Below, one piece after another: positions 1 to 64,000 of a stretch of DNA of 64,000 nt. Below the pieces are notes generated by a model. That model was not told where the DNA came from, did no database searches, and saw only the letters and a program-made list of their open reading frames with translations. The translations under genes were made by a program, and so were the position numbers. The stretch comes from Cupriavidus malaysiensis (lineage in GTDB: Bacteria > Pseudomonadota > Gammaproteobacteria > Burkholderiales > Burkholderiaceae): NCBI RefSeq assembly GCF_001854325.1, contig NZ_CP017755.1:2852001-2916000 (forward strand), written 5' to 3'. Numbering within the stretch: the first letter of the stretch is position 1; each line of letters begins with the position of its first letter.

Positions 1-558
1 GCGCTGGCCTACTTCGTCTGCGGCATGCAACTGGTGTTCCTGACCACTCACCTGCCGACCTATCTCGACGCCTGTGGCATGGACCCGATGCTGAGCGCCC
101 AGGCGCTCGGCATGATCGGCGGCTTCAATGTGCTGGGCAGCCTGTTCTTCGGCTGGGCCGGCGGGCGCTACAACAAGCTGCTGCTGCTCGGCGGCATCTA
201 CACCACCCGCTCCCTGGTGCTGACCTGGTATTTCTCCTCGGCGCCCACGCCGGCCAGCACGCTGGTGTTCGCCGCCATCATGGGTTTCCTCTGGCTGGGC
301 GTGGCGCCGCTGGTGTCGGGCTGGATCGCCGAGACCTTCGGCCTGCGCTGGCAGGCCATGCTCGGCGGCGTGGCCTTCTTCAGCCACCAGATCGGCAGCT
401 TCGTCGGCGCCTTCGGCGGCGGCCTGGTCTATGACGCCCTCGGCTCCTACACCATGGCCTGGCGGGCCGGCGTGGTGATGGGACTGAGCGCCGGCCTGGC
501 CCAGATCGCCTTCGCGCTCGCCACCCGGCCCCGCCCGCCACGCGTGGTCCCCACCTGA
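1..558 (+). CDS. MFS transporter, C-terminal part (5' end outside window)
   Basis: The reading frame is open from base 1 (A-L-A-Y-F-V...), so the gene starts upstream of the window. The visible 185 residues form about five or six hydrophobic segments typical of the C-terminal half of a 12-TM major facilitator permease, with glycine-rich helices (GMIGGFNVLGSLFFGW; GSFVGAFGGGLVYDALGSY) and a basic, Pro-rich cytoplasmic tail. It probably moves a small organic anion across the inner membrane, but the substrate cannot be read from this part. A second MFS gene follows on the same strand after a short gap; they belong to different MFS subfamilies, so cotranscription is possible but joint function is not implied. 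Confidence 0.8.
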   Translation, partial: ALAYFVCGMQLVFLTTHLPTYLDACGMDPMLSAQALGMIGGFNVLGSLFFGWAGGRYNKLLLLGGIYTTRSLVLTWYFSSAPTPASTLVFAAIMGFLWLGVAPLVSGWIAETFGLRWQAMLGGVAFFSHQIGSFVGAFGGGLVYDALGSYTMAWRAGVVMGLSAGLAQIAFALATRPRPPRVVPT

Positions 559-676
559 ACCCACGCGCAATGCACCGATACAACTTCCCGCTTTGCGCAC
601 CGGCGCGGGCGGGCAGATAATGGCGGGCGCCCGGCCGACGCCCGCCCGGGTGCCCGCCTCCGCCGCCATCCGTCCC

Positions 677-2068
677 ATGCCGTCACACCAAGGCCTTCCC
701 CATCCCCAGCGCGCCTGGGCCGTCCTGACTGTGTTCAGCGGCCTGGTCCTCGCCGTGCTGGACGGCTCCATCGCCAATATTGCCCTGCCCTCGATCTCGC
801 GCCAGCTCGGTGCCGCGCCGGCGGACACCATCTGGGTGGTCAACGGCTACCAGCTCGCGGTCACGGTCTGCCTGCTGCCGCTCTCCTCGCTGGGCGATAT
901 CCTCGGCTACAAGCGCGTCTACCGCGCCGGGCTGGCCATCTTCCTGCTGGCCTCGCTGCTGTGCGCGCTCTCGGTCAACCTGCCGATGCTGGTGGCGGCA
1001 CGCGTGCTGCAGGGCCTGGGCGGCGCCGGCATCATGAGCGTCAACACCGCGCTGGTGCGCTTCATCTATCCGCCCCGCAGCCTGGGCCGCGGCATCGGCC
1101 TGAATGCACTGGTGGTGGGCATCACCACCGCCATCGGCCCCTCGCTCGGGGCGCTGATCCTGTCGGTGGCGGACTGGCCCTGGCTGTTCGCCGTCAACGT
1201 GCCGGTGGCGCTGCTGGCGCTGACGCTGAGCCGCCGCTCGCTGCCCGAGACACCGCCGCAGCCGCGCGATTTCGACTACCCGAGCGCAGCGCTGTCGGCG
1301 GTGGTGTTCGGCCTGTTCATCCTCGGCGTCGACGGCCTCGGCCACGCCTCGCTGCGGCTGGCCGGCGGCGCCGGACTGGTTGCCGCGCTCGCGCTGGGCT
1401 GGGTGCTGGTGCGCCGCCAGCATGGCCGCCCCGCCCCGCTGGTGCCGGTGGACCTGTTCCGCAGCCGCGCCTTCACGCTGGCGGTGGGCACGTCGTTCTG
1501 CTCCTTCATGACGCAGATGCTGTCCTTCGTCGCCATGCCCTTCTACCTGGAGTACCAGCTCGGCCGCTCGCTGCACGAGACCGGCCTGCTGATCACGCCC
1601 TGGCCGCTGATGGTGGCATTGATGGCCCCGGTCTCGGGACGGATGTCGGACCGCTACCCGGCCAGCGTACTGGCCGGCGGCGGCCTGGGCCTGCTCGCCA
1701 CGGGCCTGCTGAGCCTGGCGCTGCTCGACAAGAACGCCGGCAATGTCGACGTGATGTGGCGCATGGCGATGTGCGGGCTCGGCTTCGGCCTGTTCCAGTC
1801 ACCCAACAACCGCGCCATGATCGGCGCCTCGCCGCCCGAGCGCAGCGGCGGCGCCAGCGGCGCGCAAGCGACCACGCGCCTGCTCGGCCAGACCACCGGC
1901 ACCGCGGTGGTCGCGCTGCTGTTCAGCCTCGACCGCAGCGGCGCGGCACGCATGGCGCTGGTCGTCGCGGCCTCGGTGGCCACGCTGGGCGCGGTGGTCA
2001 GCCTGAGCCGGCTGCGCGACGACAAGGCAACGACGCACGGCCACGCGGCGGCGGAACCGGACGCCTGA
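677..2068 (+). CDS. MFS drug/metabolite efflux permease, DHA2 (EmrB/QacA) type
   Basis: This is an inner-membrane proton-driven exporter of the 14-TM DHA2 family. TM1 carries the family pattern LVLAVLDGSIANIALPSI with the conserved Asp, followed by WVVNGYQLAVTVCLLPL. The motif A-like loop is GDILGYKRVYRAG, and a motif C-like glycine/proline-rich antiporter helix (GLNALVVGITTAIGPSLG) comes around residues 130-150. I chose the ATG at 677 because it leaves a short N-tail before TM1. In-frame ATG 620 and TTG 593 are alternatives that add a Pro/Ala-rich extension; none has a convincing ribosome-binding site. No membrane-fusion partner lies beside it. Substrate unknown. Confidence 0.85.
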   Translation: MPSHQGLPHPQRAWAVLTVFSGLVLAVLDGSIANIALPSISRQLGAAPADTIWVVNGYQLAVTVCLLPLSSLGDILGYKRVYRAGLAIFLLASLLCALSVNLPMLVAARVLQGLGGAGIMSVNTALVRFIYPPRSLGRGIGLNALVVGITTAIGPSLGALILSVADWPWLFAVNVPVALLALTLSRRSLPETPPQPRDFDYPSAALSAVVFGLFILGVDGLGHASLRLAGGAGLVAALALGWVLVRRQHGRPAPLVPVDLFRSRAFTLAVGTSFCSFMTQMLSFVAMPFYLEYQLGRSLHETGLLITPWPLMVALMAPVSGRMSDRYPASVLAGGGLGLLATGLLSLALLDKNAGNVDVMWRMAMCGLGFGLFQSPNNRAMIGASPPERSGGASGAQATTRLLGQTTGTAVVALLFSLDRSGAARMALVVAASVATLGAVVSLSRLRDDKATTHGHAAAEPDA

Positions 2069-2123
2069 GCATCCCAGCGACGCCAACAAGGCCAACAAGG
2101 CACGCCAAGCATAGTGTCTTGGC

Positions 2124-2149
2124 GCCCTCTCACCGCACGGAGAGAGGGC
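2124..2149. repeat. REP-like palindrome (GCCCTCTC...GAGAGGGC)
   Basis: Eight-base arms flank a 10-base loop and are followed by GGGGAGAGGGG. The sequence resembles the stronger palindrome at 8959-8984, suggesting a dispersed intergenic repeat family. It lies 56 bp past the stop of the DHA2 gene and could also act as a 3' hairpin. Confidence 0.4.
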
Positions 2150-2186
2150 GGGGAGAGGGGTGGTTTAGCAAGGCGCCACGCAAAAC

Positions 2187-2241
2187 GAAGCCGTCGGTGT
2201 GATCCAGCACGCGAGCACAAAAGCGAAGCCGTCGGTGTGAT
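2187..2241. repeat. 17-bp direct repeat, two copies
   Basis: The sequence GAAGCCGTCGGTGTGAT occurs at 2187-2203 and again at 2225-2241, 38 bp apart start to start, in the gap between the convergent DHA2 and Bug-receptor genes. Function unknown. Confidence 0.6.
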
Positions 2242-2282
2242 TCCCGCCACCGCGGCACCGAAAGCGCCCGCACCCCCACCAC

Positions 2283-3254
2283 TCAATCCGCCTTCGCTCC
2301 CGAAGCCTTGATCACCTTGGCCCACTTGGCGATCTCACTGCGCTGGAAGGTGGCCAGCCGCTCCGGCGAGCCGAGCATCGGTTCCAGCCCCAGCGTCTTC
2401 ATCTTGGCCTGCACGTCCGGCAGGCTGTAGACGCGGTTGGCCTCCGCATTGAGCTTGTCCTGCAGTTCCTTGGGCAGGTGCGCGGGCGCGAAGATGGCGA
2501 ACCAGGAATCGGCATCGAAGCCCGGCAGGCCCTGCTCGGCCAGCGTGGGGATGTCGGGCGCCGAGGGCGAGCGCTTGAGGCTGGTCACGCCCAGCGCGCG
2601 CAGCTTGCCTTCGCGCACCACCGGCAGCGCCGACGGCAGGTTGTCGAACATCATGCTGATGTGGCCGCCGAGCAGGTCGGGCAAGGCCATCGCGCGGCCC
2701 TTGTAGGGGACGTGGGTCAGCTTGACGCCGGCCAGGGTATTGAACATCTCCCCGGCCACATGCGGCGAGGTACCGACCCCGGGCGTGCCGAAGGTCAGCG
2801 CGCCCGGCCGGGTCTTGGCCAGCGCGATCAGCTCGGCCACGTCCTTGGCCGGCACCGAGGGATTGACCACCAGCACGTTGGGCGTGGACGCCACCAGGAT
2901 GATGGGGGTGAAGTCCTTGACCATGTCATACGGCATCTTGCTGTAGAGCGAGCCGTTGATCGAGTGCGTGCCGACCGTGCCCAGCACCAGCGTATAGCCG
3001 TCGGCAGGCGAACGCGCGGCCGCTTCGGCGCCGATATTGCCGCCCGCGCCGGGCTTGTTGTCGACCACCACCGGCTGGCCGAGCGCCGACTTCTCGGCGA
3101 ACAGGCGGGCCAGGATATCGGGCGCGCCGCCGCCGGGGAAGGTCACCACCATCCGGATCGGCTTGCTCGGGTAGGTGTCGGCGTGCGCCGGAGCGGCGGC
3201 CACGACGGCAAGGGCGGCGGCGGCGAGGGCCGTGCGCCAGGACTGGATTCGCAT
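2283..3254 (-). CDS. Bug/TctC-family extracytoplasmic solute receptor
   Basis: A 323-residue periplasmic binding protein of the tripartite tricarboxylate transporter (Bug) family. It starts MRIQSW and has a cleavable signal peptide ending ...APAHA at about residue 25. The mature N-terminus shows the family hallmark YPSKPIRMVVTFPGGGAPD, then DNKPGAGGNIGAEAAA, LTHVPYKG and the G-X-L-R-A-L-G-V strand. An in-frame extension up to 3350 lacks a ribosome site and would bury the signal peptide. No TctAB lies next to it, as is usual for the large Bug families of Burkholderiales. It is upstream-adjacent on the same strand to an SDR and an IclR regulator, so it may bind a carboxylate used by that locus. 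Ligand unknown. Confidence 0.9.
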   Translation of the reverse strand: MRIQSWRTALAAAALAVVAAAPAHADTYPSKPIRMVVTFPGGGAPDILARLFAEKSALGQPVVVDNKPGAGGNIGAEAAARSPADGYTLVLGTVGTHSINGSLYSKMPYDMVKDFTPIILVASTPNVLVVNPSVPAKDVAELIALAKTRPGALTFGTPGVGTSPHVAGEMFNTLAGVKLTHVPYKGRAMALPDLLGGHISMMFDNLPSALPVVREGKLRALGVTSLKRSPSAPDIPTLAEQGLPGFDADSWFAIFAPAHLPKELQDKLNAEANRVYSLPDVQAKMKTLGLEPMLGSPERLATFQRSEIAKWAKVIKASGAKAD

Positions 3255-3373
3255 GCTGTTGTCTCCTGCAGGCCCGCTTCTGCCGGGGGCCTTGCCAAGT
3301 TGGCTTCGGTTCGTGAGAGGGCGTGGCGCGGCCCGCCCGGGCCGCGCCACGTCCGCGCGGGGAGCCGGCCCCG

Positions 3374-4186
3374 TCAGACGGGCAGGTTGCCGAACTCCTG
3401 CATCACTTTATCGTGCAGGCGGCGCATGCCCTTGAGCCAGCGGTCGTAGTCCTGGCCCTTGCGGCGGTAGTACTCCAGTACTTCGGGGTGGGGCAGGACC
3501 AGGAAGCGCTCGTCGGCGATGCCCTCCAGCGTGACCGCGGCGACATGCTCCGGCGTGACCGAGCCATCCTGCAGGAAGCCCTTGCGCTCGCCCTTTTCGC
3601 CATACAGCATCTTGGTCTGCACGCCCTGCGGGCAGATGCAGCTGACCTTGATGCCGCGGTCACCGTAGGTGATCGACAGCCACTCGGCAAAGCCGATGGC
3701 GGCGTGCTTGGTGACCGCATAGGGCGCCGAGCCGATCTGCGACAGCAGGCCGGCCGCCGACACGGTGTTGACGAAATAACCGTCGCCACGCGCCAGCATC
3801 TGCGGCAGCACCGCGCGTGCCGCATGGATGTGGGCCATCACGTTGATCTCCCAGATGCGCTGCCATTCCTCCGCGCTGGCGTCGAGCGCCTTGCGCAGGA
3901 TGATGCCGGCGTTCGAGCAGAACACGTCGACCTGCCCGAAGCGGCGGGTCGCCTCGTCGGCCAGCGCCTGCACCGCGGCGGCATCGGCCACGTCGGTACG
4001 GCGGGCGAAGACCTCGCAGCCCGGCGCCTCGGCGGCCGCGGCTGCGGCGACCTGCTCGGCGCCGTCGGCGTCGATGTCGGCCACGGCCACGCCGCGCGCG
4101 CCGGCGCGGGCGAAGGCCAGCACCAGCGCGCGGCCGATGCCGGTGGCACCGCCGGTCACGACTACCGTCTTGTTGCGGATATCCAT
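3374..4186 (-). CDS. SDR-family NAD(P)-dependent oxidoreductase
   Basis: A 270-residue classical short-chain dehydrogenase. The cofactor motif TGGATGIG is at residues 11-18, an acidic residue after the second strand (VADIDAD) favours NAD(H), NAG is in CSNAGI, and the catalytic pair is YAVTK. The C-terminus (HPEVLEYYRRKGQDYDRWL) is longer than in a minimal SDR. ATG 4186 has a good ribosome site (CAGGAGAC). The frame runs on to 4753, but that part is the shadow of the IclR gene. Three 11-bp repeats lie just upstream of the ribosome site. It is probably cotranscribed with the IclR gene above and possibly the Bug gene below. Substrate not predictable. Confidence 0.88.
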   Translation of the reverse strand: MDIRNKTVVVTGGATGIGRALVLAFARAGARGVAVADIDADGAEQVAAAAAAEAPGCEVFARRTDVADAAAVQALADEATRRFGQVDVFCSNAGIILRKALDASAEEWQRIWEINVMAHIHAARAVLPQMLARGDGYFVNTVSAAGLLSQIGSAPYAVTKHAAIGFAEWLSITYGDRGIKVSCICPQGVQTKMLYGEKGERKGFLQDGSVTPEHVAAVTLEGIADERFLVLPHPEVLEYYRRKGQDYDRWLKGMRRLHDKVMQEFGNLPV

Positions 4187-4199
4187 CTCATGTCTCCTG

Positions 4200-4232
4200 T
4201 TGCTGTGTTGTTGCTGTGTTGTTGCTGTGTTG
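4200..4232. repeat. 11-bp tandem repeat, three copies
   Basis: TTGCTGTGTTG is repeated three times without interruption in the short gap between the IclR gene and the SDR gene. On the minus strand it lies within the SDR leader, only a few bases 5' of the CAGGAGAC ribosome site. Copy-number change here would alter the leader without affecting any protein. Confidence 0.85.
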
Positions 4233-4260
4233 GGGAATGGGCAGGATGAAGGGGTACGGA

Positions 4261-5154
4261 TCAGGGCAGGCGCTCCTCCGTGCTGTCGCCGCCCTGCCAG
4301 AGCCGGTGCTGGATCGCATCGGCCAGCGCGCGCACGCGCGGACCGAGGTTCGCTTCCAGGATCTCGGGCGGCAGCCGTTCGGCCGCGCCGCCGATATTGA
4401 TGGCCAGCACCTCGGCGCCGCCCTGCAGCCGCACCGGCGCGGCCGCGCCGGCGACGCTGCGCTCCCACTCGGCGTGGGCGAGGCAGAAACCGTGCCGCGC
4501 GTAGTCGCGCAGCGCACGCTCCAGGCGGCTGCGCACGCCCGGCCAGCGCGGGCCGTAGTGCCGCTCCAGCGTGGCCAGCACCGGCTGTCGGCGCGCCGGC
4601 GGCAGGCCGGCCAGCCAGGCGCGCCCGATCGCCGAGGTGGCCATCGGCAGGCGCGAGCCGGGCGTCAGGCGCTTGACCAGCGCGCCGCGCGGCTGGCAGG
4701 CCTCCAGGTAGATCATCTCGTGCCGGTCCGGCATCGCCAGCGCCACCGTGCAATCGGTGGCGAACGACAGCGACTGCATCAGCGGCCGCGCGATGTCGCG
4801 CAACCGTGAGCCGGCGATATAGCGGTGGCCCAGCACCAGCACGCCCTGGCCGAGCCGGTATTTCTCGCGCTCGGGTGCATAGACCAGATAGCCCAGCCGC
4901 GCCAGCGTGTAGCTGAGCCGGGACACCGTGGGGCGCGGCAGCCCGGTGCGGCGCGACAGCTCGGCATTACCGAGATAGTCGTCGTCGGGGCCGAAGGCAC
5001 GCATCAGTTCCATGCCGCGCGCGAGCGCGGTGACGAAGCTGCGGTCCGCCTCGCCATCCTCCGCCGCTGCCGCCACCGGCGCGCCGGAAGCGGCGCCGGC
5101 AACGGGCGCCGCGCTCGCATCGGTTGACAAAGGGATCGTTATGGTGCGCTTCAT
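4261..5154 (-). CDS. IclR-family transcriptional regulator
   Basis: A 297-residue protein with an N-terminal Ala-rich lead (residues 1-35), then the IclR winged helix (VTALARGMELMRAF; LSRRTGLPRPTVSRLSYTLARLGYL) and the C-terminal effector domain (LPMATSAIGRAWLAGLP; EEVLAINIGG-like strand). Such proteins bind operators as dimers or tetramers and respond to aromatic or carboxylic acids. It faces the livHMGF transporter across a 382-bp gap holding a perfect inverted repeat (5216-5234), so it probably controls that transporter, itself and the SDR downstream. Effector unknown. Confidence 0.88.
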   Translation of the reverse strand: MKRTITIPLSTDASAAPVAGAASGAPVAAAAEDGEADRSFVTALARGMELMRAFGPDDDYLGNAELSRRTGLPRPTVSRLSYTLARLGYLVYAPEREKYRLGQGVLVLGHRYIAGSRLRDIARPLMQSLSFATDCTVALAMPDRHEMIYLEACQPRGALVKRLTPGSRLPMATSAIGRAWLAGLPPARRQPVLATLERHYGPRWPGVRSRLERALRDYARHGFCLAHAEWERSVAGAAAPVRLQGGAEVLAINIGGAAERLPPEILEANLGPRVRALADAIQHRLWQGGDSTEERLP

Positions 5155-5215
5155 GACGACAACGACAGGAAAAACGACGACCAGCGGCCTGGGCCGCCAG
5201 GGCGTGAGAACGACC

Positions 5216-5234
5216 TATTTCGCGCAGCGAAATA
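5216..5234. promoter_or_regulatory. Inverted repeat, candidate IclR operator
   Basis: TATTTCGC-GCA-GCGAAATA is a perfect palindrome with 8-bp arms, 62 bp upstream of the IclR start codon and inside the divergent region. Its size and A/T-flanked GC core fit an IclR-type operator. Assignment to this regulator is inference from position. Confidence 0.5.
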
Positions 5235-5389
5235 CATCTCCGTATTCCTTGACTGTGCATCAGGCCGTATGCAACAGTCAATTAGAACGAACGATCGTGC
5301 GGGAATATCAGGGCTGACCTGCCTTCCACGACACGACGGGCCACGGCGCCGGTCCACGCCGCCGGGCCGCCAACTTCAGGAGACAAGAG

Positions 5390-5431
5390 ATGCACCACAC
5401 CTTATCCGCCACCGCGCCGCCACGCCGCTAG
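5390..5431 (+). CDS. 13-codon leader ORF upstream of livH
   Basis: ATG at 5390 follows a textbook ribosome site (CAGGAGACAAGAG), stronger than that of livH itself. It encodes MHHTLSATAPPRR and stops at TAG. It lies in the same reading frame as livH, which starts about 105 bp further on. It may be a leader peptide affecting liv expression, or the preserved start of a gene that has been lost. No run of one regulatory amino acid is present apart from His-His near the start, so classical attenuation is not evident. Confidence 0.35.
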   Translation: MHHTLSATAPPRR

Positions 5432-5536
5432 CGCTCGACGCCTTGGCGGCGCACCTGCCGCCCACCCTGCTTCGCCGCGTCCGGGCCCGCACGGCCCGTG
5501 CGTGCCTTCGTTCGCGATTCGAAAATAGGCAAGTCT

Positions 5537-6400
5537 GTGGCACTGTTCCTTCAGCAATTCCTCAATGGCCTGACGCTCGGCGGCGTCTACAGCCTGGTGG
5601 CGCTGGGCCTGACCCTGGTCTACGGCATCCTGCATGTTCCCAACTTCGCGCACGGCGCCTTCTACATGGCCGGCGCCTACGTGTCCTATTACGCCATGAC
5701 GGCGCTCGGCTGGAACTACTGGCTGGCCATGGCGGGCGCGGCGCTGGCCGTGGCGCTGCTGTCGATGCTGGCCGACCGGCTGGTGTTCCATCCGCTGCGC
5801 AATGCGCCGGAGCTGCACGACATGATCGCCGCGATCGGCATCATGCTGTTCCTCGAGGCCGGCGCGCAGGCGCTGTGGGGCGCCGACTTCCAGCGCATGC
5901 CCACGCCCTACGGCCAGCTCGTCGACCTGTTCGGCCTGACCGCGCCGGCACAGCGCCTGCTGATCATCGTGGCGGCCTTCGCGCTGATGGTGCTGCTGCA
6001 CCTGTTCCTGACCCGCACCGTGACCGGCGCCACCATCATGGCGATGGCGCAGAACCGCGAGGGCGCGGCGCTGGTCGGCATCGACGCCACCCGGGTGACG
6101 CTGCTGGTGTTCGCCATCTCGGGTGCGCTGGCGGCCGTCGCGGCCACGCTGTACGCGCCCATCAACCTGGTCTACCCGAGCATGGGCAACCTCGTCATCA
6201 CCAAGGCCTTCGTCATCATCATCCTCGGCGGCATGGGCAGTTTCCCGGGCGCCATCGCCGGCGGCCTGATCATCGGCATGGCCGAGAGCTTCGGCGGCTT
6301 CTACGTGTCGACCGATTACAAGGACATCATCGCCTTCGTGCTGCTGGTGGCCATCCTGTCGGTGCGCCCGCAGGGCCTGTTCGCCGCCAAGACCGCATAA
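5537..6400 (+). CDS. livH: ABC transporter permease LivH-type (branched-chain amino acid/amide family)
   Basis: First permease of a LIV-I-type importer in the inner membrane. From GTG 5537 it reads ALFLQQFLNGLTLGGVYSL, the usual start of LivH, followed by the family signature LTLVYGILHVPNFAHGAFYM and about eight TM helices. The EAA-like loop is around GAALVGIDATRVTLLVFAISG. GTG 5498 is an in-frame alternative 13 codons upstream without a ribosome site; the AGG at 5527 favours 5537. It heads livH-livM-livG-livF-binding protein. Substrates of this family include branched-chain amino acids, amides, urea and aromatic acids; the neighbouring IclR regulator suggests a carbon source, but the substrate is unproven. 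Confidence 0.9.
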   Translation: MALFLQQFLNGLTLGGVYSLVALGLTLVYGILHVPNFAHGAFYMAGAYVSYYAMTALGWNYWLAMAGAALAVALLSMLADRLVFHPLRNAPELHDMIAAIGIMLFLEAGAQALWGADFQRMPTPYGQLVDLFGLTAPAQRLLIIVAAFALMVLLHLFLTRTVTGATIMAMAQNREGAALVGIDATRVTLLVFAISGALAAVAATLYAPINLVYPSMGNLVITKAFVIIILGGMGSFPGAIAGGLIIGMAESFGGFYVSTDYKDIIAFVLLVAILSVRPQGLFAAKTA

Positions 6401-6413
6401 GGAGCCGGAAGCC

Positions 6414-7431
6414 ATGAACGCATTGCAAGGCAAGACGGGCTGGGCGCTGCTGCTGGCCCTGGCGGTGGCCTTTCCGCTGGTCGCCTCCAACAGTTACTTC
6501 CACACCGTGATGACGCTGGCCTACATCTACGCCATCGCCACCCTCGGCCTGAACCTGATCACCGGCTACACCGGCCAGCTCAACCTGGCGCATGGCGGCT
6601 TCATGGCCATCGGCGCCTACACGCTGGGCATCCTCACGGTCGACCACCAGGTGCCGTTCTGGACCGCGTTCGCGCTGTCCGGCGTGGTCTGCATGGTCAT
6701 CGGCTACTTCGTCGGCCTGGTGTCGCTGCGGCTGCGCGGGCACTACTTCTCGATCTTCACGCTGTGCGTCGGCTACATCATCTACCTGCTGATCGAGAAG
6801 TGGGAAAGCCTGACGCACGGCACCGTGGGCCTGATCGGCATCCCGGTGCCGGCGGCCATCGGGCCGCTGCAGTTCGACAGCGTGCTGGCGCAGTACTACC
6901 TGGTGCTGGCCTTCCTGGTGCTGGGCACCTGGCTGATGCACCGCATCGTCAGCTCGCTGCTGGGACGCAGCTTCCTGGCCGTGCGCAACAGCGAGGCGCT
7001 GGCCGAAGCGCTGGGCGTCAACCTGATGCGCACCAAGGTGCTGTCCTTCGTGCTGTCGGTCGGCTATGCGGGCTTCGCCGGCGCGCTGTATGCGGGCCAG
7101 GTGCGCTTCCTCGGCCCGGACATCGCCCGCACCGACCTCACCTTCGACATGGTGATGGCCATGCTGGTGGGCGGCACCGGCACCTTGCTGGGACCGCTGC
7201 TGGGCTCGGTGCTGGTGCCGTGGGTGACGCAGACGCTGCAGTTCCTGCAGGACTACCGCATGCTGGTGTTCGGCCCGGTGCTGATCCTGCTGATCATCTT
7301 CGTCCCGGACGGCATCGTCGGCTCCTGGCTCAAGCGCCAGGCGCGCCGCGAGGCCGCGATGCGCCGCACCGCACGGCAACCGGGCACGGCCCAGGCCGCC
7401 CGCGCCGCCAGCCCCACCGCCGGAGCCGACC

Positions 7432-7439
<8 letters not shown>
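6414..7439 (+). CDS. livM: ABC transporter permease LivM-type
   Basis: Second permease of the LIV-I-type importer, 341 residues with about nine or ten TM segments. The signature LGLNLITGYTGQLNLAHGGFMAIGAY lies at residues 45-70, and the C-terminal tail is basic and Ala-rich (KRQARREAAMRRT). It starts 13 bp after livH with GGAG upstream, and its last 8 bp overlap livG (ATGCTTGA), indicating translational coupling. It pairs with LivH to form the membrane channel. Confidence 0.92.
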
Positions 7440-8182
<743 letters not shown>

Positions 8183-8196
<14 letters not shown>

Positions 8197-8890
8197 GCGC
8201 GTCTCGCTTTCCTACGGCAGCTTCCGCGCCCTCGACAACATCAACCTGCACGCCGGCGCCGGCGAGCTGGTGGTGCTGCTGGGCGCCAACGGCGCCGGCA
8301 AGAGCTCGATCTTCCTGGCCCTGAGCGGCATCCACCGCACCAGCGGCGGCAGCATGCGCTTCGACGGCCGCGAACTCGGCGGCATGAAGCCGTCGCAGAT
8401 CGTGCAGGCCGGCCTGGTGCACTGCCCCGAGGGACGCAAGCTGTTCCCCGCCATGAGCGTGGAGAAGAACCTGGTGCTGGGCGCCTACGTGCACCGCGGC
8501 GACCGCGCCGGCAGCCAGCGCACGCTGGAAGAGCTCTACCAGATGTTCCCCATCCTGCGCGAGAAGCGTCACCAGGCCGCTGGCTCGCTGTCCGGTGGGC
8601 AGCAGCAGATGGTGGCGCTGGGCCGCGCGCTGATGGGCCGCCCGCGCGCGCTGCTGCTCGACGAGCCCTCGCTCGGCCTGGCGCCGCTGGTGGTCAAGCA
8701 GATGTTCGAGGTGATCCAACGCATCAACCGCGCCGGCACCACGGTGCTGCTGGCCGAGCAGAACGCCTACGCGGCACTGGGCATCGCGCACCGTGCCTAC
8801 GTGATCGAAGGGGGGCGCATCGTCATGGAAGGCGACCGCGACACCCTGCTCAAGGACGAAGGCATCCGCAAGGCGTACATCGGCGGGTGA
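8183..8890 (+). CDS. livF: ABC transporter ATP-binding protein LivF-type
   Basis: A 235-residue ATPase with Walker [10 protein letters not shown] (about residues 34-42), a canonical [16 protein letters not shown] signature, Walker [15 protein letters not shown] and the LivF-typical C-terminus ([19 protein letters not shown]). The ATG lies inside livG, a 14-bp overlap. It forms the ATPase heterodimer with LivG; because LivG's signature is degenerate, LivF supplies the only canonical signature motif of the pair. Confidence 0.93.
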
Positions 8891-8958
8891 GCGATGCAAG
8901 CGGGCCGAGGGTGTCATCCTCGCAGCCCCGACCAGCGGGCTCCTGCCCTCTTCCCCGG

Positions 8959-8984
8959 CCCCTCTCCCGCAAGCGGGAGAGGGG
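8959..8984. repeat. Perfect 12-bp-arm palindrome, REP-like
   Basis: CCCCTCTCCCGC-AA-GCGGGAGAGGGG sits between livF and the binding-protein gene. Such CTCTCCCGCAAGCGGGAGAG elements are common intergenic palindromes in Burkholderiales. Inside an operon it may stabilise upstream mRNA or attenuate, tuning the ratio of transporter to binding protein. There is no T-run, so it is not a typical intrinsic terminator. Confidence 0.6.
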
Positions 8985-9100
8985 AGCACACCGGCAGCAC
9001 TCCACGGACCCGGCTACCCGCCCTGCTCCCTGGGCACAGCAACACGATGAACAAGCAAGCCATACCCGAGCAATACGCAACGACAACAGGAGACAGCCTC

Positions 9101-10273
<1,173 letters not shown>

Positions 10274-10294
10274 GCCGGCACCGCCGGAAAGCCT

Positions 10295-10329
10295 GCGGCG
10301 CGCGGCGGGACACTCCCGCCGCGCGCCGC
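10295..10329. terminator. Strong GC hairpin between convergent genes
   Basis: Sixteen-base perfect arms (10295-10310 and 10314-10329, core GCGGCGCGCGGCGGGA) with a CAC loop lie between the liv binding-protein gene and the convergent DUF6600-type gene. There is no clear T-run, so it would work as a bidirectional hairpin barrier, perhaps Rho-assisted. Confidence 0.6.
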
Positions 10330-10354
10330 TTGCCTTGGGGCCCTCCGCCCAGGA

Positions 10355-13003
10355 CTAGCGCTGCGGTTGCTGTTGTTGCTGCTGTTGCTGTTGCTGCTGC
10401 TCTCGCTGGCGCCGCTGCGCGTCCTGCTGCTGGCGCTGCTGTTCCTGCATCTGCTGCTGTTGCCGCTGTTGCTGCTGTTGCTGTTGCTGTTCCTGCATCT
10501 GCCGCTGCTGCTGGAACTGCTGGCGCTGCTGCTCGGCCTGCTGGCGCTGTTGCTCCTGCGCCTGCCGCTGCTGGTCAGCCTGGCGACGCTGCATCTCCTG
10601 CATCTGCCGCTGCTGTTCCTGCATCTGCCGTTGCTGTTCCTGCATCTGCCGTTGCTGCTGCTCCTGCATCTGGCGTTGCTGGTCTGCCTGCCGGCGCTGC
10701 TGCTCCTGCATCTGCCGCTGCTGCTCGGCCTGCTGGCGCTGCAGCTCCTGCGCCTGCCGCTGCTGGTCAGCCTGGCGGCGTTGCATCTCCTGCTGCTGGC
10801 GCTGCTGTTCCTGCATCTGGCGCTGCTGGTCCGCCTGCTGCCGCTGCTGGTCGGCCTGGTGGCGCTGCGTTTCCTGCTGCTGGCGCTGCTGTTCCTGCAT
10901 CTGGCGCTGCTGGTCCGCCTGCTGCCGCTGCTGGTCGGCCTGGTGGCGTTGCATTTCCTGCTGCAGGCGCTGCTGCTCCTGCATCTGGCGCTGCTGGTCG
11001 GCCTGCTGCCGCTGCTGGTCGGCCTGGTGGCGTTGCGCCTCCTGCTGCAGGCGCTGCTGCTCCTGCATCTGGCGCTGCTGGTCCGCCTGCTGCCGCTGCT
11101 GGTCGGCCTGGTGGCGTTGCGCCTCCTGCTGCTGGCGCTGCTGCTCCTGCACCTGGCGCTGCTGGTCCGCCTGCTGCCGCTGCTGGTCGGCCTGGTGGCG
11201 TTGCATTTCCTGCTGCAGGCGCTGCTGCTCCTGCATCTGGCGCTGCTGGTCCGCCTGCTGCCGCGGCATCTCCTGCTGCTGGCGCTGCGGCGTCTCGAAT
11301 GGTTGAGCCGGCCCCGCGCGTCCCGGCTGCGTGCCCGGCATCGGTGCGCCAGGCATGCCCGGTCCGCCGCGCGGGAACTCCTGCGATCCGCGCGCTGGCG
11401 GCACCGCCGGCGGCTGGCGCGGCGGCTGCGCGCCGATCGCCGGCACCTGGGCGCGCGGCGGCTGCCCCGCGCGGCTGAGGCGCAGGCCGGGCCCGGGTGC
11501 GGCGGACGGGGCCGGCACCGGCGCCGCGTGCAGCGCCGCGCCCGCGCCGGGCACGGTCGCTCCCTCCCTGGCGAAGCGGCCGGCCAGTTCGTCCGGCGGG
11601 CGGCGCGCCGGCGCGCGCAGTGCCACCACCGGGCGGGACCAGGCGCCGGCCGGCGGCGGTGCGTGCCGCGCCGCGGCTGCGCCGGCCAGGCTGGCCTGCA
11701 CCGGCGCCAGCAGCGGCGCGCCTTGCCCCTCGCCGGCCGGCAGGTGGCGCCAGTCGCCGCGCCGGGCACCGTGTGCCACCGGGCGGCCCTGGACGAAGGC
11801 GGCAGCGCTCATCACGCTGATCGCACCGGGCACCAGCCGGTTCGGCACGGCACCGGGCGCCGGCGCGCCGAAGGGCCGCCCCCCGCCGCCGGCGACGTTC
11901 ACATTGACGTTGACATTGACGCGGGCCACATAGGCCGGGCTGGCCCGGTAGACCGGACGATAGGGCTCGGCCGGCCCGAGCGGATACCAGGCGACGCCAG
12001 GCCCGGCGGCAGCAGCGGCGCCGACGAAGGCCACCAGCGCCGGCGCATAGCAGGGATGAGACACCCGCGGCCCGGGCACCCAGCCCCAGCGGTGGCCGAT
12101 GAAGGCCCAGCGGCCATAGTGGAAGGGGGCGAAACCCCAAGGCTCGCTATCCACCCAGGTCCAGCCCCACGGCGCGATCCAGACCCAGTTGCCGCTGCTG
12201 TAAGGCACCCAGTCCGCCGCCACCACATTGGGGTACCAGACCGCGCCGTAGCCCTGGTCCTGCTCCCAGGCGCCGTAGGCGTCGAGTTCCTGGTAGCCCG
12301 GCATCTCCGGCGAGACATAGCGGGCCGAGCGCGAAGCGTCTTCGCGTGCATCGCGTGCCAGCGTCCAGCGGTCGAAATCGTCCTCCGGGCCATACGGCAC
12401 CGGCCCGGCATCGGCGAGGTCGGTGCCGCCGAGGCGGATGCGCTCGCCGGCGGCCAGCGCCAGCGAGCGGGTGTCGCCATACAGCTCGGCGCGGCCGCGC
12501 CGTACCGTGACCATGGTGGTGGAGCCATCGGCGGCGACGTCGAGGCGGTAGTCGCCGGGTTCGGCCGGCACCAGCGCCAGGTTGGGCGTATCGATCTCGA
12601 CCGACTGGCCGGCCGGCAGCGCGCGCACGCGCAACTGCAGGGTGCCCTGCGTGAGGCGCACCTGCGTCATGGTGTCGTCCAGGTTGAGCACGCCGATGGC
12701 GGTGCCGCCGCCGAGCCGCAGCGCGGTCGAGCCGATATGCAGTTCGGTGCGCCCGGCGGGATCCACCCAGAGGCTGTCGCCGGTGCTGATGGGTCGGTTG
12801 GGGCTGGCCTGCACCCAGGCATCCGAACCCGCCGGCGCCAGGCTCAGGCCACCGGACCGCTCGGTCACGGTAGCGACGCGCGCGGGAGGATCGGCCTGCT
12901 GCGCGCGTGCCGGCGCGTGTGCGGCCAGGAGCAGGGCCGTGGCCAGCATGGCCGCGCGCAAGGTCGCCTGGACAGCGCGCCGGGAAAGCGGAAGGGTATG
13001 CAT
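10355..13003 (-). CDS. Secreted FecR/DUF6600-type protein with Gln-rich heptad-repeat tail
   Basis: An 882-residue exported protein. ATG 13003 gives a twin-arginine-free signal peptide (LATALLLAAHAPARAQ). Residues about 45-190 form a FecR-like beta domain (VTERSGGLSL; RTELHIGSTALRLGGG; YRLDVAADGSTTMVTV). Next come W/G-rich YxxWG repeats of the DUF6600 kind (YGAWEQDQGYGAVWYP; WVWIAPWGWTWVDSEPWGFAPFHYGRW). A Pro/Ala linker follows, then about 300 residues almost wholly Q, R, E, M, D and A. The tail contains five near-identical 28-residue units (84 bp), each four heptads of the type QADQQRQ, predicted to form a long coiled coil, then poly-Gln. An envelope-scaffold role is inference; family function is unknown. 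The frame continues upstream without a start of merit. Confidence 0.8.
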   Translation of the reverse strand: MHTLPLSRRAVQATLRAAMLATALLLAAHAPARAQQADPPARVATVTERSGGLSLAPAGSDAWVQASPNRPISTGDSLWVDPAGRTELHIGSTALRLGGGTAIGVLNLDDTMTQVRLTQGTLQLRVRALPAGQSVEIDTPNLALVPAEPGDYRLDVAADGSTTMVTVRRGRAELYGDTRSLALAAGERIRLGGTDLADAGPVPYGPEDDFDRWTLARDAREDASRSARYVSPEMPGYQELDAYGAWEQDQGYGAVWYPNVVAADWVPYSSGNWVWIAPWGWTWVDSEPWGFAPFHYGRWAFIGHRWGWVPGPRVSHPCYAPALVAFVGAAAAAGPGVAWYPLGPAEPYRPVYRASPAYVARVNVNVNVNVAGGGGRPFGAPAPGAVPNRLVPGAISVMSAAAFVQGRPVAHGARRGDWRHLPAGEGQGAPLLAPVQASLAGAAAARHAPPPAGAWSRPVVALRAPARRPPDELAGRFAREGATVPGAGAALHAAPVPAPSAAPGPGLRLSRAGQPPRAQVPAIGAQPPRQPPAVPPARGSQEFPRGGPGMPGAPMPGTQPGRAGPAQPFETPQRQQQEMPRQQADQQRQMQEQQRLQQEMQRHQADQQRQQADQQRQVQEQQRQQQEAQRHQADQQRQQADQQRQMQEQQRLQQEAQRHQADQQRQQADQQRQMQEQQRLQQEMQRHQADQQRQQADQQRQMQEQQRQQQETQRHQADQQRQQADQQRQMQEQQRQQQEMQRRQADQQRQAQELQRQQAEQQRQMQEQQRRQADQQRQMQEQQQRQMQEQQRQMQEQQRQMQEMQRRQADQQRQAQEQQRQQAEQQRQQFQQQRQMQEQQQQQQQQRQQQQMQEQQRQQQDAQRRQREQQQQQQQQQQQPQR
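10820..11280 (-). repeat. 84-bp minisatellite coding five 28-residue heptad units
   Basis: Within the DUF6600-type gene the unit QADQQRQ-QADQQRQ-MQEQQRx-QQExQRH is repeated about five times at nucleotide as well as protein level. Flanking Q/R-rich DNA is more degenerate. Limits are approximate. Such arrays readily change copy number by slippage and stay in frame. Confidence 0.75.
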
Positions 13004-13151
13004 GATCGGTGTGCCGGCGGGGCCCGAAGCCCGCCGTCCTGTACGGAGCCTATACCGTGGAACGCGCCGCCGCCGTTTGCGCGCACGTGATTTTGTAAGC
13101 AGATCTGTCTCCCGCCGGGCATGCCGGCGGCGTGCCGGAAAGCGGGGATTC

Positions 13152-13184
13152 AGAAGGAATCCAGAAGGAATCCAGAAGGAATTC
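13152..13184. repeat. 11-bp tandem repeat, three copies
   Basis: AGAAGGAATCC occurs twice, then AGAAGGAATTC, in the 261-bp gap between the DUF6600-type gene and the GGDEF-EAL gene. It lies upstream of the DUF6600-type start on the minus strand, so it could affect that gene's promoter or leader. Confidence 0.8.
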
Positions 13185-13234
13185 GGGGGGATCCGGACGG
13201 AATTCGGAGGGGAAAGGCGGGCCGGAGCGAGCAC

Positions 13235-13256
13235 GGGCACGCCCCGGGGCGTGCCC
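13235..13256 (-). terminator. 22-bp perfect palindrome after the GGDEF-EAL gene
   Basis: GGGCACGCCCC-GGGGCGTGCCC lies 9 bp past the stop codon of the GGDEF-EAL gene. It would fold into a stable hairpin in the minus-strand transcript. No T-tract follows, so termination strength is uncertain. Confidence 0.45.
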
Positions 13257-13264
13257 TGTCCGGG

Positions 13265-14617
13265 TCAGCCGGTCTGGCTGCGGATGTACTCGGTCAGCCG
13301 CTCCGCCGACATGGGGCGGCCATAGAGGTAGCCCTGGGCCTCGTAGCAGCCGTTGGCGAGCAGGAAGTCGCGCTGCTCGGCGGTCTCCACCCCTTCGGCC
13401 ACCACGCCGATGCGCAGGCTGGCGCCGACGTCGATCAGCGAATGGACGATGGCGGCGTCCACGGGGTCCTGCGTGACGTTGCGGATGAAGCTCTGGTCGA
13501 TCTTGAGCCGGTCGACCGGGAACGACTTCAGGAAGCTCAACGACGCATAGCCGGTGCCGAAGTCGTCGCAGGTCAGGGTCACGCCGTCGCGCCGCAGCGC
13601 CTGCAGCTGGTCGGAGATCTCGTCGCCCTGCTGCAGGGCGATGGTCTCGGTGATCTCCAGTTCCAGCCGCTCGGGCGCCAGCTGCAGCTCGCGCAGGACA
13701 TGGCGCACCTCGGTCAGCAGCCGGCTCTCGGCCAGCTGTGCGGCGAACAGGTTGATGGCCACGCGTGGCGCATTGGCGAAACCCAGCGTCCACACCCGGG
13801 CCTGGGCGCAGGCGGTATGCAGCAGCCACATGCCGACATCGCCGGCGACGTTGCTGGCGGCCAGCGCGTCGATGAAGCTGGCCGGCTGCAGCAGGCCCAG
13901 GGTCGGGTGGCGCCAGCGCATCAGCGCCTCGGCGCCGACCACGCGCCCGTCGCGCAGGTCGACCTGGGGCTGGTAGAGCAGTTCGAACTGGCGCTGCGCA
14001 TAGGCTTCGCGCAAGGCCTGCACCAGCGACAGGCGCGTCGCCACGTCGGTGCGCATCTGCGGCTTGAAGAAACGGATGGTGCGGCCGCCGTCCCGCTTGG
14101 CCCGGCCGAGCGCCAGGCTGGCCGAGGCCAGCACCTCGGACACGTCGTTGCCGGCGGCGGGTACCACGCAGGCGCCGACGCTGGCCAGCACATGGTGGCG
14201 GCGGCCCTCGACCTCATGGAATTCGGACAGCAGGGACAGGATGGCGGCGCTGATATGGCGGACCAGGGTCGGATCGGAGATCGAGGGCAGCAGCACGCCG
14301 AACTCGTCGCCGCCCACGCGGCCCAGCTCGGCGTCGCGCGGCGAAGCATCGCGCAGGCGGCGCGCCACCTGGCGCAGGATGGCATCCCCCTCGCCGAAGC
14401 CGTGCATGTCGTTGAAGGCGCGGAAGTCGTCGATGCCGATCAGCAGCAATGCGCAGCGGGGCACCGCCTCCTGTGTCAGGCGTGCCTCCAGCCGCTTCAA
14501 GAATGCCTGGCGCGAGGGTATCCCCGTGAGCGGATCCACGTCCGCATCCGGCGAGGCACCGGTCGCCTTGGCCTCCGACCTGGCCACCATTCCAGCCTTG
14601 TAGGTGATTATCGACAT
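13265..14617 (-). CDS. GGDEF-EAL c-di-GMP turnover protein (dual domain, soluble)
   Basis: A 450-residue cytoplasmic protein with no TM or sensor domain beyond a 25-residue lead. The GGDEF domain covers about 28-185: DPLTGIPSR, DDFRAFND, GGDEF intact at 102-106. The inhibitory RxxD site is not conserved (P93/A96 at the expected places). The EAL domain covers about 195-445: EALMRW at 230-235, LEITET, DDFGTGYAS, LKIDQSF, AEGVET, all as expected for an active phosphodiesterase. It diverges from wspA, so the locus pairs a surface-responsive cyclase (WspR) with a probable phosphodiesterase. Net activity cannot be told from sequence; loss of the I-site and intact EAL residues favour hydrolysis. Confidence 0.92.
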   Translation of the reverse strand: MSIITYKAGMVARSEAKATGASPDADVDPLTGIPSRQAFLKRLEARLTQEAVPRCALLLIGIDDFRAFNDMHGFGEGDAILRQVARRLRDASPRDAELGRVGGDEFGVLLPSISDPTLVRHISAAILSLLSEFHEVEGRRHHVLASVGACVVPAAGNDVSEVLASASLALGRAKRDGGRTIRFFKPQMRTDVATRLSLVQALREAYAQRQFELLYQPQVDLRDGRVVGAEALMRWRHPTLGLLQPASFIDALAASNVAGDVGMWLLHTACAQARVWTLGFANAPRVAINLFAAQLAESRLLTEVRHVLRELQLAPERLELEITETIALQQGDEISDQLQALRRDGVTLTCDDFGTGYASLSFLKSFPVDRLKIDQSFIRNVTQDPVDAAIVHSLIDVGASLRIGVVAEGVETAEQRDFLLANGCYEAQGYLYGRPMSAERLTEYIRSQTG

Positions 14618-14626
14618 CGTTCGGAT

Positions 14627-14642
14627 CTAGCTATTTGGCTAG
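14627..14642. promoter_or_regulatory. Inverted repeat CTAGC-N6-GCTAG in the GGDEF-EAL/wspA gap
   Basis: CTAGC-TATTTG-GCTAG lies 10 bp upstream of the GGDEF-EAL start codon in the 261-bp divergent region. It could be an operator or leader hairpin. No regulator can be assigned. Confidence 0.25.
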
Positions 14643-14878
14643 TGTGACGAAAACTTGGAAAAAATCAAGCGCCCCGCATCGCTTTTGCTGCGGCGCAATA
14701 GTACAAGCCGCCATCCCGTCGCCGGCATTGAAATGGCCTGGACGTTACAGTACCCTACGCCGCACAACTGCGCCGGCGGCCCGGCCGCGCCCGACCCAAG
14801 CCCGCCCGCGGCCCGGCCGCCGGCGGGCTGTCGCCGTCCCGCCCGACGCAGAACCAAGCCGCTACCGGAAACCGCACC

Positions 14879-16498
14879 GTGAACCACTGGACCATCCGTA
14901 CCCGCATCCTGGCCAGCTTCTCCTTCATCCTGCTGGTGATGCTGCTGATGAGCGTCGTCGCCTACAACCGCCTCACCGCCATCGACCACGAGGCGGTACA
15001 GATGCAGCGCGACGCGCTGCCGGGGCTGAACTACAGTACCGGCCTGCGCGGCGTCTGGGGCGAACTCTACGTGCTCGGCTGGGAAACCGTGAGCGCGGCC
15101 AGCGACAGCCAGCGCCAGCAGTTCCAGGAGCAGACGCGCGACGCCCTGCAGCGCCTGGACAAGCTGCAGCAGCAGTACGAATCGACCATGTTCCGCGACG
15201 ACGACCGCGCCCGCTTCGCCGCCTATACGGCGGCACGGGCGCGCTATGAGGAGGCCGCGCGCGCCTTTGCCACGCCCGACGCGTGGAAGGGCGCGGCCCC
15301 GGCCGAGGCGGCGCTGCGCGGGCCGGCGCACGAGCGCTGGACCGAGGCGCGCAAGGTGGTGCAGGAGATGGTCGACGACAACAACGCGGTGGCCAACCGC
15401 GCCTCCGGCGCCATCGTCGGCGCGGTCGATGCGGCCAAGACCAGCATCGAGGTCGCGCTGGTGGTGGCGGTGCTGGCCGCCATCGTCTGCGGCTACCTGC
15501 TGCTGCGCGCCATCACGGTGCCGATGCAGTCCATCGTCTCGCTGCTGGGGGGCATCCGCGGCGGCGACCTGCGCCTGCGCATGGCGCTGCGGCGCCATGA
15601 CGAGTTCCTCGCCGTCGAGGAGGGCTTCAACCAGATGTCGGGCGAGCTGACCGGCCTGGTCAGCCAGGCCCAGCGTTCGGCCATCCAGGTCACCACCTCG
15701 GTCAACGAGATCGCCGCCACCGCGCGCCAGCAGCAGGCGACGGCGACGGAAACCGCCGCCACCACCACCGAGATCGGCGCCACCTCGCGCGAGATCTCCG
15801 CCACCTCGCGCGACCTGGTGCGCACCATGTCCGAGGTGTCCGGCGCCGCCGAGCAGACCGCCGGCCTGGCAGGCACCGGCCAGGCCGGCCTGTCGCGCAT
15901 GGAGGGCACCATGCAGCACGTGATGGACGCGGCCGGCTCGGTCAACGCCAAGCTGGCCACACTCAACGAGAAGGCCGGCAACATCAACCAGATGGTGACC
16001 ACCATCGCCAAGGTCGCCGACCAGACCAACCTGCTGTCGCTGAACGCCGCCATCGAGGCCGAGAAGGCCGGCGAATACGGCCGCGGCTTCTCGGTGGTCG
16101 CCACCGAGATCCGGCGTCTGGCCGACCAGACCGCGGTGGCTACCTACGATATCGAGCAGATGGTGCGCGAGATCCAGTCGGCGGTGGCGGCCGGCGTGAT
16201 GGGCATGGACAAGTTCTCCGAAGAAGTCCGGCGCGGCATGTCGGAAGTGACCCAGGTTGGCGACCAGCTGTCGCAGATCATCGGCCAGGTGCAGTCGCTG
16301 GCGCCGCGCGTGCAGATGGTCAGTGAGGGCATGCAGGCCCAGGCCAACGGCGCCGAGCAGATCAACCAGGCGCTGATGCAGCTGTCCGAAGCCGCGCAGC
16401 AGACCGTGGAATCGCTGCGCCAGTCGGGCCAGGCCATCGACGAGTTGACACTGGTGTCCAACGAACTGCGCGCCGGCGTCTCGCGCTTCAAGGTGTAA
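14879..16498 (+). CDS. wspA: WspA, membrane-bound surface-sensing methyl-accepting chemoreceptor
   Basis: A 539-residue receptor: TM1 at about 12-32, a periplasmic four-helix domain, TM2 at about 192-212, HAMP, then a long cytoplasmic coiled coil. The signalling tip [20 protein letters not shown] with [11 protein letters not shown] and ATYDIEQMV is characteristic of WspA rather than ordinary motility receptors, which read AARAGEQGRGFAVVADEVR. It starts with GTG. It is the input of the Wsp system, which senses surface contact and drives WspE phosphorylation of WspR. There is no C-terminal CheR-docking pentapeptide. It is first in a seven-gene operon, with wspB starting 17 bp downstream. Confidence 0.95.
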
Positions 16499-16515
16499 GC
16501 CCCGCCGAGGCCGCC

Positions 16516-16983
16516 ATGAAGCTCTTCCTGCTGTTCGGCATCGGCGCCGACCGCTATGCACTCGATGCCGGCGAGGTGATCGAGGTGCTGCCGCTGACGG
16601 CGCTCAAGCAGATCCCCGGCGCGCCCGCCTGGGTCAGCGGTCTGCTGACGCACCGCGGCGGCCCGGTGCCGGTGATCGACCTGAGCGCGCTCGCCACCGG
16701 CGCGCCGGCGGCCGCGCGCACCAGCACGCGCACGGTGCTGGTGCACTACCGCCGCGCGGGCGAGACGCAGGTGCATTGCCTGGGCCTGCGCCTGGAACGC
16801 GCCACCGAGACCCTGCGCTGCGATCCCGCCGAGTTCGTCGACGGCGGCATCGCCGCGGGCGAAGCGCGCTACCTGGGCCCGGTCCGGGCCGATGCGGGCG
16901 GGCTGGTGCAATGGGTCCGGGTCGACGCGCTGCTGCCTGCGGCCGTCCACGCCCTGCTGTTCGCGGCGGCGGAGGCATCATGA
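16516..16983 (+). CDS. wspB: WspB, CheW-like coupling protein
   Basis: A 155-residue single CheW domain (LFLLFGIGADRYALDAGEVIEVLPL at the start; VSGLLTHRGGPVPVIDLSALA in the middle). It couples WspA to the kinase WspE. Its stop overlaps the wspC start as ATGA. It is slightly shorter than motility CheW, as usual for WspB. Confidence 0.93.
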   Translation: MKLFLLFGIGADRYALDAGEVIEVLPLTALKQIPGAPAWVSGLLTHRGGPVPVIDLSALATGAPAAARTSTRTVLVHYRRAGETQVHCLGLRLERATETLRCDPAEFVDGGIAAGEARYLGPVRADAGGLVQWVRVDALLPAAVHALLFAAAEAS

Positions 16984-18284
16984 ACCGCCTCGCCCCCATG
17001 AGCCTGCCGGCCCAGATCGCGGCGCTGCTCAAGCAGCGCACCGGGCTGGATGCCGAAGCCCTCGGGCCCGGCGCCATCGCGCGCGCCGTGCAACAGCGCC
17101 TGGATGCCATCAATGAAACCGATCACCAGGCCTACTGGCTCAGGCTGCACGGCGAAACGGAAGAGTTCCAGGCACTGATCGAGGCCGTCGTGGTGCCCGA
17201 GACCTGGTTCTTCCGCCATCGCGAAGCGTTGCACGCGCTCAGCCGCTTCGCCGTGCAGCGGCTGCGCGGCATCGATCGTCCGCTGCGCCTGCTCAGCCTG
17301 CCCTGCTCCACCGGCGAGGAGCCCTATTCGATCGTCATGGCGCTGCTCGACAGCGGCGTTCCCGCCCACCGCTTCCAGGTCGAAGCCGTCGACATCAGCG
17401 CGCTGGCGCTCGAGCACGCGCGCGGCGGCCGCTATCGCGACCATGCCTTCCGCAGCGGACCGCTGGACTTCCGCGACCGCTATTTCCGCAGCGCGGCGGG
17501 CAGCTACCAGCTGGACGAGCGCGTACGGGCCCGCGTGCGGCTGCGCCGCGGCAACCTGCTGGAGCCCGGCCTGCTCGACGGCGAGGCGCCGTTCGACTTC
17601 GTCTTCTGCCGCAACCTGCTGATCTACTTCGACCCCGCCACCCAGCGCCAGGCCGTGGCCGCGCTCGCACGCCTGACGCATCCGGACGGCATGGTCTTCG
17701 TCGGCCCGGCCGAGGCCAGCCTGATGACCGCACGCGGCTTCCACTCGGCCAAGGTGCCGCTGGCCTTTGCCTTCCACCCGCCCGGCCATGCCGCCGCGCA
17801 GGCGCCGGCCGTGGCGTCGCGGCCAGCGCCGATGCCGGTGCCGCCACGCCCGCCGGCACGCCAGGCCGCCCCCCTGGCGCGCCGGATCCAGCCTGCGCCG
17901 CGCGCCGCCGACACCTCCGCCTCCCCTCCGGTCCACCCGCCCTCCGGCAGCGCCACCGATGCCGGCAGCGCGCAAGCGCTGGCCCGCATCGCAGCGATGG
18001 CCGACGGCGGCGCACTGGAAGCCGCGACGCGGGCCTGCGAGGATTGGCTGCGCGCCCACGGCGACAACGCCGATGCCCACTGCCTGCACGGCATCCTGCA
18101 GGATGCCGGCAGGCTGCCGGCGCTGGCGCGCGAGTCGTATCGCAAAGCCTTGTACCTCGACCCCACGCACGAGGAGGCGCTGCACCACATGGCCGCGCTG
18201 CTCGAAAGCGAAGGCGATGCGCAAGGCGCGCTGCGCCTGCGCCAGCGCGCCGAGCGCCATGCACGGGACCGACGCCATGCTTGA
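16980..18284 (+). CDS. wspC: WspC, CheR-type receptor methyltransferase with TPR tail
   Basis: A 434-residue enzyme. The CheR domain covers about 1-270, with VPETWFFRHREAL, the SAM site LPCSTGEEPYSIVMAL and FVFCRNLLIYFD. A Pro/Ala linker follows, then a C-terminal TPR region (DNADAHCLHGILQDAGRLPALARESYRKALYLDPTHEEALHH) typical of WspC. It methylates WspA glutamates and is constitutive in studied Wsp systems. The frame extends upstream inside wspB, but the ATGA overlap at 16980 fixes the start. Confidence 0.94.
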   Translation: MNRLAPMSLPAQIAALLKQRTGLDAEALGPGAIARAVQQRLDAINETDHQAYWLRLHGETEEFQALIEAVVVPETWFFRHREALHALSRFAVQRLRGIDRPLRLLSLPCSTGEEPYSIVMALLDSGVPAHRFQVEAVDISALALEHARGGRYRDHAFRSGPLDFRDRYFRSAAGSYQLDERVRARVRLRRGNLLEPGLLDGEAPFDFVFCRNLLIYFDPATQRQAVAALARLTHPDGMVFVGPAEASLMTARGFHSAKVPLAFAFHPPGHAAAQAPAVASRPAPMPVPPRPPARQAAPLARRIQPAPRAADTSASPPVHPPSGSATDAGSAQALARIAAMADGGALEAATRACEDWLRAHGDNADAHCLHGILQDAGRLPALARESYRKALYLDPTHEEALHHMAALLESEGDAQGALRLRQRAERHARDRRHA

Positions 18285-18972
18285 AGCCGGCCTGCCCCCA
18301 CCTTCCGCCGAGCCAGCCATCGACGCCTGCTGGCGCCGCATCGGCGTGCGCGGCGACGGCAGCTGCGAGCGGCTTGCCGGCTTCGTCCACTGCCGTAACT
18401 GCCCGGTGTACGCGCAGGCCGCGGTCGCGCTGCTGGACACCATGGTGGCCGGTACCTCGCCGTCCGCCGGCGCGCCGGCGGGCGCGCCCCGCGCGACGCA
18501 CCAGCCCGGGACGGAACACGGACCGGCGCTGTCCTGCCTGGTGTTCCGCGCCGGGCAGGAATGGCTGGCGCTGCCGGCCACCGCCCTCGGTGAGATCACC
18601 ACGCCCTGTCCCATCCATTCCCTGCCCCACCGCCGCCACGCCGCCGTGCTGGGCGTGGCCGGCGTGCGCGGGCAACTGCTGGCCTGCATCAGCCTGGCCA
18701 CGCTGCTGGGAGGCCAGGCCGCGGCGCAGGACGGCGCCGCGCCAGGCACGCGCGTGCTGGTGCTCGGCCAGGGCCGCGCCGCCATCGCCCTGCCGGTGGA
18801 CGAAGTGGCCGGTGTGGAGCGCTTCGCGCAGGACCGCGTGCTGCCGCTGCCCACCACGCTCTCGCGCGTCGCCCTGCCCTACCTGCAGGGGGTGCTGCAC
18901 AGCGGCGGACGCCACGTCGGCCTGCTGGATCCCGACCGCCTGCGCCAGGCCCTGCTGGAGATCCTCGCATGA
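18277..18972 (+). CDS. wspD: WspD, second CheW-like coupling protein
   Basis: A 231-residue protein. The N-terminal region contains a Cys-rich piece (ERLAGFVHCRNCPVYAQAA) common to WspD, followed by a CheW domain (LSCLVFRAGQEWLALPATAL; LGVAGVRGQLLACISLATLL). ATG 18277 overlaps the wspC stop by 8 bp (ATGCTTGA); in-frame ATG 18259 adds six residues and is possible. It overlaps wspE by ATGA. It acts with WspB as adaptor between receptor array and kinase. Confidence 0.92.
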   Translation: MLEAGLPPPSAEPAIDACWRRIGVRGDGSCERLAGFVHCRNCPVYAQAAVALLDTMVAGTSPSAGAPAGAPRATHQPGTEHGPALSCLVFRAGQEWLALPATALGEITTPCPIHSLPHRRHAAVLGVAGVRGQLLACISLATLLGGQAAAQDGAAPGTRVLVLGQGRAAIALPVDEVAGVERFAQDRVLPLPTTLSRVALPYLQGVLHSGGRHVGLLDPDRLRQALLEILA

Positions 18973-21356
18973 ATCCCGAGCAACTCCGCGATGCTTCGCT
19001 GCTGGAGCTGTTCGCGCTCGAAGCGGAAGCGCAGACCGCCGTGCTCAACGACGGGCTGCTGGCGCTGGAGCGCGATCCCGGGGCCGCCCGCCAGCTCGAG
19101 GCCTGCATGCGCGCCGCGCACTCGCTCAAGGGCGCGGCACGCATCGTCGGCCTGGAAGAGGCCGTGCGCGTGGCCCATGCGATGGAGGACTGCCTGGTCG
19201 CCGCCCAGCAGGGCAGCCTGCGCCTGAGCGCAGCCCACATCGACGCGCTGCTGGAGGGCACCGACCTGCTGCAGCGGATCGGCCAGCCCGGCACGGCACC
19301 GCACGAGCAGGTGTCACGCATCGAGCCCTTGCTGGCACAGCTCGAGGCGCTGCTGGCCGCGCCACAGGCGCCGGCGGCGAAGCCGTCGGCGGGCGTCCCC
19401 GCGCCGGAGGCCGTCGCTGCCGAGGCCCGCGCCTTGAGCCCAACCGTGACGGAACCGGACCTGGTAGCGGAGGCCATGGCCGCGCTATCGATGCCGGACT
19501 TCGGATCGCTATCCTCCCTGTCCGCGCCGGCCACGCCAAGCGCATCGGCCACGCCAAACGCATCGGACACGCCGACCGCGCCGGCGCCGCAGGCGGATGG
19601 CCGCGAGCGCGTGCTGCGCGTCAACGCCGAAACGCTCAACCAGCTGCTGGCCATGGCCGCCGAAGGCATGGTGGAATCGAACGGCCTGCGGCAATTCGGC
19701 GACGCCATGCAGCAGATGCGCCGCCTGCAGATGCGCGCCACGCGCGCGCTCGACACGGCCCGCGCCGGGCTGTCCACCGAAACGGCGGACCAGCGCGGCC
19801 TGGCCGCGCTGGCCGAAGCGCAGGACCTGCTGGCCGGCATGCATCGCCAGTTCGCCGAGCACCTGGCCGGCTTCGAGCAGTACGACCACCGCGCCGGTCG
19901 GCTGTCGCGCCGCTTGTACGACACGGCGCTGGCGTGCCGCATGCGGCCGCTGTCCGACGCCATCGCCGGCCACACCCGCATGGTGCGCGACCTGGGCCGG
20001 ACCCTGGGCAAGCAGGTGCGGCTCGAACTGAGCGGGGCGCAGACGCAGGTGGACCGCGACATCCTGGAGCAGCTCGACGCCCCGCTGGCCCACTTGCTGC
20101 GCAACGCCGCCGATCACGGCATCGAGCCTCCTGCGCAGCGCGTGGCGCAGGGCAAGCCGGCGGAGGGATGCATCACGCTGCACGCGCGGCACAACGCCGG
20201 CCGGCTGATCATCGAGATCGCCGACGACGGCGCCGGCGTGGACCTGGAGCGCCTGCGCAGCGCCATCGTGCGGCGCGGGCTGGCGAGCGAGCAGACCGCC
20301 GGCAGGCTGTCGCAGGGTGAGCTGCTCGAATTCCTGCTGCTGCCGGGCTTCAGCATGCGCGACACCGTGTCGGAGATCTCGGGCCGCGGGGTCGGGCTGG
20401 ACGCCGTGCAGGAAATGATCCGCCAGGTCCACGGCAGCCTGCGCCTGTCGCAGCGCAGCGGCGAAGGCATGCAGATCCACCTGGAGCTGCCCTTGACGCT
20501 GTCGGTGGTGCGCGCGCTGCTGGTGGAGGTCGACGGCGAAGCCTATGCCTTTCCGCTCGGGCGCGTGCAGCGGGCCACGTCGGTGCCGCGCGATGCCATC
20601 GAGCAGCTCGAGGGCCGCCAGCATTTCCACTTCCGCTTCGCGCAGCGCCAGGTCGGCCTGGTCGAGGCGGCCCAGGTGCTGCAGCGCCCCGTCGGCGCGG
20701 CCGTGCGCGATGAAGTGCCGGTGGTGGTGATCGGCGAACACGAACACACCTACGGCATCGCCGTCGACCGCCTGCTCGGCGAGCGCACGCTGGTCGTGCA
20801 ACCGCTGGCCGAGGCGCTGGGCAAGGTCAAGGATATCGCCGCGGGCAGCCTGACCGACGACGGCACGCCGGTGCTGATCTTCGACATCGACGACCTGCTG
20901 CGTTCGGTCGAGCGGCTGGTGGCCGAGGGCGGCGTCGCGCGCGCCCGGCAAGCCGGCACCGAAGCGGAAACCCTGCGGCGCCGGCGCGTGCTGGTGGTCG
21001 ACGACTCGCTCACGGTGCGCGAGCTGGAGCGCAAGCTGCTGGCCGGGCGGGGCTATGATGTCGGGGTGGCGGTCGACGGCATGGACGGCTGGAACATGCT
21101 GCGCGCAGAGTCCTTCGACCTGGTCATCACCGACATCGACATGCCGCGCATGGACGGCATCGAGCTGGTCACCAGGATGAAGCAGGACACCGCGCTGCGG
21201 CCGATCCCGGTCATGGTGGTGTCATACAAGGACCGCGAGCAGGACCGCCGCCGCGGCCTGGAGGCCGGTGCGGATTACTATCTGGCCAAGGGCAGCTTCC
21301 ACGACACAGCGCTGCTGGATGCGGTGCGGGACCTGATAGGCGAGGCGCGCGCATGA
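18969..21356 (+). CDS. wspE: WspE, hybrid CheA-type histidine kinase with receiver domain
   Basis: 795 residues. The HPt domain carries the phospho-His at H51 (AAHSLKGAARIVG), followed by a Pro/Ala linker, dimerisation helices, an HATPase with N-box LLRNAADHGIEP, G1 IADDGAGVD and G2 GRGVGLDAVQ, a CheW-like regulatory domain (PLTLSVVRALLVEVDGEAY) and a C-terminal receiver (RVLVVDDSLTVRE; DLVITDIDMPRMDG). It autophosphorylates in response to WspA and passes phosphate to WspR and WspF. ATGA overlaps occur at both ends, with wspD and wspF. Confidence 0.95.
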   Translation: MNPEQLRDASLLELFALEAEAQTAVLNDGLLALERDPGAARQLEACMRAAHSLKGAARIVGLEEAVRVAHAMEDCLVAAQQGSLRLSAAHIDALLEGTDLLQRIGQPGTAPHEQVSRIEPLLAQLEALLAAPQAPAAKPSAGVPAPEAVAAEARALSPTVTEPDLVAEAMAALSMPDFGSLSSLSAPATPSASATPNASDTPTAPAPQADGRERVLRVNAETLNQLLAMAAEGMVESNGLRQFGDAMQQMRRLQMRATRALDTARAGLSTETADQRGLAALAEAQDLLAGMHRQFAEHLAGFEQYDHRAGRLSRRLYDTALACRMRPLSDAIAGHTRMVRDLGRTLGKQVRLELSGAQTQVDRDILEQLDAPLAHLLRNAADHGIEPPAQRVAQGKPAEGCITLHARHNAGRLIIEIADDGAGVDLERLRSAIVRRGLASEQTAGRLSQGELLEFLLLPGFSMRDTVSEISGRGVGLDAVQEMIRQVHGSLRLSQRSGEGMQIHLELPLTLSVVRALLVEVDGEAYAFPLGRVQRATSVPRDAIEQLEGRQHFHFRFAQRQVGLVEAAQVLQRPVGAAVRDEVPVVVIGEHEHTYGIAVDRLLGERTLVVQPLAEALGKVKDIAAGSLTDDGTPVLIFDIDDLLRSVERLVAEGGVARARQAGTEAETLRRRRVLVVDDSLTVRELERKLLAGRGYDVGVAVDGMDGWNMLRAESFDLVITDIDMPRMDGIELVTRMKQDTALRPIPVMVVSYKDREQDRRRGLEAGADYYLAKGSFHDTALLDAVRDLIGEARA

Positions 21357-22387
21357 TGAAGATCGGTATCGTCAACGACTCACCCGCCGCCGTGGCCGCG
21401 CTGCGCCGCGCGCTCGCGCAGGATGCGTCGCTGACGCTTGCCTGGGTGGCGGCCGATGGCGCCGAGGGCGTCAGCCGGGCCGCGCGCGACACGCCCGACC
21501 TGATCCTGATGGACCTGTTGATGCCGGTCATGGACGGCGTCGAGGCCACGCGGCGCATCATGGCGGCGACTCCCTGCCCCATCGTGGTGGTCACCACCGA
21601 CGTCGAGCGCAACACGCGCCTGGTCTTCGACGCCATGGGCCATGGCGCCATCGATGCGGTCGACACCCCCACCCTGGTCGAGCCCGACGCGCAGCGCGCT
21701 GCGGCTCCGCTCTTGCGCAAGATCCGCACGGTGGCGAGCCTGGTGGGCGGGCAGAGCCGGCAGCCGGCGGCCGCGCCGGAGACGCCGCGACGCTCCACCA
21801 CCCAGCGCCTGGTGGCAATCGGCGCCTCGGCCGGCGGCCCGGCGGCGCTGGCCACCCTGCTGGGCGCGCTGCCGGCGGAATTCCCGGCGGCGATCGTGGT
21901 CGTACAGCACGTCGACGAGGCCTTTGCGGCCGGCATGGCAGCCTGGCTGGACGAGCAATGCCGGCTGCCGGTCAGGCTGGCGCTGGACGGCGAGGCGCCG
22001 CGGCCGGGCACCGTGCTGCTGGCCGGCACCAACGACCACCTGCGGCTCACCGGCGCGACGCAGATGGTCTACACGGAGCAACCGAAAGACTGCCTCTACC
22101 GGCCGTCGATCGATGTGTTCTTCGACAGCGTGGCGACCCACTGGGCCGGCGACGCGACGGGCGTGCTGCTGACCGGCATGGGACGGGACGGCGCGATCGG
22201 GCTGAAGGCCATGCGCGAGCGCGGCTTCCTGACCATCGCGCAGGACCAGGCTTCCAGCGCTGTCTACGGCATGCCCAAGGCCGCGGCGGCGCTCGGCGCC
22301 GCCCGCGAGATCCTGCCCCTGGAAAGGATCGCCGCGCGTCTGCAGAGCGTGGGCGGCGGGGCGATGTTCGGCAAGCAACCGGGGTAG
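21353..22387 (+). CDS. wspF: WspF, CheB-type methylesterase response regulator
   Basis: 344 residues: receiver domain with phospho-Asp D54 (LILMDLLMPVMDG), linker, then the methylesterase domain with the catalytic triad positions GASAGGPAAL (Ser), VVQHVDEAF (His) and LLTGMGRDGA (Asp). It removes methyl groups from WspA and resets the system. In pseudomonads its loss locks WspR active and gives wrinkly colonies, so it is a likely hotspot of adaptive mutation here too. The frame appears intact. Confidence 0.95.
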   Translation: MMKIGIVNDSPAAVAALRRALAQDASLTLAWVAADGAEGVSRAARDTPDLILMDLLMPVMDGVEATRRIMAATPCPIVVVTTDVERNTRLVFDAMGHGAIDAVDTPTLVEPDAQRAAAPLLRKIRTVASLVGGQSRQPAAAPETPRRSTTQRLVAIGASAGGPAALATLLGALPAEFPAAIVVVQHVDEAFAAGMAAWLDEQCRLPVRLALDGEAPRPGTVLLAGTNDHLRLTGATQMVYTEQPKDCLYRPSIDVFFDSVATHWAGDATGVLLTGMGRDGAIGLKAMRERGFLTIAQDQASSAVYGMPKAAAALGAAREILPLERIAARLQSVGGGAMFGKQPG

Positions 22388-22452
22388 CACGGCGGTCCCT
22401 GCCGGCCGGCACGACGCCAGCGGGGCCCGTCCAGCGATATTGAGGAAGTGAG

Positions 22453-23463
22453 ATGGCAACACAAGGTGAATTCGGCACCGGCGGCGGCAACCAGTACGAC
22501 TACCAGGCCATGGTGTTGCTGGTCGACGACCAGGCGATGGTGGGAGAAGCGGTGCGGCGCGCTCTGGCGGGCGAGCCCGACATCGACTTCCACTACTGCG
22601 CGCAACCCGCCGAGGCCATCGGCGTGGCGGAACTGACGCGCCCCACCGTGATCCTGCAGGACCTGGTGATGCCCGGCGTGGACGGCCTGACCCTGGTCCG
22701 ACGTTACCGCAACAATCCTGCCACGCGCGACATCCCCATCATCGTGCTGTCGACGAAGGAGGAGGCGCAGATGAAGAGCGCAGCCTTCTCGGCAGGCGCC
22801 AACGACTACCTGGTCAAGTTGCCTGACAGCATCGAGCTGGTGGCACGCATCCGCTACCACTCGCGCTCCTACCTGAACCTGCTGCAACGCGACGAGGCCT
22901 ACCGCGCCCTGCGGCAGAGCCAGCAGCAGTTGCTGGAGATCAATCTCGAACTGCAGCGCCTGACCAATTCGGACGGTCTCACCGGCCTGTCCAACCGGCG
23001 CTACTTCGACGAGTACCTGAACGCCGAATGGCGGCGGGCGCAGCGCGAGCAGAGCCAGCTTGCGCTGCTGATGATCGACGTCGATGCCTTCAAGGCCTAC
23101 AACGACACCTACGGCCACGTGGCCGGAGACGAAGTGCTGCGGCGCGTAGCCAGCGTGATCCGCGAGAACTGCGCGCGGCCGGCCGACCTGCCGGCCCGCT
23201 TCGGCGGCGAGGAATTCGCCATGATCCTGCCGGCCACCTCGCCGGGCGGCGCGCGCCTGCTCGGCGAGAAGGTGCGCCGCGCGATCGAGGCGCTGCAGGT
23301 GCCGCACGAAGGTTCGCCGACCTCGCCGTGGCTCACGGTCAGCATCGGCGGCGCGGTGATCGTGCCGGCGCCGGACCAGGTCTTCAGCCGCCTCGTCGAG
23401 CTGGCCGACACCGGCCTCTACCAGGCCAAGCGCAACGGGCGTAACCAGGTGCTGATGGCTTGA
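22453..23463 (+). CDS. wspR: WspR, receiver-GGDEF diguanylate cyclase
   Basis: 336 residues: receiver domain with phosphoacceptor D70 (ILQDLVMPG), a coiled-coil stalk (about 140-172, [20 protein letters not shown]) and a GGDEF domain with GGEEF at 251-255 and an intact I-site RPAD at 242-245. Lengths and positions coincide with the characterised Pseudomonas WspR. Phosphorylation by WspE promotes clustering and c-di-GMP synthesis. ATG has GAGGAAGTGAG upstream. It ends the operon, 65 bp after wspF. Confidence 0.95.
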
Positions 23464-23721
23464 GGCGTGAGGGGCCCGGAGGTATCGGGGCCGCCGGGAT
23501 CCTCGCCAGCCTCGGCAAGGCGGCCCCATCCCGGGAAAATCCACCTCGGAATGGACCGCACACTGCGCCACGGGTATTGCTTTCGCGATGCTTCCGCCGG
23601 GCATCCAGGGCACCGCGTGGCTGTACGCATCAATCTTTGCACCGCCCCTTGCACCAGCGGTCGCAGCCGGCTGAATCCGCGGTCATAGTCGGCTATCCAG
23701 GCACCACAGACTTCATCGACA

Positions 23722-24258
23722 ATGATCACAGGACACGTCTTTATCGCCACCAGCCTTGACGGCTTCATCGCGCGGACCGATGGCGACATCGGCTGGCTGC
23801 TGGAACGGGATGATCCGGCGGAAGACCATGGTTATCCGGCCTTCATCGCCGACAAGGACGCGATCGTCATGGGCCGGGGCTGCTACGAGAAGGTCCTCAC
23901 GATGGGCGAATGGGTTTACGACAGGCCCGTGCTCGTACTGTCGCGGCAATTGGCCGGCAAGCCGGTACCGGATAACTTGCAGGGAAAGGTGCGCTTCTCG
24001 GACAGCACGCCCGCGCAAGCGATGGCGCAACTGGAGGCCGCCGGCGCGCGCCGCGTGTACGTCGATGGCGGCCGCCTGGTCCAGTCGTTCCTGCGCGATG
24101 GCTTGATCGCCGACCTGGTCATCACCACGGTGCCGGTATTGATCGGGGCAGGCAGGCCACTGTTCGGCGCCCTGCCGCGCGACGTGAGCCTGGCACTGGA
24201 ATCGAGCCGGCGCTTTCCTTCCGGCCTGGTGCAGTCGACCTATCGCGTGCTGGCCTGA
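23722..24258 (+). CDS. Dihydrofolate-reductase-fold protein (RibD C-terminal-like)
   Basis: A 178-residue single-domain protein related to bacterial DHFR/RibD reductases. It starts GHVFIATSLDGFIARTDGDIGWL, followed by IVMGRGCYEKVL, VLVLSRQL, RVYVDGGRLVQSFLRDGLI and the closing PVLIGAGRPLFG. It probably binds NADPH, but it lacks features that would assign it to folate or riboflavin synthesis; such stand-alone members have no agreed substrate. It is monocistronic, between wspR and a convergent small regulator. Confidence 0.8.
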   Translation: MITGHVFIATSLDGFIARTDGDIGWLLERDDPAEDHGYPAFIADKDAIVMGRGCYEKVLTMGEWVYDRPVLVLSRQLAGKPVPDNLQGKVRFSDSTPAQAMAQLEAAGARRVYVDGGRLVQSFLRDGLIADLVITTVPVLIGAGRPLFGALPRDVSLALESSRRFPSGLVQSTYRVLA

Positions 24259-24378
24259 TCCGCGGCGATGTGGTGATGAGGCATGGGGCTGGCGCATCCG
24301 GCGCCGCGATCGGCGCTGCCTCGGCGGGCGCAGCGTGACAGCGCCGTCATCGCCCGTTCGTCGCCCGTACGTCGCCCG

Positions 24379-24705
24379 TCAGCCGCCGTCTTCCCGGCCC
24401 TGGCCCGGCGAGGGCTCGTTGCCGCGCTCCGACTGCAGGATGTCCAGGTGCGCGAGATAGCGGTCGAGCTCGGCGCGGCCTTGCTCGGTGATGCAGTAGA
24501 CCCGGCCGCTGCCTTCGACCAGTTCGGCCGTGATGGCCCTGGCGATCATCAGGCTGCGCAGGATGGGCCGCAGCGAGCGGATGTTCTTGTCGATGCCGTG
24601 CTCGCGCAGGCGGTCCACCAGGTTCAGCACGGTCGCGGGCCGTGCCTTGACGAACTTCAGGATGTAGAGGCGCGAAACGAATCGGTCGAGTGTGGGTGTC
24701 TTCAT
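24379..24705 (-). CDS. Small winged-helix regulator (PadR-like)
   Basis: A 108-residue protein with a winged-helix core: RLYILKFVKARPATVLNLVDRLREHGI, IRSLRPILRSLMIARAITAELVEGSGRVYCITEQGRAELDRYLAHLDIL. The layout (helix-turn-helix, wing with a Y-x-I-T-x-x-G strand-helix, C-terminal helix) matches PadR/MarR-like proteins. ATG 24705 is chosen; GTG 24711 adds two residues. It is convergent with the DHFR-fold gene, and its target is unknown. Family call is moderate because I rely on the pattern only. Confidence 0.65.
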   Translation of the reverse strand: MKTPTLDRFVSRLYILKFVKARPATVLNLVDRLREHGIDKNIRSLRPILRSLMIARAITAELVEGSGRVYCITEQGRAELDRYLAHLDILQSERGNEPSPGQGREDGG

Positions 24706-24896
24706 GGGCACTGGCCCCGCGCCGCCGGCAGGCCGCCAGCAGGCACGGGAGGAAATGACATCAGGCTCAGGCCATGACTGCTGCTCCGGCAGTCGGCGGC
24801 TTCTCCATCATCGGCGCGGGCGCTGCCCGCATGCCGGGACCCGCTCGGGCCCCTGGGTCGGTCGATCCGCGCCGCGGTGCGCGCGGGCGGTCATGC

Positions 24897-24929
24897 AAAA
24901 AAAAAACGGGGTGCCCCAAGAGCACCCCG
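24897..24929 (-). terminator. Intrinsic terminator of tctBA
   Basis: On the minus strand an 8-bp stem (CGGGGTGC/GCACCCCG) with a 7-base loop is followed by ten T residues (A-run at 24897-24906 on the plus strand). It lies about 55 bp past the tctA stop. It is the clearest Rho-independent terminator in the window. Confidence 0.9.
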
Positions 24930-24985
24930 AGTACCACTTCATCTTGCGCGCGCCGGCCGGATGGCCGGCGCCTGGTCGTGGGGCG

Positions 24986-26488
24986 TCACTCTTCCTGGAA
25001 CGCTTCCTCGCGCTTGGCCTTGATCGAGGGCAGCGCCACCACGGCAACCAGCGCGGCCGCGGCGATCAGCAGGCCGAGCGACAGCGGGCGGGTGACGAAC
25101 ACGCTGAACTCGCCGCGCGACAGCAGCAGGGAACGGCGGAAGTTCTCTTCCATCATCGGCCCCAGCACGAAGCCCAGCAGCAGCGGTGCCGGCTCGCACT
25201 TCAGCTTCAGGAACAGGTAGCCGATCACGCCGAAGCCAGCCGCCATGAAGACGTCGAAGGTCTGGTTGTTGACCGAATACACGCCGATGCCGCAGAACAC
25301 CAGGATGGCGGGGTAGAGGAAGCGGTACGGCACGGTCAGCAGCTTCACCCAGACGCCGATCATCGGCAGGTTCAGGATGATCAGCATCAGGTTGCCGATC
25401 CACATCGAGGCGATCAGGCCCCAGAACAGCGCGGGGTTGCTGGTCATCACCTGCGGGCCCGGCTGGATGTTGTGGATGGTCATCGCGCCCACCATCAGCG
25501 CCATCACCGCGTTGGGCGGGATGCCCAGCGTCAGCAGCGGGATGAAGGAGGTCTGTGCCGCGGCGTTGTTGGCCGATTCCGGACCTGCCACGCCTTCGAT
25601 CGCGCCCTTGCCGAATTCGTGCGCGTACTTGGAGGTCTTCTTCTCCAGCGAGTACGCCGCGAACGAGGCCAGTGCCGCGCCGCCGCCCGGCAGGATGCCC
25701 AGCGCCGAACCCAGGAAGGTGCCGCGCAGCACCGCCGGGATCATGCGGCGGAAGTCTTCCTTGGTCGGCCACAGGTTGGTCACGTGGTCGGTGAAGGTCT
25801 CGCGGGCTTCCTTCTGCTCCAGGTTCGCGATGATTTCCGCGAAGCCGAACATACCCATGGCCAGCGCGACGAAGTCGATACCGTCGGTCAGTTCGGGGAT
25901 GTCGAAGGAGAAGCGCGCGGCGCCCGAGTTCACGTCGGTACCGATCAGGCCCAGCAGCAGGCCCAGCACGATCATCGCCACCGCCTTCGGCAGCGAGCCC
26001 GAGGCCAGCACCACGGCACCGATCAGGCCCAGCACCATCAGCGAGAAGTACTCGGCGGGACCGAACTTGAAAGCCAGTTCCGACAGCGGCGTGGCGAAGG
26101 CGGCCAGGATCAGCGTGGCCACGCAGCCGGCGAAGAACGAGCCCAGGCCGGCGGTGGCCAGCGCCACCCCGGCGCGGCCGCGCCGTGCCATCTGGTAGCC
26201 GTCGATGGTGGTCACCACCGAGGACGATTCACCGGGCAGGTTGACCAGGATGGCGGTGGTCGAGCCGCCGTACTGGGCACCGTAGTAGATGCCGGCCAAC
26301 ATGATCAGCGCGGCCACCGGCGGCAGCGTGTAGGTCACCGGCAGCAGCATGGCGATGGTGGCCAGCGGCCCCAGGCCCGGCAGCACGCCGATCAGGGTGC
26401 CCAGCACGCAGCCCAGGAAGGCATAGGCCAGGTTCTGCAGCGACAATGCCGTGGAGAAGCCCAGGGCAAGGTGTTCGAACAATTCCAT
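24986..26488 (-). CDS. tctA: TctA-family large permease of a tripartite tricarboxylate transporter
   Basis: A 500-residue inner-membrane protein with about 12 TM segments and the DUF112/TctA signatures: LPGLGPLATIAMLLP near residue 40, GIYYGAQYGGSTTAILVNLPGE around 75-95, ATAGLGSFFAGC, GIEGVAGPESANNAAA, and LLLGFVLGPMMEENFRRSL near the end. It takes a carboxylate delivered by a periplasmic Bug/TctC receptor. It lies 12 bp downstream of tctB and ends before a strong terminator. No receptor gene sits in this operon; the two Bug genes at 2.3 and 29.8 kb are candidates, as are receptors elsewhere. Confidence 0.93.
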   Translation of the reverse strand: MELFEHLALGFSTALSLQNLAYAFLGCVLGTLIGVLPGLGPLATIAMLLPVTYTLPPVAALIMLAGIYYGAQYGGSTTAILVNLPGESSSVVTTIDGYQMARRGRAGVALATAGLGSFFAGCVATLILAAFATPLSELAFKFGPAEYFSLMVLGLIGAVVLASGSLPKAVAMIVLGLLLGLIGTDVNSGAARFSFDIPELTDGIDFVALAMGMFGFAEIIANLEQKEARETFTDHVTNLWPTKEDFRRMIPAVLRGTFLGSALGILPGGGAALASFAAYSLEKKTSKYAHEFGKGAIEGVAGPESANNAAAQTSFIPLLTLGIPPNAVMALMVGAMTIHNIQPGPQVMTSNPALFWGLIASMWIGNLMLIILNLPMIGVWVKLLTVPYRFLYPAILVFCGIGVYSVNNQTFDVFMAAGFGVIGYLFLKLKCEPAPLLLGFVLGPMMEENFRRSLLLSRGEFSVFVTRPLSLGLLIAAAALVAVVALPSIKAKREEAFQEE

Positions 26489-26500
26489 GGGACCGACTCC

Positions 26501-26962
26501 TTAACCGGTGATGAAGGCAGGCCACACCGGCATCTGCAGATTGATGCCGTACACGAAGGCGCCGAGGCTGATCAGCACCAGCACCACGCCATTGAGGAGC
26601 GCGCCCTTCCAGCTGAATTCATGGCTGGCCATCGACGACACCAGCACCAGCACGAACACCGACAGCACCATGCCGAGCGGCTTGAGCAGCAGGCCGAACA
26701 GCACCACCGAACCCAGGATCCACAGCAGGGTCTTCAGGTCCCAGCGCGCCAGGTGGTCTTGCTCGCCCTTGCTCGACAGCGAGCCGATCAGGACCAGCGC
26801 GCCCAGCAGGGCGAGCACCAGCCCGAGCAGGAATGGAAAGTAACCGGGTCCCATCTTCGCCGCCGTTCCCATGGAATAGCCGCGTGCGACCCAGGAAAAG
26901 CTCAAACCGACCAGAATGAACATCAGGCCGGAGGCAAAGTCCTTTTGGCTGCGTATGCGCAA
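26501..26962 (-). CDS. tctB: TctB-family small permease subunit
   Basis: A 153-residue membrane protein with four TM segments of the TctB family (DFASGLMFILVGLSFSWVARGYSMGTAAKMGPGYFP at the start). The best start is TTG 26962, which has GAGGAGAATCGT upstream; the longer frame to 27004 has no ribosome site. Cotranscribed with tctA. Confidence 0.88.
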   Translation of the reverse strand: MRIRSQKDFASGLMFILVGLSFSWVARGYSMGTAAKMGPGYFPFLLGLVLALLGALVLIGSLSSKGEQDHLARWDLKTLLWILGSVVLFGLLLKPLGMVLSVFVLVLVSSMASHEFSWKGALLNGVVLVLISLGAFVYGINLQMPVWPAFITG

Positions 26963-27486
26963 AACGATTCTCCTCGAAGTACACGAAATGCATCTGCCGC
27001 ACATCTCTGTTGCTGCCCGGCAGTCCCCCCTCAGCGTCGGTACATTGACCCCATCCGCCCGAGAATGGGTGCAACGTTAGATAGGTGTGCTTTCATCCGC
27101 CTTTCAGTTGTCTTGAACTAGGGGTATTCACCGATGCGCTGCCTGCACGCGCGCCGCGCGTGCCGATGCGTCGCGATCCCAGCCATGTCAAGCGAATCCG
27201 GCCGTTTGCGGTCAACATGTCTGAGGGAAAGGACATCGAGGCGGCGCCTGTCTGTCTGCTCGCCTCCGGAGACGAAACAGTACGCCCTTACAAAGAGCTT
27301 TCATTTCAGGCTTCAGCCAGAGGGGACGGCGCAGGCCATATCCGCGGCGATGCGGATGAAAGCCATCCGAAAGGAAGACCCGCCCTGCACAGGCGGCACG
27401 GCCGGCGGCGATGATCGATGCCCGCAGTGGCGGAAACCGGCGGCAGGCGCCGCCGGAAAACAACGGGGCATGCACCCCGCGCGCGG
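26963..27486. other. Gene-free region upstream of tctBA and downstream of the MATE gene
   Basis: A 524-bp gap on the minus-strand side. It holds the hairpin terminator of the MATE gene (27437-27456), a weak inverted repeat ATCCGC-N6-GCGGAT at 27340-27357, and AT-richer DNA at 27060-27125 that probably contains the tctB promoter. I see no coding pattern: frames here have shadow-type composition and no ribosome sites. Confidence 0.5.
27437..27456 (-). terminator. Hairpin terminator after the MATE gene
   Basis: CCGGCGGC-AGGC-GCCGCCGG has perfect 8-bp arms. In the minus-strand transcript it is followed by TTTCC. It lies 31 bp past the MATE stop codon. Confidence 0.55.
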
Positions 27487-28905
27487 CTAGCTGCGCGGAT
27501 TGGCGCGCACGCCGGCCGGCACCGCGGCCGGCACACTGCCGGCTGCCAGCATGTGGCTGGCGCGCCAGGTGCCACGCAGGTAGTAGAGCGTCGCCAGCGT
27601 CACCGACACCACCGAGCCCACCGGGAAGCTCCACCAGATCGCGCCCGCGCCGAAGGGCCCCGAGAGCACGCTGGCGAACGGCAGCCGTACCAGCCACATC
27701 GACACGAAGAGGATGACCAGCGGTGCCATCACCGCCCCGGTGGCACGCACCGTGCCGAACAGCACGATGGTGAAGCCGAACAGGATGAAGGACCACAGCA
27801 CGACGGCATTGATGTGCTGCGCGATCTCGATGGCCTCGCCGTCGCCCGGCAGGAACAGGCCCAGTGCATGGCGGTTGAATACGTAGATCAGCGCCACCAG
27901 CGCCCCCGTCATGGCGAGGTTGAAGGCCAGCCCGGTGCGCGTGATGCTGTTGACGCGGTGCCACAGCCCCGCACCGACGTTCTGCGCCACCATCGACGAC
28001 ACGCTCGCGCCTACCGCCAGCGCCGGCATCTGCACGTAGGTCCACAGCTGCGACGCCACACCGTAGGCCGCCGTGGTCTGCGAGCCGTGGCGGTTCACCA
28101 GCGACATCATCACCAGCGCCGATGACGAGATCACCACCATCTGCATGCCCATCGGCAAGCCCTTGACTACCAGCGAACGCAGGATGGCGAGATCGGGCCA
28201 CAGCAGCGACAGCTCGCCGCGTGGCAGCCAGAGGAAGTGGCGGCGGCGGCGCAGCAGCGCCAGCATGGCCACCAGGCTGGTGGACTGCGCGATCAGCGTC
28301 GCCAGCGCCGAGCCGGCGATGCCCAGCGCCGGCACCGGTCCGGCGCCGAAGATCAGCAAGGGGTTGAGCGCCACGTCGAGGCCGACGGACAACAGCATGA
28401 ACCAGAACGGCGTGCGCGAATCGCCCGCGCCGCGCAGCGTCATCATCACGAAGTTGTAGAAGTACATGAAGGGCAGCGCGACGAAGATGATGCGCAGGTA
28501 GGCGATGGCGAACGGCGCCGCGTCGGCCGGTGTGCCCATGGCCAGCAGGATCTCCGGCGTGAAGACGTAGCCGAAGGCCGACGCCGCCACCGACAGCAGC
28601 ACGAAGAAGGTGGTGCTGGTGCCCACCACCCGCCGCGCCTGCGCGATATCGCGCGCGCCCACCGCCTGCCCCACCAGGATGGTGTTGGCCATGCTGACGC
28701 CGAACACCACGCCGAGCAGGAAGAACAGGATGATGTTGGCGTTGGACGTGGCGGTCAGCGCCGCTTCGCCGAGGAAATGGCCCACCCAGATCGAATTGAT
28801 CGAAGCATTGAGCGACTGCAGGATGTTGCTGCCCAGCACGGGCAGCGAAAACAACAGCAAGGTCCGTGCGATGGGACCGGTGGTGAATTGCGCCTTGTTC
28901 TTCAT
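27487..28905 (-). CDS. MATE-family multidrug/metabolite efflux transporter
   Basis: A 472-residue 12-TM exporter (MatE domain twice). ATG 28905 gives MKNKAQFTTGPIARTLLLFSLPVLGSN. Family patterns include NILQSLNASINSIWVGHFLGEAALTA in the first half and the mirrored region MPALAVGASVSSMVAQNVGAG in the second. The frame extends to 29232, but that part overlaps the divergent MarR promoter. It pumps cationic or toxic compounds using Na+ or H+ gradients. The divergent MarR-type gene is its probable repressor. Confidence 0.9.
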   Translation of the reverse strand: MKNKAQFTTGPIARTLLLFSLPVLGSNILQSLNASINSIWVGHFLGEAALTATSNANIILFFLLGVVFGVSMANTILVGQAVGARDIAQARRVVGTSTTFFVLLSVAASAFGYVFTPEILLAMGTPADAAPFAIAYLRIIFVALPFMYFYNFVMMTLRGAGDSRTPFWFMLLSVGLDVALNPLLIFGAGPVPALGIAGSALATLIAQSTSLVAMLALLRRRRHFLWLPRGELSLLWPDLAILRSLVVKGLPMGMQMVVISSSALVMMSLVNRHGSQTTAAYGVASQLWTYVQMPALAVGASVSSMVAQNVGAGLWHRVNSITRTGLAFNLAMTGALVALIYVFNRHALGLFLPGDGEAIEIAQHINAVVLWSFILFGFTIVLFGTVRATGAVMAPLVILFVSMWLVRLPFASVLSGPFGAGAIWWSFPVGSVVSVTLATLYYLRGTWRASHMLAAGSVPAAVPAGVRANPRS

Positions 28906-29068
28906 CTTGGCCTGTCGGGTCGGCTGGTGACTGGTGGCTCGGCAAAGCACCATCTTCGTGCGAGTCGGCCGATTCTGGCAAGCGCCGGGAGCGGCAGCGC
29001 CATTCAGGGTGCCCGCGCCGCCGATCGCTGCGATAATGTCAGGCCACGAACAACTTGCCATCCCGACC

Positions 29069-29707
29069 ATGCGCAGCGCAAGCCAGGGCCCCCGCAAACG
29101 CCCCCAAGCCGCCCAGGCGCCCCGGGCCGAGGAGCGCGCGGCGGCCACGCCGCCTGCCGGCGCCGCCGGCGACCCCGCGGCCGACGCCCGCCAGTTGGCG
29201 CACCGCCCGGTGCCGCGCGCCGGAGAGGGCAAGCGCGGCGAAGCCGGCCACCTGGGCTACCTGCTGCGCCAGGCCAGCGCCGGCAACCGCCTGCGCATGG
29301 AGCGCGCGCTGTCCGACCTCGGCGTCACTTCGCCGCAATTCGTCGTGCTGACCATGGCCGGCGCCTATCCTGGCCTGTCGGGTGCCGACGTCGCCAGGCT
29401 GGCCCTGCTGACGCCGCAGACCGTCAGCGTGATCGTCGCCAACCTGGAGAAGGCCGGCGCCATCGCGCGCCGGCCTCACCCCGTGCACGGACGTATCCAG
29501 GCCATCGCCCTGACCGCCGCCGGGGAAGCCCTGCTGGCACGCTGCCGCGAACGCGTGATGGTCAACGAGGCGCGCCTGCGCGCCACCCTGTCGCCAGAGG
29601 AAGAGGCGGTGGTACGGCGCTGGCTGGCAAGCCTGGCGCTGGATGCGGATGACGCGGACGCTGCGGCGGACGCGGATAAAGCGGGCGACGCAGGAAGCGG
29701 CGGCTGA
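29069..29707 (+). CDS. MarR-family transcriptional regulator
   Basis: A 212-residue protein. After a disordered Ala/Pro/Arg lead (residues 1-60) comes the MarR winged helix: HLGYLLRQASAGNRLRMERAL, VTSPQFVVLTMAGAYPGLSGADVARLALLTPQTVSVIVANLEKAGAIARRPHPVHGRIQAIALTAAG. The wing keeps the D/R-x-R area in modified form (HPVHGR). ATG 29069 is preferred; ATG 29036 is possible. Divergent from the MATE pump across 163 bp, the standard layout for a MarR repressor and its efflux target. Confidence 0.87.
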   Translation: MRSASQGPRKRPQAAQAPRAEERAAATPPAGAAGDPAADARQLAHRPVPRAGEGKRGEAGHLGYLLRQASAGNRLRMERALSDLGVTSPQFVVLTMAGAYPGLSGADVARLALLTPQTVSVIVANLEKAGAIARRPHPVHGRIQAIALTAAGEALLARCRERVMVNEARLRATLSPEEEAVVRRWLASLALDADDADAAADADKAGDAGSGG

Positions 29708-29758
29708 AACACATCGCGCCCTTTCGCGCCGACGGCCCGCGCGCGCCCCTGCCGCCCC

Positions 29759-30721
29759 CTACTCCAGCCGGATATTGCCGGCGCGGATCAACTGCTGGTA
29801 GAAGGCATCGTCCTTGAGCAGTTGCCGGCTGAACTCGGCCGGCCCCTGGAAGGACGGGTACTGGCTGAAACGGATCAGCAGGCCTTTCATGTCGGGCGCG
29901 GACATCACCCGCCCGGCCGCCGCGGCATAGCGCTCGACCGCCGCCTGCGGCGTAGCGCGCGGCGCATAGAGCGCAAACCAGCTCGGCAGCGCCAGGTCGA
30001 GATCCTGTTCATGCAAGGTCGGCACGTCGGGCAGCTCCGGATGCCGCTCGGTGCCGGTCACCGCCAGCGCCTTGAGCCGGCCGGCCTTGATCTGCGGCAG
30101 CGCGACGCTGTCGTAGATCACGTCGATACGCCCCGCCAGCAGATCGTTCATCGCCTCGGCCGAGCCCTTGTAGGGCACATGCAGCATGTTCACGCCGGTC
30201 TTCATGCCGACCACGGCGCCCTGCAGGTGGGTGATGGTGGCCAGGCCGGCGGAGCCGTACGACACCTTGCCCTCGTGCGCCTTGGCGTAGGCGATGAACT
30301 CGCGCATGTCCTTGGCGGGCAGGTCGCGCCGCGCCGTGACGATGCCGATCGAAGACGACAGCTTGGCCACCGGCACGAAATCCTTCAGCGGGTCGTAGGG
30401 AACGGCGCGCAGGTGAGGCGTGATCACGTGCACGGCGGTAGGCGCCAGCAGCAAGGTACTGCCGTCCGGCGGCGCGTTGGCCACCGACTGCGCGCCGATG
30501 GTGCCGCCCGCGCCGACCTTGTTCTCCACCACGAAGGGCGTGCCCAGCTCGCGGTTCATGCGTTCGGCAAACAGCCGTGCCAGCGTATCGGCATTGCCAC
30601 CGGCGGGGTAAGGGACCACCAGCCGCACCGGCCCCTTGTAGTCGGCCAGCGCGGCCGGTGCCGCCGCACAGCCCGCCATCAGCGCCAGGCCGGCGGCCAG
30701 CGCCCTGAAGGTTCGCGTCAT
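29759..30721 (-). CDS. Bug/TctC-family extracytoplasmic solute receptor
   Basis: A 320-residue periplasmic receptor. The signal peptide ends around ...CAAAPAALA (about residue 26), followed by KGPVRLVVPYPAGGNADTLARL, ENKVGAGGTIGAQSVA, MLHVPYKGSAEAMNDLLAGRIDV and GRLKALAVTG, all Bug hallmarks. The ribosome site is CAGGAGACC. It is the last gene of the minus-strand CoA operon beginning at 36449, so its ligand is probably the acid catabolised by that operon. Permease partner not adjacent; TctAB at 25-27 kb is the nearest. Confidence 0.92.
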   Translation of the reverse strand: MTRTFRALAAGLALMAGCAAAPAALADYKGPVRLVVPYPAGGNADTLARLFAERMNRELGTPFVVENKVGAGGTIGAQSVANAPPDGSTLLLAPTAVHVITPHLRAVPYDPLKDFVPVAKLSSSIGIVTARRDLPAKDMREFIAYAKAHEGKVSYGSAGLATITHLQGAVVGMKTGVNMLHVPYKGSAEAMNDLLAGRIDVIYDSVALPQIKAGRLKALAVTGTERHPELPDVPTLHEQDLDLALPSWFALYAPRATPQAAVERYAAAAGRVMSAPDMKGLLIRFSQYPSFQGPAEFSRQLLKDDAFYQQLIRAGNIRLE

Positions 30722-30803
30722 GTTCCCGGTCTCCTGCGCGCGGCGCCGGCCGGCATGCGCCGGGCCCCGCCGCCGTTGTCATCCGCCCCTGCGCCGCCGG
30801 CGC

Positions 30804-31541
30804 TCAGCGCCCCTGGTACTGCGCGCTGCGCTTCTCGCGGAAGGCGCGCATGCCTTCCTGCGTATCCTCGCTCTCGCGCACCACGGACAGCTCGCGCACG
30901 GCATCCGCCATCAGCTCGGAAGGGCCCTTCGGCATCACCGTCTGCGCGACGAAGCGCTTGAGCGTGGCCAGCACCAGCGGTGCCGAGCGCGACAGCTCGT
31001 CGGCCATCTTCAGCGCGGCTTCCACCTGGCCGCCGACCGGCACGATGTCATTGACCAGGCCCACCTCGCGCGCGCGCTGCGCATCCACGGTGCGCCCGAG
31101 CAGCATCAGCTCCATGGCGACCTTGTGCGGCACCCGTGCCGCCAGTCCCGCGATCATGCCGCCGGTGAAACCGAGGCGCGCCTCCGGGTAGGAAAAACGC
31201 GTGTTGTCCGCAGCCACCGCCAGGTCGCACATCATGTGGAGCACCAGCGCCCCGCCCACCACCCAGCCTGCGGTGGCGGCAATGATGGGCTTGTCGGTGA
31301 CGAAGCCCGAGCCCGGGATGCAGCGCCACAGTTCCGGCAGGTTGCCGACATCGGCGCCGGCCGAGAAGGCCTCGTTGCCGGCGCCGGTGATGACCGCCAC
31401 GCGCTGCGCGGACGCGTGGAACTCGCGGAAGCCCTGCTGCAGCAGCTCGGCCGTCTCCTTGCAGATGACGTTGCGCTTCTCGGGGCGGTTCAGGGTGAAC
31501 AGCGTGACCTTGCCATGCTGTTCAATGGTGACGACGCTCAT
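30804..31541 (-). CDS. Crotonase (enoyl-CoA hydratase/isomerase) family protein
   Basis: A 245-residue crotonase fold: VTLFTLNRPEKRNVI, FSAGADVGNL (oxyanion/CoA loop), IIAATAGWVVGGALVLHMMCDLAVAADNTRFSYPEARLGFTGGM. Of the two catalytic glutamates of true hydratases, the one in the PEARLG segment is present, but the position equal to rat E144 is Val (GGALVLHMMCD). One-Glu crotonases are often isomerases or other CoA enzymes, so plain hydratase activity is doubtful. ATG 31541 has AAGGAGACAAAG upstream. It sits between the acyl-CoA synthetase and the Bug receptor genes in the operon. Confidence 0.88.
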   Translation of the reverse strand: MSVVTIEQHGKVTLFTLNRPEKRNVICKETAELLQQGFREFHASAQRVAVITGAGNEAFSAGADVGNLPELWRCIPGSGFVTDKPIIAATAGWVVGGALVLHMMCDLAVAADNTRFSYPEARLGFTGGMIAGLAARVPHKVAMELMLLGRTVDAQRAREVGLVNDIVPVGGQVEAALKMADELSRSAPLVLATLKRFVAQTVMPKGPSELMADAVRELSVVRESEDTQEGMRAFREKRSAQYQGR

Positions 31542-31619
31542 GCTCTTTGTCTCCTTGTCCGATGTTGTCCTTGCCGGCAAGCTTCCGGCAGCCTCGCGGC
31601 GACCCGCTGCCGCGCGCGG

Positions 31620-33731
31620 CTAGCCGATGCGCGCGCGCGCATCCACCGCCACGCAACCCGCGCCAGCGGCGCGCACCTTGAGCGGATTGACTTCGATCTC
31701 GAAGTCGCGCTCGCGCAGGGCATGCGCCAGCCAGCCCATGCGGACGATGACGGCGGCCAGCGCCTCCACATCCAGCGCCGGCCGTCCGCGCCACCCCTGC
31801 AGCAGCGGCGCCACCCGCAAGCGCGCCAGCGCCGCCAGCGCGCTCTCGCGTGACAGCGGTGCCGGCAGCACGACGATGTCCCGCAGCAGCTCGACCAGGA
31901 TGCCGCCGCTGCCGAGCACCACCTGCGCGCCGAACTGCGCGTCGCGGCGCGCGCCGACCAGCAGTTCCAGCTCCCCCTCTTCCTGCGCCTGCAAGGAGAA
32001 GCCGGTGATGGAAGCCTGCGGCGCCAGCGCAGCGATGCGCTCGCGCATGGCCTGCAGCCCGGCGCGCAGCGCCTGCGCATCGGCCACCCCCAGCAGCACG
32101 CCGCCCACCTCCGACTTGTGCACGATCTCGGGCGACACCACCTTGACCACCAGTGGAAAGCCGATGGCCGCACTGCCGGCCACGGCGGCCTCGGCGTCGG
32201 CGAACACCTGGCCACGGTTGACCGGGATGCCGGCACTGCGCAGCAGCGCCTTGGCCGCGGCCTCGTCGAGGGTGCCAGCCAGGCCGGCCGGCAGGACCAT
32301 GTCCACGCCCGGCTGCGCCACCGATTCCGGCCGCCAGGCGGACCAGCGGCACCAGGCCGCGAGCGCCTCCACTGCCTCGCCGAGGCTGTTGGTAAAGGGC
32401 ACGCCCGCCTCCAGCAGCCGGGCGCGTGCCGCAGCGGCGGCCTTGCCCGGCTGCATCACGAACAGCATCGGCTTGCCGCTGGCCGCGCCACCCTGTGCCA
32501 GCCGGGCGGTGGCATCGGCCAGCGCGGGCGCGGTGGTCATCACGAACAGGCCGAGGTCCGCCTGGGCATCATCCAGCGCGAGGGCCGCCGTGCGCTCGCC
32601 GACCTCGGCGGCGTCCGCGCCGTCCTCATGGCGGCGCCCGCCGAGGTCGATCGGATTGCCTGCCTGGCCTTCGGAATACAGCGCCGCCAGCGCTTGCTGC
32701 GTGGCCTGCCCGAAGCGCGCCAGCGGAATGCCGGCTTCGGACAGGCGGTCCGCGCTGAGCGCGCCGCCACCGCCCGAGGTGGTGACGATGACGGCGCGCT
32801 CGACCTGCCGCGCCGGGTAGCGCGCCATGGCGGCCGCCAGCACCAGCATGGCGGCAGGGTCGTCCATCAGCACCACGTTCTCGCGCCGGCAGACGGCCTC
32901 CAGGCTGGCATGGTCGCCCGCCAGGCTGGCCGTGTGCGAGAAGGCCGCACGGCTGCCGTCGGCGGTCTTGCCGGCCTTCACCGCCAGCCAGGGCTTGCCG
33001 GCGGCGCGGGCGCGCCGCGCCAGCTCGATGAAGCGCGCGGGCGACTTGATCCCTTCGATGTAGGTGCAGATCACCCGCGTGCGTGGGTCGGCGATCAGGA
33101 ACTCGACGAAATCGCACAGTTCCAGGTCGGCCTGGTTGCCCACCGAGACACAGTGCGTGAAGCCGATGCCGATGTCGTAGGCGCGATCGAACAGCGTGGC
33201 CATCAGCGCGCCGCTCTGGCTGACGAAGCCGATCGGACTCTCGATCAGGGTGTCGACCTCGAGCGCCGGCGACGAGCACAGCACCAACCGGTTGGCCGGA
33301 CTGATCACGCCCAGGCAGTTCGGCCCGATCAGGCGCATGCCGCGCGCGTTGGCGATCTGCACGATCTCCCGTTCGAGCGCCGCGCCTGCGGCGCCCGCGT
33401 CCGAGAACTTCGAGGTGATGATGATGCCGGCCCGCGCGCCGCGTGCGGCACAGGCCGCCACCTGTTCCTTCACCTTGGGCTGCGGCACCGCCATGATCAC
33501 CATGTCTGGCGCCTCGGGCAACGCGTCGATGCTCGGAAACGTCTTCAGCCCGAAGAGCGTCTCGCGCACCGGGTTGATCGGGTAGACGGTGCCGCCGTAT
33601 TGGTGCTTGAGCAACATGCGGAACAGCCGTCCGCCGAACTTGCCCTGATCTTCCGATGCCCCGATCACCGCCACCGAGCGCGGGGAGAGCAAGGCCGCGA
33701 GATTGTCGGCCGAGGTCTTTGCTGGGTCCAT
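31620..33731 (-). CDS. Acyl-CoA synthetase, NDP(ADP)-forming family
   Basis: 703 residues with three modules: a CoA-binding Rossmann domain (LLSPRSVAVIGASEDQGKFGG), a succinyl-CoA-ligase-like flavodoxin domain (GFVSQSGALMATLFDRAYD; the phospho-His loop in FSHTASLAGD) and a C-terminal ATP-grasp domain (AGIPVNRGQVFADAEAA; PLVVKVVSPEIVHKSEVGGV). It makes an acyl-CoA from a free acid, ATP and CoA with ADP and Pi, or runs in reverse. No GNAT domain is fused. ATG 33731 has a modest ribosome site; upstream in-frame codons belong to the crotonase shadow. In context it could activate, or release, the pathway acid; the CoA transferase is the alternative activator. Confidence 0.9.
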   Translation of the reverse strand: MDPAKTSADNLAALLSPRSVAVIGASEDQGKFGGRLFRMLLKHQYGGTVYPINPVRETLFGLKTFPSIDALPEAPDMVIMAVPQPKVKEQVAACAARGARAGIIITSKFSDAGAAGAALEREIVQIANARGMRLIGPNCLGVISPANRLVLCSSPALEVDTLIESPIGFVSQSGALMATLFDRAYDIGIGFTHCVSVGNQADLELCDFVEFLIADPRTRVICTYIEGIKSPARFIELARRARAAGKPWLAVKAGKTADGSRAAFSHTASLAGDHASLEAVCRRENVVLMDDPAAMLVLAAAMARYPARQVERAVIVTTSGGGGALSADRLSEAGIPLARFGQATQQALAALYSEGQAGNPIDLGGRRHEDGADAAEVGERTAALALDDAQADLGLFVMTTAPALADATARLAQGGAASGKPMLFVMQPGKAAAAARARLLEAGVPFTNSLGEAVEALAAWCRWSAWRPESVAQPGVDMVLPAGLAGTLDEAAAKALLRSAGIPVNRGQVFADAEAAVAGSAAIGFPLVVKVVSPEIVHKSEVGGVLLGVADAQALRAGLQAMRERIAALAPQASITGFSLQAQEEGELELLVGARRDAQFGAQVVLGSGGILVELLRDIVVLPAPLSRESALAALARLRVAPLLQGWRGRPALDVEALAAVIVRMGWLAHALRERDFEIEVNPLKVRAAGAGCVAVDARARIG

Positions 33732-33850
33732 GCTTTGTCTCCGTCTTGTCGTTCTTCTGGCGCGGGCCGGATCGGCGTCCGGCTTCCGCTGCACTGCATG
33801 CCCGGCGTGCCCGCACGGCGCGCTCAAGCGGGGCGCTTCAGCGGGGCACC

Positions 33851-34618
33851 TCAGCGGCGCGTGGCCGCCCGGTATGCCGCGATGCGGTCTTTCAGTCCCG
33901 GGCGCGCGGCGGAGCGCACCAGGTCGGCAAGCTGGCCCGCGCGTGCTGCAGCGCCGGCGCTGCCGCCCAGGGCGGCGGCATGGATCGCGGCCTGCGTCGA
34001 TGCCTCCAGGCGGCACGCCTGCTCCAGCAGCGCCGCCAGGCCGGCCGCGCGCGCGTCGGGCACGACCATGGCGTCCACCAGGCCGGCGCGCAGCGCGTCC
34101 TCGCTGCCGATCGCGCCACCGCCGGCGATCCAGCTGCGCGCGCAAGTGGCGCCGACCAGCGCGGCCAGCCGCTCGGTACCCAGCACCAGGCCGAAGCCGG
34201 CGCCGGGAAAGGCGAAGCTGCTGCCCGGCGCGGCCCAGCGCCGCGCGCAGGCGGCGACCAGGTCGGCGCCCGCGCCCATGGCGCGCCCCTGGACCAGCGC
34301 GACGGTGACGAAGGGCGCGGCATGCACGGCCTGCAGCAGCAGTTCGACGCGCACGAAGCGCGCCAGCAGCGAGTCGTCGCTTTCCTGCTCCAGGTCCTCC
34401 AGGTCGAAGCCGGTGCAGAAGTGCTTGCCGGCACCTTCGATGGCCAGCAGGCGCGTGCCGTCCGTGTGGCAGGCCTCGACCGCTGCGGCCAGCGCCGCCA
34501 CCAGCGCCGCGCTGAGCGCATTGCCGCGCGCCGGCCGGTTCAGTGTCAGGTGCGTCAGCGGGCCTTGCCGGGCGATGCGCAGCAAGGGCTCGGCAGCGGA
34601 TGCGGGGGCGTGGTTCAT
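33851..34618 (-). CDS. Divergent crotonase-family protein
   Basis: A 255-residue crotonase-like protein: LTHLTLNRPARGNALSAAL, GKHFCTGFDLEDLEQ, VTVALVQGRAMGAGADLVAACARRWAAPGSSFAFPGAGFGLVLG. At the two catalytic positions it has Asp (GAGADLV) and Gly (FPGAGFG, where PE is usual), so it is unlikely to be a standard enoyl-CoA hydratase. Its ATG overlaps the dioxygenase stop as ATGA, implying coupled translation and a shared pathway. Possible roles are a hydrolase, lyase or desulfinase-like CoA enzyme; the sequence cannot decide. Confidence 0.82.
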   Translation of the reverse strand: MNHAPASAAEPLLRIARQGPLTHLTLNRPARGNALSAALVAALAAAVEACHTDGTRLLAIEGAGKHFCTGFDLEDLEQESDDSLLARFVRVELLLQAVHAAPFVTVALVQGRAMGAGADLVAACARRWAAPGSSFAFPGAGFGLVLGTERLAALVGATCARSWIAGGGAIGSEDALRAGLVDAMVVPDARAAGLAALLEQACRLEASTQAAIHAAALGGSAGAAARAGQLADLVRSAARPGLKDRIAAYRAATRR

Positions 34619-35256
34619 GCGGCGGGGCGCGCCCACAGATTGGGCACCATGGCGTTGGAGTAGCCCGACACGAAGGGCTTGGCCTGCCCGCTCTGCGGGT
34701 CGTAGACGTGGCGGTCGATGCGGCCGATATTGCCGCCGTACAAGTGGATGCTGACCGAGACGCGATCATCGTAGGCATTGCGCACGCGGTGCACGTCGCC
34801 CAGCGTCGGCGATATCGCGGCCACCTCGCCGCGCTCGAGCCTCACCGGCTCGCCGTCCGGCACCATGCGGCCCGCTTCCTGGCGGAAGCGCTGGTCGATC
34901 TCGGCGCCGCGCAGCACGCCGATCAGGCCCCACACGGTGTGGTCGTGCACCGGCGTCTGCTGGCCCGGCCCCCACACGAAGCTGACCAGCGAAAAGCGAT
35001 CGAGCGGATCGCCGTAGAGCAGGTGCTGCTGGTAGTAGAGCGCGTGCGGCCGCGCCAGGCTCTCGGGCAGCCAGTCGTCATGCGACACCAGGTCGCGCAG
35101 CGGCGCGGTGAGCGCGGCCAGCAGCGCGGCCTCATTGCCAGCCGCATTGCCACCCGCATTGCCACCCATCTCGCTGCCGTCGCGCTGCGCGCGTTCCACC
35201 TGCGCGCTGACAGTCGCCACGAAGGCGCGCAAGCGTTCGATCGGATGCTGCATCAT
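34615..35256 (-). CDS. Thiol dioxygenase of the cysteine dioxygenase family, Gln-type (probable 3-mercaptopropionate dioxygenase)
   Basis: A 213-residue cupin that would oxidise a thiol to a sulfinate using Fe(II) and O2. Iron ligands: H104 and H106 (PVHDHTVWG) and H171 (VSIHLYGG). Where cysteine dioxygenase has the carboxylate-binding Arg60 in Y-T-R-N, this protein has Y75-Q76-Q77, and where it has Cys93 of the Cys-Tyr crosslink this one has W-G (G110). Both changes typify bacterial 3-mercaptopropionate dioxygenases. A small NAGGNAAGN insert lies near residue 33. It overlaps the CoA transferase and crotonase genes by ATGA at both ends. A sulfinate product could be passed to the CoA-transferase, as in 3-sulfinopropionate catabolism. 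Confidence 0.85.
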   Translation of the reverse strand: MMQHPIERLRAFVATVSAQVERAQRDGSEMGGNAGGNAAGNEAALLAALTAPLRDLVSHDDWLPESLARPHALYYQQHLLYGDPLDRFSLVSFVWGPGQQTPVHDHTVWGLIGVLRGAEIDQRFRQEAGRMVPDGEPVRLERGEVAAISPTLGDVHRVRNAYDDRVSVSIHLYGGNIGRIDRHVYDPQSGQAKPFVSGYSNAMVPNLWARPAA

Positions 35257-36449
35257 GCCTCTCCCGTGATGTCCTGTTGCGCGCCGTGGCTGCCACCGGC
35301 GTGGCGCGCGCGCACCTCGGCGTTGTGCTCGCCCAGCGCCGGGGGGTCTAGCCGGATCGGCAGGCCCAGGCCGTCGAAGCGCAGCGGCGAGGCGAAGGTG
35401 CGCGTGCGATGCCCGCCCGGCAGCGTCAGCGGCCGCACCCAGTCCATGTGGCCGACCTGCGGATCGTCCAGCGCGGCGGCATAGTCGTTGATGCGGGCAT
35501 GCGGCACGCCGGCAGCGCGGAAGGCGGCGATCCAGTGCTCGACGCCCTGCTCGCCGAAGCGGACCTCCAGCAGGTCCTTGAGCGCCTCCTGGTGCTGCGC
35601 GCGCTCCCGCGTGCTGGCGAAGCGCGGGTCGGCGGCCAGCTCCGGCAGGCCGACCACGCGCACCACTTCCAGCCACAGCTTCTGGTTGCCGGCGGCGATG
35701 GCAAAGTAGCCGTCGGCGGCGCGGAAGGCCTGGTAGGGCGCATTGCGCGGATGCGCGGAACCCAGCTTGACGGGGCTGCGTCCGTTGCCGAAGTACTCGC
35801 TGGTCTGCAGTGCGGCGATGCCCAGCGTGCAGCCGTACATCGGCACGTCGATATGGGCGCCGGCGCCGCCGGCGCGCACGCGCGCCAGCGCGCTGGCGAT
35901 GGCGAAGGCGGCGTACAGGCCCGAGGCGAAGTCCGCCAGCGGCACGCCGCACTTGACCGGCGCGCCGCCGGGCTCGCCGGTCACGCTCATCACGCCGGCA
36001 GCGGCCTGGATGGTGAGATCGAAGCCGCCTTCGCCGGCACGCGGGCCGCTCTGGCCGTAGGCGGACACCGAGCAGTAGACCAGGCCCGGCTTCTCGTCGC
36101 GGAAGGCGGCGTAGCCCAGCCCCAGGCGGTCCATCACACCCGGCCGGTTGTTCTCCACCACCACGTCCGCGTCGAGGACCAGGCGGCGCGCCAGTGCCGC
36201 ATCGGCGGGATCCTTCAGGTTGAGCGCCACCGAGTGCTTGTTGCGGTTGAGCGAGGCGAAGTTCTCGGAGAAACCGGCCGACAGCGGCGGCCACTGGCGC
36301 AGCGTATCGCCCTCCGGCGGCTCCACCTTGATCACCTCGGCACCCATGTCGGCCAGCAGCATGCCGCAGAAGGGACCGGCGGCCACCGTACAGAACTCCA
36401 CCACCTTGACGCCTGCCAGCGGCAGGTCTTGTTCACTGAGATCGGGCAT
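35253..36449 (-). CDS. CaiB/BaiF family (family III) CoA transferase
   Basis: 398 residues. It starts PLAGVKVVEFCTVAAGPFCGMLLADMGAEVIKVEPPEGD, then NRNKHSVALNLKDP, VVVENNRPGVMDRLGLGY and GQSGPRAGEGGFDLTIQAAAG, in which the catalytic Asp of family III transferases is the D of GFDLT. It moves CoA from a donor thioester to a carboxylic acid. It is the first gene of the operon, directly downstream of a good promoter and operator region. Together with the dioxygenase it could activate a sulfinic acid; family III enzymes doing this are known in 3-sulfinopropionate degraders. Confidence 0.92.
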   Translation of the reverse strand: MPDLSEQDLPLAGVKVVEFCTVAAGPFCGMLLADMGAEVIKVEPPEGDTLRQWPPLSAGFSENFASLNRNKHSVALNLKDPADAALARRLVLDADVVVENNRPGVMDRLGLGYAAFRDEKPGLVYCSVSAYGQSGPRAGEGGFDLTIQAAAGVMSVTGEPGGAPVKCGVPLADFASGLYAAFAIASALARVRAGGAGAHIDVPMYGCTLGIAALQTSEYFGNGRSPVKLGSAHPRNAPYQAFRAADGYFAIAAGNQKLWLEVVRVVGLPELAADPRFASTRERAQHQEALKDLLEVRFGEQGVEHWIAAFRAAGVPHARINDYAAALDDPQVGHMDWVRPLTLPGGHRTRTFASPLRFDGLGLPIRLDPPALGEHNAEVRARHAGGSHGAQQDITGEA

Positions 36450-36511
36450 TGCAACGTCCGTGGAAATTGGCGGCCGCGGCACCACCGCTGGGCCCGGCCG
36501 GATTGCGATCG

Positions 36512-36541
36512 ATTATAGGAACGTTCCAGATTCGGCTACAA
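36512..36541 (-). promoter_or_regulatory. Promoter of the CoA-transferase/dioxygenase operon
   Basis: On the minus strand a perfect -10 TATAAT (36517-36512) is preceded by TTGTAG (36541-36536) with an 18-bp spacer. The palindrome GGAACGTTCC fills the spacer next to the -10, so a bound regulator would block polymerase. A rightward -10 (TACAAT, 36537-36542) for the iclR gene overlaps the leftward -35. Confidence 0.65.
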
Positions 36542-36561
36542 TCGTTCCACATTTGAGAACG
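36518..36561. promoter_or_regulatory. Twin palindromes, candidate IclR operators
   Basis: GGAACGTTCC at 36518-36527 is a perfect 10-bp palindrome. CGTTC-N9-GAACG at 36543-36561 is a second one with the same half-sites, two helical turns away. Both lie in the 161-bp divergent region between the CoA-transferase and IclR genes. The shared GTTCC/GGAAC element recurs at 37461-37481. Confidence 0.6.
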
Positions 36562-36610
36562 CACCCCTCCTTGTCGGCCGGCACCGCGCGGGCAAGGACG
36601 CCCGAACCGC

Positions 36611-37408
36611 ATGAACAACACCCTGATCAAGGGCCTGGGCGTGATCGAGCTGCTGGCGCACAGCGAACGCCCGCTGGGCCTGAGCGAGATCGCCGCCGAG
36701 CTCGGCCTGGCCAAGAGCAATGTGCACCGCCTGCTGCAGGCGCTGACGGAGCTGCGCTACGTCATCCGCGCCGGCGACGGCAGCGGCTACAGCGCCTCGA
36801 TCAAGCTGTGGGAGCTGGGCTCGGCCGTGCTGTCCCGGCTCGACCTGCGCCGCCACGCCGAGATCTGGATGGACCAGCTGATGCACGCCAGCGGCGAGAG
36901 CGTGCACCTGTCGGTGCTGGACCGCGGCGAGGTGGTCTACGTGCACAAGATCGACAGCCCCAACCCGGTGCGCGCCTACACGCAGATCGGCGGACGCGCG
37001 CTGGCGCACTGCGTGGCGACCGGCAAGGCCATGCTCGCCTTCCTGCCCGAAGCCACGCTGCAGCGCATGGCGGCAGCGCTGGTACCCTCCACGCCCCACA
37101 GCATCGTCGAGCCCGCGCGCTTCCTGCGCGAGATGGAGAAGATCCGCAAGCAGGGCTACGCCGTCAATCGCGGCGAATGGCGCGAGACCGTGTCCGGCAT
37201 CGCCGCGCCGATCACCGACTGCCACGGCCATGTGATCGCCGCGGTCGGGCTGTCGGGTCCGGCCGAGCGCTTCCGTCCCGGCCGTCTCAAGCCCTTTGCC
37301 GACATGGTGCAGGAGGCGGCCGCCGAGATCACCGCCAGCCTCGGCGGCGGCAGCCACGACGCGCTTGCCCTGGCTACCCGCAGCATGGCGGACCTGCGGC
37401 GGCGCTGA
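36611..37408 (+). CDS. IclR-family transcriptional regulator
   Basis: A 265-residue IclR protein: winged helix MNNTLIKGLGVIELLAHSERPLGLSEIAAELGLAKSNVHRLLQALTELRYV, then effector domain with VHLSVLDRGEVVYVHKID, GGRALAHCVATGKAMLAFLP and TVSGIAAPITDCHGHVIAAVGLSGPAERF. It is divergent from the CoA-transferase/dioxygenase operon and followed on its own strand by an aldehyde dehydrogenase gene. Similar palindromes at both promoters make it the likely common regulator. The effector is presumably the pathway acid or its CoA ester. Confidence 0.93.
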   Translation: MNNTLIKGLGVIELLAHSERPLGLSEIAAELGLAKSNVHRLLQALTELRYVIRAGDGSGYSASIKLWELGSAVLSRLDLRRHAEIWMDQLMHASGESVHLSVLDRGEVVYVHKIDSPNPVRAYTQIGGRALAHCVATGKAMLAFLPEATLQRMAAALVPSTPHSIVEPARFLREMEKIRKQGYAVNRGEWRETVSGIAAPITDCHGHVIAAVGLSGPAERFRPGRLKPFADMVQEAAAEITASLGGGSHDALALATRSMADLRRR

Positions 37409-37437
37409 GCCCCGCCTGGGGCGTCGGCCTGTCCCGG

Positions 37438-37494
37438 GCATGGCGCGAAAATGCTCCGCAATGTTCCGTACCGCGGAACATTCTCGCGCCATGC
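37438..37494. promoter_or_regulatory. Nested palindromes upstream of the aldehyde dehydrogenase gene
   Basis: The inner repeat ATGTTCCG-TACCG-CGGAACAT (37461-37481) is perfect, with GTTCC/GGAAC half-sites like those at 36518-36561. Outer 15-bp arms (37438-37452 and 37480-37494, core GCATGGCGCGA) match with one mismatch. The element lies 30 bp past the iclR stop and about 95 bp before the aldehyde dehydrogenase start. It may be operator and hairpin at once. Confidence 0.6.
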
Positions 37495-37588
37495 GGCACA
37501 TGCAGAAATCCTGGCAAGGCGCTATGCTTGCGCTTTTCCCCCGCCCCCCGGCGGGCGGCGCCCAGCAGACAACCACCAGGAGAATGGC

Positions 37589-39016
37589 ATGTATCAGGAT
37601 CTCGCTCTCTACATCGATGGGGAATTCGTCAAGGGAGGAGGCCGGCACGAGCAGGACGTGATCAATCCCGCGACGCAGGAAGTGCTGGGCAAGCTGCCCC
37701 ACGCCAGCAAGGCCGACCTGGACCGCGCGCTTGCCGCCGCGCAGCGCGCCTTCGAAAGCTGGAAGAAGACCTCGCCGCTGGAGCGCTCCAAGATCCTGCG
37801 CCGCGTCGGCGAGCTGGCGCGCGAGCGTGCCAAGGACATCGGCCGCAACATCACCATGGACCAGGGCAAGCCGCTGGCCGAGGCGGTGGGCGAGGTGCTG
37901 GTGTGCGCCGAGCATGCCGACTGGCATGCCGAGGAATGCCGCCGCATCTACGGCCGCGTGATCCCGCCGCGCCAGCCCAATGTGCGCCAGATCGTGGTGC
38001 GCGAGCCGATCGGCGTCTGCGCCGCCTTCACGCCGTGGAACTTCCCCTTCAACCAGGCCATCCGCAAGATCGTCGCCGCCGTCGGCGCCGGCTGCACGCT
38101 GATCCTGAAGGGGCCGGAAGACTCGCCCAGCGCGGTGGTGGCGCTGGCCCGGCTGTTCCATGACGCCGGCCTGCCGGCGGGCGTGCTGAACATCGTCTGG
38201 GGCGTTCCCAGCGAAGTCTCGACCTACCTGATCGAGTCGCCGATCGTGCGCAAGATCTCCTTCACCGGCTCGGTGCCGGTCGGCAAGCAGCTGGCCGCGC
38301 TGGCCGGCGCGCACATGAAGCGCGTCACCATGGAGCTGGGCGGCCATTCGCCGGTGCTGGTGTTCGACGATGCGGACGTCGAACCGGCCGCCGAGATGCT
38401 GGCCCGCTTCAAGCTGCGCAACGCCGGCCAGGTGTGCGTGTCGCCGACGCGCTTCTACGTCCAGGAGAAGGCCTACGACAAGTTCCTGGCGCGCTTCACC
38501 GAGGTGATCGGCTCGATCAAGGTCGGCAACGGCCTGGAGACCGGCACCGAGATGGGCCCGCTGGCACACGAACGCCGCGTGCTGTCGATGCAGCAGTTCC
38601 TCGACGACGCCAGCCACCGCGGCGGCAAGATCGTCGCCGGCGGCTCGCGCATCGGCGACAAGGGCTTCTTCTTCGCCCCCACCGTGGTGACCGACCTGCC
38701 CGACGACGCCAAGCTGATGGTCGACGAGCCCTTCGGCCCGGTCGCGCCGGTGACCCGCTTCAAGGACACCGAGGAAGTCCTGCGCCGCGCCAACAGCCTG
38801 CCCTACGGCCTGGCCTCCTACGTCTTCACCAATTCGCTGAAGACGGCCACGCAGGTCTCGAACGGCCTCGAGGCCGGCATGGTCAACATCAACCACTTCG
38901 GCATGGCGCTGGCCGAGACGCCCTTCGGCGGCATCAAGGACTCCGGCATCGGCAGCGAAGGCGGCCAGGAGACCTTCGATGGCTACCTGGTGACCAAGTT
39001 CATCACCCAGGTCTGA
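37589..39016 (+). CDS. NAD(P)-dependent aldehyde dehydrogenase (succinate-semialdehyde dehydrogenase-like)
   Basis: A 475-residue [40 protein letters not shown] (cofactor site), [13 protein letters not shown] (Rossmann GxxxxG), the general base Glu in TMELGGHSP, the catalytic Cys in [11 protein letters not shown], and PFGPVAPV and [15 protein letters not shown] at the C-terminus. It is closest in pattern to succinate-semialdehyde and alpha-ketoglutarate-semialdehyde dehydrogenases. ATG 37589 has ACCAGGAGAATGGC upstream. The substrate is probably a carboxylated aldehyde. It is probably controlled by the IclR protein encoded just upstream. Confidence 0.92.
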
Positions 39017-39038
39017 AGCCCGCGGCGCGCACGCGGCA

Positions 39039-39105
39039 CCGGCCCGCACGGGCCGGCCGCATCCACGCCGTGCCGACCTCGCGGCGCACCACCCGGTGCG
39101 CCGCG
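39039..39105. terminator. Two GC hairpins between convergent genes
   Basis: CCGGCCC-GCAC-GGGCCGG (39039-39056) and an 11-bp-arm hairpin at 39080-39105 (CGCGGCGCACC / GGTGCGCCGCG) fill the gap between the aldehyde dehydrogenase and the convergent monooxygenase gene. No T-run follows. They probably end transcription from both sides. Confidence 0.5.
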
Positions 39106-39112
39106 CTCCCCC

Positions 39113-40675
39113 TCAGCGCGCCGGCGCCCGGCCGCCATAGGCGAACACCGCGTCATCGAGATCGATGGCGGGAAACTCGTCCTTCTCCCCCCAGTAGTCC
39201 TGCGTGTGCTGCCATTCGCGCTTGCTGCCGCGCTTGGGCAGCAGGTGCATGCCGCGCATCAGGTAGCCCGGATTGAAGTTCTCCGGGTCCACCCAGCTGC
39301 CGAGCGCCATCTCGCGGTCCTCGGGCCGCAGCACCGGCACCACGCTGCCGACACCCTTGTCGCGCATATGGCACAGCAGCCGGCAGACGAAATCGCCGAT
39401 CAGGTCCGCGCGCAGCGTCCAGCTGGCGCGGAAGTAGCCGAATACCCAGACCAGGTTGGGCACGCCGGTGAACATCATGCCGCGGTAGGTCACGCTGTCG
39501 GAGAACACCAGCGGCTTGCCGTCGATGGTGAAGGCGATATCGCCGAGCACGCTGAGGTCGAAGCCGGTCGCGGTGACGATGACGTCGGCCTCCAGCGTGC
39601 GGCCCGACTTGAGCTGGACACCCCCTTCGACGAAGCGCTCGATCTCGTCGGTGACCACCGAGGCCTTGCCTTCGCGCACGCTCTGGAACAGGTCGGCGTC
39701 CGGAATGTAGGCGATGCGCTGCCGCCAGGGCCGGTAGCGCGGCGTGAAATGGGTGTCGACGTCGAAGTCGGGCCCGAGGCTGGCGCGCACCCCCGCCAGC
39801 AGCTCGGCCTTGACCGTTTCCGGTTCCTGCTGCGCGCGCTGCGTGAACACCGCCTGGTCGTGCAGGATCTTGCGCCGCACGATCTCGTGGATCCAGCTCT
39901 CGTCGATCTTCAGCTGGCGCAGTTCGTCGGCCAGCACGTTGGCATTGCGTCCGGTGATGAAGTAGGTAGGCGAGCGCTGCAGCATGGTCACGTGCGCGCA
40001 GCGTCCGGCCAGCGCCGGCACCAGCGTGGCCGCGGTCGCGCCGGAGCCGATCACGAGCACGCGCTGGTCCGTGCAGTCCAGGTCCTCGGGCCAGTCCTGC
40101 GGATGGACGATGCGGCCGCGGAAATCGGCCATGGCCGGCCATTCCGGCGTATAGCCCTGGGCGTGCCGGTAGTAGCCCTGGCACATCCACAGGAAGTTCG
40201 CCGTGAAGCGGACCGTCGCGCCGGTATCACTGCGGCTGGCTTCGATGGTCCACAGGCTCTGCTCGCTCGACCATGAGGCCGAACGGATCGCGTGGCGGTA
40301 ACGGATATGGCGCGCCAGCCCGTTCTCGGCGATGACTTCGCCCATGTAGGCGAGGATCTCCGCCGCGGTGGCGATCGGGGTGCCGGTCCAGGGCTTGAAG
40401 CGGTAGCCGAAGGTGTAGAGGTCGCTGTCGGAGCGCACGCCCGGATAGCGATGCGTCAGCCAGGTGCCGCCATAGCCCGCCTGCGACTCCAGCACTACGA
40501 AGCGCATTTCCGGACACTGGTCGTTCAGGTGGTAGGCAGAGGCGATGCCGGAGATGCCGGCGCCGACGATCAGCACGTCGAAGTGTTCGGCCGCGCCGAC
40601 GGCCTCCGGCACTGGCGCCGCGTTGGTGGCGTTGGTGGCGTTGGTGGCGTTGGCAGTGAATGCAGCTTCAGTCAT
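39113..40675 (-). CDS. Flavin-containing Baeyer-Villiger-type monooxygenase
   Basis: 520 residues. FAD motif GAGISG at 38-43, GG-TW at 69-72, BVMO fingerprint F185-x-G187-xxx-H191-xxx-W195-P196, and NADPH motif GSGATA at 210-215, followed by ATGFDLSVLG. It would convert a ketone to an ester or lactone with O2 and NADPH. An N-terminal tail holds four NAT/NAA triplets coded by a 9-bp tandem repeat. Its ATG overlaps the alpha/beta-hydrolase stop by 8 bp, and an SDR follows in the same transcript: the usual dehydrogenase, monooxygenase, ester-hydrolase team. Substrate (cyclic, aliphatic or terpenoid ketone) not predictable. Confidence 0.9.
   Translation of the reverse strand: MTEAAFTANATNATNATNAAPVPEAVGAAEHFDVLIVGAGISGIASAYHLNDQCPEMRFVVLESQAGYGGTWLTHRYPGVRSDSDLYTFGYRFKPWTGTPIATAAEILAYMGEVIAENGLARHIRYRHAIRSASWSSEQSLWTIEASRSDTGATVRFTANFLWMCQGYYRHAQGYTPEWPAMADFRGRIVHPQDWPEDLDCTDQRVLVIGSGATAATLVPALAGRCAHVTMLQRSPTYFITGRNANVLADELRQLKIDESWIHEIVRRKILHDQAVFTQRAQQEPETVKAELLAGVRASLGPDFDVDTHFTPRYRPWRQRIAYIPDADLFQSVREGKASVVTDEIERFVEGGVQLKSGRTLEADVIVTATGFDLSVLGDIAFTIDGKPLVFSDSVTYRGMMFTGVPNLVWVFGYFRASWTLRADLIGDFVCRLLCHMRDKGVGSVVPVLRPEDREMALGSWVDPENFNPGYLMRGMHLLPKRGSKREWQHTQDYWGEKDEFPAIDLDDAVFAYGGRAPAR
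40622..40648 (-). repeat. 9-bp tandem repeat in the monooxygenase gene
   Basis: GTTGGTGGC is repeated three times in the 5' end of the monooxygenase gene and encodes alternating Asn-Ala-Thr. Slippage would add or remove triplets without frameshift. Confidence 0.7.
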
Positions 40676-41465
40676 GACGCTCCTCCAGATGGCGTTCGAT
40701 GCGTTCCAGCAGGCGCTCGGGCTGTTCCAGCATCACCAGGTGCCCGCAATCGATCTCTTCGTAGCGCGCGCCGGGCACGGCCTGTGCCAACGCGCGGCAA
40801 TGCGCCGCCGGCACCAGGCGGTCCTGGGCCAGCCCGATCACCAGCGTGGCGGCGCGGACCGCCGGCAGGCAGGCACGGATATCGACGATGGCGTCGAGCG
40901 CCGCCTGCCGGTCGCTGCCCGGCGCCAGTCCGGTGGCAAAGCGCGCCAGCACGGTCTCGACCAGCGACGGGTCGCTGGCGGCGAAGAAGCGCTCGGAGAC
41001 ACCGTTGAGCAACAGCAGGCGGGCAAGCTGCGTGTGGTCGGTGCGGGCCAGTGCCTGCCACAGGTCGAACTGCACGCGCATGCGCAGGTCGGTCGCGGCC
41101 CAGCCGCCCAGCACCACCAGCCGGCGCACCTGTCCCGCCAGCCTGGCCGCGGCCGCCGCCGCCACCACGCCGCCCAGCGAGTAGCCGACCAGGTCCAGCG
41201 CTTCGCCCTCGGCCAGGGCGGCGACGGCCTCCACCTGCCCGACCAGCCGTTCCAGGGTCAGCGCCGAGCCGTCGTCCACGCTCAGGCCCGAGCCGGCCAG
41301 GTCGGGCACCAGGCAGCGCCGCCGTTCGGCGAGGCGCGCCAGGATGGGCGCCCAGCCCGTCTCCGCGCTGGACGATGTGCCATGCACGAGGATGGTGGGC
41401 CGGCCGCGGCCGGTGTCGATCAGGCTGGTACGGACGCCTGCCGCGTCCACGGTCAGTCTTTGCAT
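40668..41465 (-). CDS. Alpha/beta-hydrolase (esterase/lactonase-type)
   Basis: A 265-residue hydrolase: oxyanion motif LVHGTSSS, lid-side DLAGSGLSVDDG, nucleophile elbow GYSLGG (Ser), acid VIGLAQDRLVP (Asp) and a catalytic His in EIDCGHLVMLEQPERL. ATG 41465 has CAGGAGACATGGCGCA upstream. It overlaps the monooxygenase gene and probably opens the ester or lactone made by that enzyme. Confidence 0.9.
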   Translation of the reverse strand: MQRLTVDAAGVRTSLIDTGRGRPTILVHGTSSSAETGWAPILARLAERRRCLVPDLAGSGLSVDDGSALTLERLVGQVEAVAALAEGEALDLVGYSLGGVVAAAAAARLAGQVRRLVVLGGWAATDLRMRVQFDLWQALARTDHTQLARLLLLNGVSERFFAASDPSLVETVLARFATGLAPGSDRQAALDAIVDIRACLPAVRAATLVIGLAQDRLVPAAHCRALAQAVPGARYEEIDCGHLVMLEQPERLLERIERHLEERHD

Positions 41466-41604
41466 TGCGCCATGTCTCCTGTCTGTTTTCCTGCTTCTGG
41501 TGGTGCCGCCAGCAACGTGATGGCGGCGGCGCGGCCGGGACGGCGCTGTCCGCGGCGGGACGGGCACCGCGACGTGCGCCCTGCCGTCCGCCCTGCCGCC
41601 CGCC

Positions 41605-42378
41605 CTATTGCGCGGTCAGCCCGCCGTCGACGGTGAACTGCGCGCCGGTGATGTAGCGCGCCTCGTCGGAGGCGAGCAGCAGGAAGGCGCCGACGATGTC
41701 GTCCGGCGTGGCGAGGCGGCCGAGCGGCGTGATGCCCTCGATGCGCGCCCGCGCGGCCGCCGCCGCGCCGGCGTCGAGCGCACCGATCGAGCGCAGTACC
41801 ATCGGTGTCTCGACGAAGCCGGGATGGATGGAGTTGACGCGGACCGGCGGCGAGCACTTGGCGCCGTGCAGGGCCGCCGAGCGCGTCAGCAAGGTCACGC
41901 CGCCCTTGGCGGCGCAATAGGCCGCCACCTGGTCGCCGCCCACCAGCCCGTAGATCGACGACACGTTGATGATCGAGCCGCCTCCCTCGCGCATCAGCGG
42001 CAGGGCCGCGCGACAGCCGAGAAAAACCCCGGTCAGGTTGACATCCAGGGTGCGCTGCCAGTCGGCCAGCGAGCAATCGGCAATGGAGCCGCGCAGGGCG
42101 ATGCCGGCGTTGTTCACCAGCACATCGAGCCGGCCGTGGCGGCGCTCGACCTCCGCCATGGCTTCCTGCCAGGCCGTTTCGCGCGCCACGTCCAGGTGCA
42201 GGAACAGGGTGTCGGCACCCGCTGCGGCCAGCGCCTCGCACAGCGCCTGCCCGGCATGCGCGTCGATGTCGGCCAGCACCACCGCGGCCCCCGCCTCGGC
42301 GGCCGCGCGGCTGAAGGCAGCGCCGAGCCCGGAGGCCGCGCCGGTGACCATCACGATCTTGTCTTGCAGGCGTGGCAT
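41605..42378 (-). CDS. SDR-family alcohol dehydrogenase
   Basis: A 257-residue classical SDR: TGAASGLG at 12-19, Asp after the second strand (LADIDAH) favouring NAD, LVNNAGIALRG, catalytic Ser in NVSSIYG and YCAAKGG, and the C-terminal ITGAQFTVDGGLTAQ. It probably oxidises the alcohol that feeds the monooxygenase. Its start overlaps the tetR stop by one base (TGATG). A 139-bp gap separates it from the hydrolase gene. Confidence 0.9.
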   Translation of the reverse strand: MPRLQDKIVMVTGAASGLGAAFSRAAAEAGAAVVLADIDAHAGQALCEALAAAGADTLFLHLDVARETAWQEAMAEVERRHGRLDVLVNNAGIALRGSIADCSLADWQRTLDVNLTGVFLGCRAALPLMREGGGSIINVSSIYGLVGGDQVAAYCAAKGGVTLLTRSAALHGAKCSPPVRVNSIHPGFVETPMVLRSIGALDAGAAAAARARIEGITPLGRLATPDDIVGAFLLLASDEARYITGAQFTVDGGLTAQ

Positions 42379-43142
42379 CAGGCCCTCCCTTGTCGGTGAC
42401 CGCGCTGCGCGGCGGTCGGTGCTTGCTCCTGGGTCCGCGCCTTGTCCTGCGCCTTGTCCTGCGCCGGTTCGGCGCCGGCATCCGGTGGCAGGCCGAGATG
42501 ACCCCGCACGAGATCGCTGAGCGCGGCGACCATGCGCTCAGGGTCCGACGGCAACGGCGATTGCGGGTTGTAGAGGCTGTTGAAATGCATCGCACGCGCG
42601 GCATGCATGGCCAGCATGATGCGGTCGCGCCAGCCGGGGATCGCGGTCACCTCGGGATAGCGCGCCAGCGTATCGACCAGGCGCCCGCTGACTTCGTTGC
42701 CGAGGCGGCCGACCGGCTCCCAGGCGGCCGGATCGTCGAGCGCGCGCTTGAGCACCGCGCGCAGCACGCCCTGGCTGCGGCTCTGGATCTTCACCGCCAG
42801 GTCCACGCAGGCGACGATCACCGCCGCGGGCGGCTTGTCCTGCATGACCGCGTAGGCCAGCAGCGCATCCGTCTCGGCGCGGATGCGATCGAAGGCGCGC
42901 GCGAGCGCGGCCTGGACGAAGCGCTCCTTGTCGCCGAAGCGGAAGTAAAGCGCGCCGATCGAAGCACCCGCGCGCTCGGCCACCAGCGCCATCGAGGTGG
43001 CCTCGATGCCGACCGCCTCGATGCAGGCCAGCCCTGCATCGAGCAAGGCGTCTTCGGTGGCCTGGCTGCGCGCCTGCTTCGGCCGGCGGCGTTCGCCCGC
43101 TCCGCCCTCCTGGGACGGCACCCGCTCCACGCTTGCCTTCAT
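42378..43142 (-). CDS. TetR-family transcriptional regulator
   Basis: A 254-residue repressor: HTH at about 22-68 (RSQATEDALLDAGLACIEAVGIEATSMALVAERAGASIGALYFRFGDKERF), a ligand domain, and a low-complexity tail (AQDKAQDKARTQEQ). It is the first gene of the SDR-hydrolase-monooxygenase transcript, so it would regulate itself and the three enzymes. The effector is presumably the substrate or its ketone. Confidence 0.9.
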   Translation of the reverse strand: MKASVERVPSQEGGAGERRRPKQARSQATEDALLDAGLACIEAVGIEATSMALVAERAGASIGALYFRFGDKERFVQAALARAFDRIRAETDALLAYAVMQDKPPAAVIVACVDLAVKIQSRSQGVLRAVLKRALDDPAAWEPVGRLGNEVSGRLVDTLARYPEVTAIPGWRDRIMLAMHAARAMHFNSLYNPQSPLPSDPERMVAALSDLVRGHLGLPPDAGAEPAQDKAQDKARTQEQAPTAAQRGHRQGRA

Positions 43143-43161
43143 CTGCGCCGCTCCGGAAATA

Positions 43162-43173
43162 GAACGATGGTTC
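43162..43173. promoter_or_regulatory. Palindrome GAAC-GATG-GTTC upstream of tetR
   Basis: It lies 20 bp before the tetR start codon, beside an AT-rich TTATAAG segment that could be the -10 of the minus-strand promoter. It is a candidate TetR-type operator; arms are only 4 bp. Confidence 0.3.
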
Positions 43174-43291
43174 CACTTATAAGCGGCAAGCCCGGTTCAC
43201 GCAAGCGGTGCGTCGCCGGATACCCGGTGCGTGGCCGGATGCCGGATGCGGCCCATGGCCGCCACGGCGCCCGCCGGAGCGGGCGCGGGCC

Positions 43292-44506
43292 TCAGCGGCG
43301 CTTGCGCGCCGTGCCCTGGCGGGCACGCCGGTAGTCGTCGGCAAAATCGCGCCACTGCGACAGCGAGACCGAACAGCCGTGGCGCGCCAGCCGCAGCACG
43401 GCAGCACGCCAGCGCGTGCCCGCCGCGAACTCCTGCAGTTGCTCGATCGGATCGGCCGACTGGTGCCGGCAGCTGCGCAGGTGCGCCCAGGCAGCGGCAT
43501 GGGCCATGGTGTCCAGCACCAGGCGCAGCTCTTCGGCACTGGTGGGACGGCCCAGGTCGACGCGGTCGGCGGTGGGCTGCAGGCTCTTGACCACGTAGGA
43601 CAAGCCGTTCATCTTCACCGCCGCCAGCAGTGCCGGCGAGGCGGCCTGCATGACCTGCTGCACCTGCACCACGCGCGCGGCCTCGCCTTCCCAGCGCGGC
43701 TGCCGGCGCAGGCGCATGCCGCTCCAGGCGGTCGGCGCCGCCAGCTTGACGTCGATCAGGCGCTGCGCCACCGGCGGCATGCCCACCTCGTGCGCCAGCA
43801 CCACGTAGCGCTCCAGGCCCAGGCTGCCGGTGCCGGCGATGCGGCGCGCGGCATCATCGGCCACCAGGCGGTGCCCGTGCGGCAATTGCGAGTACATGTG
43901 CAGGATGGCGGCCGCATGTTTGCGCTGCGCCTTGTCGGCCGCCAGCGCATGGCGCCCGTCGATGCGCAGGCGGCGGCGCTCCTTGCGGAACTCGGTGCGC
44001 TGCGCCAGCAGTTCGCCGCGCCGGCGCCGCTTGACGCGGCGCAGCAGCTCGGCCACCAGTCCCTGCGCGGTGGCACGTTCCAGCCAGCGCGGCTTGCCCT
44101 GGGCCAGCACCGCCGCATAGCTCGACAGCATCCGTTCGCTGGCGTTGCGCGCATCCTCCTCCGACAGCCCGAGCTGCGAGGCGGCGATCATCAGGCTGGA
44201 CAGCATGCGTACCACGTCAACCGTCAGCGGCGCCAGCAGGGCATCGTCGAAGTCGTTCAGGTCGAAGTACACCAGGCCGTTGTCGCCCTTGAAGCTGCCG
44301 AAGTTCTCCAGGTGCAGGTCACCGCAGACATAAGTGTGCGGGGCATCGAGCAGCGCCTCCTCGTGCTGCACGGAGGCGGCGTAGAGATGATTGCTGCCGC
44401 GGAAGAAGGAGAACGGCTCACGTGCCATCGCGTCGAGCTTGCGCGTCAAGCGCTCGGGATCGCGGCCGTGGTTGAAGGTCAGGATGGCCTCGGTGGCGGG
44501 ATGCAT
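43292..44506 (-). CDS. DUF2252-family protein
   Basis: A 404-residue cytoplasmic protein of the DUF2252 family, which shows a kinase-like pattern: FFRGSNHLY near residue 34, VCGDLHLENFGSFK near 60, FDLNDFDDALLAPLTVDVVRMLSSL near 80, and GTGSLGLERYVVL and VDVKLAAPTA-like strands later. The GDxHxxN and DxxDFD motifs recall aminoglycoside-phosphotransferase-like enzymes, but no activity is known to me for the family. It stands alone between the TetR cassette and the oxidase operon. Confidence 0.8.
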   Translation of the reverse strand: MHPATEAILTFNHGRDPERLTRKLDAMAREPFSFFRGSNHLYAASVQHEEALLDAPHTYVCGDLHLENFGSFKGDNGLVYFDLNDFDDALLAPLTVDVVRMLSSLMIAASQLGLSEEDARNASERMLSSYAAVLAQGKPRWLERATAQGLVAELLRRVKRRRRGELLAQRTEFRKERRRLRIDGRHALAADKAQRKHAAAILHMYSQLPHGHRLVADDAARRIAGTGSLGLERYVVLAHEVGMPPVAQRLIDVKLAAPTAWSGMRLRRQPRWEGEAARVVQVQQVMQAASPALLAAVKMNGLSYVVKSLQPTADRVDLGRPTSAEELRLVLDTMAHAAAWAHLRSCRHQSADPIEQLQEFAAGTRWRAAVLRLARHGCSVSLSQWRDFADDYRRARQGTARKRR

Positions 44507-44565
44507 GGCGGGCTGGGCTCCTCGGAGCGATGGCGCGCGGCCCGCCAGCGGGCTCGGCGCCGTAC

Positions 44566-44584
44566 CCGGCAGTAGCGCTGCCGG
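44566..44584 (-). terminator. Weak hairpin after the oxidase operon
   Basis: CCGGCAG-TAGCG-CTGCCGG has 7-bp arms, 28 bp past the subunit IV stop codon. No T-run; low confidence. Confidence 0.3.
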
Positions 44585-44611
44585 CCGCGAGCGCCGGCTG
44601 TCGCCACCCGC

Positions 44612-44971
44612 TCAGTGGAGGAACAGCCCGCGCAAGACGAAAGTGTAATCCGCCTCGGTCGCCATCAGGCCGACCAGCAGCAACAGTGCCAGCGGCGGCA
44701 GCAGGATGGCGCAGGCCAGCGCCAGCCGCTCCCAGGCCATGTGCATGAACACCGCGACGATCAGGCCGGCCTTGAGCACCATGAACAGCACGATCAGCGT
44801 CCAGCGCAGCATGCCGGTGAAATGGAAATAGTCGACGAGATAGGACATCGTCGACAGCACGAACAACAGCCCCCACACCTTCAGGTAGAGGGCGATGGAA
44901 TGCTGCTGCCCCCCGTGTTGCGACGGCTCGGAAGGCGCCGGCGGCGCGGTGGCGGTGGTCGTCTGTGTCAT
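44612..44971 (-). CDS. Cytochrome oxidase subunit IV-type small membrane protein
   Basis: 119 residues with three TM helices: LKVWGLLFVLSTMSYLVDYFHF, WTLIVLFMVLKAGLIVAVFMHMAWE (the F-x-H-M pattern of bacterial subunit IV) and LALACAILLPPLALLLLVGLM. It lies last in the oxidase operon, 8 bp after subunit III. It stabilises the oxidase complex. ATG 44971. Confidence 0.88.
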   Translation of the reverse strand: MTQTTTATAPPAPSEPSQHGGQQHSIALYLKVWGLLFVLSTMSYLVDYFHFTGMLRWTLIVLFMVLKAGLIVAVFMHMAWERLALACAILLPPLALLLLVGLMATEADYTFVLRGLFLH

Positions 44972-44979
44972 GGCCGGCC

Positions 44980-45672
44980 TCACCAGAGATAGAACAGCGC
45001 GAAGATGAACACCCACACCAGGTCGACGAAGTGCCAGTAGAGGCCGGCGATCTCGACGATCTGGTAGTTGCCGCTGCGCTCATAGCGGCCGCCCAGCACG
45101 CGGCTGGCGACGGTCAGCAGGTAGATCACGCCGCAGGTCACGTGCAGCCCGTGGAAGCCCGTGATCATGAAGAAGCTGGCACCGAACTGCGCGGCTCCCA
45201 TGCCGTTGCCCCAGGGACGCACGCCCTCGGTGAAGATCAGGTGGCTCCACTCGAAGGCCTGCATGCCGAGGAAGGCCAGACCGAACAGCGCGGTGGCCGC
45301 CATCAGCGCCGCGCAGCGGCGGCGCTCGCGCCGGTAGGCGAAGTTCACCGCCATCGCCATGGTGCCGCTGCTGCTGATCAGGGTGAACGTCATGATGGCG
45401 ATCAGCAGCAGCGGAACCTCGGCGCCGCCGATATGCAGCGCGAACACGTGGCTGGGATTGGGCCAGGCCACGGTCGACGCCATGCGCACGGTCATGTAGC
45501 CGGTCAGGAAGCAGCCGAAGATGAAGGTATCCGAGACGAGGAAGATCCACATCATGGCCTTGCCCCAGGACACCTGGAAGGCGTGCTGGTCCGAGCGCCA
45601 GTCGGCGACCAGGCCGCGCCAGCCGCTCGGTACGTAGGGCGCCCGCTCGGGCGCGGCTGCTTGCGTGACCAT
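44980..45672 (-). CDS. ctaE: Heme-copper oxidase subunit III
   Basis: 230 residues, about six TM helices: WGKAMMWIFLVSDTFIFGCFLTGYMTVRM, LISSSGTMAMAVNFAYRRERRR, LGMQAFEWSHLI, FFMITGFHGLHVTCGVIYLL and the ending EIAGLYWHFVDLVWVFIFALFYLW, the standard subunit III C-terminus. It helps sustain proton uptake by subunit I. It precedes subunit IV and follows a second subunit III-like gene. Confidence 0.92.
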   Translation of the reverse strand: MVTQAAAPERAPYVPSGWRGLVADWRSDQHAFQVSWGKAMMWIFLVSDTFIFGCFLTGYMTVRMASTVAWPNPSHVFALHIGGAEVPLLLIAIMTFTLISSSGTMAMAVNFAYRRERRRCAALMAATALFGLAFLGMQAFEWSHLIFTEGVRPWGNGMGAAQFGASFFMITGFHGLHVTCGVIYLLTVASRVLGGRYERSGNYQIVEIAGLYWHFVDLVWVFIFALFYLW

Positions 45673-45726
45673 CTCTCGCCTCCCGCTGCCGTTTTGCTGC
45701 CGTTCCGCTTCGGCTCCGCCGCGGCC

Positions 45727-46359
45727 TCACGCGCCGCCGCAGAGGAAGCGCACCACCTCGGGCGTGAGCCAGCGCAGCACGACCAGCAGCACCAGCCAGA
45801 GCGCCAGCAGGAAGTGCCAATAGCGCGCGCACAACGCCATGCGCAGCGCGGCGCCGGCATCGCCTCGCCCGCTCCCCCTGCGCAGCGTCACCAGCAGCCA
45901 CGCGGCCACGCCGCCCAGCACGTGCAGGCCGTGCATGGCGGTCAGCAGGTAGAAGAAGCTGCCGGCGGGATTGCCCGCCACGCTCACCTGCCTGCCTTGC
46001 AGGGCATGCCATCCCCATAGCTGCGAAGCGATGAAGAGCACCGCCGCCAGGCCGCCCAGGCACCAGGCGAGGCGCGCCGGGCGCGCGCGCCCGGCGCGCG
46101 CCGCCCGCGCCGCGTCCGCCATGGCCAGGCTGCCCGCCGCCAGCAGCGCGGTCGACAGCCAGACCTGCCACGGCAGGCGGATCGCACGCCAGTCCGGCGC
46201 GCTCATGCGCATGGTGTAGGCCGCGAGGAAGAGCAGGAACAGCACACTTGCCACCCCGATGAACACGCCGGTGCCGAGCGCCGCTGGCGCGCCATGGCGT
46301 CCGGCCGGGCCGTCGCCCGGATCGTCCCGGCCAAGGCGCAGGAAACCGGTCTGGTTCAT
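45727..46359 (-). CDS. Second subunit III-like oxidase protein
   Basis: 210 residues, about five TM segments, divergent subunit III type: FFYLLTAMHGLHVLGGVAAWLL matches the HGLHV segment of subunit III, and the end ALCARYWHFLLALWLVLLVVLRWL matches the YWHFVDxVW segment with the acidic residue lost. Its ATG overlaps the subunit I stop (ATGA). Having two subunit III-like genes in tandem is notable; this one may be an accessory or a degenerate duplicate. Confidence 0.8.
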   Translation of the reverse strand: MNQTGFLRLGRDDPGDGPAGRHGAPAALGTGVFIGVASVLFLLFLAAYTMRMSAPDWRAIRLPWQVWLSTALLAAGSLAMADAARAARAGRARPARLAWCLGGLAAVLFIASQLWGWHALQGRQVSVAGNPAGSFFYLLTAMHGLHVLGGVAAWLLVTLRRGSGRGDAGAALRMALCARYWHFLLALWLVLLVVLRWLTPEVVRFLCGGA

Positions 46360-48107
46360 GCCAGCGCTCCGCGCCCGGCCTCGGCCTGCGGCCCCAGCCC
46401 GCCCGCCTCGGGTGGCGCGTTCTGGGCGATGAAATCCTCGCGCGCGCCGGGCACGCTGTAGGCATAAGCCCAGCGATAGACCACCGGCGTCTGCTCGCCC
46501 CAGTTGCCGTGCACCGGCGGCGTCTGCGGCGTCTGCCACTCGAGCGAGGCGGCGCGCCACGGGTTGGGGCCGGCCGCCTTGCCATGGCGCAGGCTCCAGG
46601 CCAGGTTGAAGAGGAACAGCAGCTGCGCCAGCGCCACCGCGAAGGCCGCCACCGAGATCGCGGTGTTCAGCGAATGGGCAGACTGGGGGATGAAAGCATA
46701 GTTGTCGTAAGCGTAGTAGCGGCGCGGCATGCCCAGGATGCCGAGGTAGTGCATCGGGAAGAAGATGGCATAGGTGCCCAGGAAGGTGATCCAGAAGTGC
46801 GCGCGCCCGAGCACGTCGTTCAGCAGGCGTCCGGTGACCTTGGGATACCAGTGGTAGAGGCCGCCGAACACCACCAGGATCGGCGATACGCCCATCACCA
46901 TGTGGAAGTGGGCCACCACGAAGTAGGTGTTCGACAGCGGGATGTCCACGCTCACGTTGCCGAGGAAGAGGCCGGTCAGGCCGCCGATGACGAAGGTGCT
47001 GAGGAAGCCGATGGCGAACAGCATCGGCACGCTCAGGTGGATGTCGCCCCGCCACAGCGTCATCACCCAGTTGTAGACCTTGATCGCGGTGGGCACCGCG
47101 ATGATCAGCGTGGTGGTGGCGAAGAAGAAGCCGAAATAGGGATTCATGCCGCTGACGAACATATGGTGCGCCCACACCGTCACCGACAGCACGCCGATCA
47201 CCAGGATGGCCCACACCATGGTGCGGTAGCCGAAGATGCTCTTGCGCGCGTGCACGCTGATCAGGTCGGAGACGATGCCGAAGGCCGGCAGCGCCACGAT
47301 GTAGACCTCGGGGTGGCCGAAGAACCAGAACAGGTGCTGGAACAGCAGCGGGCTGCCGTCCTTGTAGGGCAGCTGCTGGCCGAGCGAGACGATTGCCGGC
47401 ATGAAGAAGCTGGTGCCGAGCACGCGGTCGAGCAGCATCATCACGCCCGAGACGAACAGCGCCGGGAAGGCGATCAGCGCGAGGATGGTGGCCGTGAAGA
47501 TGCCCCACACCGACAGCGGCATGCGCATCATCGTCATGCCTTCGGTGCGTGCCTGCAGCACTGTGGTCACATAGTTGAGGCCGCCCATGGTGGCCGCGGC
47601 GATGAAGATCACCAGCGACACCAGCATCAGGATGATGCCCCAGTCATGGCCCGGCGTGCCGGGCAGGATGGCCTGCGGCGGATACAGTGTCCAGCCGGCC
47701 CCGGTCGGCCCGCCCGGCGCGAAGAAGCTCGCCAGCAGCACCAGCACCGACACCAGGTAGACCCAGTAACTCAACATGTTGAGGAAGGGGAAGACCATGT
47801 CGCGCGCGCCGACCATCAGCGGGATCAGGTAATTGCCGAAGCCGCCGAGGAACAGTGCCGTGAGCAGGTAGATCACCATGATCATCCCGTGCATCGTGAC
47901 GAACTGGTAGTAGCGGTTGGCGTCGATGAACTGGAAGTGGCCGGGAAAGCCGAGCTGCAACCGCATCAGGTTGGACAGCACCACGCCGACCACGCCCACC
48001 ACGATGGCGGTGAGCGTGTACTGCACGGCGATCACCTTGTGGTCCTGGCTCCAGACATAACGGGTCCAGAAGCTGCCGTGCCCCCCTGCATCGTGCGCGT
48101 AGGCCAT
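46356..48107 (-). CDS. ctaD: Cytochrome c oxidase subunit I (A-type heme-copper oxidase)
   Basis: 583 residues, about 12 TM helices. Heme and CuB ligands are seen in VTMHGMIMVIYLL (low-spin heme His), FWFFGHPEVYIVALP (CuB His, with the E of the D-channel and crosslinked Tyr), VWAHHMF (two CuB His) and VVAHFHMVMG (both heme His). D-channel GARDMVFPFLN and K-channel AVPTAIKVYNW are present. This is an A1-type proton pump reducing O2 to water. ATG 48107 has GCAGGAGGAAGAC upstream. It lies between subunit II and the subunit III pair. Confidence 0.95.
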   Translation of the reverse strand: MAYAHDAGGHGSFWTRYVWSQDHKVIAVQYTLTAIVVGVVGVVLSNLMRLQLGFPGHFQFIDANRYYQFVTMHGMIMVIYLLTALFLGGFGNYLIPLMVGARDMVFPFLNMLSYWVYLVSVLVLLASFFAPGGPTGAGWTLYPPQAILPGTPGHDWGIILMLVSLVIFIAAATMGGLNYVTTVLQARTEGMTMMRMPLSVWGIFTATILALIAFPALFVSGVMMLLDRVLGTSFFMPAIVSLGQQLPYKDGSPLLFQHLFWFFGHPEVYIVALPAFGIVSDLISVHARKSIFGYRTMVWAILVIGVLSVTVWAHHMFVSGMNPYFGFFFATTTLIIAVPTAIKVYNWVMTLWRGDIHLSVPMLFAIGFLSTFVIGGLTGLFLGNVSVDIPLSNTYFVVAHFHMVMGVSPILVVFGGLYHWYPKVTGRLLNDVLGRAHFWITFLGTYAIFFPMHYLGILGMPRRYYAYDNYAFIPQSAHSLNTAISVAAFAVALAQLLFLFNLAWSLRHGKAAGPNPWRAASLEWQTPQTPPVHGNWGEQTPVVYRWAYAYSVPGAREDFIAQNAPPEAGGLGPQAEAGRGALA

Positions 48108-48132
48108 GTCTTCCTCCTGCCGCTGCGCCGCG

Positions 48133-49308
48133 TCAGCGCGCCGGCGTTGCCGGGCTGCCCGCCTGCGGCGCGGCCGCGGCGGCGGTGGTCCCATTGGCGC
48201 GGATGTAGGCCATCAGCGCCTTGAGTTCGTCCTCGCTCAGCGGGATGGTGGGCATCACCGGGCCGAAGCCCTTCACCAGCCGCGCCTGCGGGGTCAGGAT
48301 CTCTTCGCGCAGGAAGGCATCGTCGACCCGCGCGCTGCTGCCGTCCGAGAAGGTCTGCACACTGCCGTACAAGCCCTTCCAGCTCGGCCCCACGCCGACG
48401 CTGCCATCGACGCTGTGGCAGCCCACGCACCCCTTGCTGAGCGCCAGTGCCTTGCCTTGCGCCGCCAGCATGTCGGTGACACTGGCACCTGCGCCGGCGG
48501 CCGGCGCGGCCGGCGCCGGGTGCTGCGTGGCAGCGAAGGTGGGCTGGCGCGCCAGCCAGGCTTCGAAGGCCGCCGGCTCCTCGACCACGACCTGGCCGCG
48601 CATGTTGTAGTGGCCGATGCCGCATAGCTGGGCGCACAGGATGTCGAAGCGCCCGACGCGCGTGGGCGTGAACCAGAAGGACGTGACCATCCCGGGCACC
48701 AGGTTCATGCGGGCGCGGAAGGGCGGCACGTAGAAATCGTGCAGGACGTCCTTGGAACGCAGCAGCACCTTGACCGGCCGGTTCAGCGGCAGGTGCAGCT
48801 CGGGACCGTTGACGATGCGGTTGTCCTGCCCGCGCGGATCGCCGGGATCGATGCCCAGCGGATTGGCCGGCGTGACGAAGCTCGCGTCGGCACGGCCGAG
48901 CGCGCCACCCTGGCCCGGGAAGCGATAGCTCCACTGCCATTGCTGGCCGACCACTTCGACTTGCATGGCGTCGCGCGGCGCGCTCACGTACTTCGCGTAG
49001 ACCACCAGGCCCGGCGCCAGCAGGGCGATGATGCCCACCGAGGTGCCGGCGATCAGCCAGCGCTCGAGGCGGGGGTTCTCGGGTTCGTAAGCCGCACGCT
49101 GCCCGCTGCGGTGGCGATAGCGCCAGACCAGGTAGCCGACCAGGAGATTGATGACGATGAAGAAGGCGCCGGTGATGATCAAGGTGATCGTCAGCGTGTC
49201 GTCCATCTGCTGCCAGTTGGACGCCAGCGGCGTTGCCCACCAAGGGCTGAAGACATGAAAGAGCACTGTGGCCGCGACCACCGCCACCAGCGCTATCGCA
49301 AGCGCCAT
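48133..49308 (-). CDS. ctaC: Cytochrome c oxidase subunit II fused to cytochrome c (caa3-type)
   Basis: 391 residues: three N-terminal hydrophobic segments, a CuA cupredoxin domain (VEVVGQQWQWSYRFPG; SKDVLHDFYVPPFRARMNLVPG; binding loop CAQLCGIGHYNMRG) and a C-terminal cytochrome c domain with CVGCH and the axial Met in FGPVMPTIPL. The CuA loop has Gln where most enzymes have Glu (CxExC), as seen in ba3-type oxidases; it binds through the backbone, so function is likely kept. The fused cytochrome marks a caa3 oxidase that takes electrons from soluble cytochrome c or bc1. First gene of the operon. Confidence 0.94.
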   Translation of the reverse strand: MALAIALVAVVAATVLFHVFSPWWATPLASNWQQMDDTLTITLIITGAFFIVINLLVGYLVWRYRHRSGQRAAYEPENPRLERWLIAGTSVGIIALLAPGLVVYAKYVSAPRDAMQVEVVGQQWQWSYRFPGQGGALGRADASFVTPANPLGIDPGDPRGQDNRIVNGPELHLPLNRPVKVLLRSKDVLHDFYVPPFRARMNLVPGMVTSFWFTPTRVGRFDILCAQLCGIGHYNMRGQVVVEEPAAFEAWLARQPTFAATQHPAPAAPAAGAGASVTDMLAAQGKALALSKGCVGCHSVDGSVGVGPSWKGLYGSVQTFSDGSSARVDDAFLREEILTPQARLVKGFGPVMPTIPLSEDELKALMAYIRANGTTAAAAAPQAGSPATPAR

Positions 49309-49454
49309 GTCCGACTCCTGCTCACCATCCGCCCGGACCGGTTGTGCCGAGCCGTATGCAATACAGACTAGTGCATGCGCGCGAGGCACGCCATGCCACA
49401 CCGTACGGTGCAGGTGCGGCGCGGCCGCGGCTTGGTGCGCTGCGCCACAAGGCA

Positions 49455-49488
49455 GACGGCGGATACCGCAGGTGCGGCATCCGCCGTC
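49455..49488. terminator. 15-bp-arm hairpin between the 4-TM gene and the oxidase operon
   Basis: Arms 49455-49469 and 49474-49488 (core GACGGCGGATACCGC) pair with one G-U and an AGGT loop. It lies 44 bp past the 4-TM protein gene, upstream of the oxidase operon. No T-run follows. Confidence 0.5.
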
Positions 49489-49531
49489 CAGGACCGCCCG
49501 GCCACGGCCGGGCGTCTGCGTTGCGCGGGTC

Positions 49532-50038
49532 TCAGCGCATCGCGCCTTCGCGCCGTTCGAACCACCAGTAGCACAGCGCCGCCGCCATGCCGAACAGCAG
49601 ATGGCCAACGAAGGTATGCCAGCCGCGCGCGTCGATGAACCAGGTAAAGGCGCGCGTCATCACGTGGAAGTTGAACAGGTACACCAGGGCGCCGAACACA
49701 GCGCCGGCCAGCATCGCCATGCCGCTGCTCGAGTCGAGCTGGAAGGGCGCGATGATGGCCGCCAGCACCATGCCGAGTATCGCCCCGAGCACGAAGTGGA
49801 TGACCAGCGCCGCCGCCACCGTGCCTACGCTGAACAGCGAGGTCTGCAGGACGTCCGGCCCCATCAGGATGGCGGCGATCATGCGCGTGGTGCCCCACGG
49901 ATTGACGCCGGCCACCATCGAGGACCAGAACAGTTCCACCACGACCAGCAAGGCGCCGGCCACCAGCCCGGCTACCGCCGCCGCAGACCAGTCCGGCATC
50001 CTGCGCACATAGTGGTGCGAATGCATGTGAAGTTCCAT
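49532..50038 (-). CDS. Four-TM hypothetical membrane protein
   Basis: 168 residues. N-terminal His-rich segment (MELHMHSHHYVRR) that could bind a metal, then four TM segments (AAVAGLVAGALLVVVELFW; VAAALVIHFVLGAILGMVLA; MAMLAGAVFGALVYLFNFH; GHLLFGMAAALCYWWF). The start at 50038 has GGAGGTGGCT upstream; longer frames lack one. I do not recognise a characterised family. It lies directly upstream of the oxidase operon on the same strand, with a hairpin between them. Confidence 0.75.
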   Translation of the reverse strand: MELHMHSHHYVRRMPDWSAAAVAGLVAGALLVVVELFWSSMVAGVNPWGTTRMIAAILMGPDVLQTSLFSVGTVAAALVIHFVLGAILGMVLAAIIAPFQLDSSSGMAMLAGAVFGALVYLFNFHVMTRAFTWFIDARGWHTFVGHLLFGMAAALCYWWFERREGAMR

Positions 50039-50459
50039 AGCCACCTCCGCTGCTGCTGTCATGCCATCACGCCCCCAAGGGCGTTGGCGCGGCCGGGTCA
50101 TGCGCCCGCACCGCTGCTCTCAGCATAGGACATGCCCCGGGGATGCCTGGAGCGTGCCTCGGCACGCTTGCGGGCCATGCATCCGCTCGCGGCGCAGGCG
50201 TGATGCAGCGCGCGCAAAGCGGCGCCCGCACGCCCGGTCGCGGCATGTGCGCGCGATGGAAGCGGTACTTGAGCGGTACTTGAGCGGTACTTGAGCGGTA
50301 CTTGAGCGGTACTTGAGCGGTACTTGAGCGGTACTTGAGCGGTACTGATGCGGCGGCGGCGGCACCACGACTGCGGGACAACCCCGATGGGGATGACTGG
50401 GCGAAGCCGGCACACTGCCTATACTGGATGAAGGAAAGAACGAGAGAGAGGAGACCGCC
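50039..50459. other. Gene-free region with an 11-bp repeat array
   Basis: A 421-bp gap between the 4-TM gene (leftward) and a small membrane-protein gene (rightward). It contains the repeat array 50261-50346. Downstream, TATACTGGATGAAGG at 50419-50433 offers TATACT as a -10 for the rightward gene. Frames across the repeats translate to repetitive shadow peptides and lack starts with ribosome sites. Confidence 0.6.
50261..50346. repeat. 11-bp tandem repeat array, about eight copies
   Basis: AGCGGTACTTG is repeated seven times perfectly (50261-50337), followed by a partial eighth copy. The 11-bp period is close to one helical turn, so each copy presents the same DNA face. It lies about 115 bp upstream of the first small membrane-protein gene. 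No spacers, so not a CRISPR. Confidence 0.95.
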
Positions 50460-50642
50460 ATGACGCCGCTGCGTTTGTACGATCTTGTCTTCCTGATCCC
50501 GATGGCGCTGGTAGGCATCATCGCGATGGGCGCGGTCCCGGTGACCGCGCGCTTCCTGCGCATCAGTTGCCGCGCCGCGGGCGCGCTGCTGGGTGCCGCA
50601 GTCGCGATCCTGCTGCTGGAGGCCTTGCCGCTGCTGATCTGA
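50460..50642 (+). CDS. Small membrane protein, 60 residues
   Basis: Two hydrophobic helices (LYDLVFLIPMALVGIIAMGAV; CRAAGALLGAAVAILLLEALPLLI) separated by TARFLRIS. It has a clear ribosome site (GAGAGGAGACCGCC) and a -10-like TATACT 40 bp upstream, which support a real gene. Function unknown. It is followed 55 bp later by a second tiny membrane protein on the same strand, and lies downstream of the 11-bp array. Confidence 0.65.
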   Translation: MTPLRLYDLVFLIPMALVGIIAMGAVPVTARFLRISCRAAGALLGAAVAILLLEALPLLI

Positions 50643-50697
50643 GCGGGCGGCCCGCCAAGGGCCGCCTTGGGAAGTCCTCGTTGGGAAGGAGGCCGGC

Positions 50698-50859
50698 ATG
50701 TCCATTGGCCTGATCGCCGCCTGCATGGCGGCCCTGCTCGTGCTGACCGTGTCGGCCGCGCTGTGGCGCTGCAGCCATCCATACCGGATGCGCTATCGCC
50801 GCTGCGCGAGGCGGCGCGCTGCCTCCGGCCTGTGCCGGCAGGCGCCGCTGCGCCACTAG
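50698..50859 (+). CDS. Tiny membrane protein with basic Cys-containing tail, 53 residues
   Basis: One TM helix (SIGLIAACMAALLVLTVSAALW) followed by a strongly basic tail with three Cys (RMRYRRCARRRAASGLCRQ). A strong ribosome site (GGGAAGGAGGCCGGC) directly precedes the ATG. Too short for most gene finders. It may form an operon with the 60-residue protein. Orientation would be inner membrane with the Arg-rich tail in the cytoplasm by the positive-inside rule. Function unknown. Confidence 0.55.
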   Translation: MSIGLIAACMAALLVLTVSAALWRCSHPYRMRYRRCARRRAASGLCRQAPLRH

Positions 50860-50977
50860 CCGACATCCCCGCCACCGCTCAGCGGGCTCCCGGATGGCGC
50901 TCCCGTCCCTTGGTGCGGGCGCACCTCCCGCGGGCGCAAGCCGCGCGGATCCTGCTCGGCTCCTGCCCGGAGTCCGT

Positions 50978-51166
50978 TCAGATCTCGATCATGGCGAAGT
51001 CGGCCTTGCCGACGTCGCATTCGGGACAGCGCCAGTCGTCAGGAATGTCCTCCCAGCGTGTGCCCGGCGCGATATCGTCTTCCGGCCAGCCCTGTGCTTC
51101 GTCATACACCCAGCCGCAGATCAGGCAAACCCAGGTCTTGTAGATAACCGCGTCGTCTTGCTGCAA
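50978..51166 (-). CDS. Rubredoxin
   Basis: A 62-residue iron protein with the four Cys ligands C14-x2-C17 (VCLICGW) and C47-x2-C50 (RCPECDV) and the family core YDEAQG...[14 protein letters not shown]. The best start is TTG 51166, with ACAGGAGCC upstream; the longer frame would add an odd His/Gln lead. It carries one electron, often for alkane hydroxylases or against oxidative stress. No partner reductase lies near, so its client here is unknown. Confidence 0.92.
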
Positions 51167-51224
51167 TGTTGGCTCCTGTCCATGTTTTACCGATGCGGGC
51201 GGAATCATACGCGGTTTTTCCAGG

Positions 51225-51267
51225 CTGGCGTCCCGCCTGCCGTCCTTGGCGGCAGGCGGGACGCCAG
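51225..51267. terminator. 18-bp perfect hairpin after the DUF748 gene
   Basis: CTGGCGTCCCGCCTGCCG pairs perfectly with 51250-51267 across a 7-base loop. It lies 43 bp past the DUF748 stop and upstream of rubredoxin on the same strand. There is no T-tract; it would block or insulate readthrough into rubredoxin. Confidence 0.6.
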
Positions 51268-51309
51268 GTACCGGCGCGCGCAGGCGGGCGCCTGCCGCAC
51301 CTGCCGCAC

Positions 51310-54300
51310 CTACTGGCGGATGGCGAAGTCCACCCGGGTGGGCGCGCCCTTGTCCTTGATGCCTTCGGCGTCGAGCTTGGGTGAGGTCAGGAACAGCCTG
51401 GACTCGGGCACCTTCTCATCGCGATCCAGCACCTGCTTGACCACCAGCGCGCGCTGCTCGGCGAGCTGGCGCAGGCCGGCCTCGGTCACCGGCGCATTGT
51501 CCAGCAGCAGCTTCTCCATCTCGGCGGTGGGCAGCGACTTGGCCAGGCCGATCAGATTGCGCGGCTTCTTGAACGAGGCGCGCTTGTAGACAGCTTCGAG
51601 GTACTTCGGGTACTCCTGCGGCGTCACCGTGACCTTGGCGCCCTGCTCGCCCTCCTCGCTTTCCTCCAGCGGCGCGCCCGCCTGCGCGCTCTTGCGCTGC
51701 TCGCGCACCTTCTCCTCGGCCACGCGTTCATCGAGCCAGGCGCGGCGCGCACCGGCGGCGTCGGTGGCAGGGTCGATGCGGCCGCTGATCTCCAGCTTCA
51801 GGCCAGGCCGGTCGTTGAGCGCCTTGCCGAGCGTGTCGAGCTTCTTCTTCGCCTCCGGCGTCAGCGTGGCGGTGCCGGCCGGGAACTCCACGTAGCCGAG
51901 TTCGTCGCCGCCGCCGAAGGCATGGGCGATCAGCGAGAACGGCGAGGTGACGGCCTTGGCCAGCAGGTTGACGATGACACGCACGATCACGCCGCCGATG
52001 CTGAACTCGGGGTCGGACAGCGAGCCCGACACCGGCAGGTTGACGTCGATCACACCATTGCGGTCCTTCAGCAGCGACACCGCCAGCAGCACCGGCAGCT
52101 TGGTGGCGTCGGGACTGTCGACCCTGTCGCCGAAGGTGAGCTGGTCGAGGTAGAGGTGGTTCTGCGCCTCGAGCTTGCCGCTGTCGATCTTGTACGAGAC
52201 GTCCACGCTCAGCTTGCCCTTGGTGATGGGATAGCCGGCGTACTTGGCCGCGTAGGGCGTCAGCCGCGTCAGTTCGATGCCCGTGGCCTTGGCGGCGAGG
52301 TCGAGATAGAGCTGCTGGCTGAAGGGGTTGACCTTGCCGCTGACGTTGACGGGCGCGTCGCCGTCGACGCGGCCGTTCAGCACCACGTCGGCGGGAGTCG
52401 GATCCGCCGTGGAGACCTTGGACACCGAGCCCGTCATGTCGGTCAGGTTGGCGGTGTAATTGGGCTTGACAAAGAAGTCGGAGAAATTGATGTTGCCCTT
52501 GTCGACCGACACGCCGCCGATGCGGATCTGCGGCTTGGGCCCGCTCTCGGCCGGCGCCGCCTTGGCCTGTGCCGCGGACGCGGGTGCCGCAGGCGCCGCC
52601 GGGACGGAGGCCGCCGCCCGCGCGGCCGGCGGCGCCGATGCCGGGTTGGCCTGCGTCAGGCTGGTGCGGGGCTCGGCTTCGCCCTTGGCGGCGCCGCCGG
52701 CCATCACGTCCTGCAGGTTCAGGCGGCCGTTGGCGTTCAGGATCACTCGGGCATAGAAGTCGGACAGCGCGATCTTGCCGAGGCCGACCTGCATCGGCCC
52801 TTTGGCCGGGTCCATGGCGAAATCGATGCCCGACACCGTCAGCGTACGCCAGCGCAGGAAGTCGTCGCCGGTCAGGCGGTCCACCGAACGCACGTTGCCC
52901 ACCAGCGCGTTGCCGGTGAAGCGCGCGGCGAGCGGCTTGCCGGCCGGCGCCGACACGTTGGCGCGGCCCTTGACCGTCAGGCTGCCGGCACGCAGCGCGG
53001 CATTGAACTGGTTGCCCAGGTACGGCTGCAGCGGCGCCATGTCGAATTCGCGCAGGTCGATGTCGACCTGCGCCGTCGGCGCGGTCGGCTGCGCACTGCC
53101 CGACAGCGAAAGGCTGCCGCGGCGGCCCGCGTCGGCGCGCAGCTTGAACGGCACCGCGCCCGGCGCCAGCGGCCAGCCGACGGCGCCGGTGCTGAGCGCG
53201 ATGTTGCGGTACTGGTGGACGACCGGCCGCCCCTGGTTGGCCTCGGCCGGCTGGAAATCGGTCAGCTGCGCCGCGCCGCGGTCGAGCGAGATCTTGCCGA
53301 GCCGCGCCTTCCAGCCGGCGGGCTGCCCTGTCGTGGCGGCCGGTGCAGACCGCCCGCGCGTGGCCGGTGCGGACGGCGCAGCCTTGCCGGTGGCCTGCGC
53401 CACCCAGATGCGCGCCACCTCGACCAGTTCGCCGTGCGGGTCGCGCGTGGCGGCGACCTCGGGCTTGGCCACCACCAGTTCGTCGGCCGCGAAGGACTGC
53501 TTGGCGAGATCGAACGCGATGCCCTCGAGCGCGACCTTGTCGGCGCGCAGCAGCGGCAAGGCTGCTGTACCGGAGCCAGCGGCGGCCGCGCTGCGCCCGC
53601 GGCGCGCGGCGCGCGGGGCCTTGGCGGACGCGGGCGGCGTGTAGGCGGCACCGGTGGCGGCCACGTACAACGGCGCCACTTCGACCCGCGACTTGTCCAG
53701 CGTGAACTGCGGGGCGCCGCTGCCCCAGGCCGCGCTGTAGTGCAGCTCGGCATTGACGGCGGTATCGCCGAGCTGGCTCTTCAGCGCGGACGGCCACCAG
53801 GCGGCGAAACCTTGCGGCTTGACGCCGCTGGCCTGCAGCGTGCCGCTCAGCTTGCCGTCCGGCAGCGACAGCTCGCCGCTGTGCTGCAGCGTCTGGCCCT
53901 CGGCAAGGGTCAGCTTGGCCTCGACCGTGGCCGGCTTGCCGCCGCTGCTGGAGAGGCCGTCCACCTGCACCTCGAGCGGGCCGAGCGCGAGCGTGCCCGG
54001 GCCCGAGGGCGCGGCCTCGTCGCGCAGGCCCAGCCTGGCGTCCTTGAGCGTGATGTGGTCCACCGCGTAGGCCCAGCCGGGTGCGGCCTTGGCGGCGCCA
54101 GCCTGGGCCGCGGGCGCGGAGGCAGCCGCCGCGGAAGCCGGCGCTTTGGCGCCCGCCTTGCCGGCGCTGCCTGCGCCGGCCGCTGCGGCCTGACCGGCCG
54201 CCGGCTTGGCGGGCGCGGTGGTCGTAGCGGGCGCGACCGCGCGCGGCAGCAAGGCGCTGGCCAGGTCGACCGTGCCGTCGGGGCGGCGCAGCGCCTGCAC

Positions 54301-55290
54301 GCCCAGGCCTTCCAGGCTGACGCTGCGCAGGTGCGCATGCCGTGCCAGCGGCTCGATGCGGTCGATGTCCAGCGCGAGCCGGTCGGCCTTCAGCAGCGGC
54401 GAGCCGTCGTGCTTGACGATGTCGGCGTTACGCAGCGTGACCGTGCCGCCGAGGAAGATGTCCTGCGTGTCCTTCTGCTGGCGGAATCCCAGCGTCAGGC
54501 GCGAGTCCAGCAGCGCGCTCTTGACCTCGGCATCCCGCAGCGCCGGCGCGAACGGCATGAAGCGCACCAGGTCGAGGCCGTTCAGGTTCAGGTTGAGGTG
54601 CGTCTCGCGCGAGTCGGCGAAGGGCAGCATGGTGCCGTCCAGCGCCAGTGGCGTGCCGTTGACCAGCGCGCTCAGCGTCGGCCGGGTGACGATCTCGACG
54701 TCATGCGGCAGGTTCGACAGGAAGGGCAGGGTCAGGGTGAACCTGTCGACCCGCTGCACCTGCTTGAGCTGCTGGTCGTCGAAGACGAAGCTCGAATCGG
54801 TCACCGCGATGTTGTTGACCGAGAAGCGCGCCGGCTTCGCATTCGGCGCCTTGGGCTGGGCCGCGAAACGCCGCACGATGTCGTCGAAGCTCATGCCGCC
54901 GTCGGGCGCGCGCGTCACATGCACGGCGAGGGCGTCGACGTGCAGGGCATCCACCACCGGCGCCAGATGCCACAAGGAGGCCAGCGAGGCTTTGGCCTCC
55001 GCCGAACCCAGCGTCAGCATGGGCCGCTTGCCATCCGCCTCAAAGATGGCGAGATCCTGCAGCGTGACGCCCAATGAGAAGGGGCGCACCTGCGCCCCGC
55101 CCAGCGTCACCTTGCGCCCGAGCGCGGCGCTTGCCTGCTTTTCGATCTGCCACTTCAGCAGGGGAGGGCCGCCGAAATATCCCGCCAGCCCGAATACGGC
55201 CAGCGCTGCCACGATGCCGCCGCCCGCGCGCACGGCCAGCCGCCGCCGCGGGGTGGCCATGGCGGCCTGCATGGAGAACTTGGAGTTCAT
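51310..55290 (-). CDS. AsmA-like DUF748 envelope protein
   Basis: 1326 residues. One N-terminal TM helix (about 20-42, [19 protein letters not shown]), then repeated DUF748/AsmA-like beta segments ([38 protein letters not shown] near the start; [31 protein letters not shown] around 880; [31 protein letters not shown] around 990), separated by Ala/Pro-rich linkers. The C-terminal part has [26 protein letters not shown] and [13 protein letters not shown], resembling the OmpA-like pattern. AsmA-type proteins are thought to bridge the envelope and help lipid transport. It is monocistronic and divergent from an MFS gene. Confidence 0.88.
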
Positions 55291-55593
55291 GTCACCTCAG
55301 AAGATTTGACCCCACCCAGCTGCAGTGACCGCAGCTTTGTGCCCGAAATTTCACTTTTTTCCCACATTATGGCAAGGCGTTACAGCATTGCAAGGGCATT
55401 TGCAGTCTTTTATATAAGACAAGGCTCCGGGCGATCTGGTAATCTTCCCGACTTTGCGAAGCGCCCGTCGCAAGCCTGCGGCTTACCCGCCACTCAGAGC
55501 CTGCGTCCCTGCGCTGTACCCTCCGGCCGCCCCCAACTCCACGTCATCCGTGTTGCCCGCTTCGCATGCGATCTCTTCCATGCGAGTCTCCAC
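55291..55593. other. Divergent control region, DUF748 gene / MFS gene
   Basis: A 303-bp gap, AT-richer at 55340-55420. GTCTT-N6-AAGAC (55405-55420) is an inverted repeat around TTATATAAG, a plausible -10 region for the MFS gene. No gene seen; the in-frame extension of the MFS frame has no convincing start. Confidence 0.45.
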
Positions 55594-56904
55594 ATGTCTA
55601 CCAGCAGCACCGTCGGCACGGCCGGCGCGCGCGGCAGCGCGCACGCCCGTCCGCTGACCGGCCAGGATTACAAGACGCTCGCGCTCGCCGCCCTCGGCGG
55701 CGCGCTCGAGTTCTACGATTTCATCATCTTCGTCTTCTTCGCCACCGTGATCGGGCAGTTGTTCTTCCCGCCCTCGGTTCCGGAGTGGCTGCGCCAGCTG
55801 CAGACCTTCGGCATCTTCGCCGCCGGCTACCTGGCGCGCCCGCTGGGCGGCATCGTCATGGCCCACTTCGGCGACCTGCTGGGCCGCAAGAAGATGTTCA
55901 CGCTGTCCATCCTGCTGATGTCGGTACCGACGCTGCTGATGGGCCTGCTGCCGACCTATCACGTGATCGGCCTGTTCGCCCCGCTGCTGCTGCTGTTACT
56001 GCGCGTGATGCAGGGCGCGGCCGTGGGTGGCGAGGTGCCCGGCGCCTGGGTCTTCGTCTCCGAGCACGTGCCGGCGCGCCACGTCGGCTATGCCTGCGGC
56101 ACGCTGACGGCCGGCCTGACCGCCGGCATCCTGCTGGGCTCCCTGGTGGCGACCGGCATCAACACCATCTTCAATCCTGCCGAGCTGGCCGATTGGGGCT
56201 GGCGCGTGCCCTTCCTGCTGGGCGGTGTGTTCGGCATCGGCTCGATGTACCTGCGCCGCTGGCTGCACGAGACACCGGTGTTCGCCGAACTGCAGCAGCG
56301 CAAGGCGCTGGCCGCCGAGATGCCGCTCAAGGCGGTGGTACGCGACCACCGCGGCGCGGTGGCGGTGTCGATGCTGCTGACCTGGATGCTGTCGGCCGGC
56401 ATCGTGGTGGTGATCCTGATGACCCCCACCTTCCTGCAGAAGCTCTACGGCTTCGACGCGCGCACCGCGCTGGTGGCCAACAGCGTGGCGACGCTGTGCC
56501 TGACGGTAGGCTGCGTGGTGGCCGGCCTGGCCGCCGACCGCATCGGCGCGCGGCTCACGCTGTTCGTCGGCGGCGCGCTGCTGGCAGCCAGCGCCTACGC
56601 CTTCTACACGGTCATCCATGACCGCCCCGACCTGCTGCTGCCGCTCTACGCGCTGGCCGGCTTCTTCGTCGGCACCATCGGCGCAGTGCCCTACGTGCTG
56701 GTCAAGGCCTTCCCGGCCCAGGTGCGCTTCTCCGGCCTGTCGTTCTCTTACAACCTGTCGTACGCGATCTTCGGCGGGCTGACGCCGATGATCGTCACGC
56801 TGATGCTGAAGAGCAACCCGCTGGCACCGGCTCACTATGTGGTGGCGCTGTGCGTGCTGGGCATGCTGACGGCCCTCTTCGTCAAGCAGCGCGCGCCCGA
56901 CTGA
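55594..56904 (+). CDS. MFS transporter, metabolite:H+ symporter (MHS) type
   Basis: 436 residues, 12 TM. LAALGGALEFYDFIIFVFFATVIGQLFFP is the MHS-family TM1 with its conserved Glu/Asp, followed by LARPLGGIVMAHFGDLLGRKKMF (motif A), RVMQGAAVGGEVPGAWVFVSEH (GGE motif) and FGIGSMYLRRWLHETPVF. Members import organic acids such as citrate, alpha-ketoglutarate, proline or shikimate. ATG 55594. It is convergent with the esterase gene. Substrate unknown. Confidence 0.9.
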   Translation: MSTSSTVGTAGARGSAHARPLTGQDYKTLALAALGGALEFYDFIIFVFFATVIGQLFFPPSVPEWLRQLQTFGIFAAGYLARPLGGIVMAHFGDLLGRKKMFTLSILLMSVPTLLMGLLPTYHVIGLFAPLLLLLLRVMQGAAVGGEVPGAWVFVSEHVPARHVGYACGTLTAGLTAGILLGSLVATGINTIFNPAELADWGWRVPFLLGGVFGIGSMYLRRWLHETPVFAELQQRKALAAEMPLKAVVRDHRGAVAVSMLLTWMLSAGIVVVILMTPTFLQKLYGFDARTALVANSVATLCLTVGCVVAGLAADRIGARLTLFVGGALLAASAYAFYTVIHDRPDLLLPLYALAGFFVGTIGAVPYVLVKAFPAQVRFSGLSFSYNLSYAIFGGLTPMIVTLMLKSNPLAPAHYVVALCVLGMLTALFVKQRAPD

Positions 56905-56929
56905 GCGCGCGCCACGCGGCATCGGCCGG

Positions 56930-58015
56930 CTAGCGCCAGCGCCGGTGCGCGCGGAAGAAGTCCCACATCATCGCGCTGGCGTCCGGGCCGAGGTCCGCGT
57001 GATAGCCGTAGCGCGCGTCGCCACCGCTCCACGCATGGCCCAGGCCGGCGACCTCGTGCAGCACGACGAGGTCGCGCTGCCAGCGGCCGAACCGTACCTC
57101 GGTACACTCCCCCGGCGCCAATGCCTGCGCAGCCGTCCCCGCCAGCGCAGGCAAAGCCCCGCCCAGGCGGTTGTAGGCGAGGAACTGGCGGGCCAGCAGG
57201 CGCCCGTTGAGCGGCGCGACCGCGTCGTCGGCCAGCCCGTGCATCACGATGGCAGGCATCGCCGGCCCGCCTGGCACGATGCCGGCGGCATCCAGCAGCA
57301 CGGCCGGATCGGTGACGGAGCCCGCACGCATGGCGGTCAGCCCGGCACGCGCCGTGTCGGCCGCCCCCACCACCACGCCCGAGTGCAGGCCCACGGCGGC
57401 GATCTTGTCCGGATGGCGCAAGGCGACCACCGCTGCCATTGCGGCGCCGGCCGACATGCCCGCCAGGTAGACCTGGTCGGAACATACGCCCGGCTCCAGC
57501 GCCAGCGCGTCGATCAGCGCGGCGATAGCCTGCACCTCACGCCCGCCCTGCTCCGATGCCAGGTCGAACCACTGCCAGCAGCGCTGCAACTGGCGGCGCA
57601 GCGGCTGTTGCGGATAGGCCACAAGGAACCCTTCCCGCTCGGCCAGGGCATTCATGCGCGTGCCGGCGGCCAGCTCCTCGGGCGTCTGCCGGCAGCCGTG
57701 CAGCATCACCACCAGCGGCAGCGGCTCGCGCGGATGCGCCCAGGACGGCACGTACAGGCGGAAGCCGAGCTGCGGCAGCAGTTCGCCCGGCTTGGGCGGC
57801 AGCCGCAACTGCTGGCTGTACCACTTGCCCGGCGGGGGCTCGGAAGGATGTTGCGGTGCAGGCGGGAGGGTGCGGCGCGCCTGCCGCGGGGGACTTGCCG
57901 GATTCAGCGCATCGAGGCGATCCAGCCAGGCTCGCAACTGCCGCGCGGTCTGGTCCTGCACCCGGCTGAACCGTCGCAGTTGCGCGCGCCAGTCGCCTGA
58001 CAGGCTATTGGCCAT
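56930..58015 (-). CDS. PHB-depolymerase-family esterase (LpqC-like)
   Basis: 361 residues with no signal peptide: a basic N-terminal region of about 60 residues, then an alpha/beta-hydrolase with LVVMLHGCRQTPEELAAGTRMNALAEREGFLVAYP, WQWFD, nucleophile elbow LAGMSAGAAMA (Ser), VMHGLADDAVAPLNG (Asp) and GLGHAWSGGD (His). Such enzymes hydrolyse short polyester or aryl esters. A CTGC-N3-GCAG palindrome 65 bp upstream of the start matches the reported PhaR operator, linking the gene to polyhydroxybutyrate control. Intracellular location is inferred from the absence of a signal. Confidence 0.88.
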   Translation of the reverse strand: MANSLSGDWRAQLRRFSRVQDQTARQLRAWLDRLDALNPASPPRQARRTLPPAPQHPSEPPPGKWYSQQLRLPPKPGELLPQLGFRLYVPSWAHPREPLPLVVMLHGCRQTPEELAAGTRMNALAEREGFLVAYPQQPLRRQLQRCWQWFDLASEQGGREVQAIAALIDALALEPGVCSDQVYLAGMSAGAAMAAVVALRHPDKIAAVGLHSGVVVGAADTARAGLTAMRAGSVTDPAVLLDAAGIVPGGPAMPAIVMHGLADDAVAPLNGRLLARQFLAYNRLGGALPALAGTAAQALAPGECTEVRFGRWQRDLVVLHEVAGLGHAWSGGDARYGYHADLGPDASAMMWDFFRAHRRWR

Positions 58016-58077
58016 GTGGACTCCTGCTCGTCGAGCGCGGGTTTCGCGTCTCGCTCTTTGTTACTGCATGACTTTGT

Positions 58078-58092
58078 TGCTGCGTTGCAGCA
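58078..58092. promoter_or_regulatory. Palindrome TGCTGC-GTT-GCAGCA, candidate PhaR operator
   Basis: It is perfect with 6-bp arms and contains CTGC-N3-GCAG (58080-58090), the pattern reported for PhaR of Paracoccus. It lies 65 bp upstream of the esterase start. A further TTGTTACTGCATGAC lies between it and the gene. Confidence 0.5.
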
Positions 58093-58281
58093 TAGCACAG
58101 AGCCACCACCGATGAAGGTGACAAATTCGGCACATAGAAGCCGGAGAATGTCCAGACCCCAGCCTGGTATGCGCGAAAATCTTCAATTCGCCGACTAAAA
58201 GAATGCATCACGCCGGCAAGCTGCACGGCAGCAAGGCGCCCTTATACTGGCGCCAGCATCGGCAACCGGAATGATCGAGAT

Positions 58282-59058
58282 ATGGCCAGGCCGCACGACG
58301 ACGCCCCCGCGTGCCCTCTCTGCCCCTTCCGCCAGGTCTGCAGAAGTGCGGAGCGCATCGCACCCTCCCAGGATCCCCCGCCGCGCGACCTGTGTCCCTC
58401 GCGCATCCAGTTGCGCGCGGGACAACTGCTGTACCAGCAGGGCCGTCCGGCGCTGGCGGTCTATCCGCTGCGCAAGGGCAGCATCAAGAATATGTTCGAG
58501 TCGTCGCTGGGATGGCGCCAGATCACCAGCTTCACACTGGCCGGCGACGTACTCGGCCTGGAAGCGCACGACAGCACCGCACACACCACGAGCGCCATCG
58601 CCCTGCAGGATGCGAGCTGCTGCGTGGTGCCGGTCGAGAGCCTGCGCATGCAGATGCGCCTGCCCGAGTTCCGCGCCATGGTGCTGGACACCCTGCGCCG
58701 GAACACCGAACGCGAGCGCACCTTGCTGGTGGCGATCGGTTCGATGAAGGCCGCGCAACGCCTCGCCATGCTGCTGCTGGACCTGGCCGGCGAACACGGC
58801 CGGCGCGGCGGCGGCGACTCGCTGACCCTGGCCATGTCGCGCAACGACATCGCCAGCTACCTGGGACTGACACTCGAAACCGTCTCGCGGCTGCTGTCGC
58901 GCTTCGCCTCGGCGGGCCTGATCACCGTGCGCCACAAGCTGCTGCGCATCGTCGACCAGGGCGGGCTTGCCGCCGTCTACGCGGATGCCAGCCATCTCCC
59001 CGACCCCCACGGCACGGCCGCGCGCGGCACCGTGCACGCCAGCCGCCAGGCCGCCTAG
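58282..59058 (+). CDS. FNR-type Crp-family regulator with oxygen-sensing cysteine set
   Basis: 258 residues. Cysteines C11-x2-C14-x5-C20 reproduce the spacing of E. coli FNR C20-x2-C23-x5-C29, and C114 (ASCCVVPVE) aligns with FNR C122, so an O2-labile [4Fe-4S] cluster is expected. The cNMP-like beta barrel follows, then the dimer helix. The HTH (MSRNDIASYLGLTLETVSRLLSRF) has the E-x-x-S-R recognition residues, predicting binding to TTGAT-N4-ATCAA. It would switch genes at low oxygen; the nearby caa3 oxidase is a possible target, but I saw no clear FNR box there. Confidence 0.92.
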   Translation: MARPHDDAPACPLCPFRQVCRSAERIAPSQDPPPRDLCPSRIQLRAGQLLYQQGRPALAVYPLRKGSIKNMFESSLGWRQITSFTLAGDVLGLEAHDSTAHTTSAIALQDASCCVVPVESLRMQMRLPEFRAMVLDTLRRNTERERTLLVAIGSMKAAQRLAMLLLDLAGEHGRRGGGDSLTLAMSRNDIASYLGLTLETVSRLLSRFASAGLITVRHKLLRIVDQGGLAAVYADASHLPDPHGTAARGTVHASRQAA

Positions 59059-59079
59059 GCGCGCCGCCGCGCCGGCGGA

Positions 59080-59466
59080 TCAGCGCCGCCGCTGCGCGCA
59101 CTCCTGCCGATAGGCCTCCTGCAAGCGCTTGCGGTCGGCCTGCCGCTCGAGCGACGGATACGTGCGGCCGTCCGCGGTGGTCACCGAGGATCGCCCCACC
59201 GACCATTGCGGTCCCGCAGGCAGCGCATTGATCTGGTTCAGCAGATCCTCGCAGCGCTGCCGCTGGGCCGGCGACAGCGTGCCGTCGTCATTGCCCGACG
59301 CCGGCAAGGCCGGCATCGTATCGGCGCCGCTCGCGCCGTCGATCAGGCGCGGCGGTGGCGGCGCCACCATCGGCTGGGGCAAGGAATCGTCCGCCTGCAC
59401 GGTAGCCGGCGCGGACCACAGCCACAGCAGCAGGGGGAGGACGAAGGAAACGCGGATCGTGTTCAT
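59080..59466 (-). CDS. Small secreted hypothetical protein
   Basis: 128 residues with an N-terminal signal peptide (MNTIRVSFVLPLLLWLWSAPATVQA|DDS). The mature part is short and Pro-rich, then helical with two Cys (RQRCEDLLNQINALP; EAYRQECAQRRR) that could form a disulfide. ATG 59466 is chosen; the upstream frame has no signal and lies in the IS gene region. It resembles small periplasmic DUF proteins with a C-terminal YRQEC motif, but I cannot name a family. Confidence 0.7.
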   Translation of the reverse strand: MNTIRVSFVLPLLLWLWSAPATVQADDSLPQPMVAPPPPRLIDGASGADTMPALPASGNDDGTLSPAQRQRCEDLLNQINALPAGPQWSVGRSSVTTADGRTYPSLERQADRKRLQEAYRQECAQRRR

Positions 59467-59530
59467 GTTTACCTGAGTGTTGCAGCAGGGCGGGAAACTG
59501 CGCGGTCCGAACCGCCAGCCATCACAGGAT

Positions 59531-59818
59531 TCAGCGCTCCTTGGCAGCGGCTTCGCGGCCACCGCGGCGGCGCAGCATCTCCAGCTTGAGCAGGGCATCG
59601 GCCAGCATCCCTTTCAGACGCGCGTTTTCTTCCTGCAGTTCGCGCAGCTTGCGGACTTCCGCGCTGCTGCCCGGCGGCCTCTGTCCATAACGGATGCGCC
59701 AGCCGTAGAACGATGCATCGCTGAATCCATAGCGTGCGCACAACTCGCGCACCGGCACGCCGCTGGCGGCTTCCGCCAGGTAGGAACGGATCTGCTCCTC
59801 GGAAAAGCGTCTATTCAC
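59531..59818 (-). CDS. Orphan IS3-family OrfA-like transposase protein
   Basis: 95 residues from GTG 59818, which has GGAGGGAACCCC upstream: an HTH (NRRFSEEQIRSYLAEAASGVPVRELCARYGFSDASFYGW) followed by a leucine-zipper-like helix (VRKLRELQEENARLKGMLADALLKLEMLRR), the standard layout of IS3 OrfA. No OrfB integrase, terminal repeats or frameshift window lie downstream; the next gene is a secreted protein. It is either a relic of an insertion sequence or a retained DNA-binding protein. Confidence 0.8.
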   Translation of the reverse strand: MNRRFSEEQIRSYLAEAASGVPVRELCARYGFSDASFYGWRIRYGQRPPGSSAEVRKLRELQEENARLKGMLADALLKLEMLRRRGGREAAAKER

Positions 59819-60477
59819 GGGGTTCCCTCCGCACTCGGTGACATCGCCCGCGGCGCACCGCCGATCATGCGGTGGCCGGTCCTTGTCCGCGACGTTAGCC
59901 GAGTCCTGCCGGGGAAGGCAATTCAGTGTCTTCGCGGCCCGTATTAAGCCGATTGCACTCACCCGCGCGCGGCGCCACGGACGCGCGCCCAGGCATTCCG
60001 GTCACCGCGCGGGCGCTCATGTCACCATGTACGAACAAAAATGCTACCCGATTCGGACCCGTTCGAATTGCCATGGAAAACCGCCTGAACGCCTAGTATC
60101 GATCTAGTTACTGTATTAAGCTTGCCAAATTGAAACAAAATTTCGATCCCCCGCGTCATCCGTCGCACGTCAGATCACACGTCAGATCAGAGGGGGACGC
60201 GGCGCTGCCGCACCGGCCACTGCCAGGCCGGTCATGCCGGTCTGCGATAGGGAGCGCCGACGCAGCCACCGGTCTGCAAGGAATTGGGGAGACACTGCCG
60301 ACATGCCGGTTTCATCCGGATGGCAGCGCTTGCCTGTCGCCTCGCCGCAATCCATCCGCACACCGCGCTAGTCCAGGTGTGCGCGCGGCGGGCAGCAAGC
60401 GGCGTTGCACAGCCGGATGCCGGCTCCTAGCGAAGTGTCGCCGCAGCGCGGCGGCAAACAGAACGGGAGTAGTCAGC
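59819..60477. other. Gene-free, locally AT-richer region before the LysR gene
   Basis: 659 bp with AT-rich patches at 60040-60150. It contains CTAG-TATCGAT-CTAG (60093-60107), ATTCG-N8-CGAAT (60051-60068), and a 12-bp direct repeat around CACGTCAGATCA (60167-60190). No gene is supported: an in-frame extension of LysR to 60130 has no ribosome site. Next to the orphan OrfA, it may be remnant mobile DNA. The two inverted repeats could serve the LysR regulator. Confidence 0.5.
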
Positions 60478-61434
60478 ATGCGACACGTCAGCACCAAGCT
60501 GCTGCAGATCTTTGTCTTGCTCATGGAGTACCGCGACCTCGGCGCGGTGGCTGCCTATACCCGCGGCCGCGTGCCGACCGTCGCCTACAGCCTGGCACGC
60601 CTGCGCGAAATCACCGGCGACCCGCTCTTCATCAAGCGCAAGGGCGTGCTCGAGCCGACCCCGCATGCCCTGCGGCTGGAACAGACCGCTCGCCTGATGC
60701 TCGCCAAGTGGGCGCAGATCGTGCGCGGCGACGAGCCGCCGCCCGAAGCGGCGGCACATGGCGCGCGCGTCAGCATCGGTTTCTCCGCCTCGATCGGCGA
60801 CCCGGTCATCACGGAAATCCTCACCGCCCTGTGCGAGCAATTCCCGCACAACCATTTCGTTACGCGCCCGGTGCGCGCCGATGCGGCGCTGTCGCGGCAC
60901 CTGGAACAGGGCGAGATCGACTGTGCCTTCGTAATCGACAGCCAGTACGCGGCGGCAGGCATCGCCCAGCACAGCATCCTGGCCACCCCGCGCCGCCTGG
61001 TCAGTGCTGCCCGGCCGGGCAGCGAGGCGGAGCCGCACGCCGATGGCGACTGGATCCTGCTGCAGGAGGACAGCGAGCCGGGCAGCCCGCTGCGCACCTA
61101 CCTTGCCCGCCATGCGGGGGATCCCGGCCACCGCGAGACCGTGGCGCCCTCCTGGCATACGCAGATCTCGCTGTTGCGCGCCACCGGTGGCATCTGTCCG
61201 CTGCTGGACTTCAACGTACCGCTGGTAGCGCGCGACCAACCTACCCGGCTGCTGCCCACGCCCAATAGCTTCCCGGACTGGGCCGCCCTGCATTTCTGGA
61301 TGCCTGCGCGCACGCGCGCCACCGCGCTGCACGAGATGATGGAGATCGGCAGCGCCATCCTGCGCGACCCGGCCAAGGCCCTGGAGCAGCGCCGCGCGGC
61401 AAGCGAGCGGCAGGCCGCCTGCGCCTCGGCGTGA
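60478..61434 (+). CDS. LysR-family transcriptional regulator
   Basis: 318 residues: N-terminal HTH (STKLLQIFVLLMEYRDLGAVAAYTRGRVPTVAYSLARLREITGDPLFIKRKGVLEPTPHALRL), a shortened linker and a periplasmic-binding-like effector domain (RVSIGFSASIGDPVITEILTAL onward). GGGAG precedes the ATG by 8 bp. Its target is not obvious: upstream is gene-free DNA and downstream is a response regulator on the same strand after 168 bp. The C-terminus ends in an Arg/Ala-rich tail. Confidence 0.88.
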   Translation: MRHVSTKLLQIFVLLMEYRDLGAVAAYTRGRVPTVAYSLARLREITGDPLFIKRKGVLEPTPHALRLEQTARLMLAKWAQIVRGDEPPPEAAAHGARVSIGFSASIGDPVITEILTALCEQFPHNHFVTRPVRADAALSRHLEQGEIDCAFVIDSQYAAAGIAQHSILATPRRLVSAARPGSEAEPHADGDWILLQEDSEPGSPLRTYLARHAGDPGHRETVAPSWHTQISLLRATGGICPLLDFNVPLVARDQPTRLLPTPNSFPDWAALHFWMPARTRATALHEMMEIGSAILRDPAKALEQRRAASERQAACASA

Positions 61435-61602
61435 GGTCGGGAAGCCGGCGCCGCGCTGGCACCTGGGCGGGGCCGCTGCCTCCGCCACGGCAGGTAATTT
61501 GCGAAAAGTCTTCCTCCCGTGCGCGGTAGCGGCCGCTATCCTCGCCTAGCCGCGGCCCCTCGCCTGGCATGCCGCGCTCAACGATGGAGGGAGACGTCCG
61601 AC

Positions 61603-62304
61603 ATGGCATTGAGAATCCTGATTGCGGATGACCACCCGATCGTCCCCGCCGGCCTGCGCGGCCTGCTGCACGGGCGACCGGGCTGGGAGGTCTGTGGCGA
61701 GGCTGCGAGCGCGGCCGAACTGCTGAGCGCCACCGAGGCCTTGCGCCCCGACATCGTGCTGACCGACTACCACATGCCCGCGCCCAACGCCAAGGACGGC
61801 ATCCGCCTGCTGCGCGCGCTGCGGCGCTGCCTGCCTCAAGGCCAGGTCATCGTCCTCACCATGATCACCAACCCTGCGGTGCTGCGCGCCATCCTGCGCA
61901 CCGGCGTGCACGGACTGGTGCTCAAGGACGCGCCGCCGGCGGAGATGGCGCTTGCCATCGCGCAGGTGCAGCGCGGCCTCTTCTACGTGGGACGCTCCGC
62001 CTTGCGCATCCTCGCCGCCGCGCTCGGCTACGGCGAACCGGGCGAGCCGGGCCTGCCCGGCCTGCAAGGGCTCAGCCCGCGCGAGATCGAAGTGCTGCGC
62101 CTGTACCTCAACGGCAGCTCGCTCACGGACATCGCGCGCGCCAGCCACCGCAGCATCAAGACCGTCAGCAGCCAGAAACTGTCGGCCATGCGCAAGCTGG
62201 GCGCATGCAACGACCAGGAGCTGTTCGCCTACGCCGCGCACAGCGGCCTGGTACTGCCGGGCACCGCCGCTACGGTCGCGCTGGCGCGGAGCGGCCCGAT
62301 ATAA
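61603..62304 (+). CDS. Orphan LuxR/NarL-type response regulator
   Basis: 233 residues. Receiver: RILIADDHPIVPAGLRGLL (acidic pair), phospho-Asp in DIVLTDYHMP, LTM and VLKDA (Thr/Lys switch). The HTH is GLSPREIEVLRLYLNGSSLTDIARASHRSIKTVSSQKLSAMRKLG. The layout resembles RcsB/BvgA. No sensor kinase is adjacent. ATG 61603 has GGAGGGAGACG upstream at a long spacing. It precedes the cobyrinate synthase gene by 47 bp on the same strand. Confidence 0.9.
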   Translation: MALRILIADDHPIVPAGLRGLLHGRPGWEVCGEAASAAELLSATEALRPDIVLTDYHMPAPNAKDGIRLLRALRRCLPQGQVIVLTMITNPAVLRAILRTGVHGLVLKDAPPAEMALAIAQVQRGLFYVGRSALRILAAALGYGEPGEPGLPGLQGLSPREIEVLRLYLNGSSLTDIARASHRSIKTVSSQKLSAMRKLGACNDQELFAYAAHSGLVLPGTAATVALARSGPI

Positions 62305-62351
62305 TCCGGCGCCGACAAACCGCCCGCCGCCCTGCCGCGGCCGCTTCCGCC

Positions 62352-63695
62352 ATGCCCCGCCCCGCTTCCGCTCCGCCCGCCACACTGCGCGTCCCCGCGC
62401 TGCTGGTCGCCGCTCCGGCCTCCGGCCAGGGCAAGACCACGGTGACTGCCGCGCTGGCGCGCCTGCACCGCCGCCAGGGCCTCCGCGTGCGCGTCTTCAA
62501 GGCCGGCCCCGACTTCCTCGATCCGTCGCTGCTGGCCTATGCCAGCGGCGCTCCGGTGCACTCGCTCGACCTCTGGATGACCGGCGCCGACGATGCCGCC
62601 GCGCGCCTGGCCGAGGCCGCACGTGACACCGACCTGCTGCTGGTGGAAGGCGTGATGGGCCTGCACGACGGCGAGCCCAGCAGCGCCGACCTGGCGCGCC
62701 GCTTCGGACTGCCGGTGCTGGGTGTGATCCAGGCCGGCGCGATGGCGCAGACCTTCGGCGCGATCGCCCTCGGGCTGGCGAACTACGGCGGTGCGCTGCC
62801 CGGCATGCAGGTACTGGCCAACGGTGTCGCCTCGGCACGCCACGCGCAGATGCTGCAGGCCAGCGTGCCGGCCGGCATCGGCTGGGCAGGCACGCTGCCA
62901 CGCGAGGCGCGCGCCTCGCTGCCTGAACGCCATCTCGGCCTGCTGGCAGCCGATGAACTGCCCGACCTGGGCGAGCGCCTCGACACCCTGGCCGACCTGC
63001 TCGCGACGCAGCCGGTCGCGCAACTGCCGGCGCCGGTAGCCTTCGCCGACGTGGCGGCCATCCCGCCGCCGCCGCTGCTGGCCGGCAAGACCGTCGCGGT
63101 GGCGCGCGATGCCGCCTTCCGCTTTCTCTACCCGGCCAACCTCGAGCTGCTGGCGGCGATGGGTGCGCGCCTGGCCTTCTTCTCGCCGCTGGCCGACGCC
63201 AGGCTGCCCGCCTGCGATGCGCTGTGGCTGCCCGGCGGTTACCCGGAACTGCACGCCGCGCAGCTGGCCGCCAACCGCGGCATGCTGGATGCGCTGCGCG
63301 ACGCCCACGGTGCCGGCCTGCCCATGCTGGCCGAGTGCGGCGGCATGATGGCGCTGTTCGATACGCTGGTCGACAAGGAAGGGCTCAGCCACGCCATGGC
63401 AGGCCTGCTGCCGGGCACCGTGCGCATGCAGCGCCGGCTCAGCGCACTCGGGCCGCAAGCGGTGGCGTTGCCCGAGGGCACGCTGCGCGGCCACACCTTC
63501 CACTATTCGCAGGCCGACAGCCCGCTGGTCGCGGCCACGCACGCCACCTCGCCGCGCGACGGCGCGCGCGGCGAGGCGATCTACCGCTGCGGCAGCCTGA
63601 CGGCCTCTTACGTGCATTTCTACTTCCCGTCCGATCCGCACGCCGTGGCGGCCTTGCTCGGCGCTGGCGCGCCGGCACCGGGCAGCGGGTACTGA
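62352..63695 (+). CDS. cobB: Cobyrinate a,c-diamide synthase (CobB/CbiA type)
   Basis: 447 residues: an ATP-dependent dethiobiotin-synthetase-like domain with Walker A LVAAPASGQGKTTVT near residue 20 and KAGPDFLDP, then the class I glutamine amidotransferase domain with the active Cys in MLAECGGMMAL and TFHYSQ...SYVHFYF at the end. It amidates the a and c side chains of cobyrinate in B12 synthesis. ATG 62352 is preferred. No other cob gene is visible in the window, and no cobalamin riboswitch fits in the 47-bp gap upstream. Confidence 0.93.
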   Translation: MPRPASAPPATLRVPALLVAAPASGQGKTTVTAALARLHRRQGLRVRVFKAGPDFLDPSLLAYASGAPVHSLDLWMTGADDAAARLAEAARDTDLLLVEGVMGLHDGEPSSADLARRFGLPVLGVIQAGAMAQTFGAIALGLANYGGALPGMQVLANGVASARHAQMLQASVPAGIGWAGTLPREARASLPERHLGLLAADELPDLGERLDTLADLLATQPVAQLPAPVAFADVAAIPPPPLLAGKTVAVARDAAFRFLYPANLELLAAMGARLAFFSPLADARLPACDALWLPGGYPELHAAQLAANRGMLDALRDAHGAGLPMLAECGGMMALFDTLVDKEGLSHAMAGLLPGTVRMQRRLSALGPQAVALPEGTLRGHTFHYSQADSPLVAATHATSPRDGARGEAIYRCGSLTASYVHFYFPSDPHAVAALLGAGAPAPGSGY

Positions 63696-63879
63696 CGGAG
63701 AGCGGGGCCGCCGGCGGCCAAACCCGGCCATCGGACCACGGCGGACACGGCGCAAGGGAAAGCGGAAGGCCGCGCACGCGATCCGGCGCGCGACACGCAG
63801 GCGGGAATCAGGAAGGGCCGAGGAGGTAGTCCGGCGCCGCAGGGACGAGCCGGCGTGGCCGGCTGCGGCTGCCCGGCGC

Positions 63880-64000
63880 TCAGGCCACGTCTTCGGCGTC
63901 GCGCACGCGCGCCAGTGCTTCGGCGATGCCGGCTTCGAGCTGTTGCAGCCCTTCCGACAGATGCTCCAGCTTGTCGGCGGTCACCTTGTCGAGCACGTCC
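63880..64000 (-). CDS. C-terminal end of an unidentified helical protein (5' part outside window)
   Basis: The minus frame from the window edge ends at TGA 63880-63882 and encodes about 39 residues (DVLDKVTADKLEHLSEGLQQ and on to ARVRDAEDVA). It is predicted wholly helical with coiled-coil character. Too little is visible to assign a family. Convergent with the cobB gene. Confidence 0.55.
   Translation of the reverse strand, partial: DVLDKVTADKLEHLSEGLQQLEAGIAEALARVRDAEDVA

Follow-up and report, generated by a model that had tools for sequence, protein, structure and literature searches.

To our knowledge, it is unclear what many Gln-type thiol dioxygenases (MDO) do physiologically. Among the closest described systems, Advenella mimigardefordensis has the gene types of the Act-AcdA-MDO set, according to the available portions of PMC5373536. 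For Variovorax paradoxus TBEA6, the excerpts at hand of PMC6370202 propose that the crotonase Ech-20 acts on thiodipropionyl-CoA and report that ech mutants did not grow on thiodipropionate while being unaffected on 3-sulfinopropionate, with the cleavage step of thiodipropionate degradation left open by its authors. No description of a CoAT-MDO-Crt1 cassette (CoA transferase, dioxygenase, crotonase) was noticed among the matches listed from the open-licence PMC literature, as represented by partial texts, and a search of that literature for a desulfinase together with a crotonase returned nothing beyond PMC6370202. The accessible part of PMC6572756, on 3-hydroxypropionate in C. necator, has no bearing on the cassette.

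Within the window, i.e. the whole 64,000-nucleotide stretch of DNA that was analysed, Pfam and open reading frame analysis placed, in this soil-type Cupriavidus, a minus-strand operon spanning 36449-29759, in the order CoAT, MDO, Crt1, ACS, Crt2 and Bug, with a divergent iclR. CoAT (35253..36449, 398 aa) is a family III CoA transferase that matches PF02515 over its full length (408 bits, model positions 1-366/366), its top NCBIfam model being succinate-glutarate CoA-transferase at 293.6 bits, under the cut-off of 750. It is followed by the Gln-type MDO (34615..35256, 213 aa; PF05995, 30 bits against a gathering score of 23) and the crotonase Crt1 (33851..34618, 255 aa; PF00378, 91 bits), with ATGA overlaps at both the CoAT/MDO and MDO/Crt1 junctions. 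Downstream lie ACS (31620..33731, 703 aa), whose CoA-binding (CoA_binding_2), Succ_CoA_lig and ATP-grasp_5 domains place it among the ADP-forming acyl-CoA synthetases, a second crotonase, Crt2 (30804..31541, 245 aa; PF00378, 154 bits), and the Bug/TctC periplasmic solute-binding receptor (29759..30721; PF03401, 215 bits). An earlier note on this DNA had named these six genes and the ATGA coupling of the first three; Pfam matches confirmed the family and position of each gene, and both overlaps are present. The best PDB matches of ACS were a 4-hydroxybutyrate CoA ligase (293 bits) and a 3-hydroxypropionate CoA ligase (290 bits), the DMSP lyase 7cm9 being fourth at 226 bits.

The divergent regulator (36611..37408, plus strand; PF01614, PF09339) belongs to the IclR family, which was found in 38 of 57 Crt1 loci, and is followed on the same strand by an aldehyde dehydrogenase of the succinate-semialdehyde dehydrogenase type (37589..39016; TIGR01780, 486.5 bits, below the cut-off of 646). 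Copies of the latter with 93-94% identity adjoin the cassette in three loci (L043, L064, L065), and it is probably accessory to the cassette. Alignment of 10 CoAT-IclR intergenic regions revealed a conserved promoter/operator-like block 5' of CoAT (36512..36560, minus strand) with two GGAAC repeats and TATAAT; a palindrome search of these regions was uninformative. TctB (26501..26923; PF07331, 73 bits) and TctA (24986..26488; PF01970, 545 bits), both on the minus strand, are possibly the membrane subunits for the operon's Bug receptor.

Judged from its sequence, MDO keeps the checked active-site residues of 3-mercaptopropionate dioxygenases (3MDOs), and a corresponding substrate preference is predicted. 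It is nearest to the solved 3MDOs, its best PDB matches being 4qma, 3uss/4tlf, 6xb9 and 4wvz at 197-223 bits, as against approximately 24-31 bits for mammalian-type CDO entries and 34 bits for the mercaptosuccinate dioxygenase 8vni; identification as a cysteine or mercaptosuccinate dioxygenase was rejected on this similarity. In the 213-residue numbering, YYQQH begins at 74 and HDHTVWG at 104, and the Q77 and G110 of the earlier note are both right. Q77, H104, H106, H156, S169, H171, Y173 and R182 are invariant in 27/27 cassette MDOs and in 5/5 AcdA-linked MDOs, and the catalytic and carboxylate-binding residues are identical across the cassette, AcdA-linked and rhodanese-linked groups. Among them, the histidines 104, 106 and 156 are the three His ligands, S169, H171 and Y173 form the Ser-His-Tyr set, and Q77 stands in for Arg60 of CDO. 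In alignment, R182 corresponds to Arg168 of the Azotobacter vinelandii MDO, a residue that, according to the available part of PMC8050391, binds a substrate analogue through its carboxylate. The source genome (G000) encodes this MDO as its sole strong Gln-type MDO, the four other matches being weak (E 1e-7 or worse). In a draft FastTree phylogeny, from which the sides were taken, the AcdA-adjoining MDOs, whose setting is the one published for Mdo, fall on the CoA-linked side, apart from most rhodanese-linked MDOs, with the rhodanese-linked L068 and L096 also on the CoA-linked side; the later tree is a quick tree in which 34 of 115 inner branches are starred. Tree placement and active-site residues together support the previous proposal that a CoA transferase is coupled to a dioxygenase of the 3-mercaptopropionate type. 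Gln-type MDOs are thereby split into CoA-linked and rhodanese-linked contexts, the former tied to a recurrent cassette with a crotonase partner.

One difference was observed near the iron site, where position 110 is Gly in 27/27 cassette MDOs and Ala in 5/5 AcdA-linked MDOs, so the two groups may differ in substrate, a point that weighs against the explanation preferred below. It also bears on an improbable alternative, namely that the substrate is an alpha-thiol acid such as thioglycolate or thiolactate and that Crt1 removes SO2 from the alpha-sulfino-acyl-CoA via a CoA enolate, like methylmalonyl-CoA decarboxylase. For a crotonase fold, which stabilises enolates, desulfination is easiest when the sulfino group is on the alpha carbon, and three genomes with two MDOs (G721, G850, G934), one by Act-AcdA and the other by CoAT-Crt1, would fit two substrates. 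However, the catalytic and carboxylate-binding residues common to all three groups fit a beta-thiol carboxylate.

The CoAT-MDO-Crt1 cassette recurs in many bacteria. As the other MDO loci had been selected for their resemblance to the window MDO, the one unbiased measure of linkage is a Crt1-led scan that covered 399 genomes from one other family; it gave 36 matches, of which 32 regions were taken, leaving out L178, which was already included, and three weak matches. Crt1 (E <= 1e-35) was found in 31/399 genomes and MDO in 24 of these 31, compared with 55/368 genomes without Crt1 (Fisher p = 5e-13), an enrichment indicating that the arrangement is not due to chance. MDO was directly upstream of Crt1 in 13 scanned genomes, including L236 and L238, where CoAT is not directly upstream, and lay between CoAT and Crt1 in 11/32 scan loci. 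Gene calls in relatives came from a GC-frame script that missed at least one MDO (L236, found by translated search). Within the examined loci, L043, L064 and L065 carry the three genes without ACS or Crt2. The scan offers some encouragement to the idea that CoAT-Crt1 acts on an unrelated acid, with MDO as a passenger or detoxification step, as 7/31 Crt1 genomes have no MDO, Crt1 adjoins family I CoA transferases in some loci, and CoAT-Crt1 stands beside a Rieske oxygenase and an ABC transporter, without MDO, in 5/57 Crt1 loci, three of these five in MDO-free genomes. The MDO-free genomes and the Rieske loci also weigh against the explanation preferred below. The enrichment of MDO and its position between CoAT and Crt1 both argue against this idea, which appears distinctly unlikely.

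None of the six operon proteins contains an acyl-CoA dehydrogenase domain in Pfam searches, and the earlier statement that an AcdA-type desulfinase is lacking holds for the operon. It fails for the genome, whose other large contig encodes AcdA at G000:C1:1152069-1153199 (NF042439, 656.6 bits against a cut-off of 600), directly downstream of a second, Act-type family III CoA transferase. A second desulfinase would thus be redundant in this genome, which counts against the explanation preferred below. Across the scan, Crt1 was present in 7/9 genomes with AcdA (the AcdA cut-off being passed in 8 of the 9) versus 24/390 others (p = 3e-7), and simple mutual exclusion was therefore rejected; this positive association counts against simple replacement, and may reflect partners or shared ecology. 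AcdA occurred in 1/13 genomes with MDO directly before Crt1 versus 6/18 other Crt1 genomes, which is not significant (p = 0.19). Conversely, 25/27 genomes with MDO and Crt1 together have no AcdA over the cut-off, where absence means no match above the model cut-off, some genomes are MAGs and part of the scoring covered the four best candidates per genome at E <= 1e-120. Because of these 25 genomes, the suggestion that a crotonase performs the desulfination survives in changed form, weakened by the positive association of AcdA with Crt1. The earlier interpretation is thus partly supported: the coupling of MDO to CoAT and the odd crotonases stand, and the lack of AcdA does not extend beyond the operon. 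Two further desulfinase candidates were rejected, namely the acyl-CoA dehydrogenase after MDO in L069, which has ACAD11-type PDB relatives and scores 82 bits with the AcdA model (cut-off 600), and the proteins resembling acyl-CoA dehydrogenases that accompany many rhodanese-linked MDOs, for which a single representative, from L053, was scored (104 bits).

Both crotonases fall in the crotonase superfamily by Pfam ECH_1, and the predicted structure of Crt1 has a crotonase fold. At the positions of the two hydratase glutamates, Crt1 has Asp and Gly (D119, G139) in 23/23 sequences, accompanied by R87 and R150 in 23/23 and R90 in 22/23; when the set is widened to 37 sequences, G139, R87 and R150 are found in all 37, D119 in 36 and R90 in 35. 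Crt2 and its relatives keep the E164-equivalent Glu in 15/15 and have Glu at the E144-equivalent in 0/15, the window's Crt2 having Val there. Since Crt1 is without both hydratase glutamates and Crt2 retains only the second, neither looks like a hydratase, in keeping with the earlier note's description of them as odd crotonases. Pfam family and fold would suit Crt1 being an ordinary enoyl-CoA hydratase of beta-oxidation, but with neither glutamate kept in any of the 23 sequences this is very improbable. One relative of Crt2 (49% identity, L099) has an AMP-forming ligase on one side and, on the other, a zinc-type reductase, presumably AcuI-like, that is directly upstream of an MDO.

In the crotonase fold, an E164-type base is used for alpha-proton removal, and this bears on the main rival, a rather unlikely one, in which Crt1 acts before MDO. 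CoAT would activate a thioether acid (e.g. 3,3'-thiodipropionate), Crt1 would eliminate 3-mercaptopropionate leaving acryloyl-CoA, MDO would oxidise the thiol, and Act-AcdA encoded elsewhere would desulfinate. Such an order is consistent with the positive association of AcdA and Crt1, the single strong MDO plus Act-AcdA of G000, and the Ech-20 precedent with its mutant phenotypes (PMC6370202, in part). BisC-family S/N-oxide reductases, found in 9/57 Crt1 loci, would convert sulfoxides to thioethers; the three that were scored reached 914-983 bits, slightly short of the 1017.6 required for the subfamily. However, it is Crt2 and not Crt1 that keeps the E164-type base, and 25 of the 27 MDO-Crt1 genomes are without an AcdA over the cut-off to complete the desulfination.

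From gene content, overlaps, recurrence, active-site residues and missing glutamates, we infer the substrate, the reactions and what ACS, Crt2 and Crt1 do: the operon probably serves to import an acid that contains sulfur, to oxidise its thiol and to strip the sulfur from the CoA-bound form via an unusual crotonase. The more specific reading preferred here, held tentatively at somewhat under an even chance, is that a 3-mercaptopropionate-type thiol acid is degraded via CoA esters with Crt1 in AcdA's place, probably together with a thioether or otherwise S-substituted precursor of that acid. The acid would be taken up by Bug with the TctAB pair, ACS would activate the S-substituted acid to its CoA ester, and from this Crt2, with its E164-type base only, would eliminate the thiol to give an acryloyl-type CoA. 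MDO would then oxidise the thiol to a sulfinate (3-sulfinopropionate if the thiol is 3-mercaptopropionate), CoAT would move CoA onto it, and Crt1, which bears Asp where hydratases have E144, lacks an E164 base and has conserved arginines specific to its clade, would cleave the C-S bond of the sulfino-acyl-CoA to yield an acyl-CoA and sulfite; in G000, AcdA could share or take over this step. We know of no crotonase chemistry in which sulfite is lost from the beta carbon. It is possible, if doubtful, that Crt1 founds a family of crotonase-fold acyl-CoA desulfinases (or sulfino-acyl-CoA C-S lyases) that arose independently of the acyl-CoA-dehydrogenase-fold AcdA, with CoAT-MDO-Crt1 as a complete three-gene route from thiol acid to acyl-CoA and sulfite. 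Desulfination would then have a second, unrelated fold, and the route would be commoner than AcdA suggests; if Crt1 is instead a thioether lyase, it would bear on how thiodipropionate is cleaved, the step still missing from its degradation.

Among solved structures, 3isa, a Bordetella parapertussis putative enoyl-CoA hydratase/isomerase present as a structure only and with a function given only as 'putative' in its listing, belongs to the same clade as Crt1, scoring 328 bits against the family profile, and shares the Crt1 motifs GAG(A/V)D and PG..FG.VLG. CaiB-CaiD is a family III CoA transferase and crotonase pair with the same two-enzyme logic as CoAT-Crt1; unlike that type of pair, Crt1 is without both hydratase glutamates. 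The thiodipropionate cluster of V. paradoxus TBEA6 (Ech-20, Ech-30, VPARA_05510), as far as the accessible description extends, resembles the window in bringing together an MDO, a CoA transferase, several crotonases and a semialdehyde dehydrogenase, a likeness to Crt1 and Crt2 that is by gene type only, and, unlike the operon, contains acdA, act and acyl-CoA dehydrogenase genes. Compared with the Mdo-Act-AcdA pathway of A. mimigardefordensis DPN7 and V. paradoxus TBEA6, the operon has a crotonase as third gene in AcdA's stead, ACS and Crt2 in addition, and an IclR regulator where the available account of DPN7 gives LysR and XRE. CoAT is 34-38% identical to Act-type CoA transferases and does not appear orthologous to Act, its identity to the G000 Act-type protein beside AcdA being 38% as against 75-77% between that protein and its AcdA-adjoining counterparts in L177-L182. 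What the operon shares with this pathway is a Gln-type MDO, a family III CoA transferase, TctC receptors and tight clustering, and the Act-AcdA-MDO gene order of L179-L182 is parallel to CoAT-MDO-Crt1.

All six genes claimed by the earlier note were present, with the expected domains in gene calls and Pfam annotation, on the minus strand of the window (36449-29759), which lies on contig C2 of the 7.95 Mb, three-contig Cupriavidus malaysiensis genome, and the family-level reading given there of their products holds. These encode a family III CoA transferase (CoAT), a Gln-type thiol dioxygenase (MDO), a crotonase (Crt1), an ADP-forming acyl-CoA synthetase (ACS), a second crotonase (Crt2) and a Bug protein, with ATGA overlaps at the CoAT/MDO and MDO/Crt1 junctions and gaps of about 120, 80 and 80 bases, from gene coordinates, between the later genes. 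Upstream are an iclR gene in divergent orientation and a gene for an aldehyde dehydrogenase, and TctA and TctB genes lie about 3 kb past the Bug gene. Alignment of ten CoAT-iclR intergenic regions revealed a 49-base block containing two GGAAC repeats and TATAAT, well conserved in eight Cupriavidus-type members and partly in two more distant ones, which suggests that the operon is under IclR control. Elsewhere in the window (39113-43142), genes for an FMO-type monooxygenase, an alpha/beta hydrolase, a short-chain dehydrogenase and a TetR regulator occur on one strand, a set which we take to resemble genes of Baeyer-Villiger type cyclic-ketone degradation.

The CoAT-MDO-Crt1 cassette is a sound, recurrent gene system. 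Among MDO loci it was found in Cupriavidus, a strain labelled Pantoea sp. 18069, Zeimonas and several MAGs, including one labelled Lautropia. In an unbiased linkage test, a Crt1-led scan of 399 genomes of another family, Crt1 was found in 31 genomes at E <= 1e-35 (33 at E <= 1e-25), and MDO was present in 24 of these 31 versus 55 of the 368 genomes without Crt1 (p = 5e-13). MDO was directly upstream of Crt1 on the same strand in 13 of the 31, within 10 kb in 6 more and elsewhere in the genome in 5, and was not found in the other 7. In 29 of 32 fetched loci, CoAT immediately preceded Crt1 or only MDO lay between them; CoAT-Crt1 is therefore the tightest pair, with MDO as a frequent partner. As ACS occurred in only 10 and Crt2 in 12 of 57 examined loci, these two genes are an add-on module to the cassette, and three-gene loci without either of them exist.

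Several further neighbours of CoAT and Crt1 were observed. A family of 301-364-aa proteins is encoded upstream of CoAT at loci L104, L121, L122, L125 and L139, and was also recorded for L106 and L107; the L121 member, which was tested, is similar to the D-proline reductase protein PrdB (89 bits, against a cut-off of 300). At L071, L099, L229, L232, L234 and L239, a divergent pair of family I CoA transferase genes and a gene for an AMP-forming ligase come after Crt1. At L233, L242, L246, L248 and L249, CoAT-Crt1 is accompanied by a VanA-type Rieske oxygenase (tested for L233) and a branched-chain-amino-acid-type ABC transporter, with no MDO at the locus, and from these loci Crt1 may serve another substrate class. 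A cystathionine beta-lyase gene (L240 6545-7753; 452 bits, cut-off 366) lies directly upstream of CoAT-MDO-Crt1, and its product is a possible source of thiol.

Among solved structures, the window MDO was closest to 3-mercaptopropionate dioxygenases or enzymes homologous to them (197-223 bits), compared with 34 bits for mercaptosuccinate dioxygenase and about 24-31 bits for mammalian-type CDO entries. Residues Q77, H104, H106, H156, S169, H171, Y173 and R182 were invariant in all 27 cassette MDOs and all 5 AcdA-linked MDOs, AcdA being the known acyl-CoA-dehydrogenase-like desulfinase, while residue 110, near the iron in the CDO Cys93 region, was Gly in the former (27/27) and Ala in the latter (5/5). 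R182 aligned with Arg168 of the Azotobacter vinelandii enzyme, the residue to which a substrate analogue binds through its carboxylate (PMC8050391). This is the only strong Gln-type MDO in the genome; four more distant CDO-like matches were 27-32% identical to it, the last at E 0.45, and most (L156 9671-10258; L157) fell within a single 20-kb region that also carries amino-acid-type transporter genes.

In a tree of 115 MDOs and three structures, an uneven sample picked largely by similarity, CoA-linked MDOs (those beside CoAT, Crt1 or AcdA) and rhodanese-linked MDOs were largely separate, the two-state split requiring three changes (46 and 51 rows) and all context labels 21 changes versus a shuffled mean of 60.1. 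Two rhodanese-linked rows fell on the CoA-linked side of the draft tree, and the three solved enzymes clustered with the rhodanese-linked rows (49-row set, support 99). MDO was directly upstream of a rhodanese-domain protein of about 535 aa in 54 of 119 labelled MDOs (L049-L062 and others), and genes for luciferase-like monooxygenases and ABC transporters were often nearby; the single member tested had four rhodanese stretches. The rhodanese-linked loci form a second, assimilatory-looking context of these dioxygenases.

In catalysis by hydratases, the alpha proton is taken by E164 as the base, and E144 lies by the C3 substituent. Crt2 has the E164-type residue and lacks the E144-type one, a pattern that would suit beta-elimination with thiolate or another good leaving group. 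In Crt1, the C3-side position carries an acid and the alpha base is missing, an arrangement that would lend itself to protonation of C3 while sulfite leaves. On mechanistic grounds, these catalytic residues would place the proteins in the order ACS, Crt2, MDO, CoAT, Crt1. BisC-family S/N-oxide reductases occurred in 9 of 57 Crt1 loci, and L099 and L154 have reductases which we assume to be AcuI-like in the neighbourhood of a Crt2 relative; both types fit thioether and acryloyl-CoA chemistry. For Variovorax paradoxus TBEA6, a crotonase is proposed for beta-elimination from thiodipropionyl-CoA, ech mutants fail on thiodipropionate and grow on 3-sulfinopropionate, and the authors were unable to show activity (PMC6370202).

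The earlier note argued from the lack of AcdA in the operon, an argument that fails for the C. malaysiensis genome itself and stands for 25 of the 27 examined genomes with MDO and Crt1 together, AcdA being encoded in the other 2, C. malaysiensis counted. The gene is rare: scores above the 600-bit cut-off were seen in 3 of the 399 genomes scanned from the order, C. malaysiensis among them, and in 8 of the 399 from the other family. Among 24 genomes tested by handle, AcdA was absent from all 13 with an intact CoAT-MDO-Crt1 and present in 4 (G696, G699, G701 and G703), in all of which the cassette locus was broken-up or incomplete; in the unbiased set, it was present in 1 of 13 genomes with MDO directly before Crt1 (G839). 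However, of the 9 genomes with AcdA (in 8 of them over the cut-off), 7 also have Crt1, versus 24 of 390 others (p = 3e-7), and this co-occurrence counts against simple replacement of AcdA by Crt1. Genomes G721, G850 and G934 each carry two MDOs, one beside AcdA and its partner CoA transferase Act, the other beside CoAT-Crt1. In G839, a cluster with a complete cassette, about 20 kb from Act-AcdA, contains a second, distant cupin (L225 6336-6899; 30% identical to MDO).

On contig C1, the C. malaysiensis gene for AcdA (656.6 bits) immediately follows that of an Act-type CoA transferase, and the 20 kb inspected there contained no MDO gene. Given this pair on C1 and the sole strong MDO in the window, the two loci together could supply the enzymes of the known pathway. 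Identity to the counterparts encoded at six loci of other genomes (L177-L182) was 78-80% for AcdA and 75-77% for the Act-type protein; of these loci, L179-L182 have the gene order Act-AcdA-MDO, with gene types matching those described for the Advenella cluster (PMC5373536).
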